DNA of 64,000 nucleotides from Zygnema cylindricum (taxonomy: Eukaryota; Streptophyta; Zygnematophyceae; Zygnematales; Zygnemataceae): assembly GCA_037447655.1 (NCBI GenBank), contig JBBHKE010002692.1, forward strand, positions 1 through 64,000, read 5' to 3'. The position numbers and the translations under genes were made by a program. Positions 1-64,000 of this stretch are shown piece by piece; the first letter of the stretch is position 1, and each line of letters begins with the position of its first letter. The notes below the pieces were generated by a model, which was not told where the DNA came from, searched no databases, and saw nothing but the letters and a program-made list of their open reading frames with translations.

Positions 1-499
1 ACGAAAAGGGAGAGACAGTAGACCAGGAAATGAGATTTTAGGGCTGGCGAACAACTGTTGAATTGAGAACACCTATGTGGGCGTTAGAGAAATGGTGCAA
101 GGATCATCTTTTCTTTTCTTTTTCCTTACTTTTTTCTTTTCCTTTTCCGTGTACAAGTCTAGTATGAAAGCTCCAATCTTCTTTCTTTTTTACTACTACT
201 ATGAAAGTTAAAAGGAGGAGGGAGGAGGGAAAGGAGGTGGAGGTTTAGGAGAAAAGGGTCTGTAAGACTTAACCTTTTTGTTCCCCAATAGGAAAATGAA
301 TAAAAATAAGTTCTCAGTCGACTTCGCCCTCTTAGTAATTGTGTAAGCTATTCTAATCTACTCTATTTGTTCCTATTCGGGTTTTCCCCTTTTCGACCAT
401 GCGGCAATTGAAAAAGGGTATTGGGTGTTTGTAGAAAACAAGTTTCTGGTATTTTTTTGGGACATAGGAAGATATAAGCAGTAGTCCTAGGTCCGAGGG

Positions 500-550
500 C
501 TGAGAGAGGGGGAGAAAGAGAGAGGGAAGAGAGAGAAAGAGAGAGAAGAG
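500..550. repeat. GA-rich simple repeat
   Basis: Short purine-rich tract of GAGAGAGGG/GAAAGAGAG type. It has the same composition as the much larger arrays at 4.5, 5.4 and 7.6-8.9 kb. No coding content. Confidence 0.8.
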
Positions 551-622
551 TCTGTATCTATCTTGCTCGGCTGTACTGTTCTAGTAGAACATACTAATGA
601 GCAGTTCGTAGCACCTAATTCT

Positions 623-690
623 TCCTTAGTGGATCCTTTTGTCCTTTAGTGGACCCTTTTGTCCTTTAGTGGATCCCTTATCCGTCAGTG
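623..690. repeat. 20-bp tandem repeat, three copies
   Basis: The unit contains AGTGGATCCTTTTGTCCTTT and recurs at exact 20-bp spacing (AGTGGA at 628, 648 and 668), with a degenerate fourth start at 686. An open frame crossing it (659-919) runs into T-rich sequence and looks like chance. Confidence 0.75.
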
Positions 691-2046
691 GATTGACCAC
701 CTCAATTTTGTCAGTCTTCTCGAGGCTAGTTTATGTTGCTGTGTCTTCTTTTCTGCGACATTTTTTTCTCTTCTGGACATCCGGAATCTGAAATTCTTAA
801 GATGTTGCAGTGACTGGGTCTTCTGGCTTTCTTTTTTCCGTTTTTTCTGTTATTTCCATTTTCTGTTTTGCTCTTCTATTTTTTTTTTTTCTGTTTTTCT
901 GTTTTCCCCTTGTTTTTAAGTGGAGTTGTAAATGGTTTATATTATGCTTGCAGTAGGGTGTGCACGAACTGTGAGTTTGTAGGTGAGGCTTCACGAGTCA
1001 TTTGTAGGCTTTGGCCTTATTAGGAGAAAATGGAAGGAATGAACCTCATTGTGAGGTGTAGAGGAAGGTATAGTGAACTGTACATCTCTTTGTACTACTG
1101 TTTTTGTGTCAAAGAAATTTATTTTGATAACTCTTTTGTGATGTTTGTGAAGTGTCCCATGGGAATTGGAACGGATTGTATCTGGAAAAGGGTCATAATC
1201 TGCATGTAGAATGTTGGTGTTCACATTGCTGTGAACTTTGCTACTTCAATTTGACTATAGCTAAAGCTTTTTCTGTCAACATAATTCCATGTCTGGTGAA
1301 GCAAGTGCACAACTTCAACATTTGGCTTGTGAGCTTGCCTGATGCTGTCTTTCGATTGTATCTAGGACAAAAATCAAATGATATTTAACCACAAACTGTA
1401 TTTTTATTGAAGACCTCAGTGGTGGAGCTTAGCCTGTCATGATACTAATTACTCATCAAGCGAACATTTTTCTTTTTTAAGATGTGAGGTTACAGTACAT
1501 TGTTGTTAGTAGAAGTGAAAGTAGACTGCTAAAAGGTTTTCAAACATTCATCTAACGATCGATAATGGCCTTTAAAATGCCGGAAAGGAGGTAAATCAAA
1601 TAGAAACGGCATATTGAAAAGCAAAAATGGAATAAGGATATTTATTCAGAAAATGAACTTCAGACGCGTCAACAGACCCAAAAACTCACCAAAGCCCAAA
1701 ACCATTCTGTACCAAACACACATCTGAAACACCGTTAGACGCGAATATGTCAGAAACTCTGATTTACCATTCTTGCTCTTGTTGCGGGAATTGTGACGCT
1801 CTGTTACAGGAAGCCAGATTTCACTCTCACTCCATCATGTATACCAAAGCAATACAAAAACATGTATACAATAATATATGTTTAATAATAATATATCAAT
1901 AATACCATTTACTGTTGATTTGGTAAGCATGTCAGTTGTTTCCATATCACCTGACACAAAAAACTCTCACCATTTTGGAGCAACGCTACATGACCCATAT
2001 TGTCTGGAAAGGTCTTCCATCAGTAACAAAGGCGTAACCTAAGGTA
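691..2046. other. Unannotated AT-rich intergenic DNA
   Basis: No recognisable coding domain, RNA gene or repeat. The open frames are under 90 codons and of low complexity. Confidence 0.5.
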
Positions 2047-2261
2047 CACCGCGCATCGTTATTAGTGTTATTAACTCTAATTTGGGTTCTTAAAATCTTG
2101 ATTTTTTTCCGCAATTATTATACATGATTTTTGAAATTAAATTAGCAACGCTATTTAAGGACGTGGACCATAATCTGCCACGTTTCTGGCACTAAATTAG
2201 AATCAATAACACTTTTTTTTTTACGCTATTTAAACTTTGACACTAATGACAATGCGCGGTG
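2047..2261. mobile_element. 215-bp MITE of Tc1/mariner type (TA target duplication)
   Basis: The element begins CACCGCGCATCGTTATTAG and ends in the inverted copy of this sequence, with 20 of 22 terminal bases matching. It is flanked by TA on both sides (2045-2046 and 2262-2263). The subterminal motif TTATTAACTCTAATTTGGG is shared with the larger elements at 10344-10864 and, more loosely, 62637-63119, so these form one family. No transposase is encoded. A TA duplication fits Tc1/mariner or Stowaway-type mobilisation; the source transposase is not visible in this window. Confidence 0.75.
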
Positions 2262-2263
2262 TA

Positions 2264-3539
2264 GTCTTTCTAAAATCGATGCCTTAACACTCCAATTCAC
2301 CACTCGAGTAAAGCACAAAACCCATACAAAAGGTACCAACCACGCATCGGAGGAATCGCTTCACCGGCTTCCCAAATGAATCTTCTTTGGGGCCTGACAA
2401 TACCTGTTGAGAAGAAATTGTAATGGAAATGTGTGGCCTGACTTGGACACCAAGGTACATGAGCCAACTGAGGTACGTGAGACAACCGATTGCCTCCTTC
2501 TACAGGACATCCACAGTCTCTAGATTCTTTAACTGTATTGAAATTTCGGGTCTAAAAGAGTCGAAGGAGGTTTGGCGTCCGTCATCAAGAATCGCGCCAA
2601 CACCTTAAAATACTGTTTTTAACTTACTGTATTTGACTTGCTTTATAATTTCTTGAAATGTCACATATAATTCCAATATTCAATTTCTCCCATATCTGTC
2701 ACCTTAATGCACACCCAAAAACTATTTTACCTCATTAGTTCTCTCCAAACTATTAAACACCTTAATGAAGTCATCAACATAGACAGAAAAAATGACTTGA
2801 CCTTCTCTTTCATCTTTCACATATACTCCGGAATCTGCAACTGTTCCCACAAACCCAACATTAACCCAACATCTCTCAACACCTTTTGTAGATGCAAGTA
2901 AAATTATATTATTGGCCTTGTATATATAACTGTATATATATATAACTGTATCTGTGTATTTTAGCCCACCACAGCAAATAAGGCCGCTGCCACGTCATCG
3001 ATCATTACACCAAATGCACCCATATTAGGTGTTTGTTGCTTCTTTGGGTGTCTTTGTTTTACCTGTCATTTTTCTGTGTGTTCGCTGCTTTTGCCTTGCT
3101 TATCATTTTTTTTTTATTCCCTTCACATGTTCACCGCTAATCGTTATTAATGTTAAAGCTTTTTTTGCCATTTAAAACACCTTTGCTCTGTGCACACTTG
3201 TCAGATTCTCAATTGGAGACAGCCAATAGGAAGGTGAAGTTTTTCAGTTTTAGCTTGCTGCTTCTTTTTGTTCCCGAGGACTCAGATGGTTTACCATCGC
3301 GCTTTTTAATAAAGTCAGTTTTTTTTTTTTTTTAATATTAGAGTCAAGGCAGTTTATCGGCCAAGGCTTAAGAATATCAAATGCTCTAAATAAAACAAAC
3401 GGCATCAGAAACAGAGAAACAAAATCAACATAAGTTGCATCAATTTTTTGCAGTAAGGAAGAACTAAACAGAACGCTCACAGAAAAAGAAGTTAATATTA
3501 CCACCAGCATTTGCCCAAATATTTCCTCAATAACTTCTT
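2264..3539. other. Unannotated AT-rich DNA
   Basis: Contains a short TATATAACTGTATATATATA tract near 2922-2950 and several homopolymer T runs. I recognise no gene. Confidence 0.5.
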
Positions 3540-3810
3540 CGGAGGTCCTCGGGTCCTACTTCAATCCGCATACCAATTTTTGTAACCGCCACACTATACC
3601 AGGCTTTCTTGTCACCCCATTAAAACTTTCATATCGAGGTCACAATTAAAAAAACTGTCTCTACATCCATCCCATAGATATACTTTTTTTCGGCCGCACA
3701 ATCATCTCCAACGAATCAAAATTCGCCACGGGAGCATAATTATCCATAAAGTCCTATCCCTACTTTTGATGAAAATCCGTACACATAAGTCTAAACTCCT
3801 ACATAATAAC
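3540..3810 (-). pseudogene. Decayed Ty1/copia reverse transcriptase fragment
   Basis: Reading the minus strand with several stops and shifts, I can follow the order of the copia RT core: a remnant of the block before motif A (about 3800-3720), a degenerate MD(V/I)ETVFL stretch resembling the copia MDVKTAFL motif (about 3700-3660), then VWRLQKLVCGLKxDPR (about 3600-3545), which matches the copia block usually read as C(K/R)LxKSLYGLKQAPR. The YxDD motif is not found. It may be the downstream part of the same old minus-strand element as the integrase remnants at 5.1-5.9 kb, now separated by simple repeats. Confidence 0.55.
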
Positions 3811-4493
3811 CTCACTAGAAGACACTATATTGGTCTTGAACTTGCACTTAACATCTTTCGCCTTCTTCCCAACTAGCACCTCTACTTCCAATTATCTTTA
3901 GTTCAAATTGAACTTCTTATAAACTTGAACCACCGACTTGTACTCTTTCTCCCTTAATGTCCCTTCAATATATTTAAAAATAAGCTAATATCCACTTAAT
4001 GTCGTCATCTCTTTATTGTCTCGCTTAGGTAAAGGAATGCGGATCCCTTCACATAGAATCACGATTTTGCTATGAGACAAAATCGGTCTCTTTAGCCTCA
4101 AAATAGAGTAGCAGGACTTATAAATGTCTCAAACGTTTTGGGCCGAGAAGAATATATCGGGTATATATGTTTTATTCCCTTGGTCTCACGGGTTCTTCTA
4201 CAAACCACATTTAACATGTTCGCTCATAAATGGTAAGATCAACTTTAATTTTTGACTCGTTTGAGTTCTCGGTGAAAACCGAGAACTCAGCATACCATCA
4301 ATCCTGGTTAGTATTATATATTATTTTACTGCATTATTATAATTATATTGTCATAATTATATTATTACAATCATATTATTATTATATTATATATTGTTAG
4401 TGTCCAAATTCTCATACCTTAGTTGGACCACTGAACCGGGTCTGACAGTTTTCTCCTTAGCTTGTGGGACGACTTCATGTTCTACATCAAGGT
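3811..4493. other. Unannotated AT-rich DNA, possibly decayed copia
   Basis: Lies between recognisable minus-strand copia RT and integrase remnants. It probably contains unrecognisable pol linker sequence, but I cannot align any motif here. A stretch at 4315-4400 is almost pure A/T. Confidence 0.35.
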
Positions 4494-4790
4494 CCTTCTC
4501 TCTCTCTCTTTCTTTCTCTCTCTCTCCCTCTCTCTCTCTCTCCCTCTCTCTCTCTCTTTCTCCCCCTCTCTCTTCCCCTCTCCCTCTCCCTCTCCCTCTC
4601 CCTCTCCCTTTCCCTCTCCCTCTCCCTTTCCCTCTCCCTCTCCCTCTCCCTCTCCCTCTCCCCCTCTCCCTCCCTTTCCCTCTCCCTCTCCCTCTCCCTC
4701 TCTCTCTCTCTCCCTCTATCTTCCCCTCTCACTCTCTCTCTCTTTTTCTCTATTTTCACTTCCCTCTCCCTTTCCTCTTCGTCCACTTCT
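4494..4790. repeat. Pyrimidine array, (CT)n grading into (CCCTCT)n
   Basis: About 300 bp are almost entirely C and T on the plus strand. Dinucleotide CT flanks a core of CCCTCT/CCCTTT hexamers. All three plus frames and one minus frame are open through it (Ser/Leu/Pro or Arg/Glu repeats). This follows from the absence of purines and is not evidence of a gene. Confidence 0.95.
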
Positions 4791-5109
4791 TGTTGTCTCT
4801 ATATAGAAGGTTGTCTGACATACCTAAATCCTTTAGTCCTTAAGTGCCAGATAGACAAGACACACCCTCTCGGAAAACTCCTCGCTTGTCTTTTCCCCGA
4901 TATGAGCGATCAATCTCCGACTACAAACATAATTTGGTGTGAAAACCCCATTTCATATTATTTCCCCATTCACATAAATATATTGTGCCTAGCGCCGTGG
5001 ATCATGTCCCTAACTGTCTCCTACAGGTTCCTTTTTTTCCGTTAAGCAATTCCAATAGATTTAAAATGAACAAGAGGCAATGAGATAAGTGCTTCCTTAT
5101 CTCCCTCTT

Positions 5110-5870
5110 TTGAAAAAAATCCTTGAATGTTACGAATTCTCCTCCATTATTTTATCCCACTACTTTTAAACTTGCCTTCAGATTGTCTCCCAACCATAAC
5201 AACCCATTTCCTCCATTTCACCAACAAATCCCTTTTTTTTTTCAACAGGTATAGGACGAGTTTTTGGAGTCGTCCACAATTATGAGGATAAATTGATTAC
5301 TCGCCCAAATTTTGGGGTTCACACTGCCACAAAGGATTACATGTACAAGCTTTAAGGGATTCTGAGCTATGTGATTGATGTCTTTCCTCGGATGCCTCTC
5401 CCTCTCCCTCTCCCTCTCCATTCCCCTCTCCCTCCCCCTCTCCCTCCCCCTCTCCCTCCCCCTCCCCCTCCCCCTCTCCCTCTCCCTCAAACGTGACACT
5501 CCTTATTGTGACCAGTACACTTGTTCACTTTCTCATTGGCTGTTTGTTCCATTCTATACAGAAACTATTTCTAGATCATCTTTTTCAGGTTCCCATGAGA
5601 GGTATGACACAACCTATGGTGCCTTGTGCTCATGTTACCTTTCTCCATTGTAACATTCTCCACTGATGGAACGAACTGGCCTGCTATCGAATCTCCTCAT
5701 AAGAAGCTTTTTATGCATATAATCACTGAAAAAAACTTCATGGACCTCTGTAACGTGAGAGTTCTGCACCACATGCTTAAGTCCTCTATCGTCATAACCA
5801 TACCTCCAACTTTTTGAATCCGAGGTACGATACTGAGGTTCACGACACATTGGAAATAGAGAGGGCATTA
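5110..5870 (-). pseudogene. Decayed copia pre-integrase and integrase region
   Basis: Minus-strand remnants occur in the expected order. A GAG_pre-integrase-like stretch (about 5830-5640) ends in HVVQNSHVTEVHEVFFSD. After an inserted hexamer array comes LVHVILCGSVNPK followed by FILIIVDDSKNSSY (about 5360-5250), which matches the copia integrase block LVHxDLCGP...YxLTFxDDxSR. Near 5160-5125 is a degenerate NNGGEF motif containing the second catalytic Asp region, here NNGG. Stops and frame changes are numerous, so it is dead. It is closely parallel to the remnant at 12.1-12.7 kb, suggesting two copies of one old family. Confidence 0.65.
5395..5488. repeat. (CCCTCT)n / (CCCCCT)n hexamer array
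   Basis: A 94-bp pyrimidine array interrupts the decayed copia integrase on the minus strand. It shares its hexamer with the 4.5-kb array and, on the other strand, with the 7.6-8.9-kb array. Confidence 0.9.
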
Positions 5871-5884
5871 TGGAGCCTTATCGA

Positions 5885-6420
5885 CATTTGGCATTAGACA
5901 TTGGACATTATTTTACATTCCACAAAAGAAATTGTAGGGCAGTGTTAGACATTAGGCATTTACATTGTTGGACATTTGACATTCGACATTTGACATTGGC
6001 CATTTTTGACATTGGACATTGGAAATTGGACATTAGACATTGTCACTGGAAATTTTTGTACGGTACTCACTAGATATTGTTGGAAATTTTCGAACATAGG
6101 AAATTGGACATTGTTGCATATTGGATATTAGACATTAAAGTTTGGACTTCGGACATTGTTTGACATTGGACATTTGACATTGTTGTACATTGGACATTCG
6201 ACATTGTTTTACATTGGAAATTAAAATTTTTTGTACATTGGACATTCGACATTGTTGTACATTGGACATTCGACATTGTTGTACATTGGACATTCGACAT
6301 TTTCGGACATTAGACATTCGACATTGTTGTACATTGGACATTCGACATTGTTGGACATTGAACATTAGACATGGGACACTTGTTGAAGTTGGACATTGAA
6401 CATTGCTAGACATGGGACAC
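5885..6420. repeat. Minisatellite with a 12-bp core and 24-bp higher-order unit
   Basis: Dozens of variants of GACATTGGACAT and GACATTCGACAT occur. In the central part (about 6170-6360) they alternate with ACATTGTTGT to give a 24-bp unit. Because 24 is a multiple of three, frames stay open on both strands (minus-strand repeats of MSNVQCTT and MSNVQC; plus-strand DIRHCCTL). The edges are degenerate. I read it as non-coding satellite DNA with incidental frames. Confidence 0.9.
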
Positions 6421-6424
6421 CAAG

Positions 6425-7621
6425 TGTGGACGATATTGAAATGTCGATTTCCCGGGATGCCCGATACCGAGTGACACGCTAATTCTCGACCAATATGACC
6501 TATTCTCACAATGTACTCTAACATGTTTCTTGTGTCATCAATCGGTTGCTAGATCCTACTTAATTAAGTTGGTTGCACGCATTCTCTAAATCCCAACCAT
6601 TCGTATCGTTTGTGCTGAAAGAAAGGAAAAACACCTTGGACCTGTGGAGCACTTTGGGCTCTCCATCGTAAGAATCTCAAGCAGAGTACATACCTCCATT
6701 GTCGCCAATTTGGAAGAATGCGTTCCCTCGTAACATGGATTTGAATGGATCAAAAGTTTTTCACATTTATATCTAGTCTTGTACTTTCCACACTTTGACC
6801 CATTGTATCTCATTTCACAATCAACAGCTTTGCCTAGATTTTGTTATGAGATGGATGGCATCAATACAAATAGTGATTTATTCCTTATCTCCTCCCAAAT
6901 GTTTTGTTTCCCTTGTGCACCTATCTTCATGATCCAGTATTGTTGGTAGCTGTTTTTTTTGAATTATCTTATCTGATTTTTGTCGAGTTTGACGAGAAAA
7001 TGTGAGGTTATTTATTTTTTAAATGTGCTTGTTTAACAAAAAGCTAAACAAAAGAAATAGGCCATTGTAATTGTGCACCTCGGGTTGTCGGCCCATTACT
7101 TTATCAAGACCACTTGAAACTAGAATTCTAAACAAAGAATCGTAGTTATAAAATAGATGAAAGAAAGAAGAGTCAATTCCACACTAATTCAGACCCTTTT
7201 CAAATAGGGCAATAAATAGTCGAGCGTACCTGTGAAACATATTACTTAAAATCTTGTATTCCATAACACCATTCTTACTGTCATACACACAAGAAACAAA
7301 AAACTCAAAAGAGAAATCAAACAAGTCACGAATCACCAGAAATAAACACCGACTAATACTGTATACCTATCCTAAATCATTACTTCTAATGAAACTAAGA
7401 CTAATCCATTGACTTAAAATCCACTATTGCAATCGACAACTTAAGCGTGCAATATAATCTTCTACACATTTGGGCCCATATTTAAGTCTCCTCAAACTGT
7501 CGTTGTCTCCAACATTTGACATTCTGCCTCCAACATTGATTCCTTCAACTACCTCTTTCTTTTGAATGCCTTTTTTCTTCCAGCATATCCAGGTTTGTGA
7601 AGGTTTTATCCCATACTTCTA
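6425..7621. other. Unannotated DNA
   Basis: A 75-codon minus-strand frame at 6586-6813 has a Cys/Lys-rich start but matches no family I know. No promoters, RNAs or repeats could be supported. Confidence 0.45.
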
Positions 7622-8865
7622 CTTCCGAGAGGGAGAGTGAGAGGGAGGGGAAGCGAAGGAAGCAAAGGGAGAGGGAGAGGGAGAGGGATAATACGAGAAA
7701 GGATAGGGAGTGGGAGTTGGAGAGAGAGGGATAGAGATCGGGAGAGGGAGAACTAGCGGGAGGAAAGGAAGGGATCGGGAGAGACAGAAATAAGGGAAGA
7801 GGGGGAAGGTAAAGGATTGGGAGATGTAGGAGAGAGATCAGAGGAGAGAGGGAGATGGGGAGAAAAAAGAGAGTGAGAGGAGAGTTAGAGGGAGATTAAG
7901 ATGAGGGAGAGGGAGAGGGAGAGTGAGAGGGAGAATGAGAGGGATAGAGTAATAGGGAGAGAGAGTGGAAGAGGGAGAAGAAGAGGGAGAGGGGGAGGGA
8001 GAGAGAGAGAGGGAGAGAGTGGGAGAGGTAGCGAGGGATAGAGAGAGTGCGTATGTGAAAGAGACATGAGATGAAGAGACTATGGGGAAGGGAAGTAGAG
8101 GGAGAGGGAGAGGGAGAGGGAGAGTGAGAGGGAGTGGGAGAGGGAGGTGGAGACGGAGGGCGAGTGGGAGAGGATCAGGTAGAGGGAGAGGGTGGTGGAG
8201 AGGTAGGCCGAGGGGGAGAGGGAGAGGAAGAGAAAGAGGGAGAAGGTGAGGAAGGGACGAGCGAGGTGGGGGAGAAGGTGGATGAAGTGGGATAGGGAGA
8301 GGTAGAGGGAGAAGGGGAGAGAGAGAAGGAGAGAGAGCCGGATATTGGGAGAGGAGAAGAGATAGAGGTGGCTGAAGTAAAGGGGACGAGAGAGTGGGGG
8401 GGAGAGAGAGAAGAGAGAGGGAGAGGAAGAGGGAAAGGGAGAAAAGAGGTCGAGGTAGAGGGAAAGGGAGAGGGAGATGGAGAGTGAGAGGAAGTGGGTG
8501 AGGTTAATGTAGAGGGAGAGGGAGGGGGAGAGGGAGAAGGTGGAGAGGGATGGGGTGGGGGAAAGGGAGAGGGAGATGGATAGGATCGGAGGGAGAGGCA
8601 GAGGGAGACGAGAGGAAGAGGGAGAGGGGGTAGGGGAGGGAGAGGTAGAGAGAGAGGTAGAGGGAGTGGAAGAGGGATATGGAGAGAAAGAGGGAGAGGT
8701 AGAGGGAGAGAGAGAGGGAGAGGGATAAAGAGAGAAAGGAGAGAGAGAGAAAGATGGAGGTAGAGGGAGTGAGAGGGAGAGGGATAAAGAGTGAAATGAG
8801 AGGGAGAGGTAGATGTAGAGAGGAGATAGAGTTGGAGAGGGTGAGAGTAGCTGAATATGTTTAAA
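7622..8865. repeat. Large purine array, GAGAGG/GAGGGA type, about 1.2 kb
   Basis: The plus strand is almost entirely A and G across more than 1.2 kb, with GAGAGGGAGAGG motifs and scattered T or C interruptions that increase toward the edges. A 266-codon minus-strand frame (8175-8975) is made of Pro/Ser/Leu repeats and is an artefact of the composition. Long homopurine tracts can form intramolecular triplexes; that is general knowledge, not something shown here. Confidence 0.95.
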
Positions 8866-9449
8866 ATCAGGGTGTAAAGAAAAATATAAAGAAAATAAAA
8901 ATTAAAATAAAAATAAAAAAAATCTTTGTACATTATAGACTGAAAGCTATTTTTTACAAGATTGGTAAATTCCACATATTCTTAAAACAGCGCAAACTTA
9001 TTTTCAAAAAGAAGATAATAAGCTAGATGCACAAGAAGATTGTATAGTTGGAAATTTATTACAGAACATAAGTTTCACGGTCTAATTTCAAATCGGATAC
9101 AAAGCTAACACCCTTGTTAAATACATTTTTTTCGTTTGGGTGCAATGGACAGGAAAAGGACTGTCTAGGCAGTTTTTCTAGCATCATTCTATATATTTTC
9201 GGGAAGCATGACATCCCCTCTATACTTCCTTTTTTAAAGTTTTACATTTGTGGTCAATACAAAACATGAAACATTACCAAAAGCTCAAAATGTTTTCAGC
9301 TACTTCGTTAGTCGTCAAATAAAAATTCAACCAATGTAAAAAGCAATATTTTGAGTTTATTTTTCGCAATAGAAACAATCCATCTCAAAAAATCCACGAT
9401 GAAATAGCCCAAAATCAACTCTAAAATGGTAAATAATGGTCGTAAAAAC
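8866..9449. other. Unannotated AT-rich DNA
   Basis: No coding or repeat signal that I can support. Confidence 0.45.
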
Positions 9450-10343
9450 TAGTGATGTGTATCGGTAGCCATTTGACGATAACTGATACGTACCTGTTAT
9501 AACATACCGATAATCGATAAATAGATTGGCTCAATATATCGGTAAAAGAACTATAGCAATGAATTTACGATATATCGCGATGAATACGGATAAAAATCGG
9601 GCCGATAACTATCGGCGATAACTCTGTACTCTGGTCAAAGGTCGCAAAAGTCAAAATTTTAGATAACCAAAACCGAACGTTTGTCTTTTTTTAAAATCTG
9701 AGTACCTGACGCCAGACCGAGTTATGTCACGCTCCAAAATTGTTAACCGTTAACCGAAACGCGTTTACAAAAATAAAATATAACCGAAACTCGACTTCTC
9801 GCAACTACCCGTACTCGCCCGCACCCGAATAAGTACAAAATTAGTGGTACATCTCTTGTATACCTTCAACGATAACAAGAGTACAAAGTACAATAATGTT
9901 GGATTGTATGGACAGTACAAAATTTTCATTTTTTTTCGTTTTTTGCTTACCTGACCGTAACTGATTTTTTTTTTTTCTGTGAATCCACCGCCCGAATCCG
10001 CCCGGCCCCCCAAATTTGGCAACCGAATCCGTTCCGGAACCGATGGGGGCGGTCGGTTAACGGTCGGTCACGGTTTCAGTTGACCGTTTGCGACCTTTGA
10101 CTCTGGTACAAAATGGGTTGTGAAAATTTTCCAAAGCTGACCCCGCCGTCGCAATATCGCCTTACTCATTTCGTACTTTATTTTCGTACCATACTTCCGT
10201 CCTTTTTGTACGGACAACCCCTCCAACCGATAATTATCGGCGACAAATTTTGTTGGTTTTGGACCGTTATATTGGGACCCTTTAGCGATAATATCTGTTA
10301 TCAGATTTATTGCAATAAAAAATTACCCGATATACAACAACTA
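9450..10343. mobile_element. Possible hAT-like TIR element rich in TATCG motifs
   Basis: The left end reads TAGTGATGTGTATCGGTA. A related inverted end, CCGATATACAACAACTA, occurs at 10327-10343. Internal sequence is rich in CGATAATCG and ATATATCG, like the better-defined hAT-type MITE at 12717-13102. The ends match only partly (about 12 of 17) and I see no 8-bp target duplication, so the limits are uncertain. The right end abuts the mariner-type element at 10344, the same arrangement as at 62.6 kb. An open frame at 9765-10022 inside it is not recognisable. Confidence 0.4.
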
Positions 10344-10864
10344 CACCTTGAATCGCGATTAGCGTTAATAACTCTAATTCGGTGCCCCCAAATTTTTACC
10401 GTCCAACCTAAAATAGAATTAATAACTCTAATTGTTATTTAACGTTAATGTATGTACTTTCTAATTAGCGTTAATAACTCTAGTTTAGACAGTTTTCAAA
10501 AAGTGTAGTGTACAAAATGTGTCAATTCCTACAAAAATTACTCGTTATTTGGTACAATTGAACAAAAAGAGTGACAAAATAAAGGCGTCGATACACGAAA
10601 GTGAGTGCGTTGACACAAAAAAGCGCACTCAGATTTGATTACCAATGATAAAGACAGGGGAAAACCACGATAACTTGTTCGCACATGTTCAATATGAACA
10701 CAAACTATACCGGCTACACTATGGGAAAAGGGTACCCGAATTAGCGTTAGTGAATAAATTAGAGTAAATGTTTTTTTGGTGAAGGGCCTTGAACCCAAAT
10801 TAGAGTTATTAACAATAATGTTTTTTGTAACACTAATTATTTCTCAACTCTTATAGCGACGGTG
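10344..10864. mobile_element. 521-bp MITE of Tc1/mariner type (TA target duplication)
   Basis: Begins CACCTTGAATCGCGATTAG and ends with TATAGCGACGGTG, flanked by TA at 10342-10343 and 10865-10866. Only about half of the terminal 22 bases still pair, but the subterminal motif TTAATAACTCTAATT occurs inside both ends in inverted orientation, as in the element at 2047-2261. Non-coding. Confidence 0.6.
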
Positions 10865-10866
10865 TA

Positions 10867-12099
10867 GTAAAAACAGTTACAAAACTATTCATTGTTTCAA
10901 GGAAATTATAGTCCTCATATTCACAAATGCTACTACCTCTATACTTAAGCAACCCGAAGATGGCTCGACACGTGTAAGCGTGTCTCGCCCGAAAAACTCT
11001 AGAATTCTGCCACTTGTCGGCTTAAACACTCCAACACTGTATCTAGACAGCAGTCTAAAGAATGCCTAACAACAAAGGAAACTCAAAGTAATAGACGAAT
11101 TAAAAGTAATATTATACTAAAATAAAAGGAAAGGCACGAAACGCAACAACAAAAAAGTTGTTGCTTCTCGAAAACCATGCGTGAAAGTACCGTCTCTAAA
11201 TCGGCCGATTTCGTGCCCAACCGATCCGCAATGTTATGAAAGAGTATTCCAACCCATCCAACACGGCGCGTGAAATGAACGCCAACAAAGTAATGGATGA
11301 CTCTCACACAAGCGGAAGCATATAGATAAAATCACCACAAAAGAGAGAAGCTACCCAACAAAAGTCCATAATATTTTACTAGAAAGCTTCCTCCTAATTA
11401 CAATTTTAACAATAACAAAATCTTCTCTCCCTCACTCTATATCTCCAACACATGGGGGTGTGCGCATGTGTAAGAAAATAGTGTTTATTCTATTTTCATG
11501 TTCTCCGTTTTTTGTGTCTTTTGTGCTTACTTTGGTGTTTTCCTCTTTTCGATCTATAGGCTTGTGGTTCCAACTTATCTAAATTTTTTAGCCACAATCG
11601 CCTCGCGAGGTGATTTTAGTTTACTAACCACTTGAACAACGAGTAATAAAACGTCCACGCTTGTGCCACACGTGCCACAAATAGTGGAACCTCTGGCGGA
11701 ATTTTTTTTAATTAATGAAGTTGATGCTGTCATTAGTGAGGCCGGCGTCACGACGTCCCGAAACTCTAAACATCTACAATGCCACAAAAAACTCGATTTC
11801 TACAACCTCCACTATTAATTGAGACGCCACCAATTGTCGCAAGTTTTGGAGTGGTTTACAACTGTCACAAGTTTTACACATGTCTACAACCGTCACATTT
11901 CAAAGTATCGATTTCATTTTTGCATATTGGAACGCTCTGCAAAGTATGATAGAAAATGTTCACTAAAATACATAATACCACATTAAAGTATCGGTTGTAT
12001 GGGTACACCCCCATGAGACAAAATATTCGTTGTCTAAATAAAAATGTTATGCCTAGCATTGTAAATTGTGGAAGATAAAGAATAAAGTGTTCCTTGTCC
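10867..12099. other. Unannotated AT-rich DNA
   Basis: No gene or repeat family recognised. Several minus-strand frames of 60-75 codons show no domain. Part of 11.8-12.1 kb may be decayed copia, judging from its position, but no motif supports this. Confidence 0.4.
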
Positions 12100-13165
12100 T
12101 CCTTTTCTTACAATAATCATTGAATGCAACGAATTCCCCTCCATTATTGGACCTCACAACTTTCATCTTCCACTTCGATTGTCTTTACACCATCACAACC
12201 CACTCCTTAAACTTCGCCAATGTTTTTGATTTCTTCCTCAGTAAGTAGCCCCATGACTTCCTCGAGTAATCATCCACAATTACAAAGATGTATTGATTAC
12301 TCCCCGATTCATTTGACTTCACGTTGCCACAAAGAAAAATGTGTACGAGCGACAAAAATATTTGAGCTCCGAATTGGACATCCTTTACCGAAAGAAGTTT
12401 TTGGCTCTTGCGCCCCTTACTATAAACCTTCACATCGATTCACTTTCTCACAGGTTGTAATTTCCATTACACAAACAAAAGATTTTTGAATTATCTTGTT
12501 AAGTTTCTACTCAAAAGTATGACTCATGTGACGGTGTTAGAAACCGTGGACAGCCTTCTCCACTAAAGCATGGTTCATTAAGGGCAAGGATTGACCCTTG
12601 CTCTCGGATCTCCTCCAAACAAACCTACTATGCATACAGTCGTTAAAAAATCTTACGACAACCAGTTTTTCCTCACCATTGTTAACCACAACGCCTAAAT
12701 CCTCCATAGTTGTAACTAGTGTTGGGTATCGAGGACCTATTGCTGATATTTCATATTATCGAATTTTCGGTACCCGATAATCGATATATCTAGACCATGT
12801 ACGGAGAAGCTAAATATCCGCATATTTTTTTTTTCCGGATTTTTTTTTGTCAAAAAGCCCCCCCCCCCTCCCCCCCCCCGTGGCGGGCGCTCAAAGGGGG
12901 GGTGGGGGGTCCGTACTGTTTTGTGTACGGCTTGCCGTACATTACATGTACGGCACCTGTACGGACACCCTTTTTTTGCGATATATATCGCGATAATTTA
13001 TGTTGGTCGCGGTACGATATATCGAAGACTTTGCTCGATCAATATTCGATATATCGAATATCGAAATTATCGCGATATGAAACTACCCGATACCCAACTC
13101 TAGTTGTAACCTTACCGCGTGCATTGTTGAACCCGAGGGACGTTTACGAAGATGAGTTCTATTGA
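12100..13165 (-). pseudogene. Decayed copia integrase with hAT-type MITE inserted
   Basis: On the minus strand (12185-12433) I see LVHIFLCGNVKSNESGSNQY and then FVIVDDYSRKSWGYLLRKKS, the first-Asp block of the copia integrase core. A degenerate NNGGEF second-Asp motif lies near 12160-12120. Upstream on the minus strand (about 12708-12598 and 13103-13160) is probable pre-integrase sequence, split by the MITE at 12717-13102. Stops and frame changes show it is inactive. It is the same old family as the remnant at 5.1-5.9 kb. Confidence 0.65.
12717..13102. mobile_element. 386-bp hAT-type MITE with perfect 8-bp target duplication
   Basis: The ends are TAGTGTTGGGTATCG and CGATACCCAACTCTA, a 15-bp inverted repeat with one mismatch. 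They are flanked by identical 8-bp copies of GTTGTAAC at 12709-12716 and 13103-13110. An 8-bp duplication and TAGxGTTGGG ends fit hAT superfamily elements. The interior has many palindromic CGATATATCG motifs and adjacent poly-C and poly-G tracts (about 12857-12910). It encodes no transposase. It inserted into an already existing copia fragment, so it is younger than that fragment. Confidence 0.9.
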
Positions 13166-13199
13166 GGATGCACAAAGCATCATGAAACCTTGTATTGGT

Positions 13200-13838
13200 C
13201 ACTCTCTCATTATTGTACTCTGATAGGAAGAAAAGTCAATTGGAATCCTCTCACAATTAAACAAATGTCTCAATACGGAAGCAAAATTAAAATCAAAACA
13301 AACATTATAACACATTGAAAGCTCATAATCCAAGATAAAGGCAAATAGAATACTCAATAAAATAAACTCATTTTAACTCAATCCTTAAACATTACATTTT
13401 ACTTATTTTTCTTTCTAATTAATTCTACCACACTTACATGATGGCTTTTTAACTTAGCCACGGAAATAATCTAGAACACTATTTCAGGAAGCGTCACAAT
13501 GTACGTAGACGCAAATATGGTACAACGCAAAATGAAACTACTAGAAACAAAACTGACAAAGTCTTGTACGACAAACTTAACTTACGCGAAACGAAACAAC
13601 TAGATGTACGCCGCGCGAAACGAAACTTCTCGACGTACGGTACTAGAACTTAAGCGAAACAAAATAAAAAAAATCAAATCAAATTGCGTACACGCGAAAC
13701 GTATACGCACAAAATACCAAATCAAACTTAACAAAACAAAACCAAAATACGTGAACCGACGCACGACCAAATCTATATCCACACTAATTACGAACCAAAA
13801 TTACGTAAACAAAGATTCAACCATTGTAAATCCTAACA
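13200..13838 (-). repeat. 3' LTR of copia A1 (left limit approximate)
   Basis: Aligns by eye to the inner ~660 bp of the LTRs at 24704-25864 and 28718-29847, for example the tract around ATATGGTACAACGCAAA. On the minus strand it starts TGTTAGGATTTACAATGG directly after the polypurine tract TGAGAGGGGGAT (13839-13850). The outer portion of the LTR is missing or unrecognisable. An open frame at 13604-14029 is a shadow. Confidence 0.6.
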
Positions 13839-16035
13839 ATCCCCCTCTCAATGTTGAATCTATATTAAATCTTAACCAAACTCAAAATAATTCTAACTTA
13901 GGCCTTCCTCTCATGAAGACATCATGCATAGCAGCTTTAGTTAACATGTCAGCTGCTTCTTCACCCGTTGGAACAAATATGAACTCAATCTCACCAGCAT
14001 TTACTAAGTCTCTCACAAAATGCCACTGAATCGTAATATGCTTAGTCCTCTTATGAAACACTGGATTCTTATCCAATGCAATACTAGACATACTATGTGA
14101 AAATAACTTTATACATTGAATAATAATTCCCAACTCACTTCACATTTCTCTTAACAAAATTGAAGCTTTGGCAGCATGGCAAGCCGCCATATATTCAGCC
14201 TCCGTCGAACTCAATGCCACCGTAGGTTGAAGTCTTGAACTCCATGAAATCGCACCTCCACATAATACGAAAGCGTAACCGGATGCTGACTTTCTCGTGT
14301 CGAAGTCTCCACCCCAATCGGAATCGTAATATCCAAAACAATCTAACTTTGAATCCGCCTTATAAACTAAACCATAACTTAACGTTCCAACCAAATATCT
14401 AAAAATGTTTTTAACACTCTCCCAATGACACTTCTTAGGTGCTTGACAATACTTACTCATAATACTAACAACAACTGAGATATCTGGTCTAGTTCCAACA
14501 CTAAGATACATCAAACAACCAACTACTTCTCCATAAGGTACATCAATTTTACGCTCAATTTCTGCTTTACTCAATTGAACTCTAGGATCCAAAGGTGTAC
14601 TTAAAGGCTTAGCATTCAATATAGAGAACCTAGCTAAGACTTCCTTACAATATTGTTCCTGACTAAGTTTCAAAGAACCAAACTCATCTCTAATCACCTC
14701 CATACCGAGAATGTACCTAGCTTCTCCTAAGTCTATAACTTTGAAGAATTTACTAAGAAAACATTTCAATTCTCGGATCCTTTCATGACTATCTGAAATC
14801 ATAATAAAATAATCAATATATACACTAAATATAATCTGATCAACTCCTTCTCCTTTCAGATAAACACCTAATCTGAAAATGTACGAACAAAACCAAAATC
14901 CAAAAGTACCTTATGAAGACAAGTATACCAAGTCCTTGGTGCTTGCTTAAGTCCATAGAGAGACTTCTTCAACTTCCACACATGTCCTGGTTTGCGTGAA
15001 ACTCTTTCTAGAATCTTCATATAAACTTCTTCTTCCAATTCTCCATTTAGAAAGCAGTTTCCACATCTAGTTGGTGGATATACTTTCTCTTAGCAGTAGC
15101 AATCACAATAATCATCCTTAAACTATCAAACTTCACTACAGATGCATATGTTTCTGTATAGTCTATACCCTCTCTCTGCTGAAAACCTTTACCAACTAAT
15201 CTAGCCTTATATTTGATAATTTCACCTGATACACCCGTTTTTGTTTTGAATACCCATTTTCAATGGATAACCTTTTTTCCCTTTGGTAAAAATACTTCTT
15301 CAAATGTTCCATTATCAATAATAGACTTAGGTTCTTTCTCAAAAGTTGGTTTCCACTTTTCATTCCAATCACTTGATGCTACAGTTTCTGAATACGACTT
15401 AGGATCTCCATTCAGAGGCTCACTCACTAAATCCTATAAAAGAAACGTATTTAACCTAGCATATGAAATTAAATTTACCGACTTATCCTTTGCATTCATA
15501 TGAAGAGTTAATCTCTCAGGAGCCTTTCTTTTATTTGCTCGATTACTTTTCCAAACAACAACTTTTTTTTTTAATAACATCATCTCTCTCATCTTTCTCA
15601 CCTACAGATGGCAAACTGCATTCACTTCTTTGTCTGCTAAGGGATCTTTCACTCGACTTAGAACTTTGACTTCCATTCTCACTTTTCAAGCTTTCAGAAT
15701 CTGATTGGGAGGATTCAGATCTCTTACCAACCTTAATAGATTTCTTCTTTTTCAATGGAATTTCTTCATCCTCCTCTTCGTCACTCTCATCATTAATTTT
15801 GAACTCCTCCAAATTGCTTTCTTCCTCAAAATCCAAACTTTCTTCCTTATCCTTTTTGAGATCCATTACTTTCGCCTAATCTTTGTGAAACTCCACATTC
15901 CTCGATTTGACAACCGTTCTAGTAGAGGGGTTTAAAATCCTGTATTCACTTGAATTTGAAATATATCCAACAAAAATACGCGTCCAAGATTTGTGACTGA
16001 ATTTTCCCGCTTGATATCTTTTCTCGATGTAGACA
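13839..16035 (-). pseudogene. Copia A1 pol remnant: integrase end, RT, RNase H
   Basis: The minus-strand order is: integrase C-terminal GYISNSSEYR-type block (about 16000-15930), acidic Ser-rich linker (15866-15543), RT 5' part (about 15210-14880, containing the SLYGLKQAPR block), then a 220-codon frame (14802-14140) with LGEARYILGMEV, the RT thumb and RNase H motifs (YDSDWGGD, SSTEAEYMA). The last part, LVNAGEIEFIFVPTGEEAADMLTK, continues in another frame (14133-13882). The RT catalytic motif reads YIDY where copia elements have YxDD, so the second aspartate is lost. Gag, protease and most of integrase are absent: the element is cut off at about 16035. No intact product is expected. Confidence 0.85.
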
Positions 16036-16685
16036 GTGGCAGACTTAAAGTGGTGGCACCAAGACTTTTTTTCCTTAACAAATCCTTTGAAAAGGTCGAA
16101 ATCTGTGAAATCAAAAAGACATTAAAAGTAAGTTAGTGCCAATTCAATTCATGAATTTCCTCAAAATTGAAACAGAAAGGTAACTGTTTCCCCACAAATT
16201 TTGCAATAGCAAGATAAAAAGGCAGCCAAAGGTTACAATTTAGGGTTTGAAATGTTTTAAGTCATTTCAAGATTCCTTTGCTCTTGAAGAAGTAAAGTTC
16301 TCCACTTTCCTTCTCCCCCATTAGCAAATTTCCCATTTCCCACTACATTAGGATCTTTTACTCTCTAATCCTCACATCCTCACCTTTCATGGCTTCAAGC
16401 CTCCCCTCTACACATGAATCATCGCTAAGAGAAGGCAAGTTTGTTTGGCCTCTAGGTGATTGGAGTGATTTTCAGCGGTGGCTACACTGCCCAACTTGCT
16501 TGAGTCCTAAAGACCTAAGCACGCCAGGACCTAAGCACGCCCCATAGGCCGCTGGCAGTGTGGTCATTTAGTTTCCCTCCAATCCCCTACCACTTCACAT
16601 TGTGGTTCCACCGACACAGGTTAGAGCACCCTCACCGGTCACGTGAATCGATTTTCAGGTGAGCAAACTTCTCCCTGGTTTCTAA
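16036..16685. other. Unassigned sequence between copia A1 and an orphan primer-binding site
   Basis: No copia domain is recognisable. It includes a 16-bp direct repeat, GACCTAAGCACGCC, at about 16510-16542. Its position just inside an orphan primer-binding site on the minus strand suggests it is leader sequence of another LTR element. Confidence 0.35.
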
Positions 16686-16702
16686 CCAAAGCTCTGATAC
16701 CA
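16686..16702 (-). promoter_or_regulatory. Retrotransposon primer-binding site, tRNA-iMet 3' end type
   Basis: On the minus strand this reads TGGTATCAGAGCTTTGG. TGGTATCAGAGC is the standard plant LTR-element primer-binding site, complementary to the 3' end of initiator tRNA-Met. It follows ATGATC..ATTACA plus a 2-bp spacer, as expected for the inner end of a 5' LTR lying to the right (from 16705). No matching 3' LTR was found, so the parent element is truncated. It differs from the primer-binding site type of copia B and C. Confidence 0.75.
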
Positions 16703-16704
16703 TA

Positions 16705-18213
16705 TGTAATATGATCTACTGCCTCTTAGAAAATCCAATTACTACAACCAATTTCAACCACACATTCCACACATTGGAAAACACACATCCACATTGGAAA
16801 ACACTCATAGAAGGATAAACTTTAAATTAGAAGAAGCTTCTTTCCACATAACATTAGCTTGGTCTCTTGCCCTTTTGGCTCAACCCTTGTTTTAAAGTGC
16901 TTTCCTCTACTCTCCACTCTTAAATAATTATATCTCTTAACTACTAAAACACTACTTAGTTAGTAAGAGATTTTAATGCAAAATGCCATTGCTCCAATTT
17001 GGTTTTAATCGCTCAAGACCAAGATCAGTCGGAATTTCCACAAGCTTTTGATAAAGGAAAACATGTCTACTCTCCTCTTACACTTCACTCTTTCTCCATC
17101 ATTGCCCTGCACTAGCCAGGCTAGAGTCAACGCTTTGTTGAACACGCTTTTTCCTGGGCCAATCATTGATTAGTAAAGACTTGGACTGACCCATGCAAAA
17201 GTGTGCGAAACCTCCCACTAACTACGAAGCAATTACTAACCAATCAAACACTTTATTTTACTACGTAGCATTTACGTGCAAAAGTGCACGCAAATCGAAA
17301 CCCGACTTCGCACGATCGTGCGTCGGGATTTAACTTGCAAAACTACCGACGAAACTTACAAATTTTGAATTATGACGTTTCGTACTATAAATCATACGAT
17401 ACGAACCATAATAGGTACCAAACCACTATTAGTACTTTATACAAACGTACGCCTTAATTTCCGCGGCTTCTTTGACCCTTAACCCGTTTCAATGATACCC
17501 ACCTATTATTTTGACCCGTAGCTGCCACCTAAATACACCTATCGCTATATCTTTTGAAATAAGACTCTAAATCGCGCGATTCTTTCGCGGATGTCCACCA
17601 AATTTAGTAATCTATATTCACAACACCTAAACACCCCTTTACAATCAAGTATGATCCACTGTTATTGATATATTGTACGTCGTCCTTTAATTTATGTTCA
17701 AATTCAGTGTTATGGTTTGCAATTAGATTCCATTTTTGTGGCTAAGTCAATTGAGAGTGGAGCTCACGTGAAGTGAGAAACTACCTTTGCGCAACCATTT
17801 TATATTTATGTGGCTGCCGCTGTTTTGTTACAATAAACATGCACTAGCCGTGTGAATTGTTTTTTTTTTATGACAGTCGACGTTCGCAAGCGCGACACTT
17901 TTTTAACCGCTGTTACAATATTACGCCAGTCAAAGTTATTCGACGGATTGATCGTCAAACGTGAAATTCAAGGTACGTAACTTTTACAAAACCGTACTTC
18001 AAATGTACAATTTCTGACAGCTACCTGCGCGCAACAAAAATAGTCTCTACGATTAACAATTCCATTTATTTATTTTATTTTATACCATCCGATAGAATGT
18101 TGTCTGTAAGGTTTTTTTTTCGCAGTACAATTTCTCAAATTACGAAATTCCAAACGCTTCATTTATAGTCGTGTCATTGAATCACATAATGATCCATTCG
18201 TACATCAGTGCAT
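16705..18213. other. Probable LTR remnant followed by unannotated DNA
   Basis: The first few hundred bases should be the orphan 5' LTR belonging to the primer-binding site at 16686-16702 (minus orientation, outer end not located). A short direct repeat, ACATTGGAAAACAC, occurs at 16770-16815. The rest, to 18208, shows no gene. 18209-18213 (TGCAT) is the left target duplication of copia B. Confidence 0.4.
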
Positions 18214-19254
18214 TGTGACTCTGAGACCTCCATAAGTCCTCAGAGTGGACAGCTTCCAAGAAGCCTCTAGGATAATCCTGACCCCTTTGTGTTTAAGCAA
18301 AAATAACTGCCACCCTGGCAGACAAAAACCCTGACAACCTGCACCCCTGTGAAGGCAAGACTCCCCTGAGTCAGTAGCAAAAAGAATCTCTGAATTTGCT
18401 CCCCTGAGCAGTAAGTTATGGAGGGTCAAAGTTGACCTTTTGTACAGAAGCTCTCTGGGAGAGAGGGTCCTATCTTCTAATTTTTCTAAGTCCTATCTCT
18501 CTCACAGACTCTATCTACTGATGTACGGAACCAATCAGAATTGAGTTCCGTACGCAAAAGTACAGCCGCCGGTGTACTTTCAGTACGGACATTGTACGAC
18601 ATGGCCTAAATGTCGACACATGTCAAATCCGGATTCGGTGCCATAATCTCCGGAGATTCTACAATCCAACGAAATTTCGCCACGTGTCAACCGATGTGGC
18701 GATGGCCACAAACCGCCAAAATCTCCCTCCGCGATCTCGGCGCTAATCCCGGCCGTCCGATTAAATTCAGATTTAATCTTAGCCGTAATAAATACATGCG
18801 CGGTATTTATTTCACTTCCGAAACAAATGCGCGGTATTGATTAGTAATCCGTACCGTCATCCGTACCGGTTCTATGTATCCCGTAATCCGTAACAGTTAA
18901 ATGAATTTATCGTACGTATACATCTTTAAATAATTATCAAACTATATAGTATGTATCACTATAGCTAGACCTAACGGCTAAGGCTACCGGCTATTTCCTA
19001 TCTGCCGGCCGGTAGGTACAGGGATCAAATCCTGTCGCCGGCGCTTAACTTTTAATTAAATAAATAAACCCTAGTATTAAATTCCCGTAAACTTCAGGAT
19101 AGCCAAGGTAGCCATGGCTCTAGCTTCCTCTCCAACTTCTCAGTGACTGCAACAAGTTTGAGAGTTGGAGAGAGAAGTTAGAGATAGACTGCCTCGGCTT
19201 CTTTCTATTTCTATTTAGACCTAGAAAATACTAATAAATCCATTAGTTTCTACA
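18214..19254 (-). repeat. 3' LTR of copia B
   Basis: 1,041 bp. Retains 12 bp (near 19112) that are missing from the 5' copy. Contains a G-box CACGTG at 18681-18686 within GCCACGTGTCA, repeated TGTAC/GTACGG motifs near 18520-18600, and a tRNA-like hairpin region with a box-B-like GGATCAAATCC at 18966-19044, read on the plus strand (antisense to the element). The frames 18205-18429 and 18610-18840 are LTR shadows. Confidence 0.95.
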
Positions 19255-19266
19255 CTCCCCTTATTT
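19255..19266 (-). promoter_or_regulatory. Polypurine tract of copia B
   Basis: The minus strand reads AAATAAGGGGAG, directly next to the 3' LTR start TGTAG. The same tract adjoins the LTRs of copia D (59183-59194, same bases) and, with small changes, E and C. This is the second-strand priming site. Confidence 0.9.
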
Positions 19267-19267
19267 T

Positions 19268-21724
19268 CTAGTCAATCTTTAATTTCAGACCACACTTCTC
19301 CCTGCAAAAAATTAGCTTAGGGGAAGGCACAGGTTTGGTCATCATATCTGCTACCATCTCACTATCTGGTCTGTACTCTAAACTGATTATTTTGTTTTCT
19401 ACTTTCTCTCTAACAAAGCTGAGTCTGATGTCCATGTGTTTGGCTTTAAAATGGTGTTTAGGATTGGCAGAAATAGCGATTGCTGCCTGATTATCACAAA
19501 ATATTTTCTGCACACCACTCTTAAGGTGACCAAGCTCACCAAGCAAAGACTTGACCCACATCAATTCTTTTACAGCAGAGCAAGAGGCCATATACTCAGC
19601 CTCCATGGTGGACTGAGCAATAACCTTTTGCTGTTTGCTACTCCAACAGCAAGCCCCATCACCCACATATAATACATATCCAGAAGTACATCTCCTCATC
19701 GGAGCATCACCATAACTGGCATCACTCCAAGTAGTGATGTCAGTATTCTCCCCACCCAAATGCAACCATAGATCTCTAGTTCCTACCAAATATCTAAGGA
19801 CTCTCTTAGCTGCCTCCCAATCCCTTTTAGTGGGAGCATTTAGACTTCTACTCAGCACTCCTACAGCTGCAGCTAAATCCGGCCGGGTACAATTCATAAA
19901 ATAGATTAGACTTCCCACTACTTGCCTGTAAGGAATAGTCTGCATGAACTTCTGTTCATCAGGAGATAATTCCTCGTCTAAGACTATGACTCCTTCTTCC
20001 TCACTCCCCTCACTTCCCTTCTTCAACTCCATTGGAGTTGTACAACTATTAGCTTTATCCATTTGAAATTTTTCAAGCATGTTCCCTATTGCTTCCTTTT
20101 GAGTCAGTTTTATAATTTTCCTTTTCCGGTCTCTCTCTACTTGAATTCCCAAAATATATCTTGCTTCTCCCATATCCTTCATTTCAAATCTCCCCTTAAG
20201 ATCGGTTTTCAGTTTGTTAATTTTTTCCATTGATTTACTTAATACAAGCAAATCATCAACATAAATTGCAATAAATATCAAACCTTCCTCATCTTCAAAA
20301 ACATAGATTGAGTGATCTGAGCTGATCCGAATATATCCCAGACCGGTAAGAAACTCATCAAGCTTCTTATTCCATTGTCGAGGTGCCTGTTTCAAACCAT
20401 AAAGAGATTTAATCAGCCGGCATACCTTACTCTCCTCTCCTTTCTCCACAAAACCTTCGGGTTGTCGCATGAAGATCTCCTCTTCCAATTCTCCATGCAG
20501 AAAGGCTGTCTTGATGTCCATCTGATGCACTTCCATGTCTTCCGCCGCTGCTAAACTGAGAAGTATGCGGACGGAGGGAAATCTGACCACCGGGGCAAAG
20601 GTTTCCTCGTAGTCAATTCCTTCCTTTTGTGTAAATCCCTTTGCCACTAATCTGGCCTTGTAGCGTTCGATTGTGTTATCTGGGTTCAGTTTTAATTTGA
20701 AGACCCACTTACAACCAATTGGTTTTCGGTTAGGTGGACAGTCCACCAGCTCCCAAGTATCGGCTGCCATGATTGAAGCCATCTCCTCATTGATGGCTGT
20801 CTTCCACCGGTTTCTTTCTGGACAAGTCATCGCCTCTCTATAAGATTGAGGTTCATCTTGATGAGATAGTTTAGTTACCTTGTTATTAACCTGTTTTTCT
20901 TGCAGTCTTTTGCTACTTCTCCTCCCCCCCTTAAAATCTGATGCCGGAATAGATGGTTCTCGTGGATTCTTTCGAACAAACTCGGCTTCTCCCCTATCCC
21001 TTGATCCCGAATCAATTTCCACCACGTCTTCCGCTTCGAGTAGAGTTGTCACTGGAGTTTCCACAGCCGAGTCCTTTTCGGTCTGATTTGTTCCTGCAAG
21101 AATGTCATCTTCTCTAAAACCTGGATAGTTAGGAAGCTCAAAGTCATCGGAATTCTCTGACTCAAATCTGATTTTTACTGACTTTGTATATTTGAAGGGA
21201 TCCACAGACTTTCCTTCATCCATAACTACTAGATGCTTTACTAAGATTATATCTTCCCTTTTTAAATCATAAACTCTATATCCTTTAACATCTTCATCAT
21301 ATCCTAATAAGTATCCCGGTTTTCCTTTAGGATCTAGCTTCCAATTGGACCGATCAGTATCTAGACTGAATACTTGACTACCGAAAACCTTTAAGTGAGA
21401 TATGTCTGGGTTCCGGCCTGTCCATCTCTCATAAGGTGTTTGATCTTTTATAGCTGAAGTAAGAACTCTATTCTTGAGGTAATTAGCACAGTTCATTGCT
21501 TCTGCCCAAAACCTTTTTCCTATCTTTTTATCTGACAACATACTTCTAGCACTATCACTTAGTGTTCTATTTAACCTTTCAGCTACCCCATTCTGTTCCG
21601 GATTTTCTGGAACTGTCTTTTGGTGTTGAACCCCATCTTCCCTCAGAAAATCCTCAAACTGGTTAGAAGTATACTCTCCACCATTGTCACTCCTTACTCT
21701 CTTGATTGGAGTTTCATGGAGTTT
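19268..21724 (-). pseudogene. Copia B pol, 3' part: integrase end, RT, RNase H
   Basis: This is the continuation of the gag-pol frame after a TAA at 21725-21727. It starts with the SDNGGEYTSNQFEDF integrase block and the NGVAERLNRT catalytic-Glu motif. From 21541 it is open for 757 codons: integrase C-terminal region, an acidic linker with a basic SSKRLQEKQ stretch, RT from about residue 258 (TWELVDCPP), the SLYGLKQAPRQWNKKLD block, catalytic YVDD near residue 425, and RNase H (WSDASYGD near 600, QSTMEAEYMAS near 640, CDNQAAIAI near 676). All RT and RNase H catalytic residues I can check are present. Role: reverse transcription and integration in the cytoplasmic particle. The upstream stop probably prevents full-length polyprotein. 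Confidence 0.93.
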
Positions 21725-22513
21725 TTAGCTCCATGCTTTATATTGTCTAAAAAAATCCTCAGCTTCGGACTTGTTTTTCAAAAAATATACCCGGGAATAC
21801 CGAGACCAATAATCAGTTATAGTCATCATAAATCTCTTCCCCCCCGGTGAGGGCACTCTAGCCGGTCCCCAAATATCTGTGTGTACTAGATCTAGAAGTT
21901 TTTCTCCCTTATAGGTGGCTGTTTTAGGAAAGGGTAATCTGTGTGCTTTACCTTGAGCACATCCACTACAATCACTTATATCATCACTCTCACTGAACTG
22001 AATCCCTTCCACCACTCCCATCTTTTTCATCTCTCTTAACTTATCTAGATTCACATGCCCAAGCCTCTTATGCCACATCATAATATCATGAACACCAGCA
22101 TAGTAAAGTTTCTTCTTTTCATTACTTAAGATCAGCCTAAACATCCCATGGCTACCTTTCTCAGCAATGAAATAGACATCATCCTCAAAACTAGCAGTAA
22201 AGACTCCTTCCCTAGTGCTAGTAAAAAAACCCTTATCATCTAATACTGATGTAGAGATAAGATTTTTGTTCAGCTCCGGAATAAACAATACATCGGAGAA
22301 TGTTAATATGGATGTCTTTCCTTCTACTAACACTTTTAGATCTACCGATCCTACAAGAGTAGTGGTGACTATCCTCCCATCCCCGTACTCTATCTCTACG
22401 GTGGGAATCTTTCTTATCTTAGTGAACAGGTGTCTATCCTTACACATGTGCATGGAGGCACCTGAATCTACAATCCAGCCTGCTTCACCTTTCAATCCAC
22501 CGTAAGCACATTT
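21725..22513 (-). pseudogene. Copia B protease, pre-integrase and integrase N-terminal part
   Basis: In the same frame as gag, after the TAG at 22514-22516. The aspartic protease active site WIVDSGASMHM lies near residue 8 of the 256-codon segment. A hydrophobic flap and the LFIPELNKNLIS block follow. Next come GAG_pre-integrase (MMWHKRLGHVNLDKL, CSGCAQGKAHRLPFP, zinc-binding His and Cys) and the first-Asp integrase block LVHTDIWGPARVPSPGG. It ends at a TAA after YKAWS. At the same codon copia C has GAA (Glu), so the stop arose by a point change. With that change the polymerase part downstream cannot be reached without readthrough. Confidence 0.92.
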
Positions 22514-23626
22514 CTACCTTCGTGGAATTTCGACCTCTTTTTTCGCCTCCAACTCCTCATCCAAAAGGAGCTCATCGTCCTCGTCCTCGGATTCAGCCTC
22601 AAGTACCTGTGTGACAAGGGCCTTTTTCTTTCCTCTCGGGGTACCACCGGTCTGCCCCTCCTTTAACCGAAGCTCGGTTAGCTTAGTGCACTCTGCCATA
22701 TAGTGCCTCGGTTTCTTACAAAAATGACATAGACCTTTGGGAGCCCTTGGTTCGAACTCATCTGCCTGTTTTTTCTGGTCCCTACCCCCATAGTTTCCAA
22801 CCGGTTTTCGGGAATCCCTATTCCTCCAATCAGTCGCTGTTGCCAAGGCTTGGCCACTCTTTCCTCCCCTTCGGATCTCAATTGTATTCTCTTGAACGAG
22901 AATCATCCCTACCACTGAGTTCCATATCCACCTTGAGTCAGGCAAGTCCTGCACACGGTAAACTATGTTCACGAACTCATCAGGTAACTTCATCAGTAAA
23001 CAGTTAACCTTTTCTTTTTCACTAAAATCTTTTCCCGCACTGTGTAGCTCCATGAAGAGTGTAGCAAGCTCATTGCAAAAATCCAACATATTTCCCCCTT
23101 TGTATACATACTCCTTAACTTTCTGATCAGCCAACTGTTGTTGCTGAATTGTACCACTTCGGTACATCTCTATGAGAGCCATCCAAAGATCGGATGCTCT
23201 TTCTACCTGCAAATGAGGACATTCAAGTCCTTGAGTGAGATGGCGTAGGATGAAGTGCTTTGCCGCCATATTGTTGAAGTCCCAGGTTTCAGTATCATTC
23301 TCCTCGTTCCTCGGAATAGGTGACATGAATGCTAAACCAGTTGCTATTGGTGTGGTCGCCTCCTTCTCCTTTCCTTTGTCCACCACCTCTCCTTCCTTTG
23401 TTTCCTCCGTTGAAGGTGAATCCTCTTTCTTGGTGAATCTGCTTCCTCCAAACCCTGGAGGAATTCCAAGACTTGATGGACGCCCCAATCGTCCACTCAC
23501 TATTCCCCAAAACCTTTTTTCGCATAGAGCTCCTATCATCATACTTTCCCAGTATATGAAGCCAGTTCCTTTAAAGATTTGTACCCTAGAGGGTGGGCCC
23601 ATAACCTGTGACTCTGAGACCTCCAT
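22514..23626 (-). CDS. gag: Copia B Gag (UBN2-type capsid plus zinc knuckle)
   Basis: 370 codons. The ATG (23624-23626) lies 20 nt inside the 5' LTR, and copia C uses the same position, which supports this start. The N-terminal region contains YWESMMIGALCEKRFWGIV, typical of copia Gag. A central region resembles UBN2 Gag (KHFILRHLTQGL, LADQKVKEYVYKGGNMLDF, CLLMKLPDEF). A CCHC zinc knuckle CHFCKKPRHYMAEC (C-x2-C-x4-H-x4-C) sits near residues 293-306, followed by an acidic tail. The usual Gly in the knuckle is Arg here. The frame ends at TAG, where copia C and D have a glutamine codon, so it is probably a point mutation of a fused gag-pol. Gag forms the cytoplasmic particle. Confidence 0.93.
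   Translation of the reverse strand: MEVSESQVMGPPSRVQIFKGTGFIYWESMMIGALCEKRFWGIVSGRLGRPSSLGIPPGFGGSRFTKKEDSPSTEETKEGEVVDKGKEKEATTPIATGLAFMSPIPRNEENDTETWDFNNMAAKHFILRHLTQGLECPHLQVERASDLWMALIEMYRSGTIQQQQLADQKVKEYVYKGGNMLDFCNELATLFMELHSAGKDFSEKEKVNCLLMKLPDEFVNIVYRVQDLPDSRWIWNSVVGMILVQENTIEIRRGGKSGQALATATDWRNRDSRKPVGNYGGRDQKKQADEFEPRAPKGLCHFCKKPRHYMAECTKLTELRLKEGQTGGTPRGKKKALVTQVLEAESEDEDDELLLDEELEAKKEVEIPRR
23592..23606 (-). promoter_or_regulatory. Copia B primer-binding site, internal tRNA-iMet (half-tRNA) type
   Basis: The minus strand reads GGTTATGGGCCCACC, starting directly after the LTR end with no spacer. From memory, plant initiator tRNA-Met carries GGTGGGCCCATAACC across its anticodon stem-loop, ending at about nucleotide 39, so all 15 bases would pair. 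Drosophila copia is known to prime from the 39-nt 5' half of initiator tRNA-Met. The site lies inside gag (codons for VMGPP). An identical copy is in copia C at 42544-42558. Confidence 0.85.
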
Positions 23627-24635
23627 AAGTCCTCAGAGTGGACAACTTCCAAGAAGCCTCTAGGATAATCCTGACCCCTTTGTGTTTAAGCAAAAATAAC
23701 TGCCACCCTGGCAGACAAAAACCCTGACAACCTGCACCCCTGTGAAGGCAAGACTCCCCTGAGTCAGTAGCAAAAAGAATCTCTGAATTTGCTCCCCTGA
23801 GCAGTAAGTTATGGAGGGTCAAAGTTGACCTTTTGTACAGAAGCTCTCTGGGAGAGAGGGTCCTATCTTCTAATTTTTCTAAGTCCTATCTCTCTCACAG
23901 ACTCTATCTACTGATGTACGGAACCAATCAGAATTGAGTTCCGTACGCAAAAGTACAGCCGCCGGTGTACTTTCAGTACGGACATTGTACGACATGGCCT
24001 AAATGTCGACACATGTCAAATCCGGATTCGGTGCCATAATCTCCGGAGATTCTACAATCCAACGGAATTTCGCCACGTGTCATCCGATGTGGCGATGGCC
24101 ACAAACCGCCGAAATCTCCCTCCGCGATCTCGGCGCTAATTTCGGCCGTCCGATTAAATTCAGATTTAATCTTAGCCGTAATAAATACATGCGCGGTATT
24201 TATTTCACTTCCGAAACAAATGCGCGGTATTGATTAGTAATCCGTACCGTCATCCGTACCGGTTCTATGTATCCCGTAATCCGTAACAGTTAAATGAATT
24301 TATCGTACGTATACATCTTTAAATAATTATCAAACTATATAGTATGTATCACTATAGCTAGACCTAACGGCTAAGGCTACCGGCTATTTCCTATCTGCCG
24401 GCCGGTAGGTACAGGGATCAAATCCTGTCGCCGGCGCTTAACTTTTAATTAAATAAATAAACCCTAGTATTAAATTCCCGTAAACTTCAGGATAGCCAAG
24501 GTAGCTTCCTCTCCAACTTCTCAGTGACTGCAACAAGTTTGAGAGTTGGAGAGAGAAGTTAGAGATAGACTGCCTCGGCTTCTTTCTATTTCTATTTAGA
24601 CCTAGAAAATACTAATAAATCCATTAGTTTCTACA
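23607..24635 (-). repeat. 5' LTR of copia B
   Basis: 1,029 bp. Nearly identical to 18214-19254 apart from a 12-bp deletion. G-box CACGTG at 24074-24079; tRNA-like hairpin region at 24358-24438. As 5' LTR it should drive transcription leftward. No TATA box can be assigned with certainty. It encodes the first seven Gag codons at its inner end. Confidence 0.95.
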
Positions 24636-24703
24636 TGCATAACTGTACTATACTGTTACTGACAAAACAAATACCAAACTTACGTATTTTTGTCACGTAA
24701 ATT

Positions 24704-25864
24704 TGTCAAATTTTTGGCTTTTTGACAGCGCCACCTGGTGCATATAGACAATATTCATAGTTTTAATCATTAGTTGGCTATTGTTTGAGGCTTTAATGTC
24801 TACGTTAGTTTGTAGTGTGTTAATAGTTTGGTTTTGTTATACTTGCTTTCTTTATTAATTTTTAGGCTTTTCACACATTTTTGTTGCATTTTTAGTCCTT
24901 TAGGAATTTGTTCCTTGACCTTTGTCAGTCATCAATACTTGTTAGTGACAATCATATATTGTACTTTGATGATATTACCATCGCGTTCTTGGAAATAAAA
25001 TTTTTAATTTATTTTTGACCACAATTTTACTATTCACAGCAAGACCAATCACTAGAAACAATGAGCGTGAGTCACGTAGGTACGGTGGGTACACAACTAG
25101 TACACTATAGTACAGTACACCGTGAATCACTATTAGAGTAAAGGAATAAATAGTGTAAAAAAACAATAGTACTATGAATGATAAGATTAAGAGTCAATCA
25201 GAGTGCGCTCACAATTGCATTAATGTCATAATGCAGAAGCAAAACTAAAATGTAATCAAACATTACAAATCATTGAAAACTCATAATCCAAGATAGAGGA
25301 CATTTGAATTCTCAATAAAATAAACTCATATTAAATCAATCCTTTACTCAAACATTACACTTCTCTTAATCCATTCTTACTTAATTGACTCTTCATTTCC
25401 TTCCTTATTAAATTTAAATCTAATTCACACGATTGCTTTTAACTTAGACGTGGAAACAATCTAGAACACTAACACTAGAACTCACTTAGTGTCTAAAGTG
25501 TCTAAATGTACTTAGACGCAAATATGGTACAACGCAAAGTGAAACTTCTTGAAACGAAACTAACAAAGTCATAAATGACAAACTTAGCTTACACGAAATG
25601 AAAGTACTAGACATACGTCGCATGAAACGAAACTTCTCGTAGTACAATACTAAAATTAAAGCAAAACAAAACAAATCAAATTGCGTATTCATAACCGTAC
25701 ACGAACAAAGTAGAAAATCAAAACTAAACAGAACAAAACTAAACAAAACAAAACTAAACAAAACAAAACCAAATCCGCAAAATGACGCACGACCAAATAT
25801 AAATCCACGCTAACTACGAACTATCATTACGTCAAGGTAGATTCAACTATTGTAAATATTAACA
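24704..25864 (-). repeat. 3' LTR of copia A2
   Basis: 1,161 bp. On the minus strand it starts TGTTAATATTTACAATAG beside the polypurine tract TTGAGAGGGGGAT and ends TTTGACA. It is nearly identical (a handful of changes plus a ~30-bp deletion in the other copy) to 28718-29847, with a constant offset of 4,014 bp over most of its length. A mariner-like TIR remnant, ACACCGTGAATCACTATTAG, is embedded at about 25117-25136. The identical 63-codon frames at 24975-25166 and 28989-29180 reflect the LTR duplication, not a gene. Confidence 0.8.
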
Positions 25865-28717
25865 ATCCCCCTCTCAATGTTGAATCTATATCAAATCTTA
25901 ATCAAACTCAAAATAATCATAACTTAGGCATTCCTCTCACAAAGACATCATACATATCAACTTTTGTTAACATGTCAGCTTCATTTTCACCCGTAGGACT
26001 AAAAATGAAATCAAACACACCAGCATCTACTAAATATCTCACAAAATGCCACATAATCCCAACATGGTTAGTCCTCTTACGAAACACTGGATTCTTACCT
26101 AACTCAATATTTGACTTAATATATTAAAACAACTTCATACATTTAATCATAAATCTTAACCCACTCAACATTTCCCTTAACAAAATTGAAGCTTTGGCAA
26201 CATGGCAAGCCCCAATATATTCGAGCTCCGTCGTACTCAAGGCCACCGTAGGTTGAAGACTCAAACTCCACGAAATTGAACTTCCATATAAAACAAAAGC
26301 ATAAGTGGATGTTGACTTTCCCGTGTCGAAGTCTCCACCCCAATCGAAATCGCAATATCCAAAAAAATCTAACTCTGAATCCGCCTTATAAACTAAACCA
26401 TAACGTAAGGTTCCAACCAAATATCTAAAATTCCTTTTAACACTCTCCTAATGACACTTTTTAATTGCTTGACAATATTTACTCACAATACTAACAACAA
26501 CTGAGATATCTGGTCTAGTTCTAACACTAAGATATATCAAACAACCAACAGATCTCTATAAGGTACATCAATTCTGCGCTCACTTTCTGCTTTACTCAAC
26601 TGAACTCTAGGATCCAAAGGTGTACTTAAAGGCTTAGCATTCAACATAGAGAACCTAGCTAAGACTTCCTTACAATATTGTTTTTTGCTAAGTTTCAAGG
26701 AACCAAACTCATCTCTTATCATCTCAATAGCAAGAATGTACTTAGCTTCTCCTAAATTTGTAACTTTGAAGAATTTACTAAAAAACATTTCAATTCTTAA
26801 ATCTTTTTAAGTCTACCTGAAATCATAATAAAATCATCAATATACATACTAAATATAATTTGATCAACTCCTTCTCCTTCACATAAACACCTAAATCTTA
26901 AAATGTCCGAACAAAGCCAAAATCTAAAAGTACCATAAGAAGACGAGTATACCAAGTCCTTGGTGCTTGCTTAGGTCCACAAAGCGACTTCTTCAATTTC
27001 CACACATGTCCAGGTTTGCCCGAAACTCCTTTGGGAATCTTCATATAAACCTCTTCTTCTAATTCTTTAATTCGAAATGCAATTTCCATATCCATTTGGT
27101 GGATATGCTTTTTCTTAGCAACAGCAATAGCAGTAATCATCTTTAAATTATCAAACTTAACTACAGGTGCATATGTTTTTGTATAGTCTAACTTTTTTTT
27201 TTTGTTGAAAACCTTTACCAACAAATCTTGTTTTATATTTAATAATTTCACCTGATGCACCCATCTTAATCTTAAAAACCCATTTAAAATCAATAGCTTT
27301 CTTTCTCTGTGATAAAACTACTTCTTCAAATGTTCCATTATCAATAATAGACTTAAGTTCTTTCTCAAAAGCTAGTTTTCACTTTTCATTTCAATCACTT
27401 GATTCTACTGTTTTGAAAAGGATTTAGGATCCCCATTCAGAGGCTCACTCATTATCTGTTTAAAAGAAACTCACAACCTACCAAATAAATCAACCGCCAT
27501 CTTTAGCATTTATATGAATAACTCTCGAGTTTCCTTTATTTGCGATTACTTCTTCTAACAACAATATCTTCTTCAACAACATCATCTCTCTCACCCTTCT
27601 CACTTACAGATGGCAAACTACATTCACTTCTTTGTTTGCTAAGGGATCTTTTAGTACACTTAGAACTTTGATTCCATTTTCACTTTTCAAGCTTTCAGAA
27701 TCAGATTGGGAAGATTCAAATTTCTTACCAACTTAAATAATTTTTTTCTTTTTCAATGGAATTTCTCCTTCTTCCTCTTTGTCATTCTCGTCATAAATTT
27801 TGATCTCGTCCAAACTGCTCTGTTTATGAAAATCCAAACTTTCCTCCTTATGTTTTTTGAACTCTATTCCTTTTTACCAAATCTTTGTGAAACTCCACAT
27901 TCCTCGATTCGACAACCGTTTGTGTAGCTTGATTAAAGTTTCTATATTGACTTGAATTTGGACTATATCCAACAAAGATACCTGTCCAAGATTTGGGACT
28001 GAATTTTCCAGCTCGGTCTTTTTTCTCAATATAGACAGTCGCTCGGATCCCCCAAATCCTCAAATGTTGAATAAAAGGAATCTTGCCACTCCATAATTCT
28101 TCAGGCCTCTTATCTCCAAAAACCGAAGTTAGGCTTCTGTTACAGATGTAATTTTCTGTAAAAAAAACTTCTCCCCAAAACCTTATATTATGTTTAGTGC
28201 TATCTAACATAGCCCTAATCATCTCTTGAAATGTCATATTCTTCCTCTCAGCAATTCAATTAGATTGAAGTGAGAATGCAACCGTTAATTGCTGCTTAAC
28301 CCCTCTTTTTTGACAAAAGGTTTTAAAAGCAACAAATTCTCCTCCATTATCTGATCTAACTGATTTTAACTTTATATCCGTTTCTCTCTCAACAATTTAA
28401 ACAAATTCTCAAAACATATATAACACTTCTGACTTATGTTTCAATAAATATGCCCAACTCTTTCGATTATTATCATCCACAATAACAAAAATATACTTAT
28501 GTCCTCATAGACTTACATATTTGACATCTCCACATAAGTCTTCATGAACAAGCTCGTGTGGAGCACTAAGAATATACTTCACATCTTTTACAGGATGAGA
28601 TTTTCTTATATGTTTCCCTTTTCTGGATTCATTACATCCTTGAACTTTCTCTCCGGATACACACTCTAATCTTTGTACTGCTGCATTTTTCATCATATTT
28701 TTTATATTAGACTCATT
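25865..28717 (-). pseudogene. Copia A2 pol remnant: pre-integrase to RNase H
   Basis: The minus-strand order is: end of GAG_pre-integrase with HIRKSHPVKD, then ELVHEDLCGDVK (28765-28505); integrase middle (about 28400-28250); integrase C-terminal part with NYICNRSLTSVFGDKRPEELW and IFVGYSPNSSQYR (28237-27848); acidic linker; RT with VWKLKKSLCGPKQAPRTWY (27293-26898); YIDD intact near 26840; RT thumb (26788-26537); RNase H (26420-26124); terminal ADMLTK-type block decayed. Many stops and shifts are present. Gag, protease and primer-binding site are missing: the pre-integrase sequence runs straight into the LTR at 28718. Related to A1 and A3. Confidence 0.85.
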
Positions 28718-29847
28718 TGTCAAATTTTTGGCTTTTTGACAGCGCCACCTGGTGCATATAGACAATATTCATAGTTTTAATCATTAGTTGGCTATTGTTT
28801 GAGGCTTTAATGTCTACGTTAGTTTGTAGTGTGTTAATAGTTTGGTTTTGTTATACTTGCTTTCTTTATTAATTTTTAGGCTTTTCACACATTTTTGTTG
28901 CATTTTTAGTCCTTTAGGAATTTGTTCCTTGACCTTTGTCAGTCATCAATACTTGTTAGTGACAATCATATATTGTACTTTGATGATATTACCATCGCGT
29001 TCTTGGAAATAAAATTTTTAATTTATTTTTGACCACAATTTTACTATTCACAGCAAGACCAATCACTAGAAACAATGAGCGTGAGTCACGTAGGTACGGT
29101 GGGTACACAACTAGTACACTATAGTACAGTACACCGTGAATCACTATTAGAGTAAAGGAATAAATAGTGTAAAAAAACAATAGTACTATGAATGATAAGA
29201 TTAAGAGTCAATCAGAGTGCGCTCACAATTGCATTAATGTCATAATGCAGAAGCAAAACTAAAATGTAATCAAACATTACAAATCATTGAAAACTCATAA
29301 TCCAAGATAGAGGACATTTGAATTCTCAATAAAATAAACTCATATTAAATCAATCCTTTACTCAAACATTACACTTCTCTTAATCCATTCTTACTTAATT
29401 GACTCTTCATTTCCTTCCTTATTAAATTTAAATCTAATTCACACGATTGCTTTTAACTTAGACGTGGAAACAATCTAGAACACTAACACTAGAACTCACT
29501 TAGTGTCTAAAGTGTCTAAATGTACTTAGACGCAAATATGGTACAACGCAAAGTGAAACTTCTTGAAACGAAACTAACAAAGTCATAAATGACAAACTTA
29601 GCTTACACGAAATGAAAGTACTAGACATACGTCGCATGAAACGAAACTTCTCGTAGTACAGTACTAAAATTAAAACAAAACAAAACAAATCAAATTGCGT
29701 ATTCATAACCGTACACGAACAAAGTAGAAAATCAAAACTAAACAAAACAAAACCAAATCAGCGAAATGACTCACGACCAATCTAAATCCACGCTAACTAC
29801 GAACTATCATTACGTCAAGGTAGATTCAACTATTCTAAATCTTAACA
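28718..29847 (-). repeat. LTR shared between copia A2 and A3
   Basis: 1,130 bp, almost identical to 24704-25864. On its right it adjoins the polypurine tract and pol end of A3, so it is positioned as A3's 3' LTR. It could equally be A2's 5' LTR. On its left it is joined directly to A2 pre-integrase sequence without a primer-binding site. A 30-bp deletion in an AAACTAAACAAAAC repeat near 29735 distinguishes it from the other copy. Confidence 0.8.
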
Positions 29848-30843
29848 ATCCCCCTCTCAATGTTGAATCTTAATCAAACTCAAAATAATCATAACTTAGG
29901 CATTCCTCTCACAAAGACATCATACATATCAACTTTTGTTAACATGTCAGCTTCTTCTCCACCCGTAAGCACAAAAATGAAATCAAACACACCAGCATTT
30001 ACTAAGTCTCTCACAAAATGCCACATAATCCCAACATGATTAGTCCTCTTACAAAACACTAGATTCCTAGCTAATGAAATATTTGACATACTATGTGAAA
30101 ATAACTTCATACATTTAATCATAATTCCTAACTCACTCAACATCTCTCTTAACCAAATTGAAGCTTTGGAAGCATGACAAGCCACCATATATTCGACTTT
30201 CGTCGAAGTGAAGGCCACCGTAGGTTAGATTCTCGAACTCTATGAAATTTCACCTCTACATAAAACAAAGCGTAATCGGATGTTGACTTTCCTGTGTCGA
30301 TGTCTCCACCGCAATCGGAATCGCAATATCTAAAAAAATCTAACTCTGAATCCGCTTTATAAACTAAACTATAACTTATTGTTCCAACCAAATATCTAAA
30401 AATCCTTTAAACACTCTCCTAATGACACTTCTTAATTGGTTCACAATACTTACTCACAATACTAATAGCAGCTGAAATATGTGGTCTAGTTCCAACACTA
30501 AGATTCATCAAACAACCAACAGATTATCTATAAGGTACATCAATTGTAGGCTCATTTTCTGCTTTACTCAACTGAACTCTGGGAACCAAAGGTGTACTTA
30601 AAGGATTAGCATTCAACATAGAGAACCTAGCTAAGATTTCCTTACAATATTGTTTCTAGCTAAGTTTCAAGGAACCAATCTAATCTCTTATCATCTCAAT
30701 ACCAAGAATGTACTTAGCTTCTCCTAAATCTGTAACTTTGAAGAATTGACAAAGAAAACATTTCAATTCTTGAATCTTTTCAAGTCTATCTAAAATCTTA
30801 ATAAAATTGTCAATGTACACACTAAATAAAATCTGATCAACTT
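29848..30843 (-). pseudogene. Copia A3 pol remnant: RT end and RNase H
   Basis: On the minus strand the polypurine tract (29848-29858) is followed inward by VLTGGEEADMLTK (29889-30218 frame), RNase H with YCDSDCGGDIDTGKSTS (30391-30149), RT thumb sequence, and a catalytic motif YIDN near 30800 in place of YIDD. It is cut at 30843 by the LTR of copia E. By eye it differs from the matching part of A2 by roughly 10-15 percent, much more than the LTRs beside them differ. Confidence 0.8.
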
Positions 30844-31806
30844 TGTAATTGTGTGACCTCCATTGGTATATAGAATGCCCAGCTTATGTGAAGCCTCCAG
30901 GATAATATTTGCACTTTTGAGGTTGGCATAGAATAAGTCCCACCGTGGGACAAAAAAAACTCTAATCGACTAAAACCCTGTGTAGCGTAGACGCCGTTGA
31001 GTCTGCAGCAAAAAGAATCACGGAAATTGCTCCCTTGAGCATTAAGTTATGTATGACCAAAGTTGGCCTTTAAATACAAGTGCTCTCTGGGAGAGAGGCT
31101 GAAAAACCTGAAAATATTCTAAGTCCTAAACTCCCTCTCTAAGCCTACTTCTATTGTATTTAGCAAAAGAGTGTAAAGTACAAGAAAGTACAGATACCGC
31201 TGTACTTCTTGTACAACCATAGTACTGCATGGCCGTTCCGTTGACGCGTGTCAATTCTGGAGCTGTAGTTGCTCCACCTGCCATATCCGCTATCTAACCA
31301 TGCATTGCCACGTGTCATCCGCCGAAATTTGCTCTACACACTGCCAAAATACCACTCCGCCATTTTGGCTCTATTGTGAGCCATTCGATTTGATCCGGAC
31401 ATTCAATTTTGCCCGTCGAAATTAAATGTCATCTCGTAATTTCTGTGCGATTCGGATTTCGTGCGTTCCGGCATATTTCTATGTTCAGTTTGTCCTGTAA
31501 ATAGTTAAATGAAATACATAACGCGACTCATGTTTATATAAATACCATACCATATACATGTATCGCTTCCTATAAGACCTACCGGATAAGGCGGACGGCT
31601 AGATCGTACGGCGGCTATCCGAAGATCAATGGATAAAATCCCACTAATGACCGCCTATCTTTTGCAAAAAACCACTCTATTCATTTGCTTATCTTCTTGG
31701 CTGAAAAGGGGCAACTATGGCTGCCTGAAAGTCCTTAGTGACTACGAAAAGTATGAGGGCTACAGTATGACCAAAAGAGTATGATTCTAAAATACCCTTT
31801 TCAACA
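30844..31806 (-). repeat. 3' LTR of copia E
   Basis: About 963 bp. On the minus strand it starts TGTTGAAAAGGG beside the polypurine tract GATAAGGGGAG (31807-31817). It aligns by eye with the LTRs of B, C and D: a CTAAGTCCTA block, GTAC-rich motifs near 31160-31230, the G-box CACGTG at 31309-31314 in GCCACGTGTCATCC, and a degenerate form of the tRNA-like region near 31575-31660. Its outer end is at about 30844, where A3 pol stops, so E inserted into A3. The 5' LTR was not found. Confidence 0.8.
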
Positions 31807-33690
31807 CTCCCCTTATCTTCTAGTCTACCTTTTGCTTAAGTCCACACTTCTCCCTACAAAAAATTAATTTGGGAGAAGGAACCGGTTTAGTCATTTAATC
31901 GGTTACCATCTCTCCATCTAGTCTATATTCCAAACTAATTATTTTATTCTCAACCTTCTCTCTAACAAAAATCATACAAATATCCATATGCTTTGCTTTA
32001 AAGTGTTGCTTGGGATTTGTTGCTATTGCAATCGAAGCTTGATTGTCACAAAATACCTTTTGCACTCCATTCTTCATATATATCAATTCTTCAAGCAAAG
32101 ATTTCACCGACATTTATTCTTTCATAGCCAAACAAGAAGCCATATACTCAACCTCCATGGTGGACTGAGCAACCACCTTTTGATGATCGCTGCTCCAACA
32201 GCAAGGTCCATTCCCAGCATACAACACACACCCAAAAGTACACCTCCTCATTGGAACATCCCCATAACTAGCATAACTCCAAGTGGTGATGTCAATATTA
32301 TTCCCTCCCAAATGCAACCATAGATCTCTCGTTCCTATTAAGTATCGCATGACCCTTTTGGCCGCTTCCCAATTTTTCTTCCTAGGATCATTTAGACTCC
32401 TTCTTAACACTCCCACAACTGCTGCTATATCAGGAGGAGTAGAGTTCATAAAATATATCAAGCTACCAACAACTTGCCTGTACAGATTAGTTTGCATAAA
32501 CTTGCTTTCCTCACGTCCTTACTCATTATCCCAAATCAAGACTCCCTCTTTGGAGCTCCCCTCATCTTCCTTCTTTAAGTCCATTGGAGTCGTAAAACTA
32601 TTTTCTTTTTCTATTCGAAAATTTTCAAGCATATATGGAATTGCTTCCTTTTGAGTTTGTTTAATTGTTTTCTTTTCTCTATCTCTCTCCATTTGAATTC
32701 CTAAGATAATTTTTTTTACCCCAAATCTTTCATTTCAAATCTACTCTTTAGATCCTTTTTCAACTTATTAATTTTCTCCATTGATTTACTCAAAACAAAC
32801 AAATCATCAACATATATGGCTATGAGAATTATACCTTCCTCATCTTCAAATAAGTAGATGGAATGATCCGTTCTGATTCGGATATATCCCAAACTTGTTA
32901 GAAACTCGTCTTGCTTCTTGTTCCATTGGCGTGGATCTAGCTTTAGTTCGTAAAGGAACTTTATCAATCTACACACCTTACTTTCTTCTCCTTTCTCCAC
33001 AAATCCTTTCGGGTGTCGCATGAAGATCTCTTCTTCCAATTCTCTATTTAAGAAAGCGGTCTTGATGTCCATCTGGTGCTCTTCTATGTCTTTCGCTGCC
33101 GCACGACTAAGTTGGATATGGACAGAGGGAAATCTAACAACCGGAGCAAAGGTCTCCTCATAATCGATTCCCTCTTTTTGTGTGAACCCCTTTGCAACTA
33201 ATCTGGCCTTGTATCGCAAGATAATGTTATCTGGATTGAGCTTCAACTTAAATACCCACTTGCATCTTATTGGCTTTTTATCGAGAGGATAATTAACCAA
33301 CTCCCATGTGTTTGCTTCCATAATGGAAGCCATCTCATCATAAATAGCAGTCACCCATCTACTACTTTCTGGACTATTAATTGCTTTCGAGTAAGACTGG
33401 TGTTCACTCAAATGTGACAACTTAGTTGCCTTGTTGCTCACTTGTCTCTCTTGAAGTCTTTTGCTACTTCTTTTTCCTCCTTCAAACTCTGACGCTAGAA
33501 TGGAGGGTAATCGCGGGATTCTGCGAACAACTTCACCTTCCTTGTGTCCAACACGATGCTTTCTCCAACATCCTCTACCTCCTCTGCCCCCTCATATCCT
33601 CTTATGAACCGCGATCCTCCTAACCCTGGTGGAACTCCCAATATTGCGGATGGCTGATACACACGGCCACTCACAATGCCCCATAGTGAC
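31807..33690 (-). pseudogene. Copia E internal remnant: gag fragment joined to RT and RNase H
   Basis: From the right on the minus strand: a short piece of gag N-terminal region (about 33690-33600, matching copia B around its GRPSSLGIPP segment), then directly the linker RLQEKQVSNKATKLSHL and RT (33441-32716, 241 codons). RT includes RYKARLVAKGFTQKEG, MDIKTAFLNRELEEEIF and an intact YVDDLFVLSKS. Then RNase H in two same-frame pieces broken by a stop at 32114-32116 (32497-32114 and 32113-31895) with QSTMEVEYMAS and CDNQASIAIATNP. Protease and integrase are deleted, and the gag end is truncated at about 33690. Non-autonomous or dead. Confidence 0.85.
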
Positions 33691-34379
33691 CAATAGGAAA
33701 TATTTTTGTTTCATTCAAATTATACACACACCTTTGGAAAAGCAAATATCAGTTATTCAAACATTTTTCCAAACACATGTTGAAAAAATAGAATAAAACT
33801 ACAAGAATTTTGTTTACGGAATTTGACACCAAAAAATTTGTTCACCTTTCAATTAACTTTGTCCTTACCAAGAGTTCTATATATCCCTTTTCGCTTCTTA
33901 TAATTAGGAATTATCTCATTCTATTTGGTTTCACGAATGTGAAAATCGTAGAATGCTTATTTTGTTCTTTCTAGTTTACAACACTAAAAACCATATTATA
34001 ACCATTAAAAACATATTGAGTAAATTTATACTAAGGGTATGTCTCCAAGTAACTATAACTTAGACAACTGACATTGTCAAGTAAGGAATTTTTTTCGTAC
34101 ACATTTTTCAAGTGTCTTAATGAAAAAAATTGAAAGCATCATTGCAGTTTGTGACAATTCTAAATTTCAACAATGGTTGTGACGGTTGTCAATGAAATTA
34201 TGTGGACTTCATAGTCCCATAGAACGAGCGGCTTAAACGTGTTGTTCTACAACCTCCGTTGCACGAGGAGAAGCAGCAGTAGTAGTGGAAATAGACATGA
34301 AAAACAGTGGAAACTATCAAAGTACCTACTCAACAGCCAACTTTGAATATACACAAAATATGACTCAGATGATTAAAAT
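33691..34379. other. Unannotated AT-rich DNA
   Basis: Begins where copia E gag is truncated. I see no gene or repeat family. Confidence 0.4.
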
Positions 34380-34608
34380 GCCTCAAATTTGCCACAGTGA
34401 TAAACAATTCAGTAAACTGACAATTTACAAAATTGCAGCCCAAATGACTGAGTAAACCATAAGATATGATGTGTGGAAGTTTCCCAAAAATTGCCCTTAG
34501 AAAATCATATTCCCAGTACTGAATACTACAAAATTGGCTAAGTCCTAAGTTATATTCTCACAATGTGTATCTACTGATCTACACTAATTTGGGTAGCTGT
34601 TACAACGA

Positions 34609-34676
34609 CTATTATCCTGACTTACGATAAAGTATCCTACGGTTGTTATCCTGACTAACGACAAAGTATCCTACCT
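34609..34676. repeat. Two-copy tandem repeat, about 35 bp
   Basis: TTATCCTGACTTACGATAAA and TTATCCTGACTAACGACAAA are each followed by GTATCCTAC. This is a local duplication inside the possible old LTR. Confidence 0.7.
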
Positions 34677-34920
34677 TTACGTCACTGTACCAATAGTACC
34701 TCAAAAACCCTAATAATTATTTTCCAAAAACCTGATTAATGGAACAATATTTTTTATAACACTAAACTACAAAATAATGTTTTTCAGATATTTTCAGATA
34801 TGGAACCGTACACAAAACGATCCCACTGTACAGAAAACGTTCCAGATGCTTAGTTAGCGGTAGTCGCTAATGTCCAGCGCACTGATGTCAAGTAGTACGA
34901 AGTACCTGAGTGCTTCGTCA

Positions 34921-34990
34921 CTTGTGGTCCCATGCGAATCACCCTTGTGGTCCCTCGTGAATCATGCTTGTGGACCCAAGTAAATCACGA
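34921..34990. repeat. Three-copy degenerate repeat, about 23 bp
   Basis: Three successive units begin CTTGTGGTCCC, CTTGTGGTCCC and CTTGTGGACCC and end in GAATCAC-, GAATCAT- or AAATCACG-like sequence. Local tandem duplication. Confidence 0.65.
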
Positions 34991-35627
34991 CCGTTCGAAC
35001 AAATTCAATCGAGGACGGTACTGTTGAACTGTACCATATCTTTATGGAATACGCGGTTTAGATTCCGTTCGTCTGATCTTGTGAATCTAATCGTCAACTG
35101 CATGACGCGTGTGGCTGATTGTCGACGCCACTCCGTAAAAATTGCATACGTTCTCTTGCAGATACGTGTCTTTTATAAAAACACAATATACTCCATTGTA
35201 CTTTTTACTATTGTAACACTAATTAAAGTAATATTAGAACAAACTACTTAGAAAATATTCTAAGTTATTTTAGCCTTATCTACTGAAACAAAGATTTCTC
35301 ATTACAATTACAGCACTTCTCACGTACAATTGCATTGGCAATACAACATAGAGTAGATTCTCACTGCGAGTATAAGACTTGAGACTTAGAACATTTTATG
35401 TATCCAGACTTCCAAGTAGTAAAACTGTAAACTGTTTTTGGGAAACTTCTAAGTATTATATCTTGAGTGTTGTCAAGTCAATTGTGTTAAAACCTTGGGA
35501 GTTGTTGGTGTTTATATTGTTCTATATTCTAATAGAGTTTTGTGAAGTTTTGATGGTTGTATAAGATTTGGTGATCACTTGAAAACAACTATTTGGTTAG
35601 ATTCTTGATAGCTTCTGAGAGTGTATC

Positions 35628-36600
35628 ATGTCTACTTCTACTACTACTACTGCTCCTCCACCTGCACGAGTGGTAGTAGACCAGTAGGTTATGGGCCGGT
35701 CATTAAGAAGTCCTATCTTTTTCGGGGAGAAATATGTTTGCTGGGTTGATATAGTGGAGACTCACTTTGAGAATGTTAATCTATCGGATATATTGGATGG
35801 TTCGCTAAATGAAGCTGATTCGTCTTGGTCTAAGAAAAATACACAGGCCCGTTCCATTTTCAAATCATGTATATCTGAGGATTTAGCTATATCTCGGATT
35901 AAAATGAAAAAGGCAAATGATATCTGGATTTCTTTTAAAAAAGATTAAGAAAAAGCTAATGACCAGAAAGAATTTCTCTTGGTTGGAAAATTTGGCACTA
36001 TAAGTACATTGGTGGTACAATGGCTGAATATGCTAACAAATTTCGCATCCTTGTAGATGCCCATGCTTGTGCAAGTGGCACGTTTCCTCAGTTTCAATAG
36101 GCAGCATTGCTAACGAGGGGTCTCCCTCGTAGTATGAAAGGAGCATCTGATACTCTCAAACAAAAAGATAAGGCTAGTTGGACTTTGCAGTTAGCAATTC
36201 ATATTTTACTAGAAGAGGAAGCTACATAGCGTTGAGAAAGTAGAGGCTTTCAATTCAAAATATAAAGGAAAAGGACAGTATAATCAGCGGAGAAAAAAGT
36301 TAAATCAACAAAGTCAGATCAGACAACCTAATCAAGGTGGAAATAGACAATCAAACAATGCATGTTTCTATTAAAGTGAGAGAGGTCATGGATATAACTT
36401 CTGTCCTAAGTTAAAGAAGGCTAACAAAACAGGTTTATACAGGTCGAGATGGCAATAAATTTCGTTTTACAAAAGCTTCATGGGGCCTACACCTCGTGGA
36501 AATGCACTGTTTTCAACTTCTTCGTCACTCGAAGACGAGACTCTGACATTTTCTAAGGAGGATGACACGGATCTATTTGCTATGGCGGCGGCAATGGAGG
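35628..36600 (+). pseudogene. Copia F gag remnant with zinc knuckle
   Basis: Starts near ATG 35628 (MSTSTTTTAPPPARVVVDQ, then a stop). The 85-codon frame 35691-35948 carries FFGEKYVCWVDIVETHF and AISRIKMKKANDIWISFKK, the pattern of a copia UBN2 Gag. Further pieces follow in shifting frames (about 35950-36230), then a basic, Gln-rich segment and a decayed zinc knuckle (CFY.SERGHGYNFCP, about 36363-36410). Many stops are present. This is the 5' part of a plus-strand element reaching 39.83 kb. A clear 5' LTR or primer-binding site was not found upstream. Confidence 0.7.
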
Positions 36601-37975
36601 GCCCGTAGGACTCTAGATGGATAATGGATACAGGAGCCTCAGCCCAGGTGTGTTGGAACAAGGCTATCTTCAAAAGTATGAAATCAACACTGGGGAAAAA
36701 TATTTATTATGCTTGTGGAATGAGTGTTTAGACTCGTGCTGTGGGTGATGTATCTTTTCTAGTTGATGTAGAGGGAAATGCAATTGAAATGACACTTCAC
36801 AATGTCTTTTTTGTGACTGACTTTTAGAAAAATCTGTTTTCTACGTCCTTAGTAGAAAGTAATCATTTTGAGGTCAATTTGAAAAATGGAATCTGTTTTC
36901 TACGTCCTTAGTAGAAAGTAAAGATTTTGAGGTCAATTTGAAAAATGGTGTGCAGGTTGTTAGCAAAAATGGCATGGTTGCACTTAGAGGTACTAGAGAT
37001 ACTAGCAAGATGTACCGCATGGATATGTCTAATACGAAGGAGAATGATGTTCTGTACTCCGATGTTTTGCATTCAGATGCGTTATGGCATAAAAGATTAG
37101 GGAATGTAAATTATAATAGTTTGAGAATAATGGTTCTTTATGGAAAAATGGATCGTGTCTCAATCATAGACAAGCGGGTTAAAATGTGCGATGGCTACGC
37201 TTTAGGCAAAATACACACACTGCCATTTCCTAAAGAGTATGAGCATTGGTCAACAAGACTTTTACAACAAATTCATTCTAATGTTTTTTGTCCTGCGAAG
37301 GTACCAACTGCCGGGGTGATAAAATATATGGTCACCTTCACCAATGATTTTTCCAGGTTTACAAAAGTGTACTTCATGAAATAAAAGAGCGAACTGTTTG
37401 TTCACTTCAAACACTATAAAACATAGGTTGAAAAACTCCATAATTTACCAATTTTGGAGTCTAGAATGGACAATGGTGGGGAATACACATCGAAGGAATT
37501 TGAAACCTTTTGACTTAATGAAGGTATAAGTCGTCTTTTTACTGATCTGTATTCACCAAAACAAAATGGGGATTCAAAGAGATTAAACATAACCCTCACG
37601 GAGAGCTCTAGGTTGATGTTTGGCGATAAAAATGTGGATATGAAATTTTGGGATGAGGCTCTAAATTGTGAAGTATATATTAAAAATAGGAAAGGATTGA
37701 GATCGGTATAGACCAGTTCTTACAATATTTGGATAGGTAAAAAACCACATGTTAGTCATTTCAAAGTTTTTGGTAGTAAATGCTTCATATTGGATACACC
37801 TAATGATATTAGGAAAATGGAACCGAAAGGTTTAACGGGTATTTTGTTAGGATATGATGATCACTCAAAATGTTATGGAGTCTTTGTGTTTGAAAAGTTG
37901 AAAGTAGTTGTAGCAAGAAACATCATTGTGAAGGATGATGGAGAATCGATAGATCTATTTGATATGATAGAGTAG
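36601..37975 (+). pseudogene. Copia F protease, pre-integrase and integrase remnant
   Basis: Protease active site WIMDTGASAQV at about 36616-36650, followed by NVFFVTDF and KNLFSTSL blocks, a 59-bp tandem duplication, pre-integrase ALWHKRLGNVNYNSLR (37077 on, frame 36938-37384), GYALGKIHTLPFP, first-Asp integrase block (HSNVFCPAKVPTAG; the Asp is Asn here), MDNGGEYTSKEFETF near 37465, and the integrase end KPHVSHFKVFGSKCF followed by GILLGYDDHSKCYGVF (37790-37975). Several stops occur. Plus strand, ordered as in Ty1/copia. Confidence 0.8.
36831..36948 (+). repeat. 59-bp tandem duplication in copia F
   Basis: 36831-36889 is repeated at 36890-36948 with three adjacent-base differences (AGTAATCATTTTG against AGTAAAGATTTTG). 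Because 59 is not a multiple of three, it shifts the reading frame between protease and pre-integrase. Confidence 0.9.
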
Positions 37976-38410
37976 CAAAAGGAACAAAAGGTACAGGAAT
38001 ATGTCATTTTAGATTACGTTCATGAAATTGTCCCGCAAATGCAAAATTCTCCGGTAGTAACACATGGTTTTGAAATTCTCCAAGTTCCTCAACAAGTTCA
38101 ATTCTAACCGGACAAACAGCGGACAATGCCATCAAATTGCAACCAAAGAAATCAGCACAATGAGCGGCATCCAGCCATCTCAGCTTCAAAATTTATGAAG
38201 GGAAGAAGATCCAGCAGCCGCCTGCAAGCAAGCTCTCACTTTGCCTACTCGGCAGCCTCAATGAAGACTTAGACAAACCGGGAGGCCTTCTTATCACCGG
38301 AGCGGAATCACTAGATTGAGGCATCAAACGAGGAAATAAAGTCGATCATAGAGGCTCACACATGAGAGCTTCTAGACCTTCCTCTAGATTGAAAAGCGAT
38401 AAGTAGCAAA
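37976..38410 (+). other. Scrambled linker of copia F
   Basis: Corresponds in position to the variable region between integrase and RT of copia elements. No conserved motif is readable. Confidence 0.4.
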
Positions 38411-39828
38411 TGGGTATTCAAGGTGAAGTTTATCTTGAAAAAACCATTGAAAGATATAAGGCTAGACTTGTGGCAAAGGGGTATAATAAAAAAAAATGAC
38501 TTGATTTTGAAGAAACATTTTCTCCGGTTGTACGATTTCCGACAGTTAGGATTTTGCTGTCCCTAACTGCTTTAGAAGATATGGAAATACATCAGATGGG
38601 TGTAAAGACAACATTTTTGCATAGAGAATTAGAGGAGACCATTTACATATAGCAACCTAAAATGTATGCAGAACCAGGAAAATAGCACTTAGTATGCAAA
38701 TTGTTAAAATCCTTGTATGGCCTAAAACATGCCCCTAAGCAATGGAATCCGAAGCTTGATGAATTCTTAACTAGCATAGGATTTCAAAGAATACGTTTTG
38801 ATCACTCTGTCTACGTTCTAAATGGTGAGGATGGGATAGTGTTTATAGAGGTGTATGTAGATGATTTATTATTAGTTGGAAAATCAATGGTTGAAATTAA
38901 CAAAATCAAAACTCCCTTAACTTCACGGTTCGAGATGAAAGACCTCGGTGAGGCAAAATATATATTGGGTATCAAGGTAGAGAGGGATAGAAATAAGAGA
39001 TTAATAAGCTTGACTCAAAAGGAGGCTATTGGAAACATACTAGATAAGTATAGAATGCGAGGGGCAAAAGGATGTTTAACTCCAATGGAGTTTCGGTAGA
39101 AGTTAGAGGGAGATGAGACAAAACCAGGTGTCATTTTTAGTGAGTATTCAAAGTCAGGGGAAAATGATCTTATGACACTAATACTTTACAGACAGATAGT
39201 GGGAAGTTTAATATATTTTATGAACTGTACCCGTTTTGAAATTGCTGCAGCAGTTTGGGTACAACGCATAAGTCTTGAAATCTGAGCGTGATGCAACAAG
39301 GAAAGTCTTAAGATATTTGGCAGGAACCAAAAGCCTTAAAATTATACTAGGTGGAGGAGAAGTGAAACTCCAAACGTGGAGTGATGTAAGTTATAGCGAT
39401 AGGCCAAACCAAAAATCCACCTCGGGGATCGTTGTACAAATTGGGAACGGGAGTTGTTGATAGAGCCGCAAACTTCAAAAGATTACGGCACAATCAACAA
39501 TGGAGTCTTAATATATGGCAGCAAGTTTGGCTCTCAAGGAACTCTTATGGGTCAATTCGATGTTGCAAGATTTGGGATACATGCAAGTTGGTCCACAAGT
39601 GATCTAATGTGAAAACCAGGCTGCTATTGCCATTGCTTTAACCCGAGTCATCACTTCAAGAGTAAGCACATGGATGTAAGATTACAATTTGTAAGAGAAA
39701 AAGTTTTCTCTAGGGTGATAAAACTATGCTAAATGTCAGATGCAAAAATGATTGCTGATATGCTTGCTAAAGCTTTGCATGGTCCCATGCTGAAGTACTG
39801 TAGGGATGCAGTGGAATTGGGTGAATAG
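38411..39828 (+). pseudogene. Copia F reverse transcriptase and RNase H remnant
   Basis: Starts with IERYKARLVAKGYN and FEETFSPVVRFPTVRILLSL (about 38445-38570). The 132-codon frame 38701-39099 then holds LKSLYGLKHAPKQWNPKLDE, an intact YVDDLLLVGKS (about 38850-38885) and FEMKDLGEAKYILGIKVERD. RNase H pieces follow: YRQIVGSLIYFMNCTR (39188 on), TWSDVSYSDRPNQKSTSG (39375 on), SQSTMES-like block and the end DAKMIADMLAKALHGPM (to about 39828). At least six stops or shifts. Its RT resembles that of the B/C/E family more than that of A1-A3. Confidence 0.8.
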
Positions 39829-41196
39829 CTGAGTTGATGCATTGCGATAGTGCCAAGCAGCACTAGTCCAAAATCAGGGTGTTGTGGGAGTAGGTGACTA
39901 GCTGATGTCAAGCTCCTGTGCTTTTCAGGCACACGTTTATACCCTTAAGGATTTCAGAGCTCTTTCTCCCTTGTACGGTCCTCACAGTACGGAGGAATGA
40001 GTGCACCGAGCGGGACCAGATCCTTGTATTCCCTAAACTGAGCGGAACGCACTTTATTTTGCGCCTAACGGAGGCCGGAAGACAAAGTTCTACCGTCTCA
40101 AAGATTGCAGTTCAATTAAATAGTACCAGCTTCCGCTAGCCCTAGTGGGGGGTACATTGGGGATTGCGACGTAAACGTTCGGATTGCAGTTTACATTATG
40201 CTAATACCTGTCTGTAGCAATTTAGTTCAGGTACAATTGGCTTTTGGTCTATTAATTACATTAGGTCAAAGTCTGGCAAGTTAGTGTCCTTTTTAGGACT
40301 TTGTCTTATAATAGTGGATCAAATAATAACTTCCGGCCGCGGATCTAGCCGCAGTCCGGAGCAGAACTTTTTGCCCCGAGGGTAGAACGGATTATTTTGT
40401 CTTTTGTCAGTTCCCTTACACTTGCTTGCCGCTCATTGGTAAATAGCATAGCTTTGACTTTTGGACCTGCCATTTGACAAACTTTGATGTATAAGGCACT
40501 TGGGGTCGAAGGAGACAGGTTGCTTTTCAGTACTGTCAGAAACCCTGTGAAAACCCTCAGAAATTCCAAAAACACTTCTTTTTGGAAGAATCTTTGTTTT
40601 GTTTGACTCTATTGCCATCTTGGTTTTGGATTTGTCTATTGTGGGAATCATAGTCCGGGCTGGTAGTTGGCACTATTGTCCCTTTTGGGTGATTTTTGGA
40701 CTTTTCGCTGTTTGAAACCGAGAAGAGTCTAGTCGATTCTAGGTTGCGAACACCGAGGGGTGAAGGAGCACCATACCTATTTACGGTACCACCGGGAGAA
40801 GGGTCGCCTTTTCTCATTATCATCGTTAATTTCCGGGGTATGTTAAGCTTGCTTCGCTATATTTTACATTTTCTATCTTCTATTCTCTTTTCTGGGGCAA
40901 GGTGATATTGTTAAATCTGAAACAGCCATTCCTATTTATTTATATATGTCCACGTGGTAGTGCATTTGTGTATTCGTTTGTAGTTTCTTTTACTTTGGAG
41001 GGAACTTCCCGGAGTAAACGACAACTTCTTTGTATTAAAAGGTTTTGAGGGGACAAATGCTATTCTTCCCGTGGATAAAGTACAGTACTTTCTGCTCGGA
41101 TTAGAGGGGATAGGAGCTTTTGACTTTAGAGGAATCTCTTGGTGGAAGGGAGTTTTGGTTACTTTCATTCCTTCTCCATTCGATACCTTTGTCATC
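39829..41196 (+). other. Leader or 5' LTR region of gypsy G (limits unknown)
   Basis: No domain is coded. The sequence lies between the end of copia F and the ATG of the gypsy G gag at 41197. A TGTTGTGGGAG at about 39874 could start an LTR (of F as 3' LTR, or G as 5' LTR), but no matching partner was found near 62.2-62.5 kb, where the 3' LTR of G should be. The frames here (39918-40139, 40345-40905) look incidental. Confidence 0.35.
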
Positions 41197-41489
41197 ATGG
41201 GGGGGGGGGGGGGGGGAGAAGCTCAGGATAAGAATCTTTCCGATGCTTGTCAGGAAGGACGGGAGAGGCAAGAAGCGGTGGCACAAGAGGAAGAGTCCCA
41301 GGTTCCAGAAGAAGCAGTTCCTTAAACCTCAGCCTTAAACATAGAGCAGTTTCTCAAGGGAATGATGCCTGTGCATGTTAGAGTTGAGACTCCTCCAAAA
41401 CAGCCAGAACCACAACCTTCGTCTCCATCTCCTCCTAGCCTCACTCTTGATCATTTCCCTTCCTTGGCAAAGGCCGCCAAGGCCTTTGC
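41197..41489 (+). pseudogene. Gypsy G gag, N-terminal part
   Basis: The ATG at 41197-41199 runs directly into 18 consecutive G (41199-41216), giving a poly-Gly start, then EAQDKNLSDACQEGRERQEA and a Glu/Gln-rich stretch to a TAA at 41323-41325. After this the same frame continues with PVHVRVETPPKQPEPQPS and LDHFPSLAKAAKAFA up to the insertion of copia C at 41490. The frame to the right of copia C (from 47961) is in register once one target-duplication copy is discounted, so gag continues there. This is the acidic, low-complexity N-terminus of a large Gag; no known domain is seen. Confidence 0.6.
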
Positions 41490-42543
41490 TGTAGAAATTA
41501 ATTGTCCATTTTAAGTATTTTCTAGGTCTAAATAGAAATATAAAAAGAAGCCGAGACAGTCTACCTCTGACTTCTCTCTCTAACTCTCAAACTTGTCGCA
41601 GTCACTGAGAAATTGGAGTGGGAGCTAGAGCCATGGCTACCTAAGCTATCCATAGGTTTACAGGAAATATATATTAATTAGGGGTTTATTTACTGAAAGG
41701 TATGTGCCGGCCACAGGATTTGATCCTGGTACCTACCGGCTGGCAGACAGCAGGCAGTAGGTAGCTTTAGCCGTTAAGTCTAGAAGTAGTGTTACGTATT
41801 ATATGGTTTGATATTTAGTTAAACATTAATAGGTAGGATAATTCATTTAAATGTAATAGTTTACGGGATACATAGATCCAGTAATGTATAAGTACGGATT
41901 ACGGTACGGACAACAAATCAATACCGCACATTTATTTCTTTAGTGAAACGAATACCGCACATGTATTTATTACGAATACGATTAAATTCGAATTTAATCA
42001 GACGGCCGGAATTAGCGCCGAGATCGCGGAAGAAGATTTTGGCGGTTTGTGGCCATCGCCACATCAATGACACGTGGCATAATTACATTGGATCGTGGTA
42101 TCTCCGGAGATTATGGCACCGAATCCGGATATGACATGTGTCGACATTTAAGCCATGTCGTATAATGTCCGTACATATAGTACACCGGCAGCTGTACTTT
42201 TGCGTACGGAACTGCAATCTGATTGGTTTCGTACATCAGTAGATAGAGTCTGTGAAAGAGATATGACTTAGAAAAATTAGGAGATAGGACCCTCTCTCCC
42301 AGAGAGCTTTTGTACAAAAGGTCAACTTTGACCCTCCATAACTTACTGCTCAAGGGAGCAAATTCAGAGATTCCTTTTGCTATCAACTCAAGGGAGTCAT
42401 GCCTTCACAGGGGTGCAGGTGGTCAAAGTTTTTGACTCCCAGTGTGGCTTTTGTTTTTGCTGAAATACAAAAGGGTCAGAGTTATCCTAGAGGCTTCTTG
42501 GAAGTTGTCCACTCTGAGGACTTATGGAGGTCTCAGAGTTTCA
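41490..42543 (+). repeat. 5' LTR of copia C
   Basis: 1,054 bp. Contains the G-box CACGTG at 42071-42076, GTAC-rich motifs near 42165-42235, and the tRNA-like region at 41700-41790, where CAGGAT and ATCCTG form a perfect inverted repeat. The gag ATG is at 42524, 20 nt before the LTR end. Confidence 0.92.
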
Positions 42544-43640
42544 GGTTATGGGCCCACCCTCTAGGGTACCAATCTTTAATGGAACAGGCTTCATATACTG
42601 GGAAAGTATGATGATAGGAGCTCTATGTGAAAAAAGGTTTTGGGGGATAGTGAGTGGACACTTGGGGCGTCCATCAAGTCTTGGAATCCCTCCAGGGTTT
42701 GGAGGAAGCAGATTCACCAGGAAAGAGGATCCACCTTCAATTGAGGAAACAAAGGAAAGAGAAGTGGTGGATAAAGGAAAGGAGAAGGAGGCGACCACAC
42801 CAATAGCAACTGGTTCAGCATTCATTTCACCTATTCCGAGGAACGAGGAGAATGATATCGAAACTTGGGACTTCAACAATATGGCGGCAAAGCACTTCAT
42901 CCTACGCCATCTCACTCAAGGACTTACATGTCCTCATTTGCAGGTAGAAAGGACATCCGATCTTTGGATGGCTCTCATAGAGATTTACCGAAGTGGTACG
43001 ATTAAGCAACAACAGTTGGCTGATCAGAAAGTTAAGGAGTATGTATACTAAGGGGGGAAGATGTTGGATTTTTGCAATGAGCTTGCTACACTCTTCATGG
43101 AGCTAGAGAGTGCGGGAAAAGATTTTAGTGAAAAAGAAAAGGTTAAATGTTTACGGATGAAGTTACCTGATGAGTTCGAGAACATAGTCAACCGTGTGCA
43201 GGACTTGCCGGACTCAAGGTGGATAAAGAACTCAATGGTAGGGATGATTCTCGTTCGGGAGAATACGATTGAGATCCGAAGGGGAGGAAAGAGTGGCCAA
43301 GCCTTAGCAACTGCGACCGATTGGAGGAAGAAGGATTCCCGAAAACCGGTCGGAAACTATGGGGGGAGGGAGCAGAAAAATCAGACCGACGAGTTTGGAC
43401 CAAGGGCTCCCAAAGGTCTATGTCATTTTTGTAAGAAACTTGGGCACTATATGGCAGAGTGCACTAAGCTAACCGAGGTTCGGTTAAAGGAGGGGCAGAC
43501 CGGTGGTACCCCGAGAGGAAAGAAAAAGGCCCTTGTGACACAGGTACATGAGGCGGAATCCGAGGACGAGGAGGATGAGCTCCATTTAGATGAGGAGTTG
43601 GAGGCGAAAAACGAGATCGAAATTCCACGAAGGCAGAAAT
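42524..43640 (+). pseudogene. Copia C gag
   Basis: Starts at ATG 42524 in the LTR end. It is in one frame with a single TAA at 43049-43051, where copia B has AAA (Lys). The second piece is open from 43052. It has the same order as in B: YWESMMIGALCEKRFWGIV, AAKHFILRHLTQGL, LDFCNELATLFMELESAGKD, CCHC knuckle CHFCKKLGHYMAEC at about 43424-43465, and an acidic tail ending at EIPRRQ near 43638. Here glutamine stands where copia B has TAG, and the protease follows in frame. The family therefore encoded a fused Gag-Pol. Confidence 0.9.
42544..42558 (+). promoter_or_regulatory. Copia C primer-binding site, internal tRNA-iMet type
   Basis: GGTTATGGGCCCACC immediately follows the LTR with no spacer, identical to that of copia B. 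Its conservation in two diverged copies shows it is the real primer-binding site of the family. Confidence 0.85.
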
Positions 43641-44651
43641 GTGCTTACGGTGGATTGAAAGGTGAAACAGGCTGGATTGTAATTTCAAGTGCCTCCATGC
43701 ACATGTGTAAGGATAGGCACTTGTTCACTAAGATAAGAAATATTCCCACCGTAGAGATAGAGTACGGGGATGGGAGGATAGTCACCACTACTCTTGTAGG
43801 ATCGGTAGATTTGAAAGTGTTAGTAGAAGGAAAGACATCCGAAGTAACATTCTCCGATGTATTGTTTATTCCGGAGCTGAACAAAAACCTCATCTCTACA
43901 TTCGTATTAGATGATAAGGGTTTTTGTACTAGCACTAGGGAAGGAGTCTTTACTGCTAGTTTTGAGGAGGATGTCTTTCATTGCTGAGAAAGGTAGCCAT
44001 GGGATGTTTAGGCTGGTTTTAAGTAATGAAAAGAAGAAACTTTATTATGCTGGTGTTCATGATATTATGATGTGGCATAAGAGGCTTGGGCATGTGAATC
44101 TAGACAAGTTAAAAGAGATGAAAAAGATGGGAGTGGTGGAAGGGATTAAGTTCAGTGAGAATGATAATATAAGTGATTGTAGTGGATGTGCTCAAGGTAA
44201 AACACACAAATTACCATTTCCTAAAAAAACCACCTATAAGGGAGAAAAAATTCTAGATCTAGTACACACAAATATTTGGGGACCGGCTAAAGTGCCCTCA
44301 CCGGAGGGGAAGAGATTTATGATGACTATCACTGATGATTGGTCTCGGTATTCTCGGGTGTATTTTTTGAAAAAAAAGTCCGAAGCTCAGGATTGTTTTA
44401 GACAATATAAAGCATGGAGCGAAAAACTCCATGAAACTCCAATCAAGAGAATACAGAGTGACAATGGTGGAGAGTATACTTCTAACTAGTTTGAGGATTT
44501 TCTGAGGGAAGATGGGGTCCAACACCAAAAGACAGTTCCACAAAACCCGGAACAGAATGGGGTAGCTGAAAGGTTAAATAGAACACTACGTGATAGTGCT
44601 AGAAGTATGTTGTCAGATAAGAAGATATGAAAAAGGTTTTGGGCAGAAAGA
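43641..44651 (+). pseudogene. Copia C protease, pre-integrase and integrase N-terminal part
   Basis: The protease active site reads WIVISSASMHM: the D-S/T-G triad of the family is altered (Asp to Ile and Gly to Ser by comparison with VDSGAS in copia B), so protease is dead. A 2-nt loss at about 43976 shifts the frame. Pre-integrase and integrase continue at 43911-44489 (MMWHKRLGHVNLDKLKEM, CSGCAQGKTHKLPFP, LVHTNIWGPAKVPSPEG, where the first catalytic Asp is Asn, and QSDNGGEYTSN). It is stopped by TAG 44487-44489, then NGVAERLNRTLRDSARS and TGA at 44628-44630. Confidence 0.9.
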
Positions 44652-46877
44652 ATGAACTGTGCTAATTACCTCAAAAATAGAGTTCTTACCTCAGCTGTAA
44701 AAGATCAAACACCTTATGAGAGATGGACTGGCCGGAAACCAGACATATCTCACTTAAAGGTTTTCGGCAATCAAGTATTCAGTCTAGATACTGATCGGTC
44801 CAATTGGAAGCTAGATCCAAACGGAAAACCGGGATACTTATTAGGATATGATGAGGATGTTAAAGGATATAGAGTTTATGATCTTAAAAGGGAAGATATA
44901 ATCTTAGTAAAGTATCTAGTAGTTATGGATGAAAGAAAGTCTGTGGATCTCTTCAAGTATACAAAGTCAGTAAAAATCAGATTTGAGTCAGAAAATTCCG
45001 ATGACTTTGAGCTTCCTAACTATCCAGGTTTTAGAGAAGATGACATTCTTGCAGGTACAAATCAGACCGAAAAGGACTCGGCTGTGGAAACTCCAGTGAC
45101 AACTCTACCTGAAGAGGAAGACGTGGTGGAAATTAATTCAGAATCAAGGGATAGGGGAGAAGTCGAGTTTGTTCGAAAGAATCCACGAGAACCATCTATT
45201 CCGGCCTCAGATTTTGAGGGGGGAAGAAGAAGTAGCAAAAGACTGCAAGAGAAACAGGTTAATTACAAGGTAACTAAACTATCTCATCAAGATGAACCTC
45301 AAACTTATGGAGAGGCGATGACTTGTCCAGAAAGAAACCGATGGAAGACAGCCATCAATGAGGAGATGGCTTCAATCATGGCAGCCGATACTTGGGAGCT
45401 GGTGGACTGTCCACCTAACCGAAAACCAATCGGTTGTAAGTGGGTTTTCAAACTAAAACTGAACCCAGATAACACAATCGAGCGCTACAAGGCTAGATTA
45501 GTGGCAAAGGGATTTACACAAAAGGAAGGAATTGACTACGAGGAAACCTTTGCCCCGGTGGTCAGATTTCCCTCCGTCCGCATACTTCTCAGTTTAGCAG
45601 CGGCGGAAGACATGGAAGTGCATCAGATGGACATCAAGACAGCCTTTTTGCATGGAGAATTGGAAGAGGAGATCTTCATGCGACAACCCGAAGGTTTTGT
45701 GGAGGAAGGAGAGGAGAGTAAGGTATGCCGGCTGATTAAATCTCTTTATGGTTTGAAACAGGCACCTCGACAATGGAATAAGAAGCTTGATGAGTTTCTT
45801 ACCGGTCTGGGATATATCCGGATCAGCTCAGATCACTCAATCTATGTTTTCGAAGATGAATAAAGTTTTATATTTATTGCAATTTATGTTGATGATTTGC
45901 TTGTTTTAAGTAAATCAATGGAAAAAATAAATAAACTGAAAACCGATCTTAAGGGGAGATTTGAAATGAAGGATATGGGGGAAGCAAAAAATATTTTGGG
46001 AATTCAAGTAGAGAGAGACCGAAAAAGAAAAATTATATGATTGACTCAAAAGGAAGCAATAGGGAACATGCTTGAAAAATTTCAAATGGATAAAGCTAAT
46101 AGTTCTACAACTCCAATGGAGTTGAAGAAGGGAAGTGAGGGGAGTGAGGAAGAAGGAGTCATAGTCTTAGACGAGGAATTATCTCCTGAAGAATAGAAGT
46201 TCATGCAGACTATTCCTTACACGCAAGTAGTGGGAAGTCTAATCTATTTTATGAATTGTACACGACAGGATTTAGCTGCAGCTGTAGGAGTGCTGAGTAG
46301 AAGTCTAAATGCTCCCACAAAAAGGGATTGGGAGGCAGCTAAGAGAGTCCTTAGATATTTGATAGGATTTAGGGATCTATGGTTGCATTTTGGTGGGGAG
46401 AATACTGACATCACTACTTGGAGTGATGCCAGTTATGGTGATGCTCCGATGAGGAGATGCACTTCTAGATATGTACTATATGTGGGTGATGGGGCTTGCT
46501 GTTGGAGTAGCAAACAAAAAAAAATTATTGCTCAGTCCACCATGGAGGCTGAGTATATGGCCTCTTGCTCTGCTGTAAAAGAATTGATGTGGGTCAAGTC
46601 TTTGCTTGTTGAGCTTGGTCACCTTAAGAGTGGTGTGCAGAAAATATTTTGTGATAATCACGCAGCTATCGCTATTTTTGCCAATCTTAAACATCATTTT
46701 AAAGCCAAACACATTGATATCAGACTCAGCTTTGTTAGAGAGAAAGTAGAAAACAAAATAATCAGTTTAGAGTACAGACCAGATAGTGAGAAGTTAGCAG
46801 ATATGATGACCAAACCTGTGCCTTCCCCTAAGCTAATTTTCTACAAGGAAGTGTGGTCTGAAATTAAAGATTGACTA
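44652..46877 (+). pseudogene. Copia C integrase end, RT and RNase H
   Basis: A 403-codon piece (44652-45863) contains the integrase C-terminal part (NYLKNRVLTSAVKDQTPYERW), linker, and RT through KSLYGLKQAPRQWNKKLDE, ending at a stop just before the intact YVDDLLVLSKS (about 45887-45920). Further stops lie at 46038-46040 and 46194-46196. RNase H 46203-46874 has WSDASYGDAPMRRCTS, QSTMEAEYMAS and CDNHAAIAIF. All pieces are in one frame. Very close to copia B along its length. Confidence 0.9.
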
Positions 46878-46891
46878 GAAAGTAAGAGGAG
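46878..46891 (+). promoter_or_regulatory. Polypurine tract of copia C
   Basis: GAAAGTAAGAGGAG lies immediately before the 3' LTR start TGTAG at 46892. Confidence 0.85.
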
Positions 46892-47955
46892 TGTAGAAAT
46901 TAATGGTCCATTTTAAGTATTTTCTAGGTCTAAATAGAATTATAGAAAGAAGCCGAGGGAGTCTACCTCTAACTTCTCTCTACTTCTCTCTCCAACTCTC
47001 AAACTTATCGTAGTCATTGAGAAATTGGAGAGAGAGCTAGAGCCATGGCTACCTAGGCTATCCAGAGGTTTACGAGAAATTTATATTAATTAGGGGTTTA
47101 TTTACTTATAGGTATATGTCGACCACAGGATTTGATCCTGGTACCTACCGGCCGGCAGACAGCAGGTAGCCGGTAGCCTTAGCCGTTAAGTCTAGAACTA
47201 GTGTTACGTATTATATGGTTTGATATTTAGTTAAACATTAATAGGTAGGATAATTCATTTAAATGTAATTATTTACGCGATACTTAGATCCGGTAATGTA
47301 TAAGTACGGATTACAATACGGACAACAAATCAATACCGCGCATTTATTTCTTTAGTGAAACGAATACCGCGCATGTATTTATTACGGCTACGATTAAATT
47401 TGAATTTAATCGGACGGCCGGAATTAGCGCCGAGATCGCGGAAGAAGATTTCGACGGTTTGTGGCCATCGCCAAATCAGATGACACGTGGCATAAATACA
47501 TTGGATCGTGGTATCTCCGGAGATTATGGCACCGAATCTGGATATGACATGTGTCGACATTTAGGCCATGTCGTACAATGTCCGTACATAAAGTACACCG
47601 GCAGCTGTACTTTTGCGTACGGAACTGTAATCTGATTGGTTTCGTACATCAGTAGATAGAGTGTGTGAGAGAGATATGACTTATAAAAATTAGGAGAAAG
47701 GACCCTCTCTCCCAGAGAGCTTTTGTACAAAAGGTCAACTTTGACCCTCCATAACTTACTGCTCAGGGGGGCAAATTCAGAGATTCTTTTTGCTATCGAT
47801 TCAAGGGAGTCTTGCCTTCACAGAGGTGCCGGTGGTTAGAGTTTTTGTCTGCTAGGGTGGAAGTTGTTTTTGCTGAAACACAAAGGGGTCAGAGTTATCC
47901 TAGAGGCTTCTTGGAAGCTTTCCACTCTGAGGACTTATGGAGGTCTTGGGGTTTA
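46892..47955 (+). repeat. 3' LTR of copia C
   Basis: About 1,064 bp. G-box CACGTG at 47484-47489; tRNA-like region at about 47118-47200. The last bases have decayed (GTTTA in place of GTTTCA). Confidence 0.9.
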
Positions 47956-47960
47956 TTTTC

Positions 47961-49707
47961 CAAGGAAAGAAGGGAGACTAAGGCACAAGCCTAGGAAAGA
48001 AACCGAGTCTCGCCAAAGGCTCGGTCAAAGAGGCAAGCTCATCGGGAGCGCCAAGTTGGTCGTCTTCCGGAGGTCGGGCTTTATACCCAGTCGAAAATTC
48101 CCAGGGCCGAAATTATGATTGACCCTGCGGTTTCGGCGGATTCCCGCCACCCTGGTCGCAAGGAACTCCTTTCCCTTCAAGATCTCCATGAGCTGAAGGT
48201 GAAGAAGGAGTTAGTGGAGAGACTAGCTCCGACTGATCGGGCCAGGCTGGTTAGACCTGTGGGGGGAGTGGTGGAGACCTTGAGCAGTTCCTGTGAAAGT
48301 AGCTTCTCTCCGTCGGTGCCGGACTGATCTCGGAGGGTTCCCTTCTCTGGCCCTCCTCTATCTTCTTCTCAGGACACTGTAGCCAGCAGGCCTTCCCGAG
48401 GGCGCACTACTTCTCGGTCTCGTAAAAGAGAAGGGGGTAGAGAGAGGGAGGTGCGAGAGTCTTTTAGAGGGAAGAAGTTTGACCACTGGGAGAGCAAAGG
48501 GAGATTTGCCCCTCTCCTTAAGGAAGAAATTTCCCCCACACCCGTTTCAACCCCCATTAGGAGAACCTCTCCAACCGTCCCTCAAAGCCGCCCTATTGGA
48601 GGGTTATGGCAATCCGAACCTACCGATCCGGAGGCTCTGGGTACTAGTCGAAAAGATTTATCCGAGGGGCGATAGAGGACCACGCCTAACGATCCAGAGA
48701 TTTTGGGAATGGGGATAGCGGATCTGGCCGGAGTAGTCAAAGGGCTCAGGAATTAGTGGAAGTTTTGAAATCCCAGGGACAAGCTAGGGAGGGGGCACTC
48801 GCCACGGTAGATTAGGAGGCCATGGAAGTAGAAAGGTGGAAGTTGTGGGAACAAGAATTACAACTCTTAAAGGAAGCTAGCCGTAGGTCCAGTGGGATAC
48901 TCAGCAGATAGATCCCTCCTACACTGGGAACAGAAGCGCAGAGAGAGGCACCAACCGAAGGACACCATCCTATTGCACGCGCACCACTCGATGTTCCACC
49001 CTTGGAGACTGGTCCAGAGCCTCTTTTTCAGCAAGAAGAGGGGGGAAACACCAGACCTAATGTGGGGGGTTTGGGTGCAGATTCACCTTTCTGAACTCGT
49101 TGCCGCTCCTCGGAAAAAACCCACCTGGGTTTCAATGGAAGTGTCTACCGCCGTGGAGGCTTTAGTGGAGCTACTACCAGACGAGAGGATTCACATCCCC
49201 TTAAGGCCTCCAACATCGTTTTCGCCACCTTCCACGGGTTCCCTTGATCCTCCTTTGTCTCCTCCCCCTCCTCCTGCCTTACACTCCCCAGATCTTACCA
49301 CCGAACCCCGGGACGCTCCAGCCTCCTCTCCTTCACTCTCCATCTCTCCCCCGGGAGTAAGCCGTGGGTCCCCAGGCTCACTTCGCCTACTTGGCCTATA
49401 TAACGTCTACTCACCTCCTCACCGACGGTCGCCCTCCTCTAGTTCAGGAACACCTCCTCCTGAAACATCCCGAAGAAAGCCTCGGAAACAGACCCATTTC
49501 AGTAGACAGATACCTCCTCCTCAAATTTGTCCGTCGCCTCCGTCTTCTTCTCCATCTCTTCCGCGAGAACTCCTGTTGAACAGACCCGAGATCCACATCA
49601 CATCTGAGGAGGAAGTTCTCCAGGACGAAAGATATTCTCGTGGATACAAAGGAGTAGATATAGGAGAGTGGGCCCCTTGTACTTCATCCGGCCAAACAGG
49701 TCCTTAG
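47961..49707 (+). pseudogene. Gypsy G gag, Arg/Ser/Pro-rich middle part
   Basis: Continues the gag frame from the left side of copia C. Pieces in one frame: KERRETKAQA then a stop at 47992-47994; 48115-48327 (LLSLQDLHELKVKKELVERL); 48328-48675 (Arg/Ser-rich). From about 48722 to 48900 the coding sequence moves frame (SQRAQELVEVLKSQGQA, EVERWKLWEQELQLLKEA, coiled-coil-like). Then 48892-49707 is open for 271 codons, with strongly Pro/Ser-rich segments around residues 95-230. No enzymatic domain. It is probably the disordered N-terminal half of a long gypsy Gag. GC is visibly higher than in the flanking DNA. Confidence 0.6.
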
Positions 49708-51095
49708 CCGCGAATACCCTCTGCACCAAGGGGGAGAGGAGTCCTCCCTGGGGGGAACACCCTCCCTCCAACAATTTTCTCAGGCGCTGGTACTTCCCCT
49801 ACGGGAGAGGGACCCACACCTCGCAGGGCAACACCTCCTACCGGAGGAGGAAGCGGTTCCGATCCCGAGGGAGGGAACACAGGAGTCACTTCGCCGGCAC
49901 AGTTTGTCAATCCCACCTGCCCTTCCTATTCTCAGTTCACCGAATCCGCAGAAGAAGAGAAGGAAATGGGGGACATTCGGCTATTTACAGGGGATAGCTC
50001 AGGGATCGCTTTCTCAGATTTCAAGTTGTTGTGGAAATCGTTCACCCAATCAGAAATCAATAAATACAGGGGAGGAGAAATTCCGGATGACTTCAAAACC
50101 ACTCTCATTCCTATTATGGTCAACTACCTCTCTGGAGGGGCGTTGGCAGATTAGAAGGAGGGTCAACCTCTCTTGATGGCTCCTAGCATCAAGATCTCCG
50201 ATCCAGCTCTTGATGCGGCAGTTTTACAAGCGATGGCTGACTTCGCTGCAGCGGCGGCCACACCTGTGACAACAATCTTCACCGAGGATATGAAATTGCA
50301 AGCCCAAGGTAGGTTCTATGTTAACCAGCTGCAAGCCATGGAAGCAGCTCGGGCGGCAACACGCATGGTGGCCAATCTCAACCCTTGCACTACCCTTCTC
50401 AATAGTTGGAGACTCATCTACACCGAGAGGAATGAATCGGCGATCAAGGAATTCACGATATTCTGATGCTTGAAAAATGAGACTCCCTAGACTCTCTTCA
50501 ACCGCGTTTCAAGCATTTGCCAGAAAACGAAGCTGTTGACCATTGACCTTCCTGCAATGGCCACAAAGTACTTTATAGCTGTCCGTAATTCCTTCAGACC
50601 GACACGGCAGACTGCTTTGGATAATTGGATTGCCGCACAAGCTATCCAAGACATAAATCCCTCTGCCAAGGACATCTCACTGGTGGCAATGAAGCTATAC
50701 GACCACTTCGTTCATAGTGAGGCAAGGGAAAAGGCCGTGAGCGGCAAGGCCCGAGCAAATTTTGCAGGTTTCGCCGGAGAAACTTCGTTAAGTGGGGATG
50801 AACAAGCGCAACTTCAAGCTTTGCGGAAGCTTAAAGGGAAGCAAGTGGCGGCCATGAGTCGCGAACCTTCCATGGGGGCAGACAACCGAGTAATTCTGTA
50901 CAATTGCCTGAATTGCCAACAATCGGGACATGGATGGAAACGCTGCAGCAAGAAACTCAAACTGGAGCTAGCCCTCAAGCTGAAGGAATGGGAAGTAGAG
51001 CGATCAGAAAAGAACCAAAAGCAGTAGCAAGAACAGCTAAAAGGAGGTGGGGGGGGAAGAGAACGACTATCACCAAGGACAATTACCGCCCCACT
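49708..51095 (+). pseudogene. Gypsy G gag, capsid-like region and zinc knuckle
   Basis: From 49966 to 51027 one frame is kept with only three stops (50152-50154, 50464-50466, one near 50488). It holds IRLFTGDSSGIAFSDFKLLW and FTQSEINKYRGGEIPDDFKT, an Ala-rich helical region (ALDAAVLQAMADFAAAAATP), AIRNSFRP-like and WIAAQAIQDINPSAKDISLV helices, and the zinc knuckle CLNCQQSGHGWKRC (C-x2-C-x4-H-x4-C) at about 50905-50946, followed by a basic tail. This is the order of a Ty3/gypsy capsid and nucleocapsid, although the capsid is not close to the families I know best. Confidence 0.7.
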
Positions 51096-51633
51096 CCTTG
51101 AAGCGAAACTTCAAAAATGTCCCAGTCTCAACTGGGGCAAATCAAACTGCCAAAGTTTGACGACGCCCAGATCTCCAACGAGATCCGAAGAAGGTATACT
51201 ACTGAGGGCCAAAAGCGTGAGGCCTGTAGTTTTATGGGGCACAAGGATGGACAATGTTTCAGGAAGAACGAAATTCCAAAGTAAATGATGCAATTGTTCT
51301 GTTCACGGGAGGAGGAGAAACTGCCGTTAACCCTCTTCCCCTACAACTTCTTTACCCTTGGGGGCGCCCAGTGCTGCCACACAAGAGACTCTGGAAAGAT
51401 CATCGGTCGCTCCAGCAAGACTTACACCTGAGAGGATAATCCAACATCAAAGTCATCATCAAAGTCAGCAGATGGTCGTCATAGCTGCAGAATTGGCTGC
51501 ACTTCGTTTGTGATCGTCTTCCCATCCTGCTCCTCTTACGCCAGCGCAACGACTCCAAAGAAAGAAACACGAGTTACTACAGAAGCTAGCGGAGCTCAAA
51601 CTTCAAAGCATAGCGGATGCTAAGGACGATGAT
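51096..51633 (+). other. Broken region after the zinc knuckle of gypsy G
   Basis: Contains a second, degenerate Cys/His cluster (ACSFMGHKDGQCF, about 51223-51262) in another frame, suggesting a second nucleocapsid knuckle. Otherwise frames are short and broken. Confidence 0.45.
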
Positions 51634-52299
51634 TTGATGGGCTGGGATTTGGAACCCCCAAATGCCCACCATGCAAGCAGTTTCCTGCACGGAGCGTGGA
51701 ATGTGGGAGTGGGAGATGGTCGTAGACCACTTCACTCCTCAACCTCAGATCAGAGGAGAGACAGGCAAAAAATGGCCCCGAAAGACCACAACCTAAAGGC
51801 CACCGGGCCTTTATCTTTCACCCCCCGGGCAGTGATGCTAAACAGTGACGTAGGCCTCGGGGTCAAGCCCACTCATCCTCCTCCTCTTCTTCCAAAATCA
51901 AAACCGCCTCCCGATTTCGAAAATTACCAAAGTACAAAACAACAACAGGAAAAGAAATCACTGGAAGAAGAGAAACAGAGCAATCAAGAGTGGTTTGACC
52001 AATACATGGCCGAACGCCCAGACGAAGAGGAAACCCACACTCCACCAGTGCATGATTCCGGTTCAGAGAGTGATGACAAGAAGGGTAACCAAAAGGATCA
52101 GGAACCAGATCCGCCGATGTCATCCCAAGGAGCACCACTCCCTTCCTCCAAGCCAGCTGTCATGCATGTCCGGCACCTTATACCGTATGCCGTGACCCAT
52201 GTCAAGACCCTTGCCTCCTCCCATAATCTGCTCGAAGATATCCTCATTCAGGCCTTGAAGAAGAGATCCATTCCGGAAGAGACAAAATCGACTGGGTGA
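51634..52299 (+). pseudogene. Gypsy G linker, acidic/Pro-rich, before protease
   Basis: A 221-codon open frame in the gag register. It contains no domain: KPPPDFENYQSTKQQQEKKS, an acidic QYMAERPDEEETHTPPVHD stretch and LASSHNLLEDILIQALKKR at the end. It overlaps the start of the protease frame by 4 nt (GTGA at 52296-52299). The protease-like reading already begins upstream in the other frame (RDKIDWVTPP), so an indel near 52250 is more likely than a programmed frameshift. Confidence 0.5.
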
Positions 52300-52860
52300 C
52301 ACCACCTACGGCGGTAAAATTGTCTTCAGATCCTAAAACCCCTATGGTGGATAGGGACTACAAAACCTTGTCCGTAGCTCTCAATCTGAACCGAACCGGC
52401 AATTTCAAACTTAACGGGTACGGCGGGTACCAAGACGTTGTGGTCGACACCGGCGCACTTCCCAACTTTATTACCACTTCCGCATTGCAGAAAAATGCCT
52501 GAAGAACTCAGACCCCAAATCTGCCCGAGTAACATATGCTTAAGCACCATAAGCAGCGGCAATCAGCCCGTCCATGGGATAATTAAAGCCATGGAAATTG
52601 ACTTTGCCGATGACGTTGGATAAATGGTGAAAATTGAACTGCCTTTCTTAGTGGTAGAAGGAACTTAGTTTGAAATCATGATGGGGATGCCTCTCTGGAC
52701 CCGGATGAATATGAGTTTAAGCGTTTGGAAGGATCAATGCATTGTCCGGGACCTCGGAAATCCCGAAGGGACCAAAGTGGCGGTTTCTTTGGATTTATGG
52801 AACCGGGGGAAGACAAATGTTCCTGTGTCTGGCGGCTACCCAGTGTATTTTGTTTGACAG
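52296..52860 (+). pseudogene. Gypsy G aspartic protease (retropepsin)
   Basis: VVVDTGALPNFITTSALQK at about 52438-52495 is the D-T-G-A active site followed by the N-F-I pattern usual in plant Ty3/gypsy proteases. A shift at about 52495 moves it to the next frame, where GNQPVHGIIKAMEIDFADD (about 52558-52615), KIELPFLVVEG and EIMMGMPLW (about 52675-52700; the family has I(I/L)G(M)xxL here) continue the fold. Two stops lie inside. It processes the polyprotein; this copy is inactive. The methyltransferase follows within about 250 bp. Confidence 0.75.
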
Positions 52861-52963
52861 TTCCACTGATATCGCCGAGGACATCTAGCAATTCCTCATT
52901 TCCAAGCGGTGGGAAAGGGAATACAAAAACAGATTAATACAGGTCGCAAAACTCCCGCGGGGA

Positions 52964-54160
52964 GTGGATCAGGCTTTCACGACCATATTATTTCCGGTAA
53001 CAAATTCGACAACCCGGTCAGATGTTTTCCAAACCAAGACCAGTAACAAGGACTTCAATCGACGAGTGGTGTCATTGACAGCCCTCGACAACGCGCTTCA
53101 CATTTTATCTTTATTTTCAGGAATTAGTTCGGACTTGGAAGTAGTTTTGAGATCACGATACCGGATGGAGTTATATGCAACAGTGGAAATTTCACCGGAG
53201 GCACGAGCTGTCAGCAAACACCGCCTCCATCAATTGCACCATTTATATCCTCAACAACTTCCTGTGTCTGCAATTTCCAAGGCTCACCGGAGTCTTCCCC
53301 AAAATGTGGATAACATAATGGCGCCTCATTTAGCTAGTCTGGGCAGAATAGATCTGGTTGTGGCGGGGTGGCCTTGTCAGGGATACTCCCTAGCCGGGCA
53401 AGGTAAAGGACATCAAGACCGCATGAGTGGAACCTTTCATCGGATGATCACCATAATAACGTGGATTCAGCAGCTCCAAAACACACCAGTGAGGTACATC
53501 TTGGAGAATGTCCACCCAGGAGATGAGAAACGAAAACAGGTTGCAGACAACTGGAAACAAGTAACCCATATGTTAGGAGGCCCTTTGATTTTTGACGCTG
53601 CTCAAATAAGATCTCAAGCACACAGAGTCCGGGCATATTGGACCAATATAATCCCGCTTCTAGTACTCCGGCAACTGTTGGAGAAACAAATCCTCGACTA
53701 ACAAACATCCGTCCAGGAAATACTTGGGAAGGGAAGAATAGCAACCCCAGTACCAAAACCGGATCGTACTCATTTCTTCCGATGCAACAGACTCGGGTTC
53801 CCACTCCGAGCACTCCCCACGTTGGTTTCTCTTCCTCACAGTCACGCCTACCGGAAAGGGGCACCTGGAAAGATTTTTGACGGCAAGACAAAAATTTGGA
53901 CCGCACCAAGAATTTCGGAACAACAACTAACAATGGGATTCAATCCGGAAACAACGGCCGCACCAGGTATTTCAGACCAACAAAGGTGCAGCTTAATAGG
54001 GCAAATCATGGATTTGAATGCCGTTACATGGGTTTTAAAACACGCACTCGCCTATACCAGTCTCGAATCGCCAGATTCACGCAAAAGTTACCTTCAAGCT
54101 CCTAAATTGCTGTGCATGCAAGAAAATTTGCAGCTTGAGGGGGGGAGAGAAAAGAGATAA
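52964..54160 (+). CDS. Cytosine-5 DNA methyltransferase carried by gypsy G (one stop codon inside)
   Basis: Transfers a methyl group from S-adenosylmethionine to C5 of cytosine in DNA. Numbering from GTG 52964: motif I LHILSLFSGI (residues 45-54, SAM binding), motif II/III region LYATVEISPEA (70-80), motif IV DLVVAGWPCQGYS (130-142) with catalytic Cys138 (53375-53377), motif VI YILENV (178-183), motif VIII AAQIRSQAHRVRAYWTN (212-228). A TAA at 53699-53701 follows ILD. The same frame then continues to 54160 with VQEILGKGRIATP and the motif IX-X region ISEQQLTMGFNPETTAAPGI ... VTWVLKHAL. Order I to X is canonical, not the rearranged DRM order. It lies after the protease and before RT. The true N-terminus is unclear: the frame is open leftward to a TAG near 52887. 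I infer translation as part of the polyprotein. Confidence 0.88.
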
Positions 54161-54268
54161 ACTCTACACCCGAGAGTTCATTCAGTGGGGGGGAGCTGTT
54201 GTTCACAAGTGGACAGCTTAGCGGAAGTTGTCAGCAGCAAGGTATTATCCAGAGGAGGGGAGGTGGAT
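54161..54268. other. Junction of gypsy G and gypsy H; purine tracts
   Basis: GTGGGGGGGAG at about 54187-54197 followed by CTGTTGTTCAC resembles a polypurine tract plus LTR start. This leaves open that the methyltransferase frame ends an element here. A second G-rich tract, GAGGGGGGGAG, is just before the end of the methyltransferase frame. Confidence 0.4.
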
Positions 54269-55490
54269 CTAGAGGTGGGTCTGGATTTTGTCATACCATC
54301 GAAATTTCCCAATTCTGACGCGTAACCTCGGAGTACGATGGGTAATCGATAAGGAACTTCCGTCGACCAATTGTACTGACTGATGATCTTTTAGCACCAC
54401 AAGAGAAAGTTTCAACCTTTTCACGTTCACCTCATTGATGAAGTTCCCCGATGCTCCAGAGTCCACCATGAAGTTAGTTGCGTTCACTCCGATTTGACCC
54501 CGAAATATCAAAGGGTCTCCTCCTTCTCTAGCTAACCTCAAAACGTTAAGTTTTCCCTTTTTGGGACCTTTCGGTTTTGGACATTCTCCAGCCATGTGAT
54601 CTGGGGAACCACACTGGAAGCATAGGCCATTTTGCCTCCTCCCCTTAAGCTCCTTGGGGGATAAGTAGTTGGTCTTGGTCTTGGTAGGTTTCTTCTTTCT
54701 CCGCAGGACGTTGACCACTTCTTTATCCTCTTCAATTGCGCCAAGCTCCATGGGGGTTGGACCATCCTGTCGTCGGTTTATTCGGCTCTTGCTCCACCGA
54801 TAGTGATAAGGTCTCTGGAGGTTAAAGCCAACCGAATCGGTCCGCTTGCCAAGAGAGTTGGAGTCATGCTTTCCCAAGCAAGCCATTGTTCCACATCCCT
54901 ACAAATAGATGATATAAGCCCCTTCACGTAGCGAACAACAACTTCATCCTCCATCATCGTAGGTATATGAACTTTGCACTCCAAGAACCGCTACGTAAAC
55001 TCGAACACTGAGGTTCATTGCTTCAATATTGCGATCTTATCTCTTGCTGCCTTCATCGTGTTGACGAGCTGCCAAGCGTCGCGGAGAAGTTGAGCGAAGA
55101 GTGCCTAGGTAGTCGGTATCTCATCATCCTCCACCAAAAGCCCTCCACCATGCCCCCACTCCCCCTTTAAAAAGACCACCCGCGTAGTGAATCTTCTTCC
55201 GATCCGATAGACTAGGAAAATTCTCGAGATAGTTTGCAACGAAGAATAGCCATGTGTCAAGGTTTTTGTGTCTTGCAGGGTCAAACTCGTCGGGAAGTCT
55301 TAATTTCAGTCTCTTGAAGTCTCTCTCCATGCCTCCATGGGGTCGCTCCCCAAGACGAGACTCCAAGGCTACGACGGTGTTGCTCAGCTACGCATTCCCT
55401 AATCTAACACTTTCTAACTCCTTTAGAACTTGCGCTAACATTTATGTAGTGGATACGCCGTGTTCATCCATGTTGTCAAGCACAGGGAAT
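54269..55490 (-). pseudogene. Gypsy H gag and protease fragment
   Basis: Minus strand. Starts near ATG 55472 (MDEHGV..., stops), LAQVLKELESVRLGNA, then the 80-codon frame 55366-55124 with RLKLRLPDEFDPARHKNLDTW and FVANYLENFPSLSDRKKIHY, the Retrotrans_gag pattern. After a shift comes 54984-54778 (MEDEVVVRYVKGLISSICRD), then 54886-54269 with PTPMELGAIEE, zinc knuckle CFQCGSPDHMAGEC and the protease active site FMVDSGASGNFINE. The element is cut off after protease, so RT and integrase are absent. It belongs to a different gypsy lineage from G and lies between the methyltransferase and RT of G. Confidence 0.85.
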
Positions 55491-55503
55491 AGCTCTGATA
55501 CTA
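55491..55503 (-). promoter_or_regulatory. Primer-binding site of gypsy H
   Basis: The minus strand reads TAGTATCAGAGCT, one base from TGGTATCAGAGCT, the usual tRNA-iMet 3'-end type. It lies one base inside the LTR end (TTTTACA). Confidence 0.75.
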
Positions 55504-55504
55504 G

Positions 55505-55946
55505 TGTAAAAGGGACAATAGTACACACAGCACGCCACAATCCACAGCGGAAAATACGAAGGATCTTCACGTAGTAACAGTACGAGTACACAACACTGAC
55601 AGACAAGTTGCGCTTTATTACTTGGGAGAGAGTACAAGGTTTGCGCTCGCTGCGAAGGTCTACTCAAACAAGAGTGTCTACTCACTAAGCCTACTTCACT
55701 TTTTAAACTAGCTAACTATTAGTCAACCAAGTACTATACAAATGTACACGTGGAACTTCACGGTCAACCGAGATCTATCCAAACATTCTTATAGAACTAT
55801 ACCGCTCGATCTACATTCTGCGGCGTTGCTCTGCTGCGCTGCTATGTTGCTGCGCTACTAAGTTGCTACGCTGCTAAGTTGCTATGCTGCTACGCTGGGC
55901 TGGTCTAGAATCGCAGCTACGCTGCTCTTGAAACGCAACTATAGCA
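55505..55946 (-). repeat. 5' LTR of gypsy H (outer limit approximate)
   Basis: The inner end TTTTACA adjoins the primer-binding site. Near the outer end is a tandem tract of GCTGCTAAGTTGCTAC-type units (about 55820-55915). The outer boundary is set at TGCTATAG but could be up to 20 bp further right. Confidence 0.6.
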
Positions 55947-55964
55947 GCCCAGCCCTAGCCACTA

Positions 55965-57102
55965 AGTACCCAAATGCTGTAACGCTGGTACAATCTTCTC
56001 CATAATGGCCATGAAGAACAGATTCCACCAGATTTCCATGGAACCAAAACACAGAGAGAACCGCATTCTGGGCAGGATCCAGATTTTATGAGTGGGTATA
56101 CATGCCCTTCGGGCTGAAGAATGCACCAGCCAAATTCCAACGGGCCATGGACGAAGCGCTCGGAGGAATCGACTGTGCTCGGTGCTTCATCGACGATGTG
56201 ATAATATTCTCAAAGACCTTTGAAGAACACATGGAGTATATCCAGATCGTCCTCCGGGCTCTTCAAGCAACGGGCTTGAAATGTCACCCGGACAAGGGTA
56301 TTTTTGGGGTGCAAAAAATTATTTACCTCGGACATGAGGTGACACCCGGGACTTTGGGTCCCCATATGGTTAAGGTTGTAGCCTTGGACGCTCTTCCTCC
56401 TCGCAGGACATTTCTGCTTTGCGCACCTTTCTCGGCTTGGATAACTATTATCGCTGGTTTATTCTCGAGTTCAGTAGTCATGCCCAACCCTTAAATAAGC
56501 ATTTACGGAATGATCAAGAATGGCAGTGGGCCGAGGAACAACATATCTCTTTCCAGTTTTTGAAGGATGCCCTGAAGCAACACCCAGTTCTCTGGATGCT
56601 TGATCACCAAAGGCATTTCCTCCTTTACAGTGATTGGAGCAGGTTTGGATTGGGGGCGATTTTGACTCAAGTTGACGACGCCGAGGCCGAGTATGTGGTG
56701 GCTTACGCCAGTCGGAGCAACAACCGAGCTGAGGGGAACTATAACAGTTATCATGGGGAGCTTTTGGCTGCTGTTTGGGCCATCCAACATTTCAGGCCTT
56801 ATTTGTACGGGGTCCATTTCACACAGATTACCGACCACAAACCCCTGAAATGGATCATGGAAAATAGTAAGTTGACCGGCAAACTCGTCAGAAGGGTGCT
56901 TATCCTGCAAGAATACGATTTCCGCATTGTCCACCGCGCAGGGGAAATCCATAGGACTGCCAACGGTCTTAGCCGAAACCATGATCCCTCTACCCTGGAT
57001 TCCACCGAGGCTCGGCATGACGAAGACCCGGAAATCGGTTTGGGACTCATTCGAGCATCCTCCGCTTTAATTTGGCTTCCTCCATCTGGGGGGGCATTGT
57101 GA
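55965..57102 (+). pseudogene. Gypsy G reverse transcriptase and RNase H
   Basis: RT enters at motif A: GTIFSIMAMKNRFHQISMEP, where the catalytic Asp (family FSxMDMKxGFHQI) is Ala. A shift follows, then AFWAGSRFYEWVYMPFGLKN and frame 56102-56494 with FQRAMDEAL, the catalytic FIDDVIIFSKTFEEH (56188-56232) and ITYLGHEVTP-like primer grip (IIYLGHEVTPGTLGP). One lost base near 56405 moves it to 56419-57102: LRTFLGLDNYYRWFI thumb, then RNase H with LYSDWSRFGLGAIL, YHGELLAAVWAIQHFR and TDHKPLKWIMENSKLTG. The RT N-terminal third is missing where gypsy H lies. Inactive. It is classical Ty3/gypsy order, RNase H before integrase. Confidence 0.88.
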
Positions 57103-57263
57103 ACTTTTGCCGCAGATGTTGAGGGGCAGGCACCCACAAAAGCAGGGTGGAAAGACATCTGGGATGACTCCGAAGCGCTCCAATATATCAAGCAGGGATC
57201 CCCCCTTCCCCATTTGGTTGGAGTTTAATTGTCCCGAGTTCAGACCCGGATAGCGACGTATGA

Positions 57264-57883
57264 ATGGGACCAAGACGTTTTCCTCGAAAATGGTATGACG
57301 CTACGAGGAAAGTGGTTCCACCTTCATCTGATCGAGAAACTCTAATCACCAATCTTGATAAGCAATGTGGACACTTCGGACAGAAGCGGAGCACTTCCCT
57401 AGTTACAGGTTCTTATTGGTGGCACGGGTTGCGGGCCCAAGTCAACCGAATTTTATAGACTTGCGCCTCTTGCGATCGTGTTAAGGTTTCTTTTGACAAA
57501 AAGGGAGGGACTAAGCTTCATTCTCTTCCTATACGGGGAATGTTTTATCGGTGGTCTTTGGATCTTTTGGGACCTCTTCCGACCAGCCGACAGGGGAATC
57601 GTTTCGTCCTGGTCATGATTGAACATTTCTCAAAATGGATAGAGCTCGTGGATCTGCCCCGAAAGGAGTCCAAGTTCATCGCTGATGCCTTCTTGCAGAG
57701 AGTATTGTCACAATTTAGAGCTCCAACAGAGGTTCTGATAGACCAAGGATCAGAATTTGCCGAAGAATTTACCAATTTTTTGGAGAAATGTCTCATCGAC
57801 CATCGACTTACCAGTCGCGACCACCCTCAAACTGACGGTTTGGCAGAAAGGTGCGTACAAACAATGAAGCGGTCACTACGTAA
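57264..57883 (+). pseudogene. Gypsy G integrase, N-terminal and core part
   Basis: HHCC zinc domain: LDKQCGHFGQKRS, YWWHGLRAQVNRI, a stop, then TCASCDRVK (57348-57480). Core in frame 57540-57929: FYRWSLDLLGPLP (first Asp), TEVLIDQGSEFAEEF (second Asp, about 57728-57770), DHPQTDGLAERCVQTMKRS (catalytic Glu, about 57820-57875). The frame is interrupted by copia D after the CGTAA duplication at 57879-57883; the downstream half resumes at 61443. Catalytic D, D and E are all present. Confidence 0.88.
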
Positions 57884-59182
57884 TGAAATTCTATGGGCTC
57901 CATTGCCACACAGAATTCGCAAGTCTTAAAGGAAGCTAATCTAGATAGTGCCGACTCCAACTTGATATAAACCCAAATGATTGACCCCTTGACAATCAGA
58001 ACCCCATTAAAGCTTCCCCCCTGTGAAGTAAGACTTTCTGTGTGCTCAGTCCCACCACAGAATGCAAAGTTAGAATATGAGATTTGGACACATTCCCCCA
58101 CTTTGACTTTTCCTTAGAAATGCAGCCACCCAGGAAGGCAAAAACTCTGACCGACTACACCCCTGTATAGCCTGGACTCCTCTGAGTCCGTAGCAACAAA
58201 AATCACTGAAATTGGTCAACTGAGTTGATAGTTATGGCTGGCCAAAGTTTGCCATTTATACAAGGAGCTCTGTGGGAGAGTCAGCTATCTACCCGAAATA
58301 TTCTAAGTCCTAAACTCCTCTAGTACTGAGGTACTGACCAATCACATTACTGTATAGTACATAAAGGTACAGATGTCGGTGTACCTTTTGTACGGTCATC
58401 GTACGACATGGCTTAAAAATAACCAAATGTCCTAACCGGATTCGCTCTTATAATCTCCGGAATTCCTGCCTCCAAATCTTATCTCTCCACGTGGGGCCAA
58501 GTCATGCCGCGTCATAAAAATGGTACCGTACAAGAAAATACAAGTGCCGGAGTACTTTCTGTACGTACATTGTACGATGTCGCCATAGTGCGACATTTGT
58601 CACTCCCGGATTTGTTTTCTGCCGTTCCGGAAATTCCGTAATCCCGTACGATGTTGCCACGTGTCATCCGGAGTGGCGGCGTCTGCAAACTGCCAAATTT
58701 TCCTTTCCGCGATGTCGGCGCTAACCACGGCCGTCCGATTTACATCGTAATTAAAACTGACCGTCGAAATAAATGTCCGTACTATTTATTTTGTCCGGTA
58801 CTAAAAACACAACTGTTTCTATGCCCTATATACCGTAATCCAGTTAAATGGAAAACCCTACCTATAACTATTTAAATATTTTTCAAACCCTACACGTACT
58901 AGCACTAGTCCTAGGCTAAAGGGACAAAGCTAACGGCTACGGGATGTTTGACGGACGGCAGGTACCACGATCAATTCCTGGGTCCGTCAAATACCTTTTT
59001 AGTAAACATACCTGTTATCTATTCCTGTCTCTCTGAAGAGCTTAGGCAGCCATGGCTCTAGCTCCCTCTCCAGCCTTTAGTGACTACAACAAGTGTTGGG
59101 GCTTCGAGAAGGGAGTCAGAGGCAAACTGCCTCTACTCTTTTTCCATCTAGTAAAGACCTAGAAAATACCCAAATATCAACA
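57884..59182 (-). repeat. 3' LTR of copia D with internal duplication
   Basis: 1,299 bp, about 260 bp longer than in B. The module GTAC..TGTAC..ACATGG..CCGGATT..CCACGTG occurs twice in tandem (about 58345-58520 and 58525-58690), each with its own G-box (58498-58503 and 58658-58663); B, C and E have one. The tRNA-like region lies at about 58905-58990. The frame 58651-58875 is a shadow. Confidence 0.9.
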
Positions 59183-59194
59183 CTCCCCTTATTT
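59183..59194 (-). promoter_or_regulatory. Polypurine tract of copia D
   Basis: The minus strand reads AAATAAGGGGAG beside TGTTGATATT, the same as in copia B. Confidence 0.88.
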
Positions 59195-59200
59195 TCTAGT

Positions 59201-59848
59201 CTACTTCCTTTCAACTCTTACAAACAAAATAAACAAAGCACTCCCTCCCCTTTTTCCTTTTTCTTTTCTTTTTCCTTTTATATAACTTAAAAAAAAAATG
59301 CTCTCGTATTTAAAACAATGCATTAGATGAAATAAAATAATAATTGCATCACACATTTCATTTAGCATCCCACTTATCATAAATCCGAGCAAAGATTTTA
59401 TCCACCTCTTCTCTTTTCCATCCACACTAAATCCACTTTCCCTCTTGCAATTCAAACAACCAGCCCCATCTCCAATCTGCAACACACACCCTGAGGCTAA
59501 CCCTTTTACAGGCACACCTTCAAAAATGTCATCACTCCCTTTAGTGATGTCAAACTCATTACCCCCAAAACATGAACTTTCCTCACTCTCTCCCATGGAT
59601 TTCTTTCCACTCTCACTTTCCAAATTTATTCCAAATAAATATTTATCCTCCCCTAAAACTTTCATTAAATATTCCTCTTCTCTCTTATCCTTTAAAACCC
59701 CTTCTAGTTTCACTTCTCCCCTTTCCTCGGAATCCGTTGAAGTCTCTTTTTCCGACCAGTTTTCTAATTCCAAAAAACCTATAAAATTATACTCATTAAT
59801 TTTATTTTTCCCGTTTTCACTTATGGGTCCTAGATCTGACTCTCTCAT
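59201..59848 (-). CDS. Copia D ORF2: shrunken pol remnant
   Basis: 215 codons. ATG (59846-59848) comes directly after the stop of ORF1, in the same frame. Short stretches line up with copia B in order: LMKVLGEDKYLFGINLESES against MKDMGEARYILGIQVERD (RT end), GGNEFDITKGSDDIFEGVPV against GGENTDITTWSDASYGDAPM (RNase H), GCVLQIGDGAGCLNCKRESG, KRWIKSLLGF and MCDAIIILFHLMHCFKYES against the CDNQAAI block. RT catalytic core, integrase and protease are gone, and the first RNase H Asp block is changed (TKGSDD). The frame has stayed open through many deletions, which is unusual. Function unknown. Confidence 0.6.
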   Translation of the reverse strand: MRESDLGPISENGKNKINEYNFIGFLELENWSEKETSTDSEERGEVKLEGVLKDKREEEYLMKVLGEDKYLFGINLESESGKKSMGESEESSCFGGNEFDITKGSDDIFEGVPVKGLASGCVLQIGDGAGCLNCKRESGFSVDGKEKRWIKSLLGFMISGMLNEMCDAIIILFHLMHCFKYESIFFLSYIKGKRKEKGKRGGSALFILFVRVERK

Positions 59849-60241
59849 TTATAAGTCATACACTTTACACTCCTCAACATCCTCTAGTACCTCCTCTCTC
59901 TTTACTTCCCTTATACCTCCAAAAGCACACAGTTGCCTTCGTGGAATTTCTGTGTACTTTTCTCTTTTCTCCATTCTACCGATGTGAAGAAGCTCCAAGA
60001 TTTCTTCATCCTCTTTCTCCTCTTCCCCTTCTTCCTCCTCAATCACATACCGACTTCTAAGTTCTTCCAAACAAGGACACTCCTCCATATAGTGACCCGG
60101 TTTCCTACAAGCGAAGCAAACCCCTTTTTTCAAAGCTCCCCTTTCTTTTCTTCTCCCTCTCTTTCCACCAGAGTTCCGATAAGGTTTACCTTTTTCTTTC
60201 TTCCTCTCATCACGCTTCCGCTCGTCACCGCCGTTCCTCAA
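59849..60241 (-). CDS. Copia D ORF1: gag zinc-knuckle tail
   Basis: 130 codons on the minus strand. Very basic N-terminus (RNGGDERKRDERKKEKGKP), zinc knuckle CFACRKPGHYMEEC (C-x2-C-x4-H-x4-C, near residues 43-56), acidic Glu-rich tract, then YTEIPRRQLCAFGG, the gag-protease junction of the family, then an abrupt jump to ECKVYDL, resembling the integrase C-terminal GYRVYDLKRED block. So gag tail and late integrase are fused by deletion. Ends at TAA; ORF2 follows at once. Could bind RNA through the knuckle; that is inference. Confidence 0.65.
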   Translation of the reverse strand: MRNGGDERKRDERKKEKGKPYRNSGGKRGRRKERGALKKGVCFACRKPGHYMEECPCLEELRSRYVIEEEEGEEEKEDEEILELLHIGRMEKREKYTEIPRRQLCAFGGIREVKREEVLEDVEECKVYDL

Positions 60242-60262
60242 ATCAACCCTAATATAGATTCA

Positions 60263-61437
60263 CCCCTGTGAAATAACACTTTCTGTGTGCTCAGTTCCAC
60301 CACAGAATGCAAAGTTAGAATATGAGATTTGGACACATTCACCCACTTTGACTTTCCCTTAGAAATACAGCCACCCTGGCAGACAAAAACTCTGACCGAC
60401 TACACCCCTGTGTAGCCTGGACTCCCCTGAGTCCGCAGCAAAAAGAATCACTGAAAATGGTCAAGTAAATTGATAGTTATGGCTGGCCAAAGTTTGCCAT
60501 TTATACAAGGTGCTCTGTGGGAGAGTCAGCTATCTACCCGAAATATTCTAAGTCCTAAACCCCTCTCTAAACCCTCTAGTACTGAGGTACGGACCAATCA
60601 CATTACTGTATAGTACATAAAGGTACAGATGCCGGTGTACCTTTTGTACGGTCATCGTACGACATGGCTTAAAAATCAACAAATGTCCTAACCGGATTCG
60701 CTCTTATAATCTCCGAAATTCCTGCCTCCAAATCTTATCTCTCCACGTGGCGCCAGGTCATGCCGCATCATAAAAATGGTACCGTACAAGAAAGTACAAG
60801 TGCCGGAGTACTTTCTGTACGTACATTTTACGATGTCGCCATAGTGCGACATTTGTAACTCCCGGATTTGTTTTCTGCCGTTCCGGAAATTATGTAATCC
60901 CGTACGATATTGCCACGTGTCATCCATAGTGGCAGCGTCTGCAAACTGCCAAATTTTCCTTTCCGCGATGTCGCCGCTAACCACGGCCGTCCGATTTACA
61001 TCGTAATTAAAACTGACCGTCGAAATAAATGTCTGTACTATTTATTTTGTCCGATACTAAAAACACAACTGTTTCTATGCCCCATATTCCGTAACCCAGT
61101 TAATGGAAAACCCTACCTATTACTATTTAAATATTTATCAAACCCTACACGTACTAGCACTAGTCATAGGCTTAAGGGACAGAGCTAACGGCTACGGGGT
61201 GTTTAACGGACGGTAGGTACCAAGATCAATTCCTGGGTCCGTGAAATACCTTTTTAGTAAACATACCTGTTATCTATTCCCGTCTCTCTGAAGAGCATAG
61301 GCAGCCATGGCTCTAGCTCCCTCTCCAGCCTTTAGTGACTACAACTAGTGTGGGGGCTTCGAGAAGGGAGTCTGAGGCAGACTGCCTCTACTCTTTTTCC
61401 ATCTAGTAAAGACCTAAAAAATACCCAAATATCAACA
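60263..61437 (-). repeat. 5' LTR of copia D (inner end deleted)
   Basis: Matches the left LTR from its position 58018 onward and also carries the duplicated promoter module and two G-boxes. The inner ~134 bp and the primer-binding site are missing. The tRNA-like region is at about 61165-61250. Confidence 0.88.
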
Positions 61438-61442
61438 CGTAA

Positions 61443-62190
61443 ATATGCTCTTGAAGAGGACTTGGGAGAATGGGACAGAAGGGTGCCTTGGATTGCCATG
61501 GGATACAGGTTCAACCGGCAGGCTTCTCTCCACTCCTACAACCCTTACTTCATTCTATTTGGAAAACATCCCATCTTGCCCGAGGCGGCATCGGCCTAAG
61601 CGGTGGTCCTCCTGAAAATTTATGACAAGGGAATAGTCGAAAAGCTGATCGCCCATCGGGCCAAAATTTTCCACCGAGAGATTCCTCTCGCTATGGGGAA
61701 TTTACAGGGTGCCCAACACCGGGATCAGTTATGGTTTTCCCACCGACGGAGAGGCAACAATATGCCCCGACAGCGACGATTTATTCCCGGAGACTTTGTT
61801 TATCAAATGCAACAGAAAAAGGATACGCTTGACATTTCTGCCGGGCGGGTGATTTTGAAAGTGGTGGAAGTTTCGAACAAGGGAGTTCTGACTTTAGAGG
61901 GGAAGGATGGTCGAAGAATTAAAGAGAATCAGATCAATGTGGCCCCTTGTCATCTCCGGGGATTGGAGGACGAACCTACTTTCCACTCGACTTACTTTGC
62001 CGATCCTCTTTCCTGTTCATCAGCTTGCAACCTGTCCTCCCAACGGCAAGAAATCTTAGTGTGCAATCGGTGTGGTTAATGTTGGCATCCAGTTTGTCTC
62101 CCCTCCTCGTGGGAACCACGCTTACTACCCTCCAGCTTATGGGAACTGTGAATTGGGCGGTTAATTGTTCTGATGTCTTAGTCGCTGTTG
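61443..62190 (+). pseudogene. Gypsy G integrase, C-terminal part
   Basis: Resumes after copia D: ALEEDLGEWDRRVPWIAMGY and SYNPYFILFGKHPILPE, the end of the integrase core, then a TAA at 61597-61599. The same frame continues at 61603-62079 with AHRAKIFHREIPLAMGN, a GPY/F-like SH3 module (RRFIPGDFVYQMQQKKDTLD, SAGRVILKVVEVSNKGVLTL) and, at the end, CNLSSQRQEILVCNRCG, stop, CWHPVCL. The last Cys/His cluster looks like part of a PHD-type zinc finger (C-x2-C ... W-H-x2-C). I see no chromodomain. PHD assignment is tentative; the rest is secure. Confidence 0.8.
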
Positions 62191-62191
62191 A

Positions 62192-62206
62192 CTAAGAGGG
62201 GGGGAA
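62192..62206 (+). promoter_or_regulatory. Probable polypurine tract of gypsy G
   Basis: CTAAGAGGGGGGGAAA lies just after the integrase frame, the expected place for second-strand priming. The 3' LTR should follow, but no matching 5' copy was identified. Confidence 0.6.
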
Positions 62207-62479
62207 ATTCGGATATTGGCTCGATTCCTTAGGACCTAATCCCTTTCCCCGGTCAAAAAGGGAAATGAAGGGGAGGGGAGATCTTTTCGCCTTCCCATGC
62301 AATCATTCTTACTCTTGGTACGTGAGTCTCTCCTATCTTTGCATGCATGTCTATGGGAGGGATGTGGTTCAGCAGTGGGCATGATCATTATTCTGGGAAG
62401 CATTCGCATTTGGGGGTTATTTGTAGGATTTCGATGCCGACGGCTCCGGGTTTTGGGCCCTTCCCTTACGTTTCTCAGG
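62207..62479 (+). other. Probable truncated 3' LTR of gypsy G
   Basis: Placed only by position after the polypurine tract. It ends where TATCG-rich hAT-like sequence begins. No repeat partner in the window could be aligned by eye. Confidence 0.35.
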
Positions 62480-62636
62480 CACGCTCGACAATTATCGCCG
62501 ATAAGTAGCCGATATTATCGGCTATTTATCGGCGATAGGACCGATAGCGATATATCGTACCAATACATCGTTTATAGGGTCCCCGAAAAAAGGCCCATAT
62601 CGGTTATCGGCAAATCCTTACCGATACACAACACTA
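62480..62636. mobile_element. hAT-like right end (TATCG-rich)
   Basis: Dense CCGATA, TATCGGC and ATATATCG motifs end in TTACCGATACACAACACTA, whose inverse closely resembles the left end of the element at 9450. No matching left end occurs nearby, so it is truncated. It abuts the MITE at 62637. Confidence 0.5.
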
Positions 62637-63119
62637 CACCGTGAATCGCTATTAGCGTAATAAAAAATATAGCGTAATGAAACAATTAGCGTACTTTACT
62701 GTAAATTGTGTTTTTTCGGGTACACCATGATACTAATTTATCATGTACTCTAATTTGTAAACTGCTTTGTAAAAATTTTCGGCACATAATATGTCCACAC
62801 TAGAACATGTAGAAGTACGAAATTGTTCAAATCGTACGCCGTCTTTTTTGACATATGCGTATGCCCGGAAAATATTTACGCAATTAAATTATTATTTTTT
62901 CTGTGTTTTTAAATTTAAAAAGGTACGTAATAAAACAGATCTGGCAGTCCGTACACCACACTATTTAAAGGACACTAAATTACAGTTATGAACCGTATTG
63001 AGCGGGGTACCTCAAATAATGTGCAAAAACATTTAGCATACTTTATTCTATTTGAGATTTTGCCCCAAAAAAAGGGTTACCCCAATTAGCGTCATGTACG
63101 CTAATAGCGATTCACGGTG
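62637..63119. mobile_element. 483-bp MITE of Tc1/mariner type with perfect TIRs
   Basis: Starts CACCGTGAATCGCTATTAG and ends with the exact inverse; the terminal 22 bases match fully. TA flanks both sides (62635-62636 and 63120-63121). No transposase; the frame 62791-62991 has no domain. Perfect ends indicate it is younger than the relatives at 2047 and 10344. Confidence 0.85.
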
Positions 63120-63121
63120 TA

Positions 63122-64000
63122 CTATTTAGTATTTACAAGTCCTTCACGCGTCTAGCCTTCGCCTGAAACTACGTCAACAATGAGGCGTCACAGTCACAGT
63201 GCGCATGAGTCGTATTTGAACTTGGTAGCGCGAGTCAACGATTTCGCCAAAAAACGACAAGCGGCTGTACAAATTTTGTACACATTTCGTACATATTTGC
63301 TACGGAAGACGTAACAATTTGCTACGGAAGACGCCCAACCAAAATGACGCATGCGCGTATCATTTCTCTAAATTTTACTCAAATTCGTCTTTGGTACGAT
63401 TTTCAAATCCACAATACGTCAAAAATAGTACGACATTTACACTCGACGCTTATGATGCCAGCTCAGCGTACACGCAACCAAGTAGACATAATATCGCGTT
63501 GATTGCAAATAATTAATGTTAATGTGTTAAACAATTCTGGCACTCATACACAAAATAATTTTTATAACATTAACGTTAAAACGATGGAGCAGTGGTGCAA
63601 CTGGCCCAATATGACAAATGAAAGTGACAAGCATATAGGACAATGTTTTATCCAAATACAGTTGCCGTACATATGATGCAATTATGTCGACACGTGGTCG
63701 GTGACGCTATGGGAAGTTGACAAGTAAAAAGAAGGCCGCTGCAATCCCCAAAAAAGAAAAAGAGAGAAAAAAAAAGGAGCCAAAAGAAAAAAAAAAGTTA
63801 AACTCTATGCTGCACACTAAATTTTCCCGAGCCGCACGATTACAATGGTTCAGATGACGTGGAAGTCGAATGATCCACTAAATCTGGTATATGTCATTAG
63901 ATTGAACTTTTGTCGCTAGATCTACAAACCTTAGGGTTTTCCATCAAATCGTATCAATTGTCGATAACATAAATTTAGTTTTTGAAGCTTAAGGGTGAAG
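63122..64000. other. Unannotated DNA
   Basis: Holds one direct repeat, TTTGCTACGGAAGACG, at 63295-63310 and 63317-63332, and an A-rich tract near 63740-63800. No gene recognised. Confidence 0.45.

Follow-up and report, generated by a model that had tools for sequence, protein, structure and literature searches.

The question raised by this locus is whether a cytosine-5 DNA methyltransferase frame found in a 64,000-nucleotide stretch of Zygnema cylindricum DNA (hereafter, the window) belongs to the retrotransposon pieces that surround it, what type of enzyme it encoded, and what such an enzyme would do for its element. In the initial annotation, the frame was regarded as the captured methyltransferase of a gypsy retrotransposon, lying between an aspartic protease and a reverse transcriptase (RT)–RNase H–integrase run on the same strand. 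Bioinformatics analysis revealed that the window very probably contains a decayed Ty3/gypsy copy with the order gag (CCHC)–protease–methyltransferase–RT–RNase H–integrase–PHD, in which the enzyme is of DNMT3 type, and which a gypsy fragment on the minus strand and another LTR-derived insertion subsequently interrupted (Table 1).

Table 1. Features of the methyltransferase-bearing element and of the insertions within it (positions are those of the window; P and L numbers denote relatives mentioned in the text).
Feature	Position	Strand	Remarks
gag CCHC zinc knuckle	50905..50946	+	C-x2-C-x4-H-x4-C pattern; gag-like frame ~49.7–51.0 kb with stops
Retropepsin-like aspartic protease (VVVDTGA)	52332..52734	+	broken by frameshift and stops; tblastn with P0014
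DNMT3-type C5-cytosine methyltransferase domain	53045..54097	+	one in-frame stop, 53,699–53,701
Methyltransferase-frame tail and linker	54098..54270	+	stop at 54,158; P0023 match ends at 54,151
Fragment of another gypsy element	54271..55945	-	gag, CCHC, protease; 5' LTR by position; PBS-like site near 55,490; edges approximate
Reverse transcriptase	55948..56431	+	N-terminal part absent; frameshifts near 56,055 and 56,395; PF00078, 2.6e-17
RNase H	56527..56916	+	PF17917, 3.6e-31; PF17919, 1.5e-29
Integrase, first part	57297..57883	+	rve PF00665, 1.4e-12, at 57,459–57,926; 62% identity to P0055
LTR-element-derived insertion in integrase	57884..61437	-	CGTAA at 57,879–57,883 and 61,438–61,442
Integrase, C-terminal part	61438..62013	+	in-frame stop; 44% identity to P0055 over 61,414–62,145
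Degenerate PHD finger, end of pol	62014..62145	+	in-frame stop; aligns with the PHD finger of L016 and P0055

The gypsy order of gag, protease, RT, RNase H and rve integrase is present in the window, though interrupted by insertions and disrupted by stops and frameshifts. Gag was called by pattern and position, the window knuckle matching those of the relatives L016 and P0064 at E-values of 0.9 and 2 only. The aspartic protease upstream of the methyltransferase proved to be real but broken: it has no Pfam match in the window stretch, and it was recognized through the protease-methyltransferase protein P0014, which matches 52,182–52,490 and 52,516–52,734 (E-value, 1.2e-4, when a 3.45-kb stretch was searched alone). 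The presence of RT, RNase H and integrase on the strand of the methyltransferase was borne out both by Pfam and by matches to relatives; the RT is 84% identical to that of P0023 over 55 aa, and the match to P0055 starts at 55,948. In correction of the initial annotation, the RT–integrase run is separated from the methyltransferase by an insertion at 54.27–55.95 kb and is itself split by a second one at 57,884–61,437. No paired LTRs for the methyltransferase element were found between 47.9–50.0 kb and 62.1–64.0 kb, no DIRS-like repeats were found in the window copy or in the examined part of L016, and Rfam and tRNA searches of the window gave no match.

The minus-strand gypsy fragment (PF13650, 1.8e-6; zf-CCHC, 3.5e-4), whose gag, zinc knuckle and protease occupy 54.27–55.4 kb, ends abruptly inside its protease, and its LTR and tRNA-primer-like PBS were read by eye. 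This gypsy element would have inserted once, after which a single deletion would have removed its 3' part together with a linker/RT piece; the absence of the RT start would be due to this proposed deletion, which joined the fragment to the methyltransferase element. The insertion in the integrase contains two repeats (58,000–59,183 and 60,245–61,438, 93.6% alike), which are reverse kin of the copia LTRs of the window and the first of which begins 116 bases inside the left edge of the insertion. The copia element itself is found twice in opposite orientation (18,218–24,541, minus strand, and 41,515–47,954, plus strand), forming a large inverted repeat in which the two copies are 93–96% alike over the two longest arms. 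Elsewhere in the window, a tandem array with a 24-base period and nine overlapping registers occupies positions 6,118–6,420; host genes were not recognized in the window.

Motifs I, IV, VI, VIII and IX–X of the methyltransferase were located where the initial annotation had placed them, and the translated frame gave a significant match to the DNA methylase profile PF00145 (1.2e-8, Pfam search) in the window frame 52,889–53,698. Past the in-frame stop at 53,699, the methyltransferase frame continues at 53,702–54,157, a stretch that aligns with the target-recognition and motif IX–X part of relatives (34% for P0002 and 41% for P0023). In 20,000 single-base shuffles of this 351-codon methyltransferase region, at least two stops always arose. 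When the methyltransferase family profile was compared with PDB entries, DNMT3A (6e-25) scored better than DRM (3e-11) and HhaI (2e-9), i.e., the catalytic domain is nearest to DNMT3 by sequence, ahead of DRM and the bacterial enzymes; structure comparison (Foldseek against PDB) likewise revealed a DNMT3 fold with the motifs in unpermuted order. The catalytic PCQ motif and the glutamate of motif VI are invariant in all 14 rows of alignment A2, and motif I varies between the methyltransferase groups. The DNMT3A/3B catalytic domain is the nearest solved fold and sequence class to the window domain, at about 22% identity; in contrast to DNMT3A/3B, the window methyltransferase is fused to gag-pol, and no ADD or PWWP domain was seen.

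A first search for relatives returned two, and a profile search then returned 53 proteins. The 68 proteins from a second search, with P0023 including its RT as the query, were pooled with those of the profile search, which gave 65 methyltransferase-bearing proteins, five phage-type ones being left out. An RT, RNase H or integrase Pfam domain is found in the same protein in 14 of the 65, namely in 2 of 48 from the profile search and in 12 of 17 from the P0023 search, which favours pol-bearing proteins because its query contained RT. The remaining 51 proteins have no RT, RNase H or integrase domain, many of them being short, with their neighbours out of view. The proposed capture of a methyltransferase by a gypsy lineage is thus upheld for an enzyme of DNMT3 type, which here lies between protease and RT and which shares a protein with pol domains in the 14 relatives.

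The methyltransferase is located inside the gag-pol frame in all 14 pol-bearing proteins, in P0014, P0062 and P0064, which have a protease in front, and in L016. It precedes RT in P0023, P0054 and P0047, as well as in P0012, which reaches the RT start; P0014, P0062 and P0064 were assigned to the same arrangement by alignment along the gag-protease-methyltransferase of L016. In the second arrangement, the methyltransferase lies between RNase H and integrase; RNase H is seen in front of it in P0056, P0057, P0059, P0069, P0073 and P0075, and integrase behind it in P0067, P0068, P0070, P0077 and P0087. No single examined protein shows both RNase H in front of and integrase behind the methyltransferase. 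At its end, however, P0057 aligns with the part of L016 that precedes integrase, and the eight RNase H/integrase-type proteins included in the methyltransferase tree form one clade with P0072 (100/98). DNMT3A entered this tree from aligned pieces only, on a very long branch (3.74), which limits what the tree can say about its root and about the number of captures. P0059, an RT–RNase H–methyltransferase protein, also has a match to PF01585 (Pfam), which we take to be a G-patch; the G-patch occurs in some retroviral proteases. In P0087, the C-terminal 200 aa, which follow a partial methyltransferase, an integrase and a PHD finger, contain DPF...DPPW motifs, and this tail resembles by eye an adenine-type methyltransferase, a possible second DNA-modifying domain.

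Relatives were encountered as proteins in the JGI, ENA and Logan collections, in a record from Marchantia and, with the complete domain order, on a single public contig, a distribution that suggests a broad lineage. The Marchantia polymorpha protein MARPO_0020s0163 (P0064), named a hypothetical protein, partial, combines gag, CCHC, protease and methyltransferase in one protein aligned along ORF1 of L016; it is 37% identical to the window over 259 aa and has no RT in that protein. Judging by P0064, at least one land-plant (liverwort) record carries such a methyltransferase. Among viral contigs, 15 loci were found in one scan (the best with 47% over 64 aa), none of which (0/15) matches the RT–integrase protein P0055 at an E-value of 0.01, as a gypsy element would; further scans of viral contigs gave no relative.

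Whether the methyltransferase and the pol domains of the window are parts of one element was examined by means of P0023, a protein of 685 aa from a JGI contig in which a single frame covers methyltransferase and RT. This protein is 48% identical to the window methyltransferase in its first half and 41% in the second. It matches the window at 53,048–54,151 and then at 55,984–56,221, its residues 392–602 being absent where the minus-strand fragment sits. In the methyltransferase tree (36 rows), the window and P0023 group together (95/88), the place of the window being less sure because its branch is long (1.02). In the RT tree (37 rows, 120 columns), the window groups with P0023 and P0054 (98/92), although P0023 fills only 58 columns; P0054 likewise combines the two domains, and P0047, the third methyltransferase-RT protein, could not be included on account of its short length. 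The window was placed with P0055 and P0060 in both the RNase H tree (36 rows; 98/94) and the integrase tree (29 rows; 99/97). Because of the gap in the P0023 alignment and the RT tree, the methyltransferase and RT are assigned to one element, and we take the methyltransferase and pol halves as a whole to be one element.

A different possibility is that two elements abut here, the methyltransferase one having ended near 54.2 kb and the 56–62 kb RT/integrase belonging to the other. The 1.7 kb minus-strand element between the halves, the negative search for an LTR pair and the absence of the RT N-terminus would all fit such a junction. We nevertheless consider it highly improbable: the halves are on the same strand and in the right order, the break corresponds to residues 392–602 of P0023, both halves have this single-frame protein as their closest relative in the trees, and the RT branch consists of the window, P0023 and P0054 only, both relatives being methyltransferase-RT proteins. 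Purine runs near 54.15–54.20 kb, which were taken into account as the 3' end of a separate element, were dropped after the P0023 gap alignment and the RT tree. Host DNMT3 genes do occur in streptophytes, according to the accessible text of PMC5890265. That such a gene or a pseudogene came by chance to lie amid transposon pieces, or that the domain is bacterial contamination, is scarcely credible, given that 14 of the 65 relatives join methyltransferase and pol domains in the same protein, and that 35 of 36 matches in prokaryote contigs are at most 32% identical over more than 130 residues (at most 42% over shorter stretches), while the remaining one, L016, carries a bacterial label but is a gypsy element too.

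The contig of L016 (CADCWO010000201.1), one of the 36 loci from the scan of prokaryote genome contigs, is labelled as part of a cyanobacterial metagenome bin; because it encodes a gypsy element, eukaryotic contamination of the bin is very likely. Its ORF1 (3–3488, open at the contig start) encodes a gag in which a regular knuckle and a variant one were recognized by eye, followed by a protease (7.8e-4, a match that does not reach the Pfam threshold) and the methyltransferase (6.8e-12). A single TAG separates it from ORF2, which continues in frame and encodes RT (4e-31), RNase H (2e-38), integrase (1e-13) and a PHD finger (PF00628, 4.3e-10). The TAG is followed by CAATCA, which fits the CAR YYA readthrough rule, and preceded by AAG, as compared with CAA in TMV; according to the accessible text of PMC2754532, the CAR YYA context is essential for readthrough of the TMV stop. 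Based on this context, the TAG of L016 is likely to be leaky, and the methyltransferase upstream of it would then be made in Gag amounts, well above those of RT and integrase. Such expression would not be general, because P0023, P0054 and P0047 have no stop between methyltransferase and RT; the CARYYA context is also absent at the two stops of the window methyltransferase frame. The methyltransferases of L016 and the window are 38% identical over 324 aa, whereas gag and protease give no match better than an E-value of 0.3. That the methyltransferase sequence outlasts gag and protease in this comparison may be read as constraint.

The window copy itself has stops in the gag-like frame, protease, methyltransferase, integrase and PHD finger, and frameshifts in the protease and RT, and thus cannot make protein as read. 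The earlier suggestion that the element methylates its own or host DNA therefore fails for this copy, disrupted as it is in gag, protease, methyltransferase, RT and integrase, and can be made of intact relatives only. At methyltransferase positions kept by at least 95% of the other 33 rows, the window retains 29 of 32, compared to 30/31 in P0023, 30/30 in L016, 29/31 in P0064 and 30/32 in P0057; at those kept by at least 90% of the other rows, the values are 43/53 for the window, 47/50 for P0023 and 48/50 for L016. The losses of the window (3/32 and 10/53) appear to be such as a dead copy would show, and we read the copy as having decayed, probably, not very long ago. CpG depletion was considered as a sign of methylation-driven decay and set aside as not diagnostic, the observed/expected ratios of the methyltransferase (0.78) and the RT–integrase part (0.76) being similar to that of the whole window (0.71). 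In the flank at 62,600–64,000, this ratio reaches 1.49.

Retrotransposon DNMT3s were reported in 2018 by de Mendoza et al. (PMC5890265) and a 2025 article (PMC12344493) mentions them again, there as Copia and DIRS elements of streptophytes and dinoflagellates, both according to the accessible parts of these articles. The existence of methyltransferase-carrying retrotransposons is known, and the window adds a decayed copy. The nearest published element is KnitGypsy-Dnmt3 of Klebsormidium nitens, which, as described in the accessible text of PMC5890265, has an intronless Dnmt3-type domain with key residues kept in the pol of a gypsy LTR element; compared by this description, the window likewise has a Dnmt3-type domain with no intron inside gypsy pol. 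DIRS-like repeats are given for KnitGypsy-Dnmt3 in a figure legend and were not seen here; the window copy, in addition, is broken. From the same text, KnitGypsy-Dnmt3 gave no methylation in yeast, a result its authors call inconclusive, its silent copies bear CHH and CHG methylation, and other retrotransposons in that setting move without a methyltransferase. SymbioDIRS-Dnmt3 of Symbiodinium, for which that text reports de novo CG methylation in yeast, resembles the window in having a DNMT3-type enzyme in retrotransposon pol; it belongs to the DIRS class and has a tyrosine recombinase, in place of which the window has an rve (DDE) integrase (57,459–57,926, 1.4e-12). The word PHD is absent from the main text of PMC5890265, and no earlier description of a methyltransferase element with such a leaky stop or PHD finger was found in a search of literature listings that covered few subscription papers and no figures or supplements.

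As to function, we propose that in intact relatives the methyltransferase would be made as part of the Gag/Pol polyprotein and packaged with Gag/Pol into the particle, where it would act on newly made double-stranded cDNA, methylating it de novo, probably at CG sites, either prior to integration or during it. An integrating copy would thus arrive pre-marked, which may blunt its recognition as foreign unmethylated DNA and may allow it to settle in silent chromatin. Packaging and pre-integration methylation of cDNA have been argued for DIRS elements in the accessible text of PMC5890265. In favour of this proposal are the position of the domain within gag-pol, the methyltransferase sequence retained between L016 and the window, and the CG methylation by SymbioDIRS-Dnmt3 in yeast; against it stand the negative yeast result for KnitGypsy-Dnmt3, the movement of other retrotransposons without a methyltransferase, and the 51 relatives in which no pol domain was seen. 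Taken as a whole, the statement that the window holds a decayed methyltransferase-bearing gypsy and that its intact relatives use this putative mechanism is, in our judgement, evenly poised.

Instead of protecting the cDNA, the methyltransferase might restrain its own element by seeding the silencing of new or related copies, the lower transposition sparing the host. This idea, which was put forward in the discussion of PMC5890265 as far as accessible, agrees with DNMT3 enzymes being de novo methylases and with the methylation of the silent KnitGypsy-Dnmt3 copies. The same packaging would be expected as under cDNA protection, and the present data fit either reading; we consider self-restraint somewhat unlikely. 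It is quite unlikely that the domain targets host DNA or RNA instead of the element's own cDNA, or that it is a structural, non-catalytic part of the particle. The inactivity of KnitGypsy-Dnmt3 in yeast and the differences in motif I between groups would suit such roles, but a structural role would need neither the PCQ motif nor the motif VI glutamate, which are invariant.

Returning to methylation of cDNA in the particle, a wider scheme may be outlined tentatively, although as a whole it seems rather unlikely. A widespread gypsy lineage would carry a DNMT3 writer, in some members before a leaky stop and hence in Gag amounts, together with a possible PHD reader on the integrase, the two domains being found at opposite ends of pol. 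The enzyme would mark the cDNA in the particle and the PHD finger would steer integration, in parallel to the pairing of ADD and methyltransferase in animal DNMT3; the methyltransferase would have settled at two positions of pol, one ahead of RT and the other between RNase H and integrase.

Methylation is a main means by which hosts hold transposons in check, and this usual picture is inverted by elements that encode a de novo methyltransferase themselves. The relatives described here provide a testable expression scheme, with a likely leaky stop 3' of the methyltransferase, as well as a second chromatin-related domain in pol, and the role of the methyltransferase for the element is approachable via one cysteine in an intact relative.
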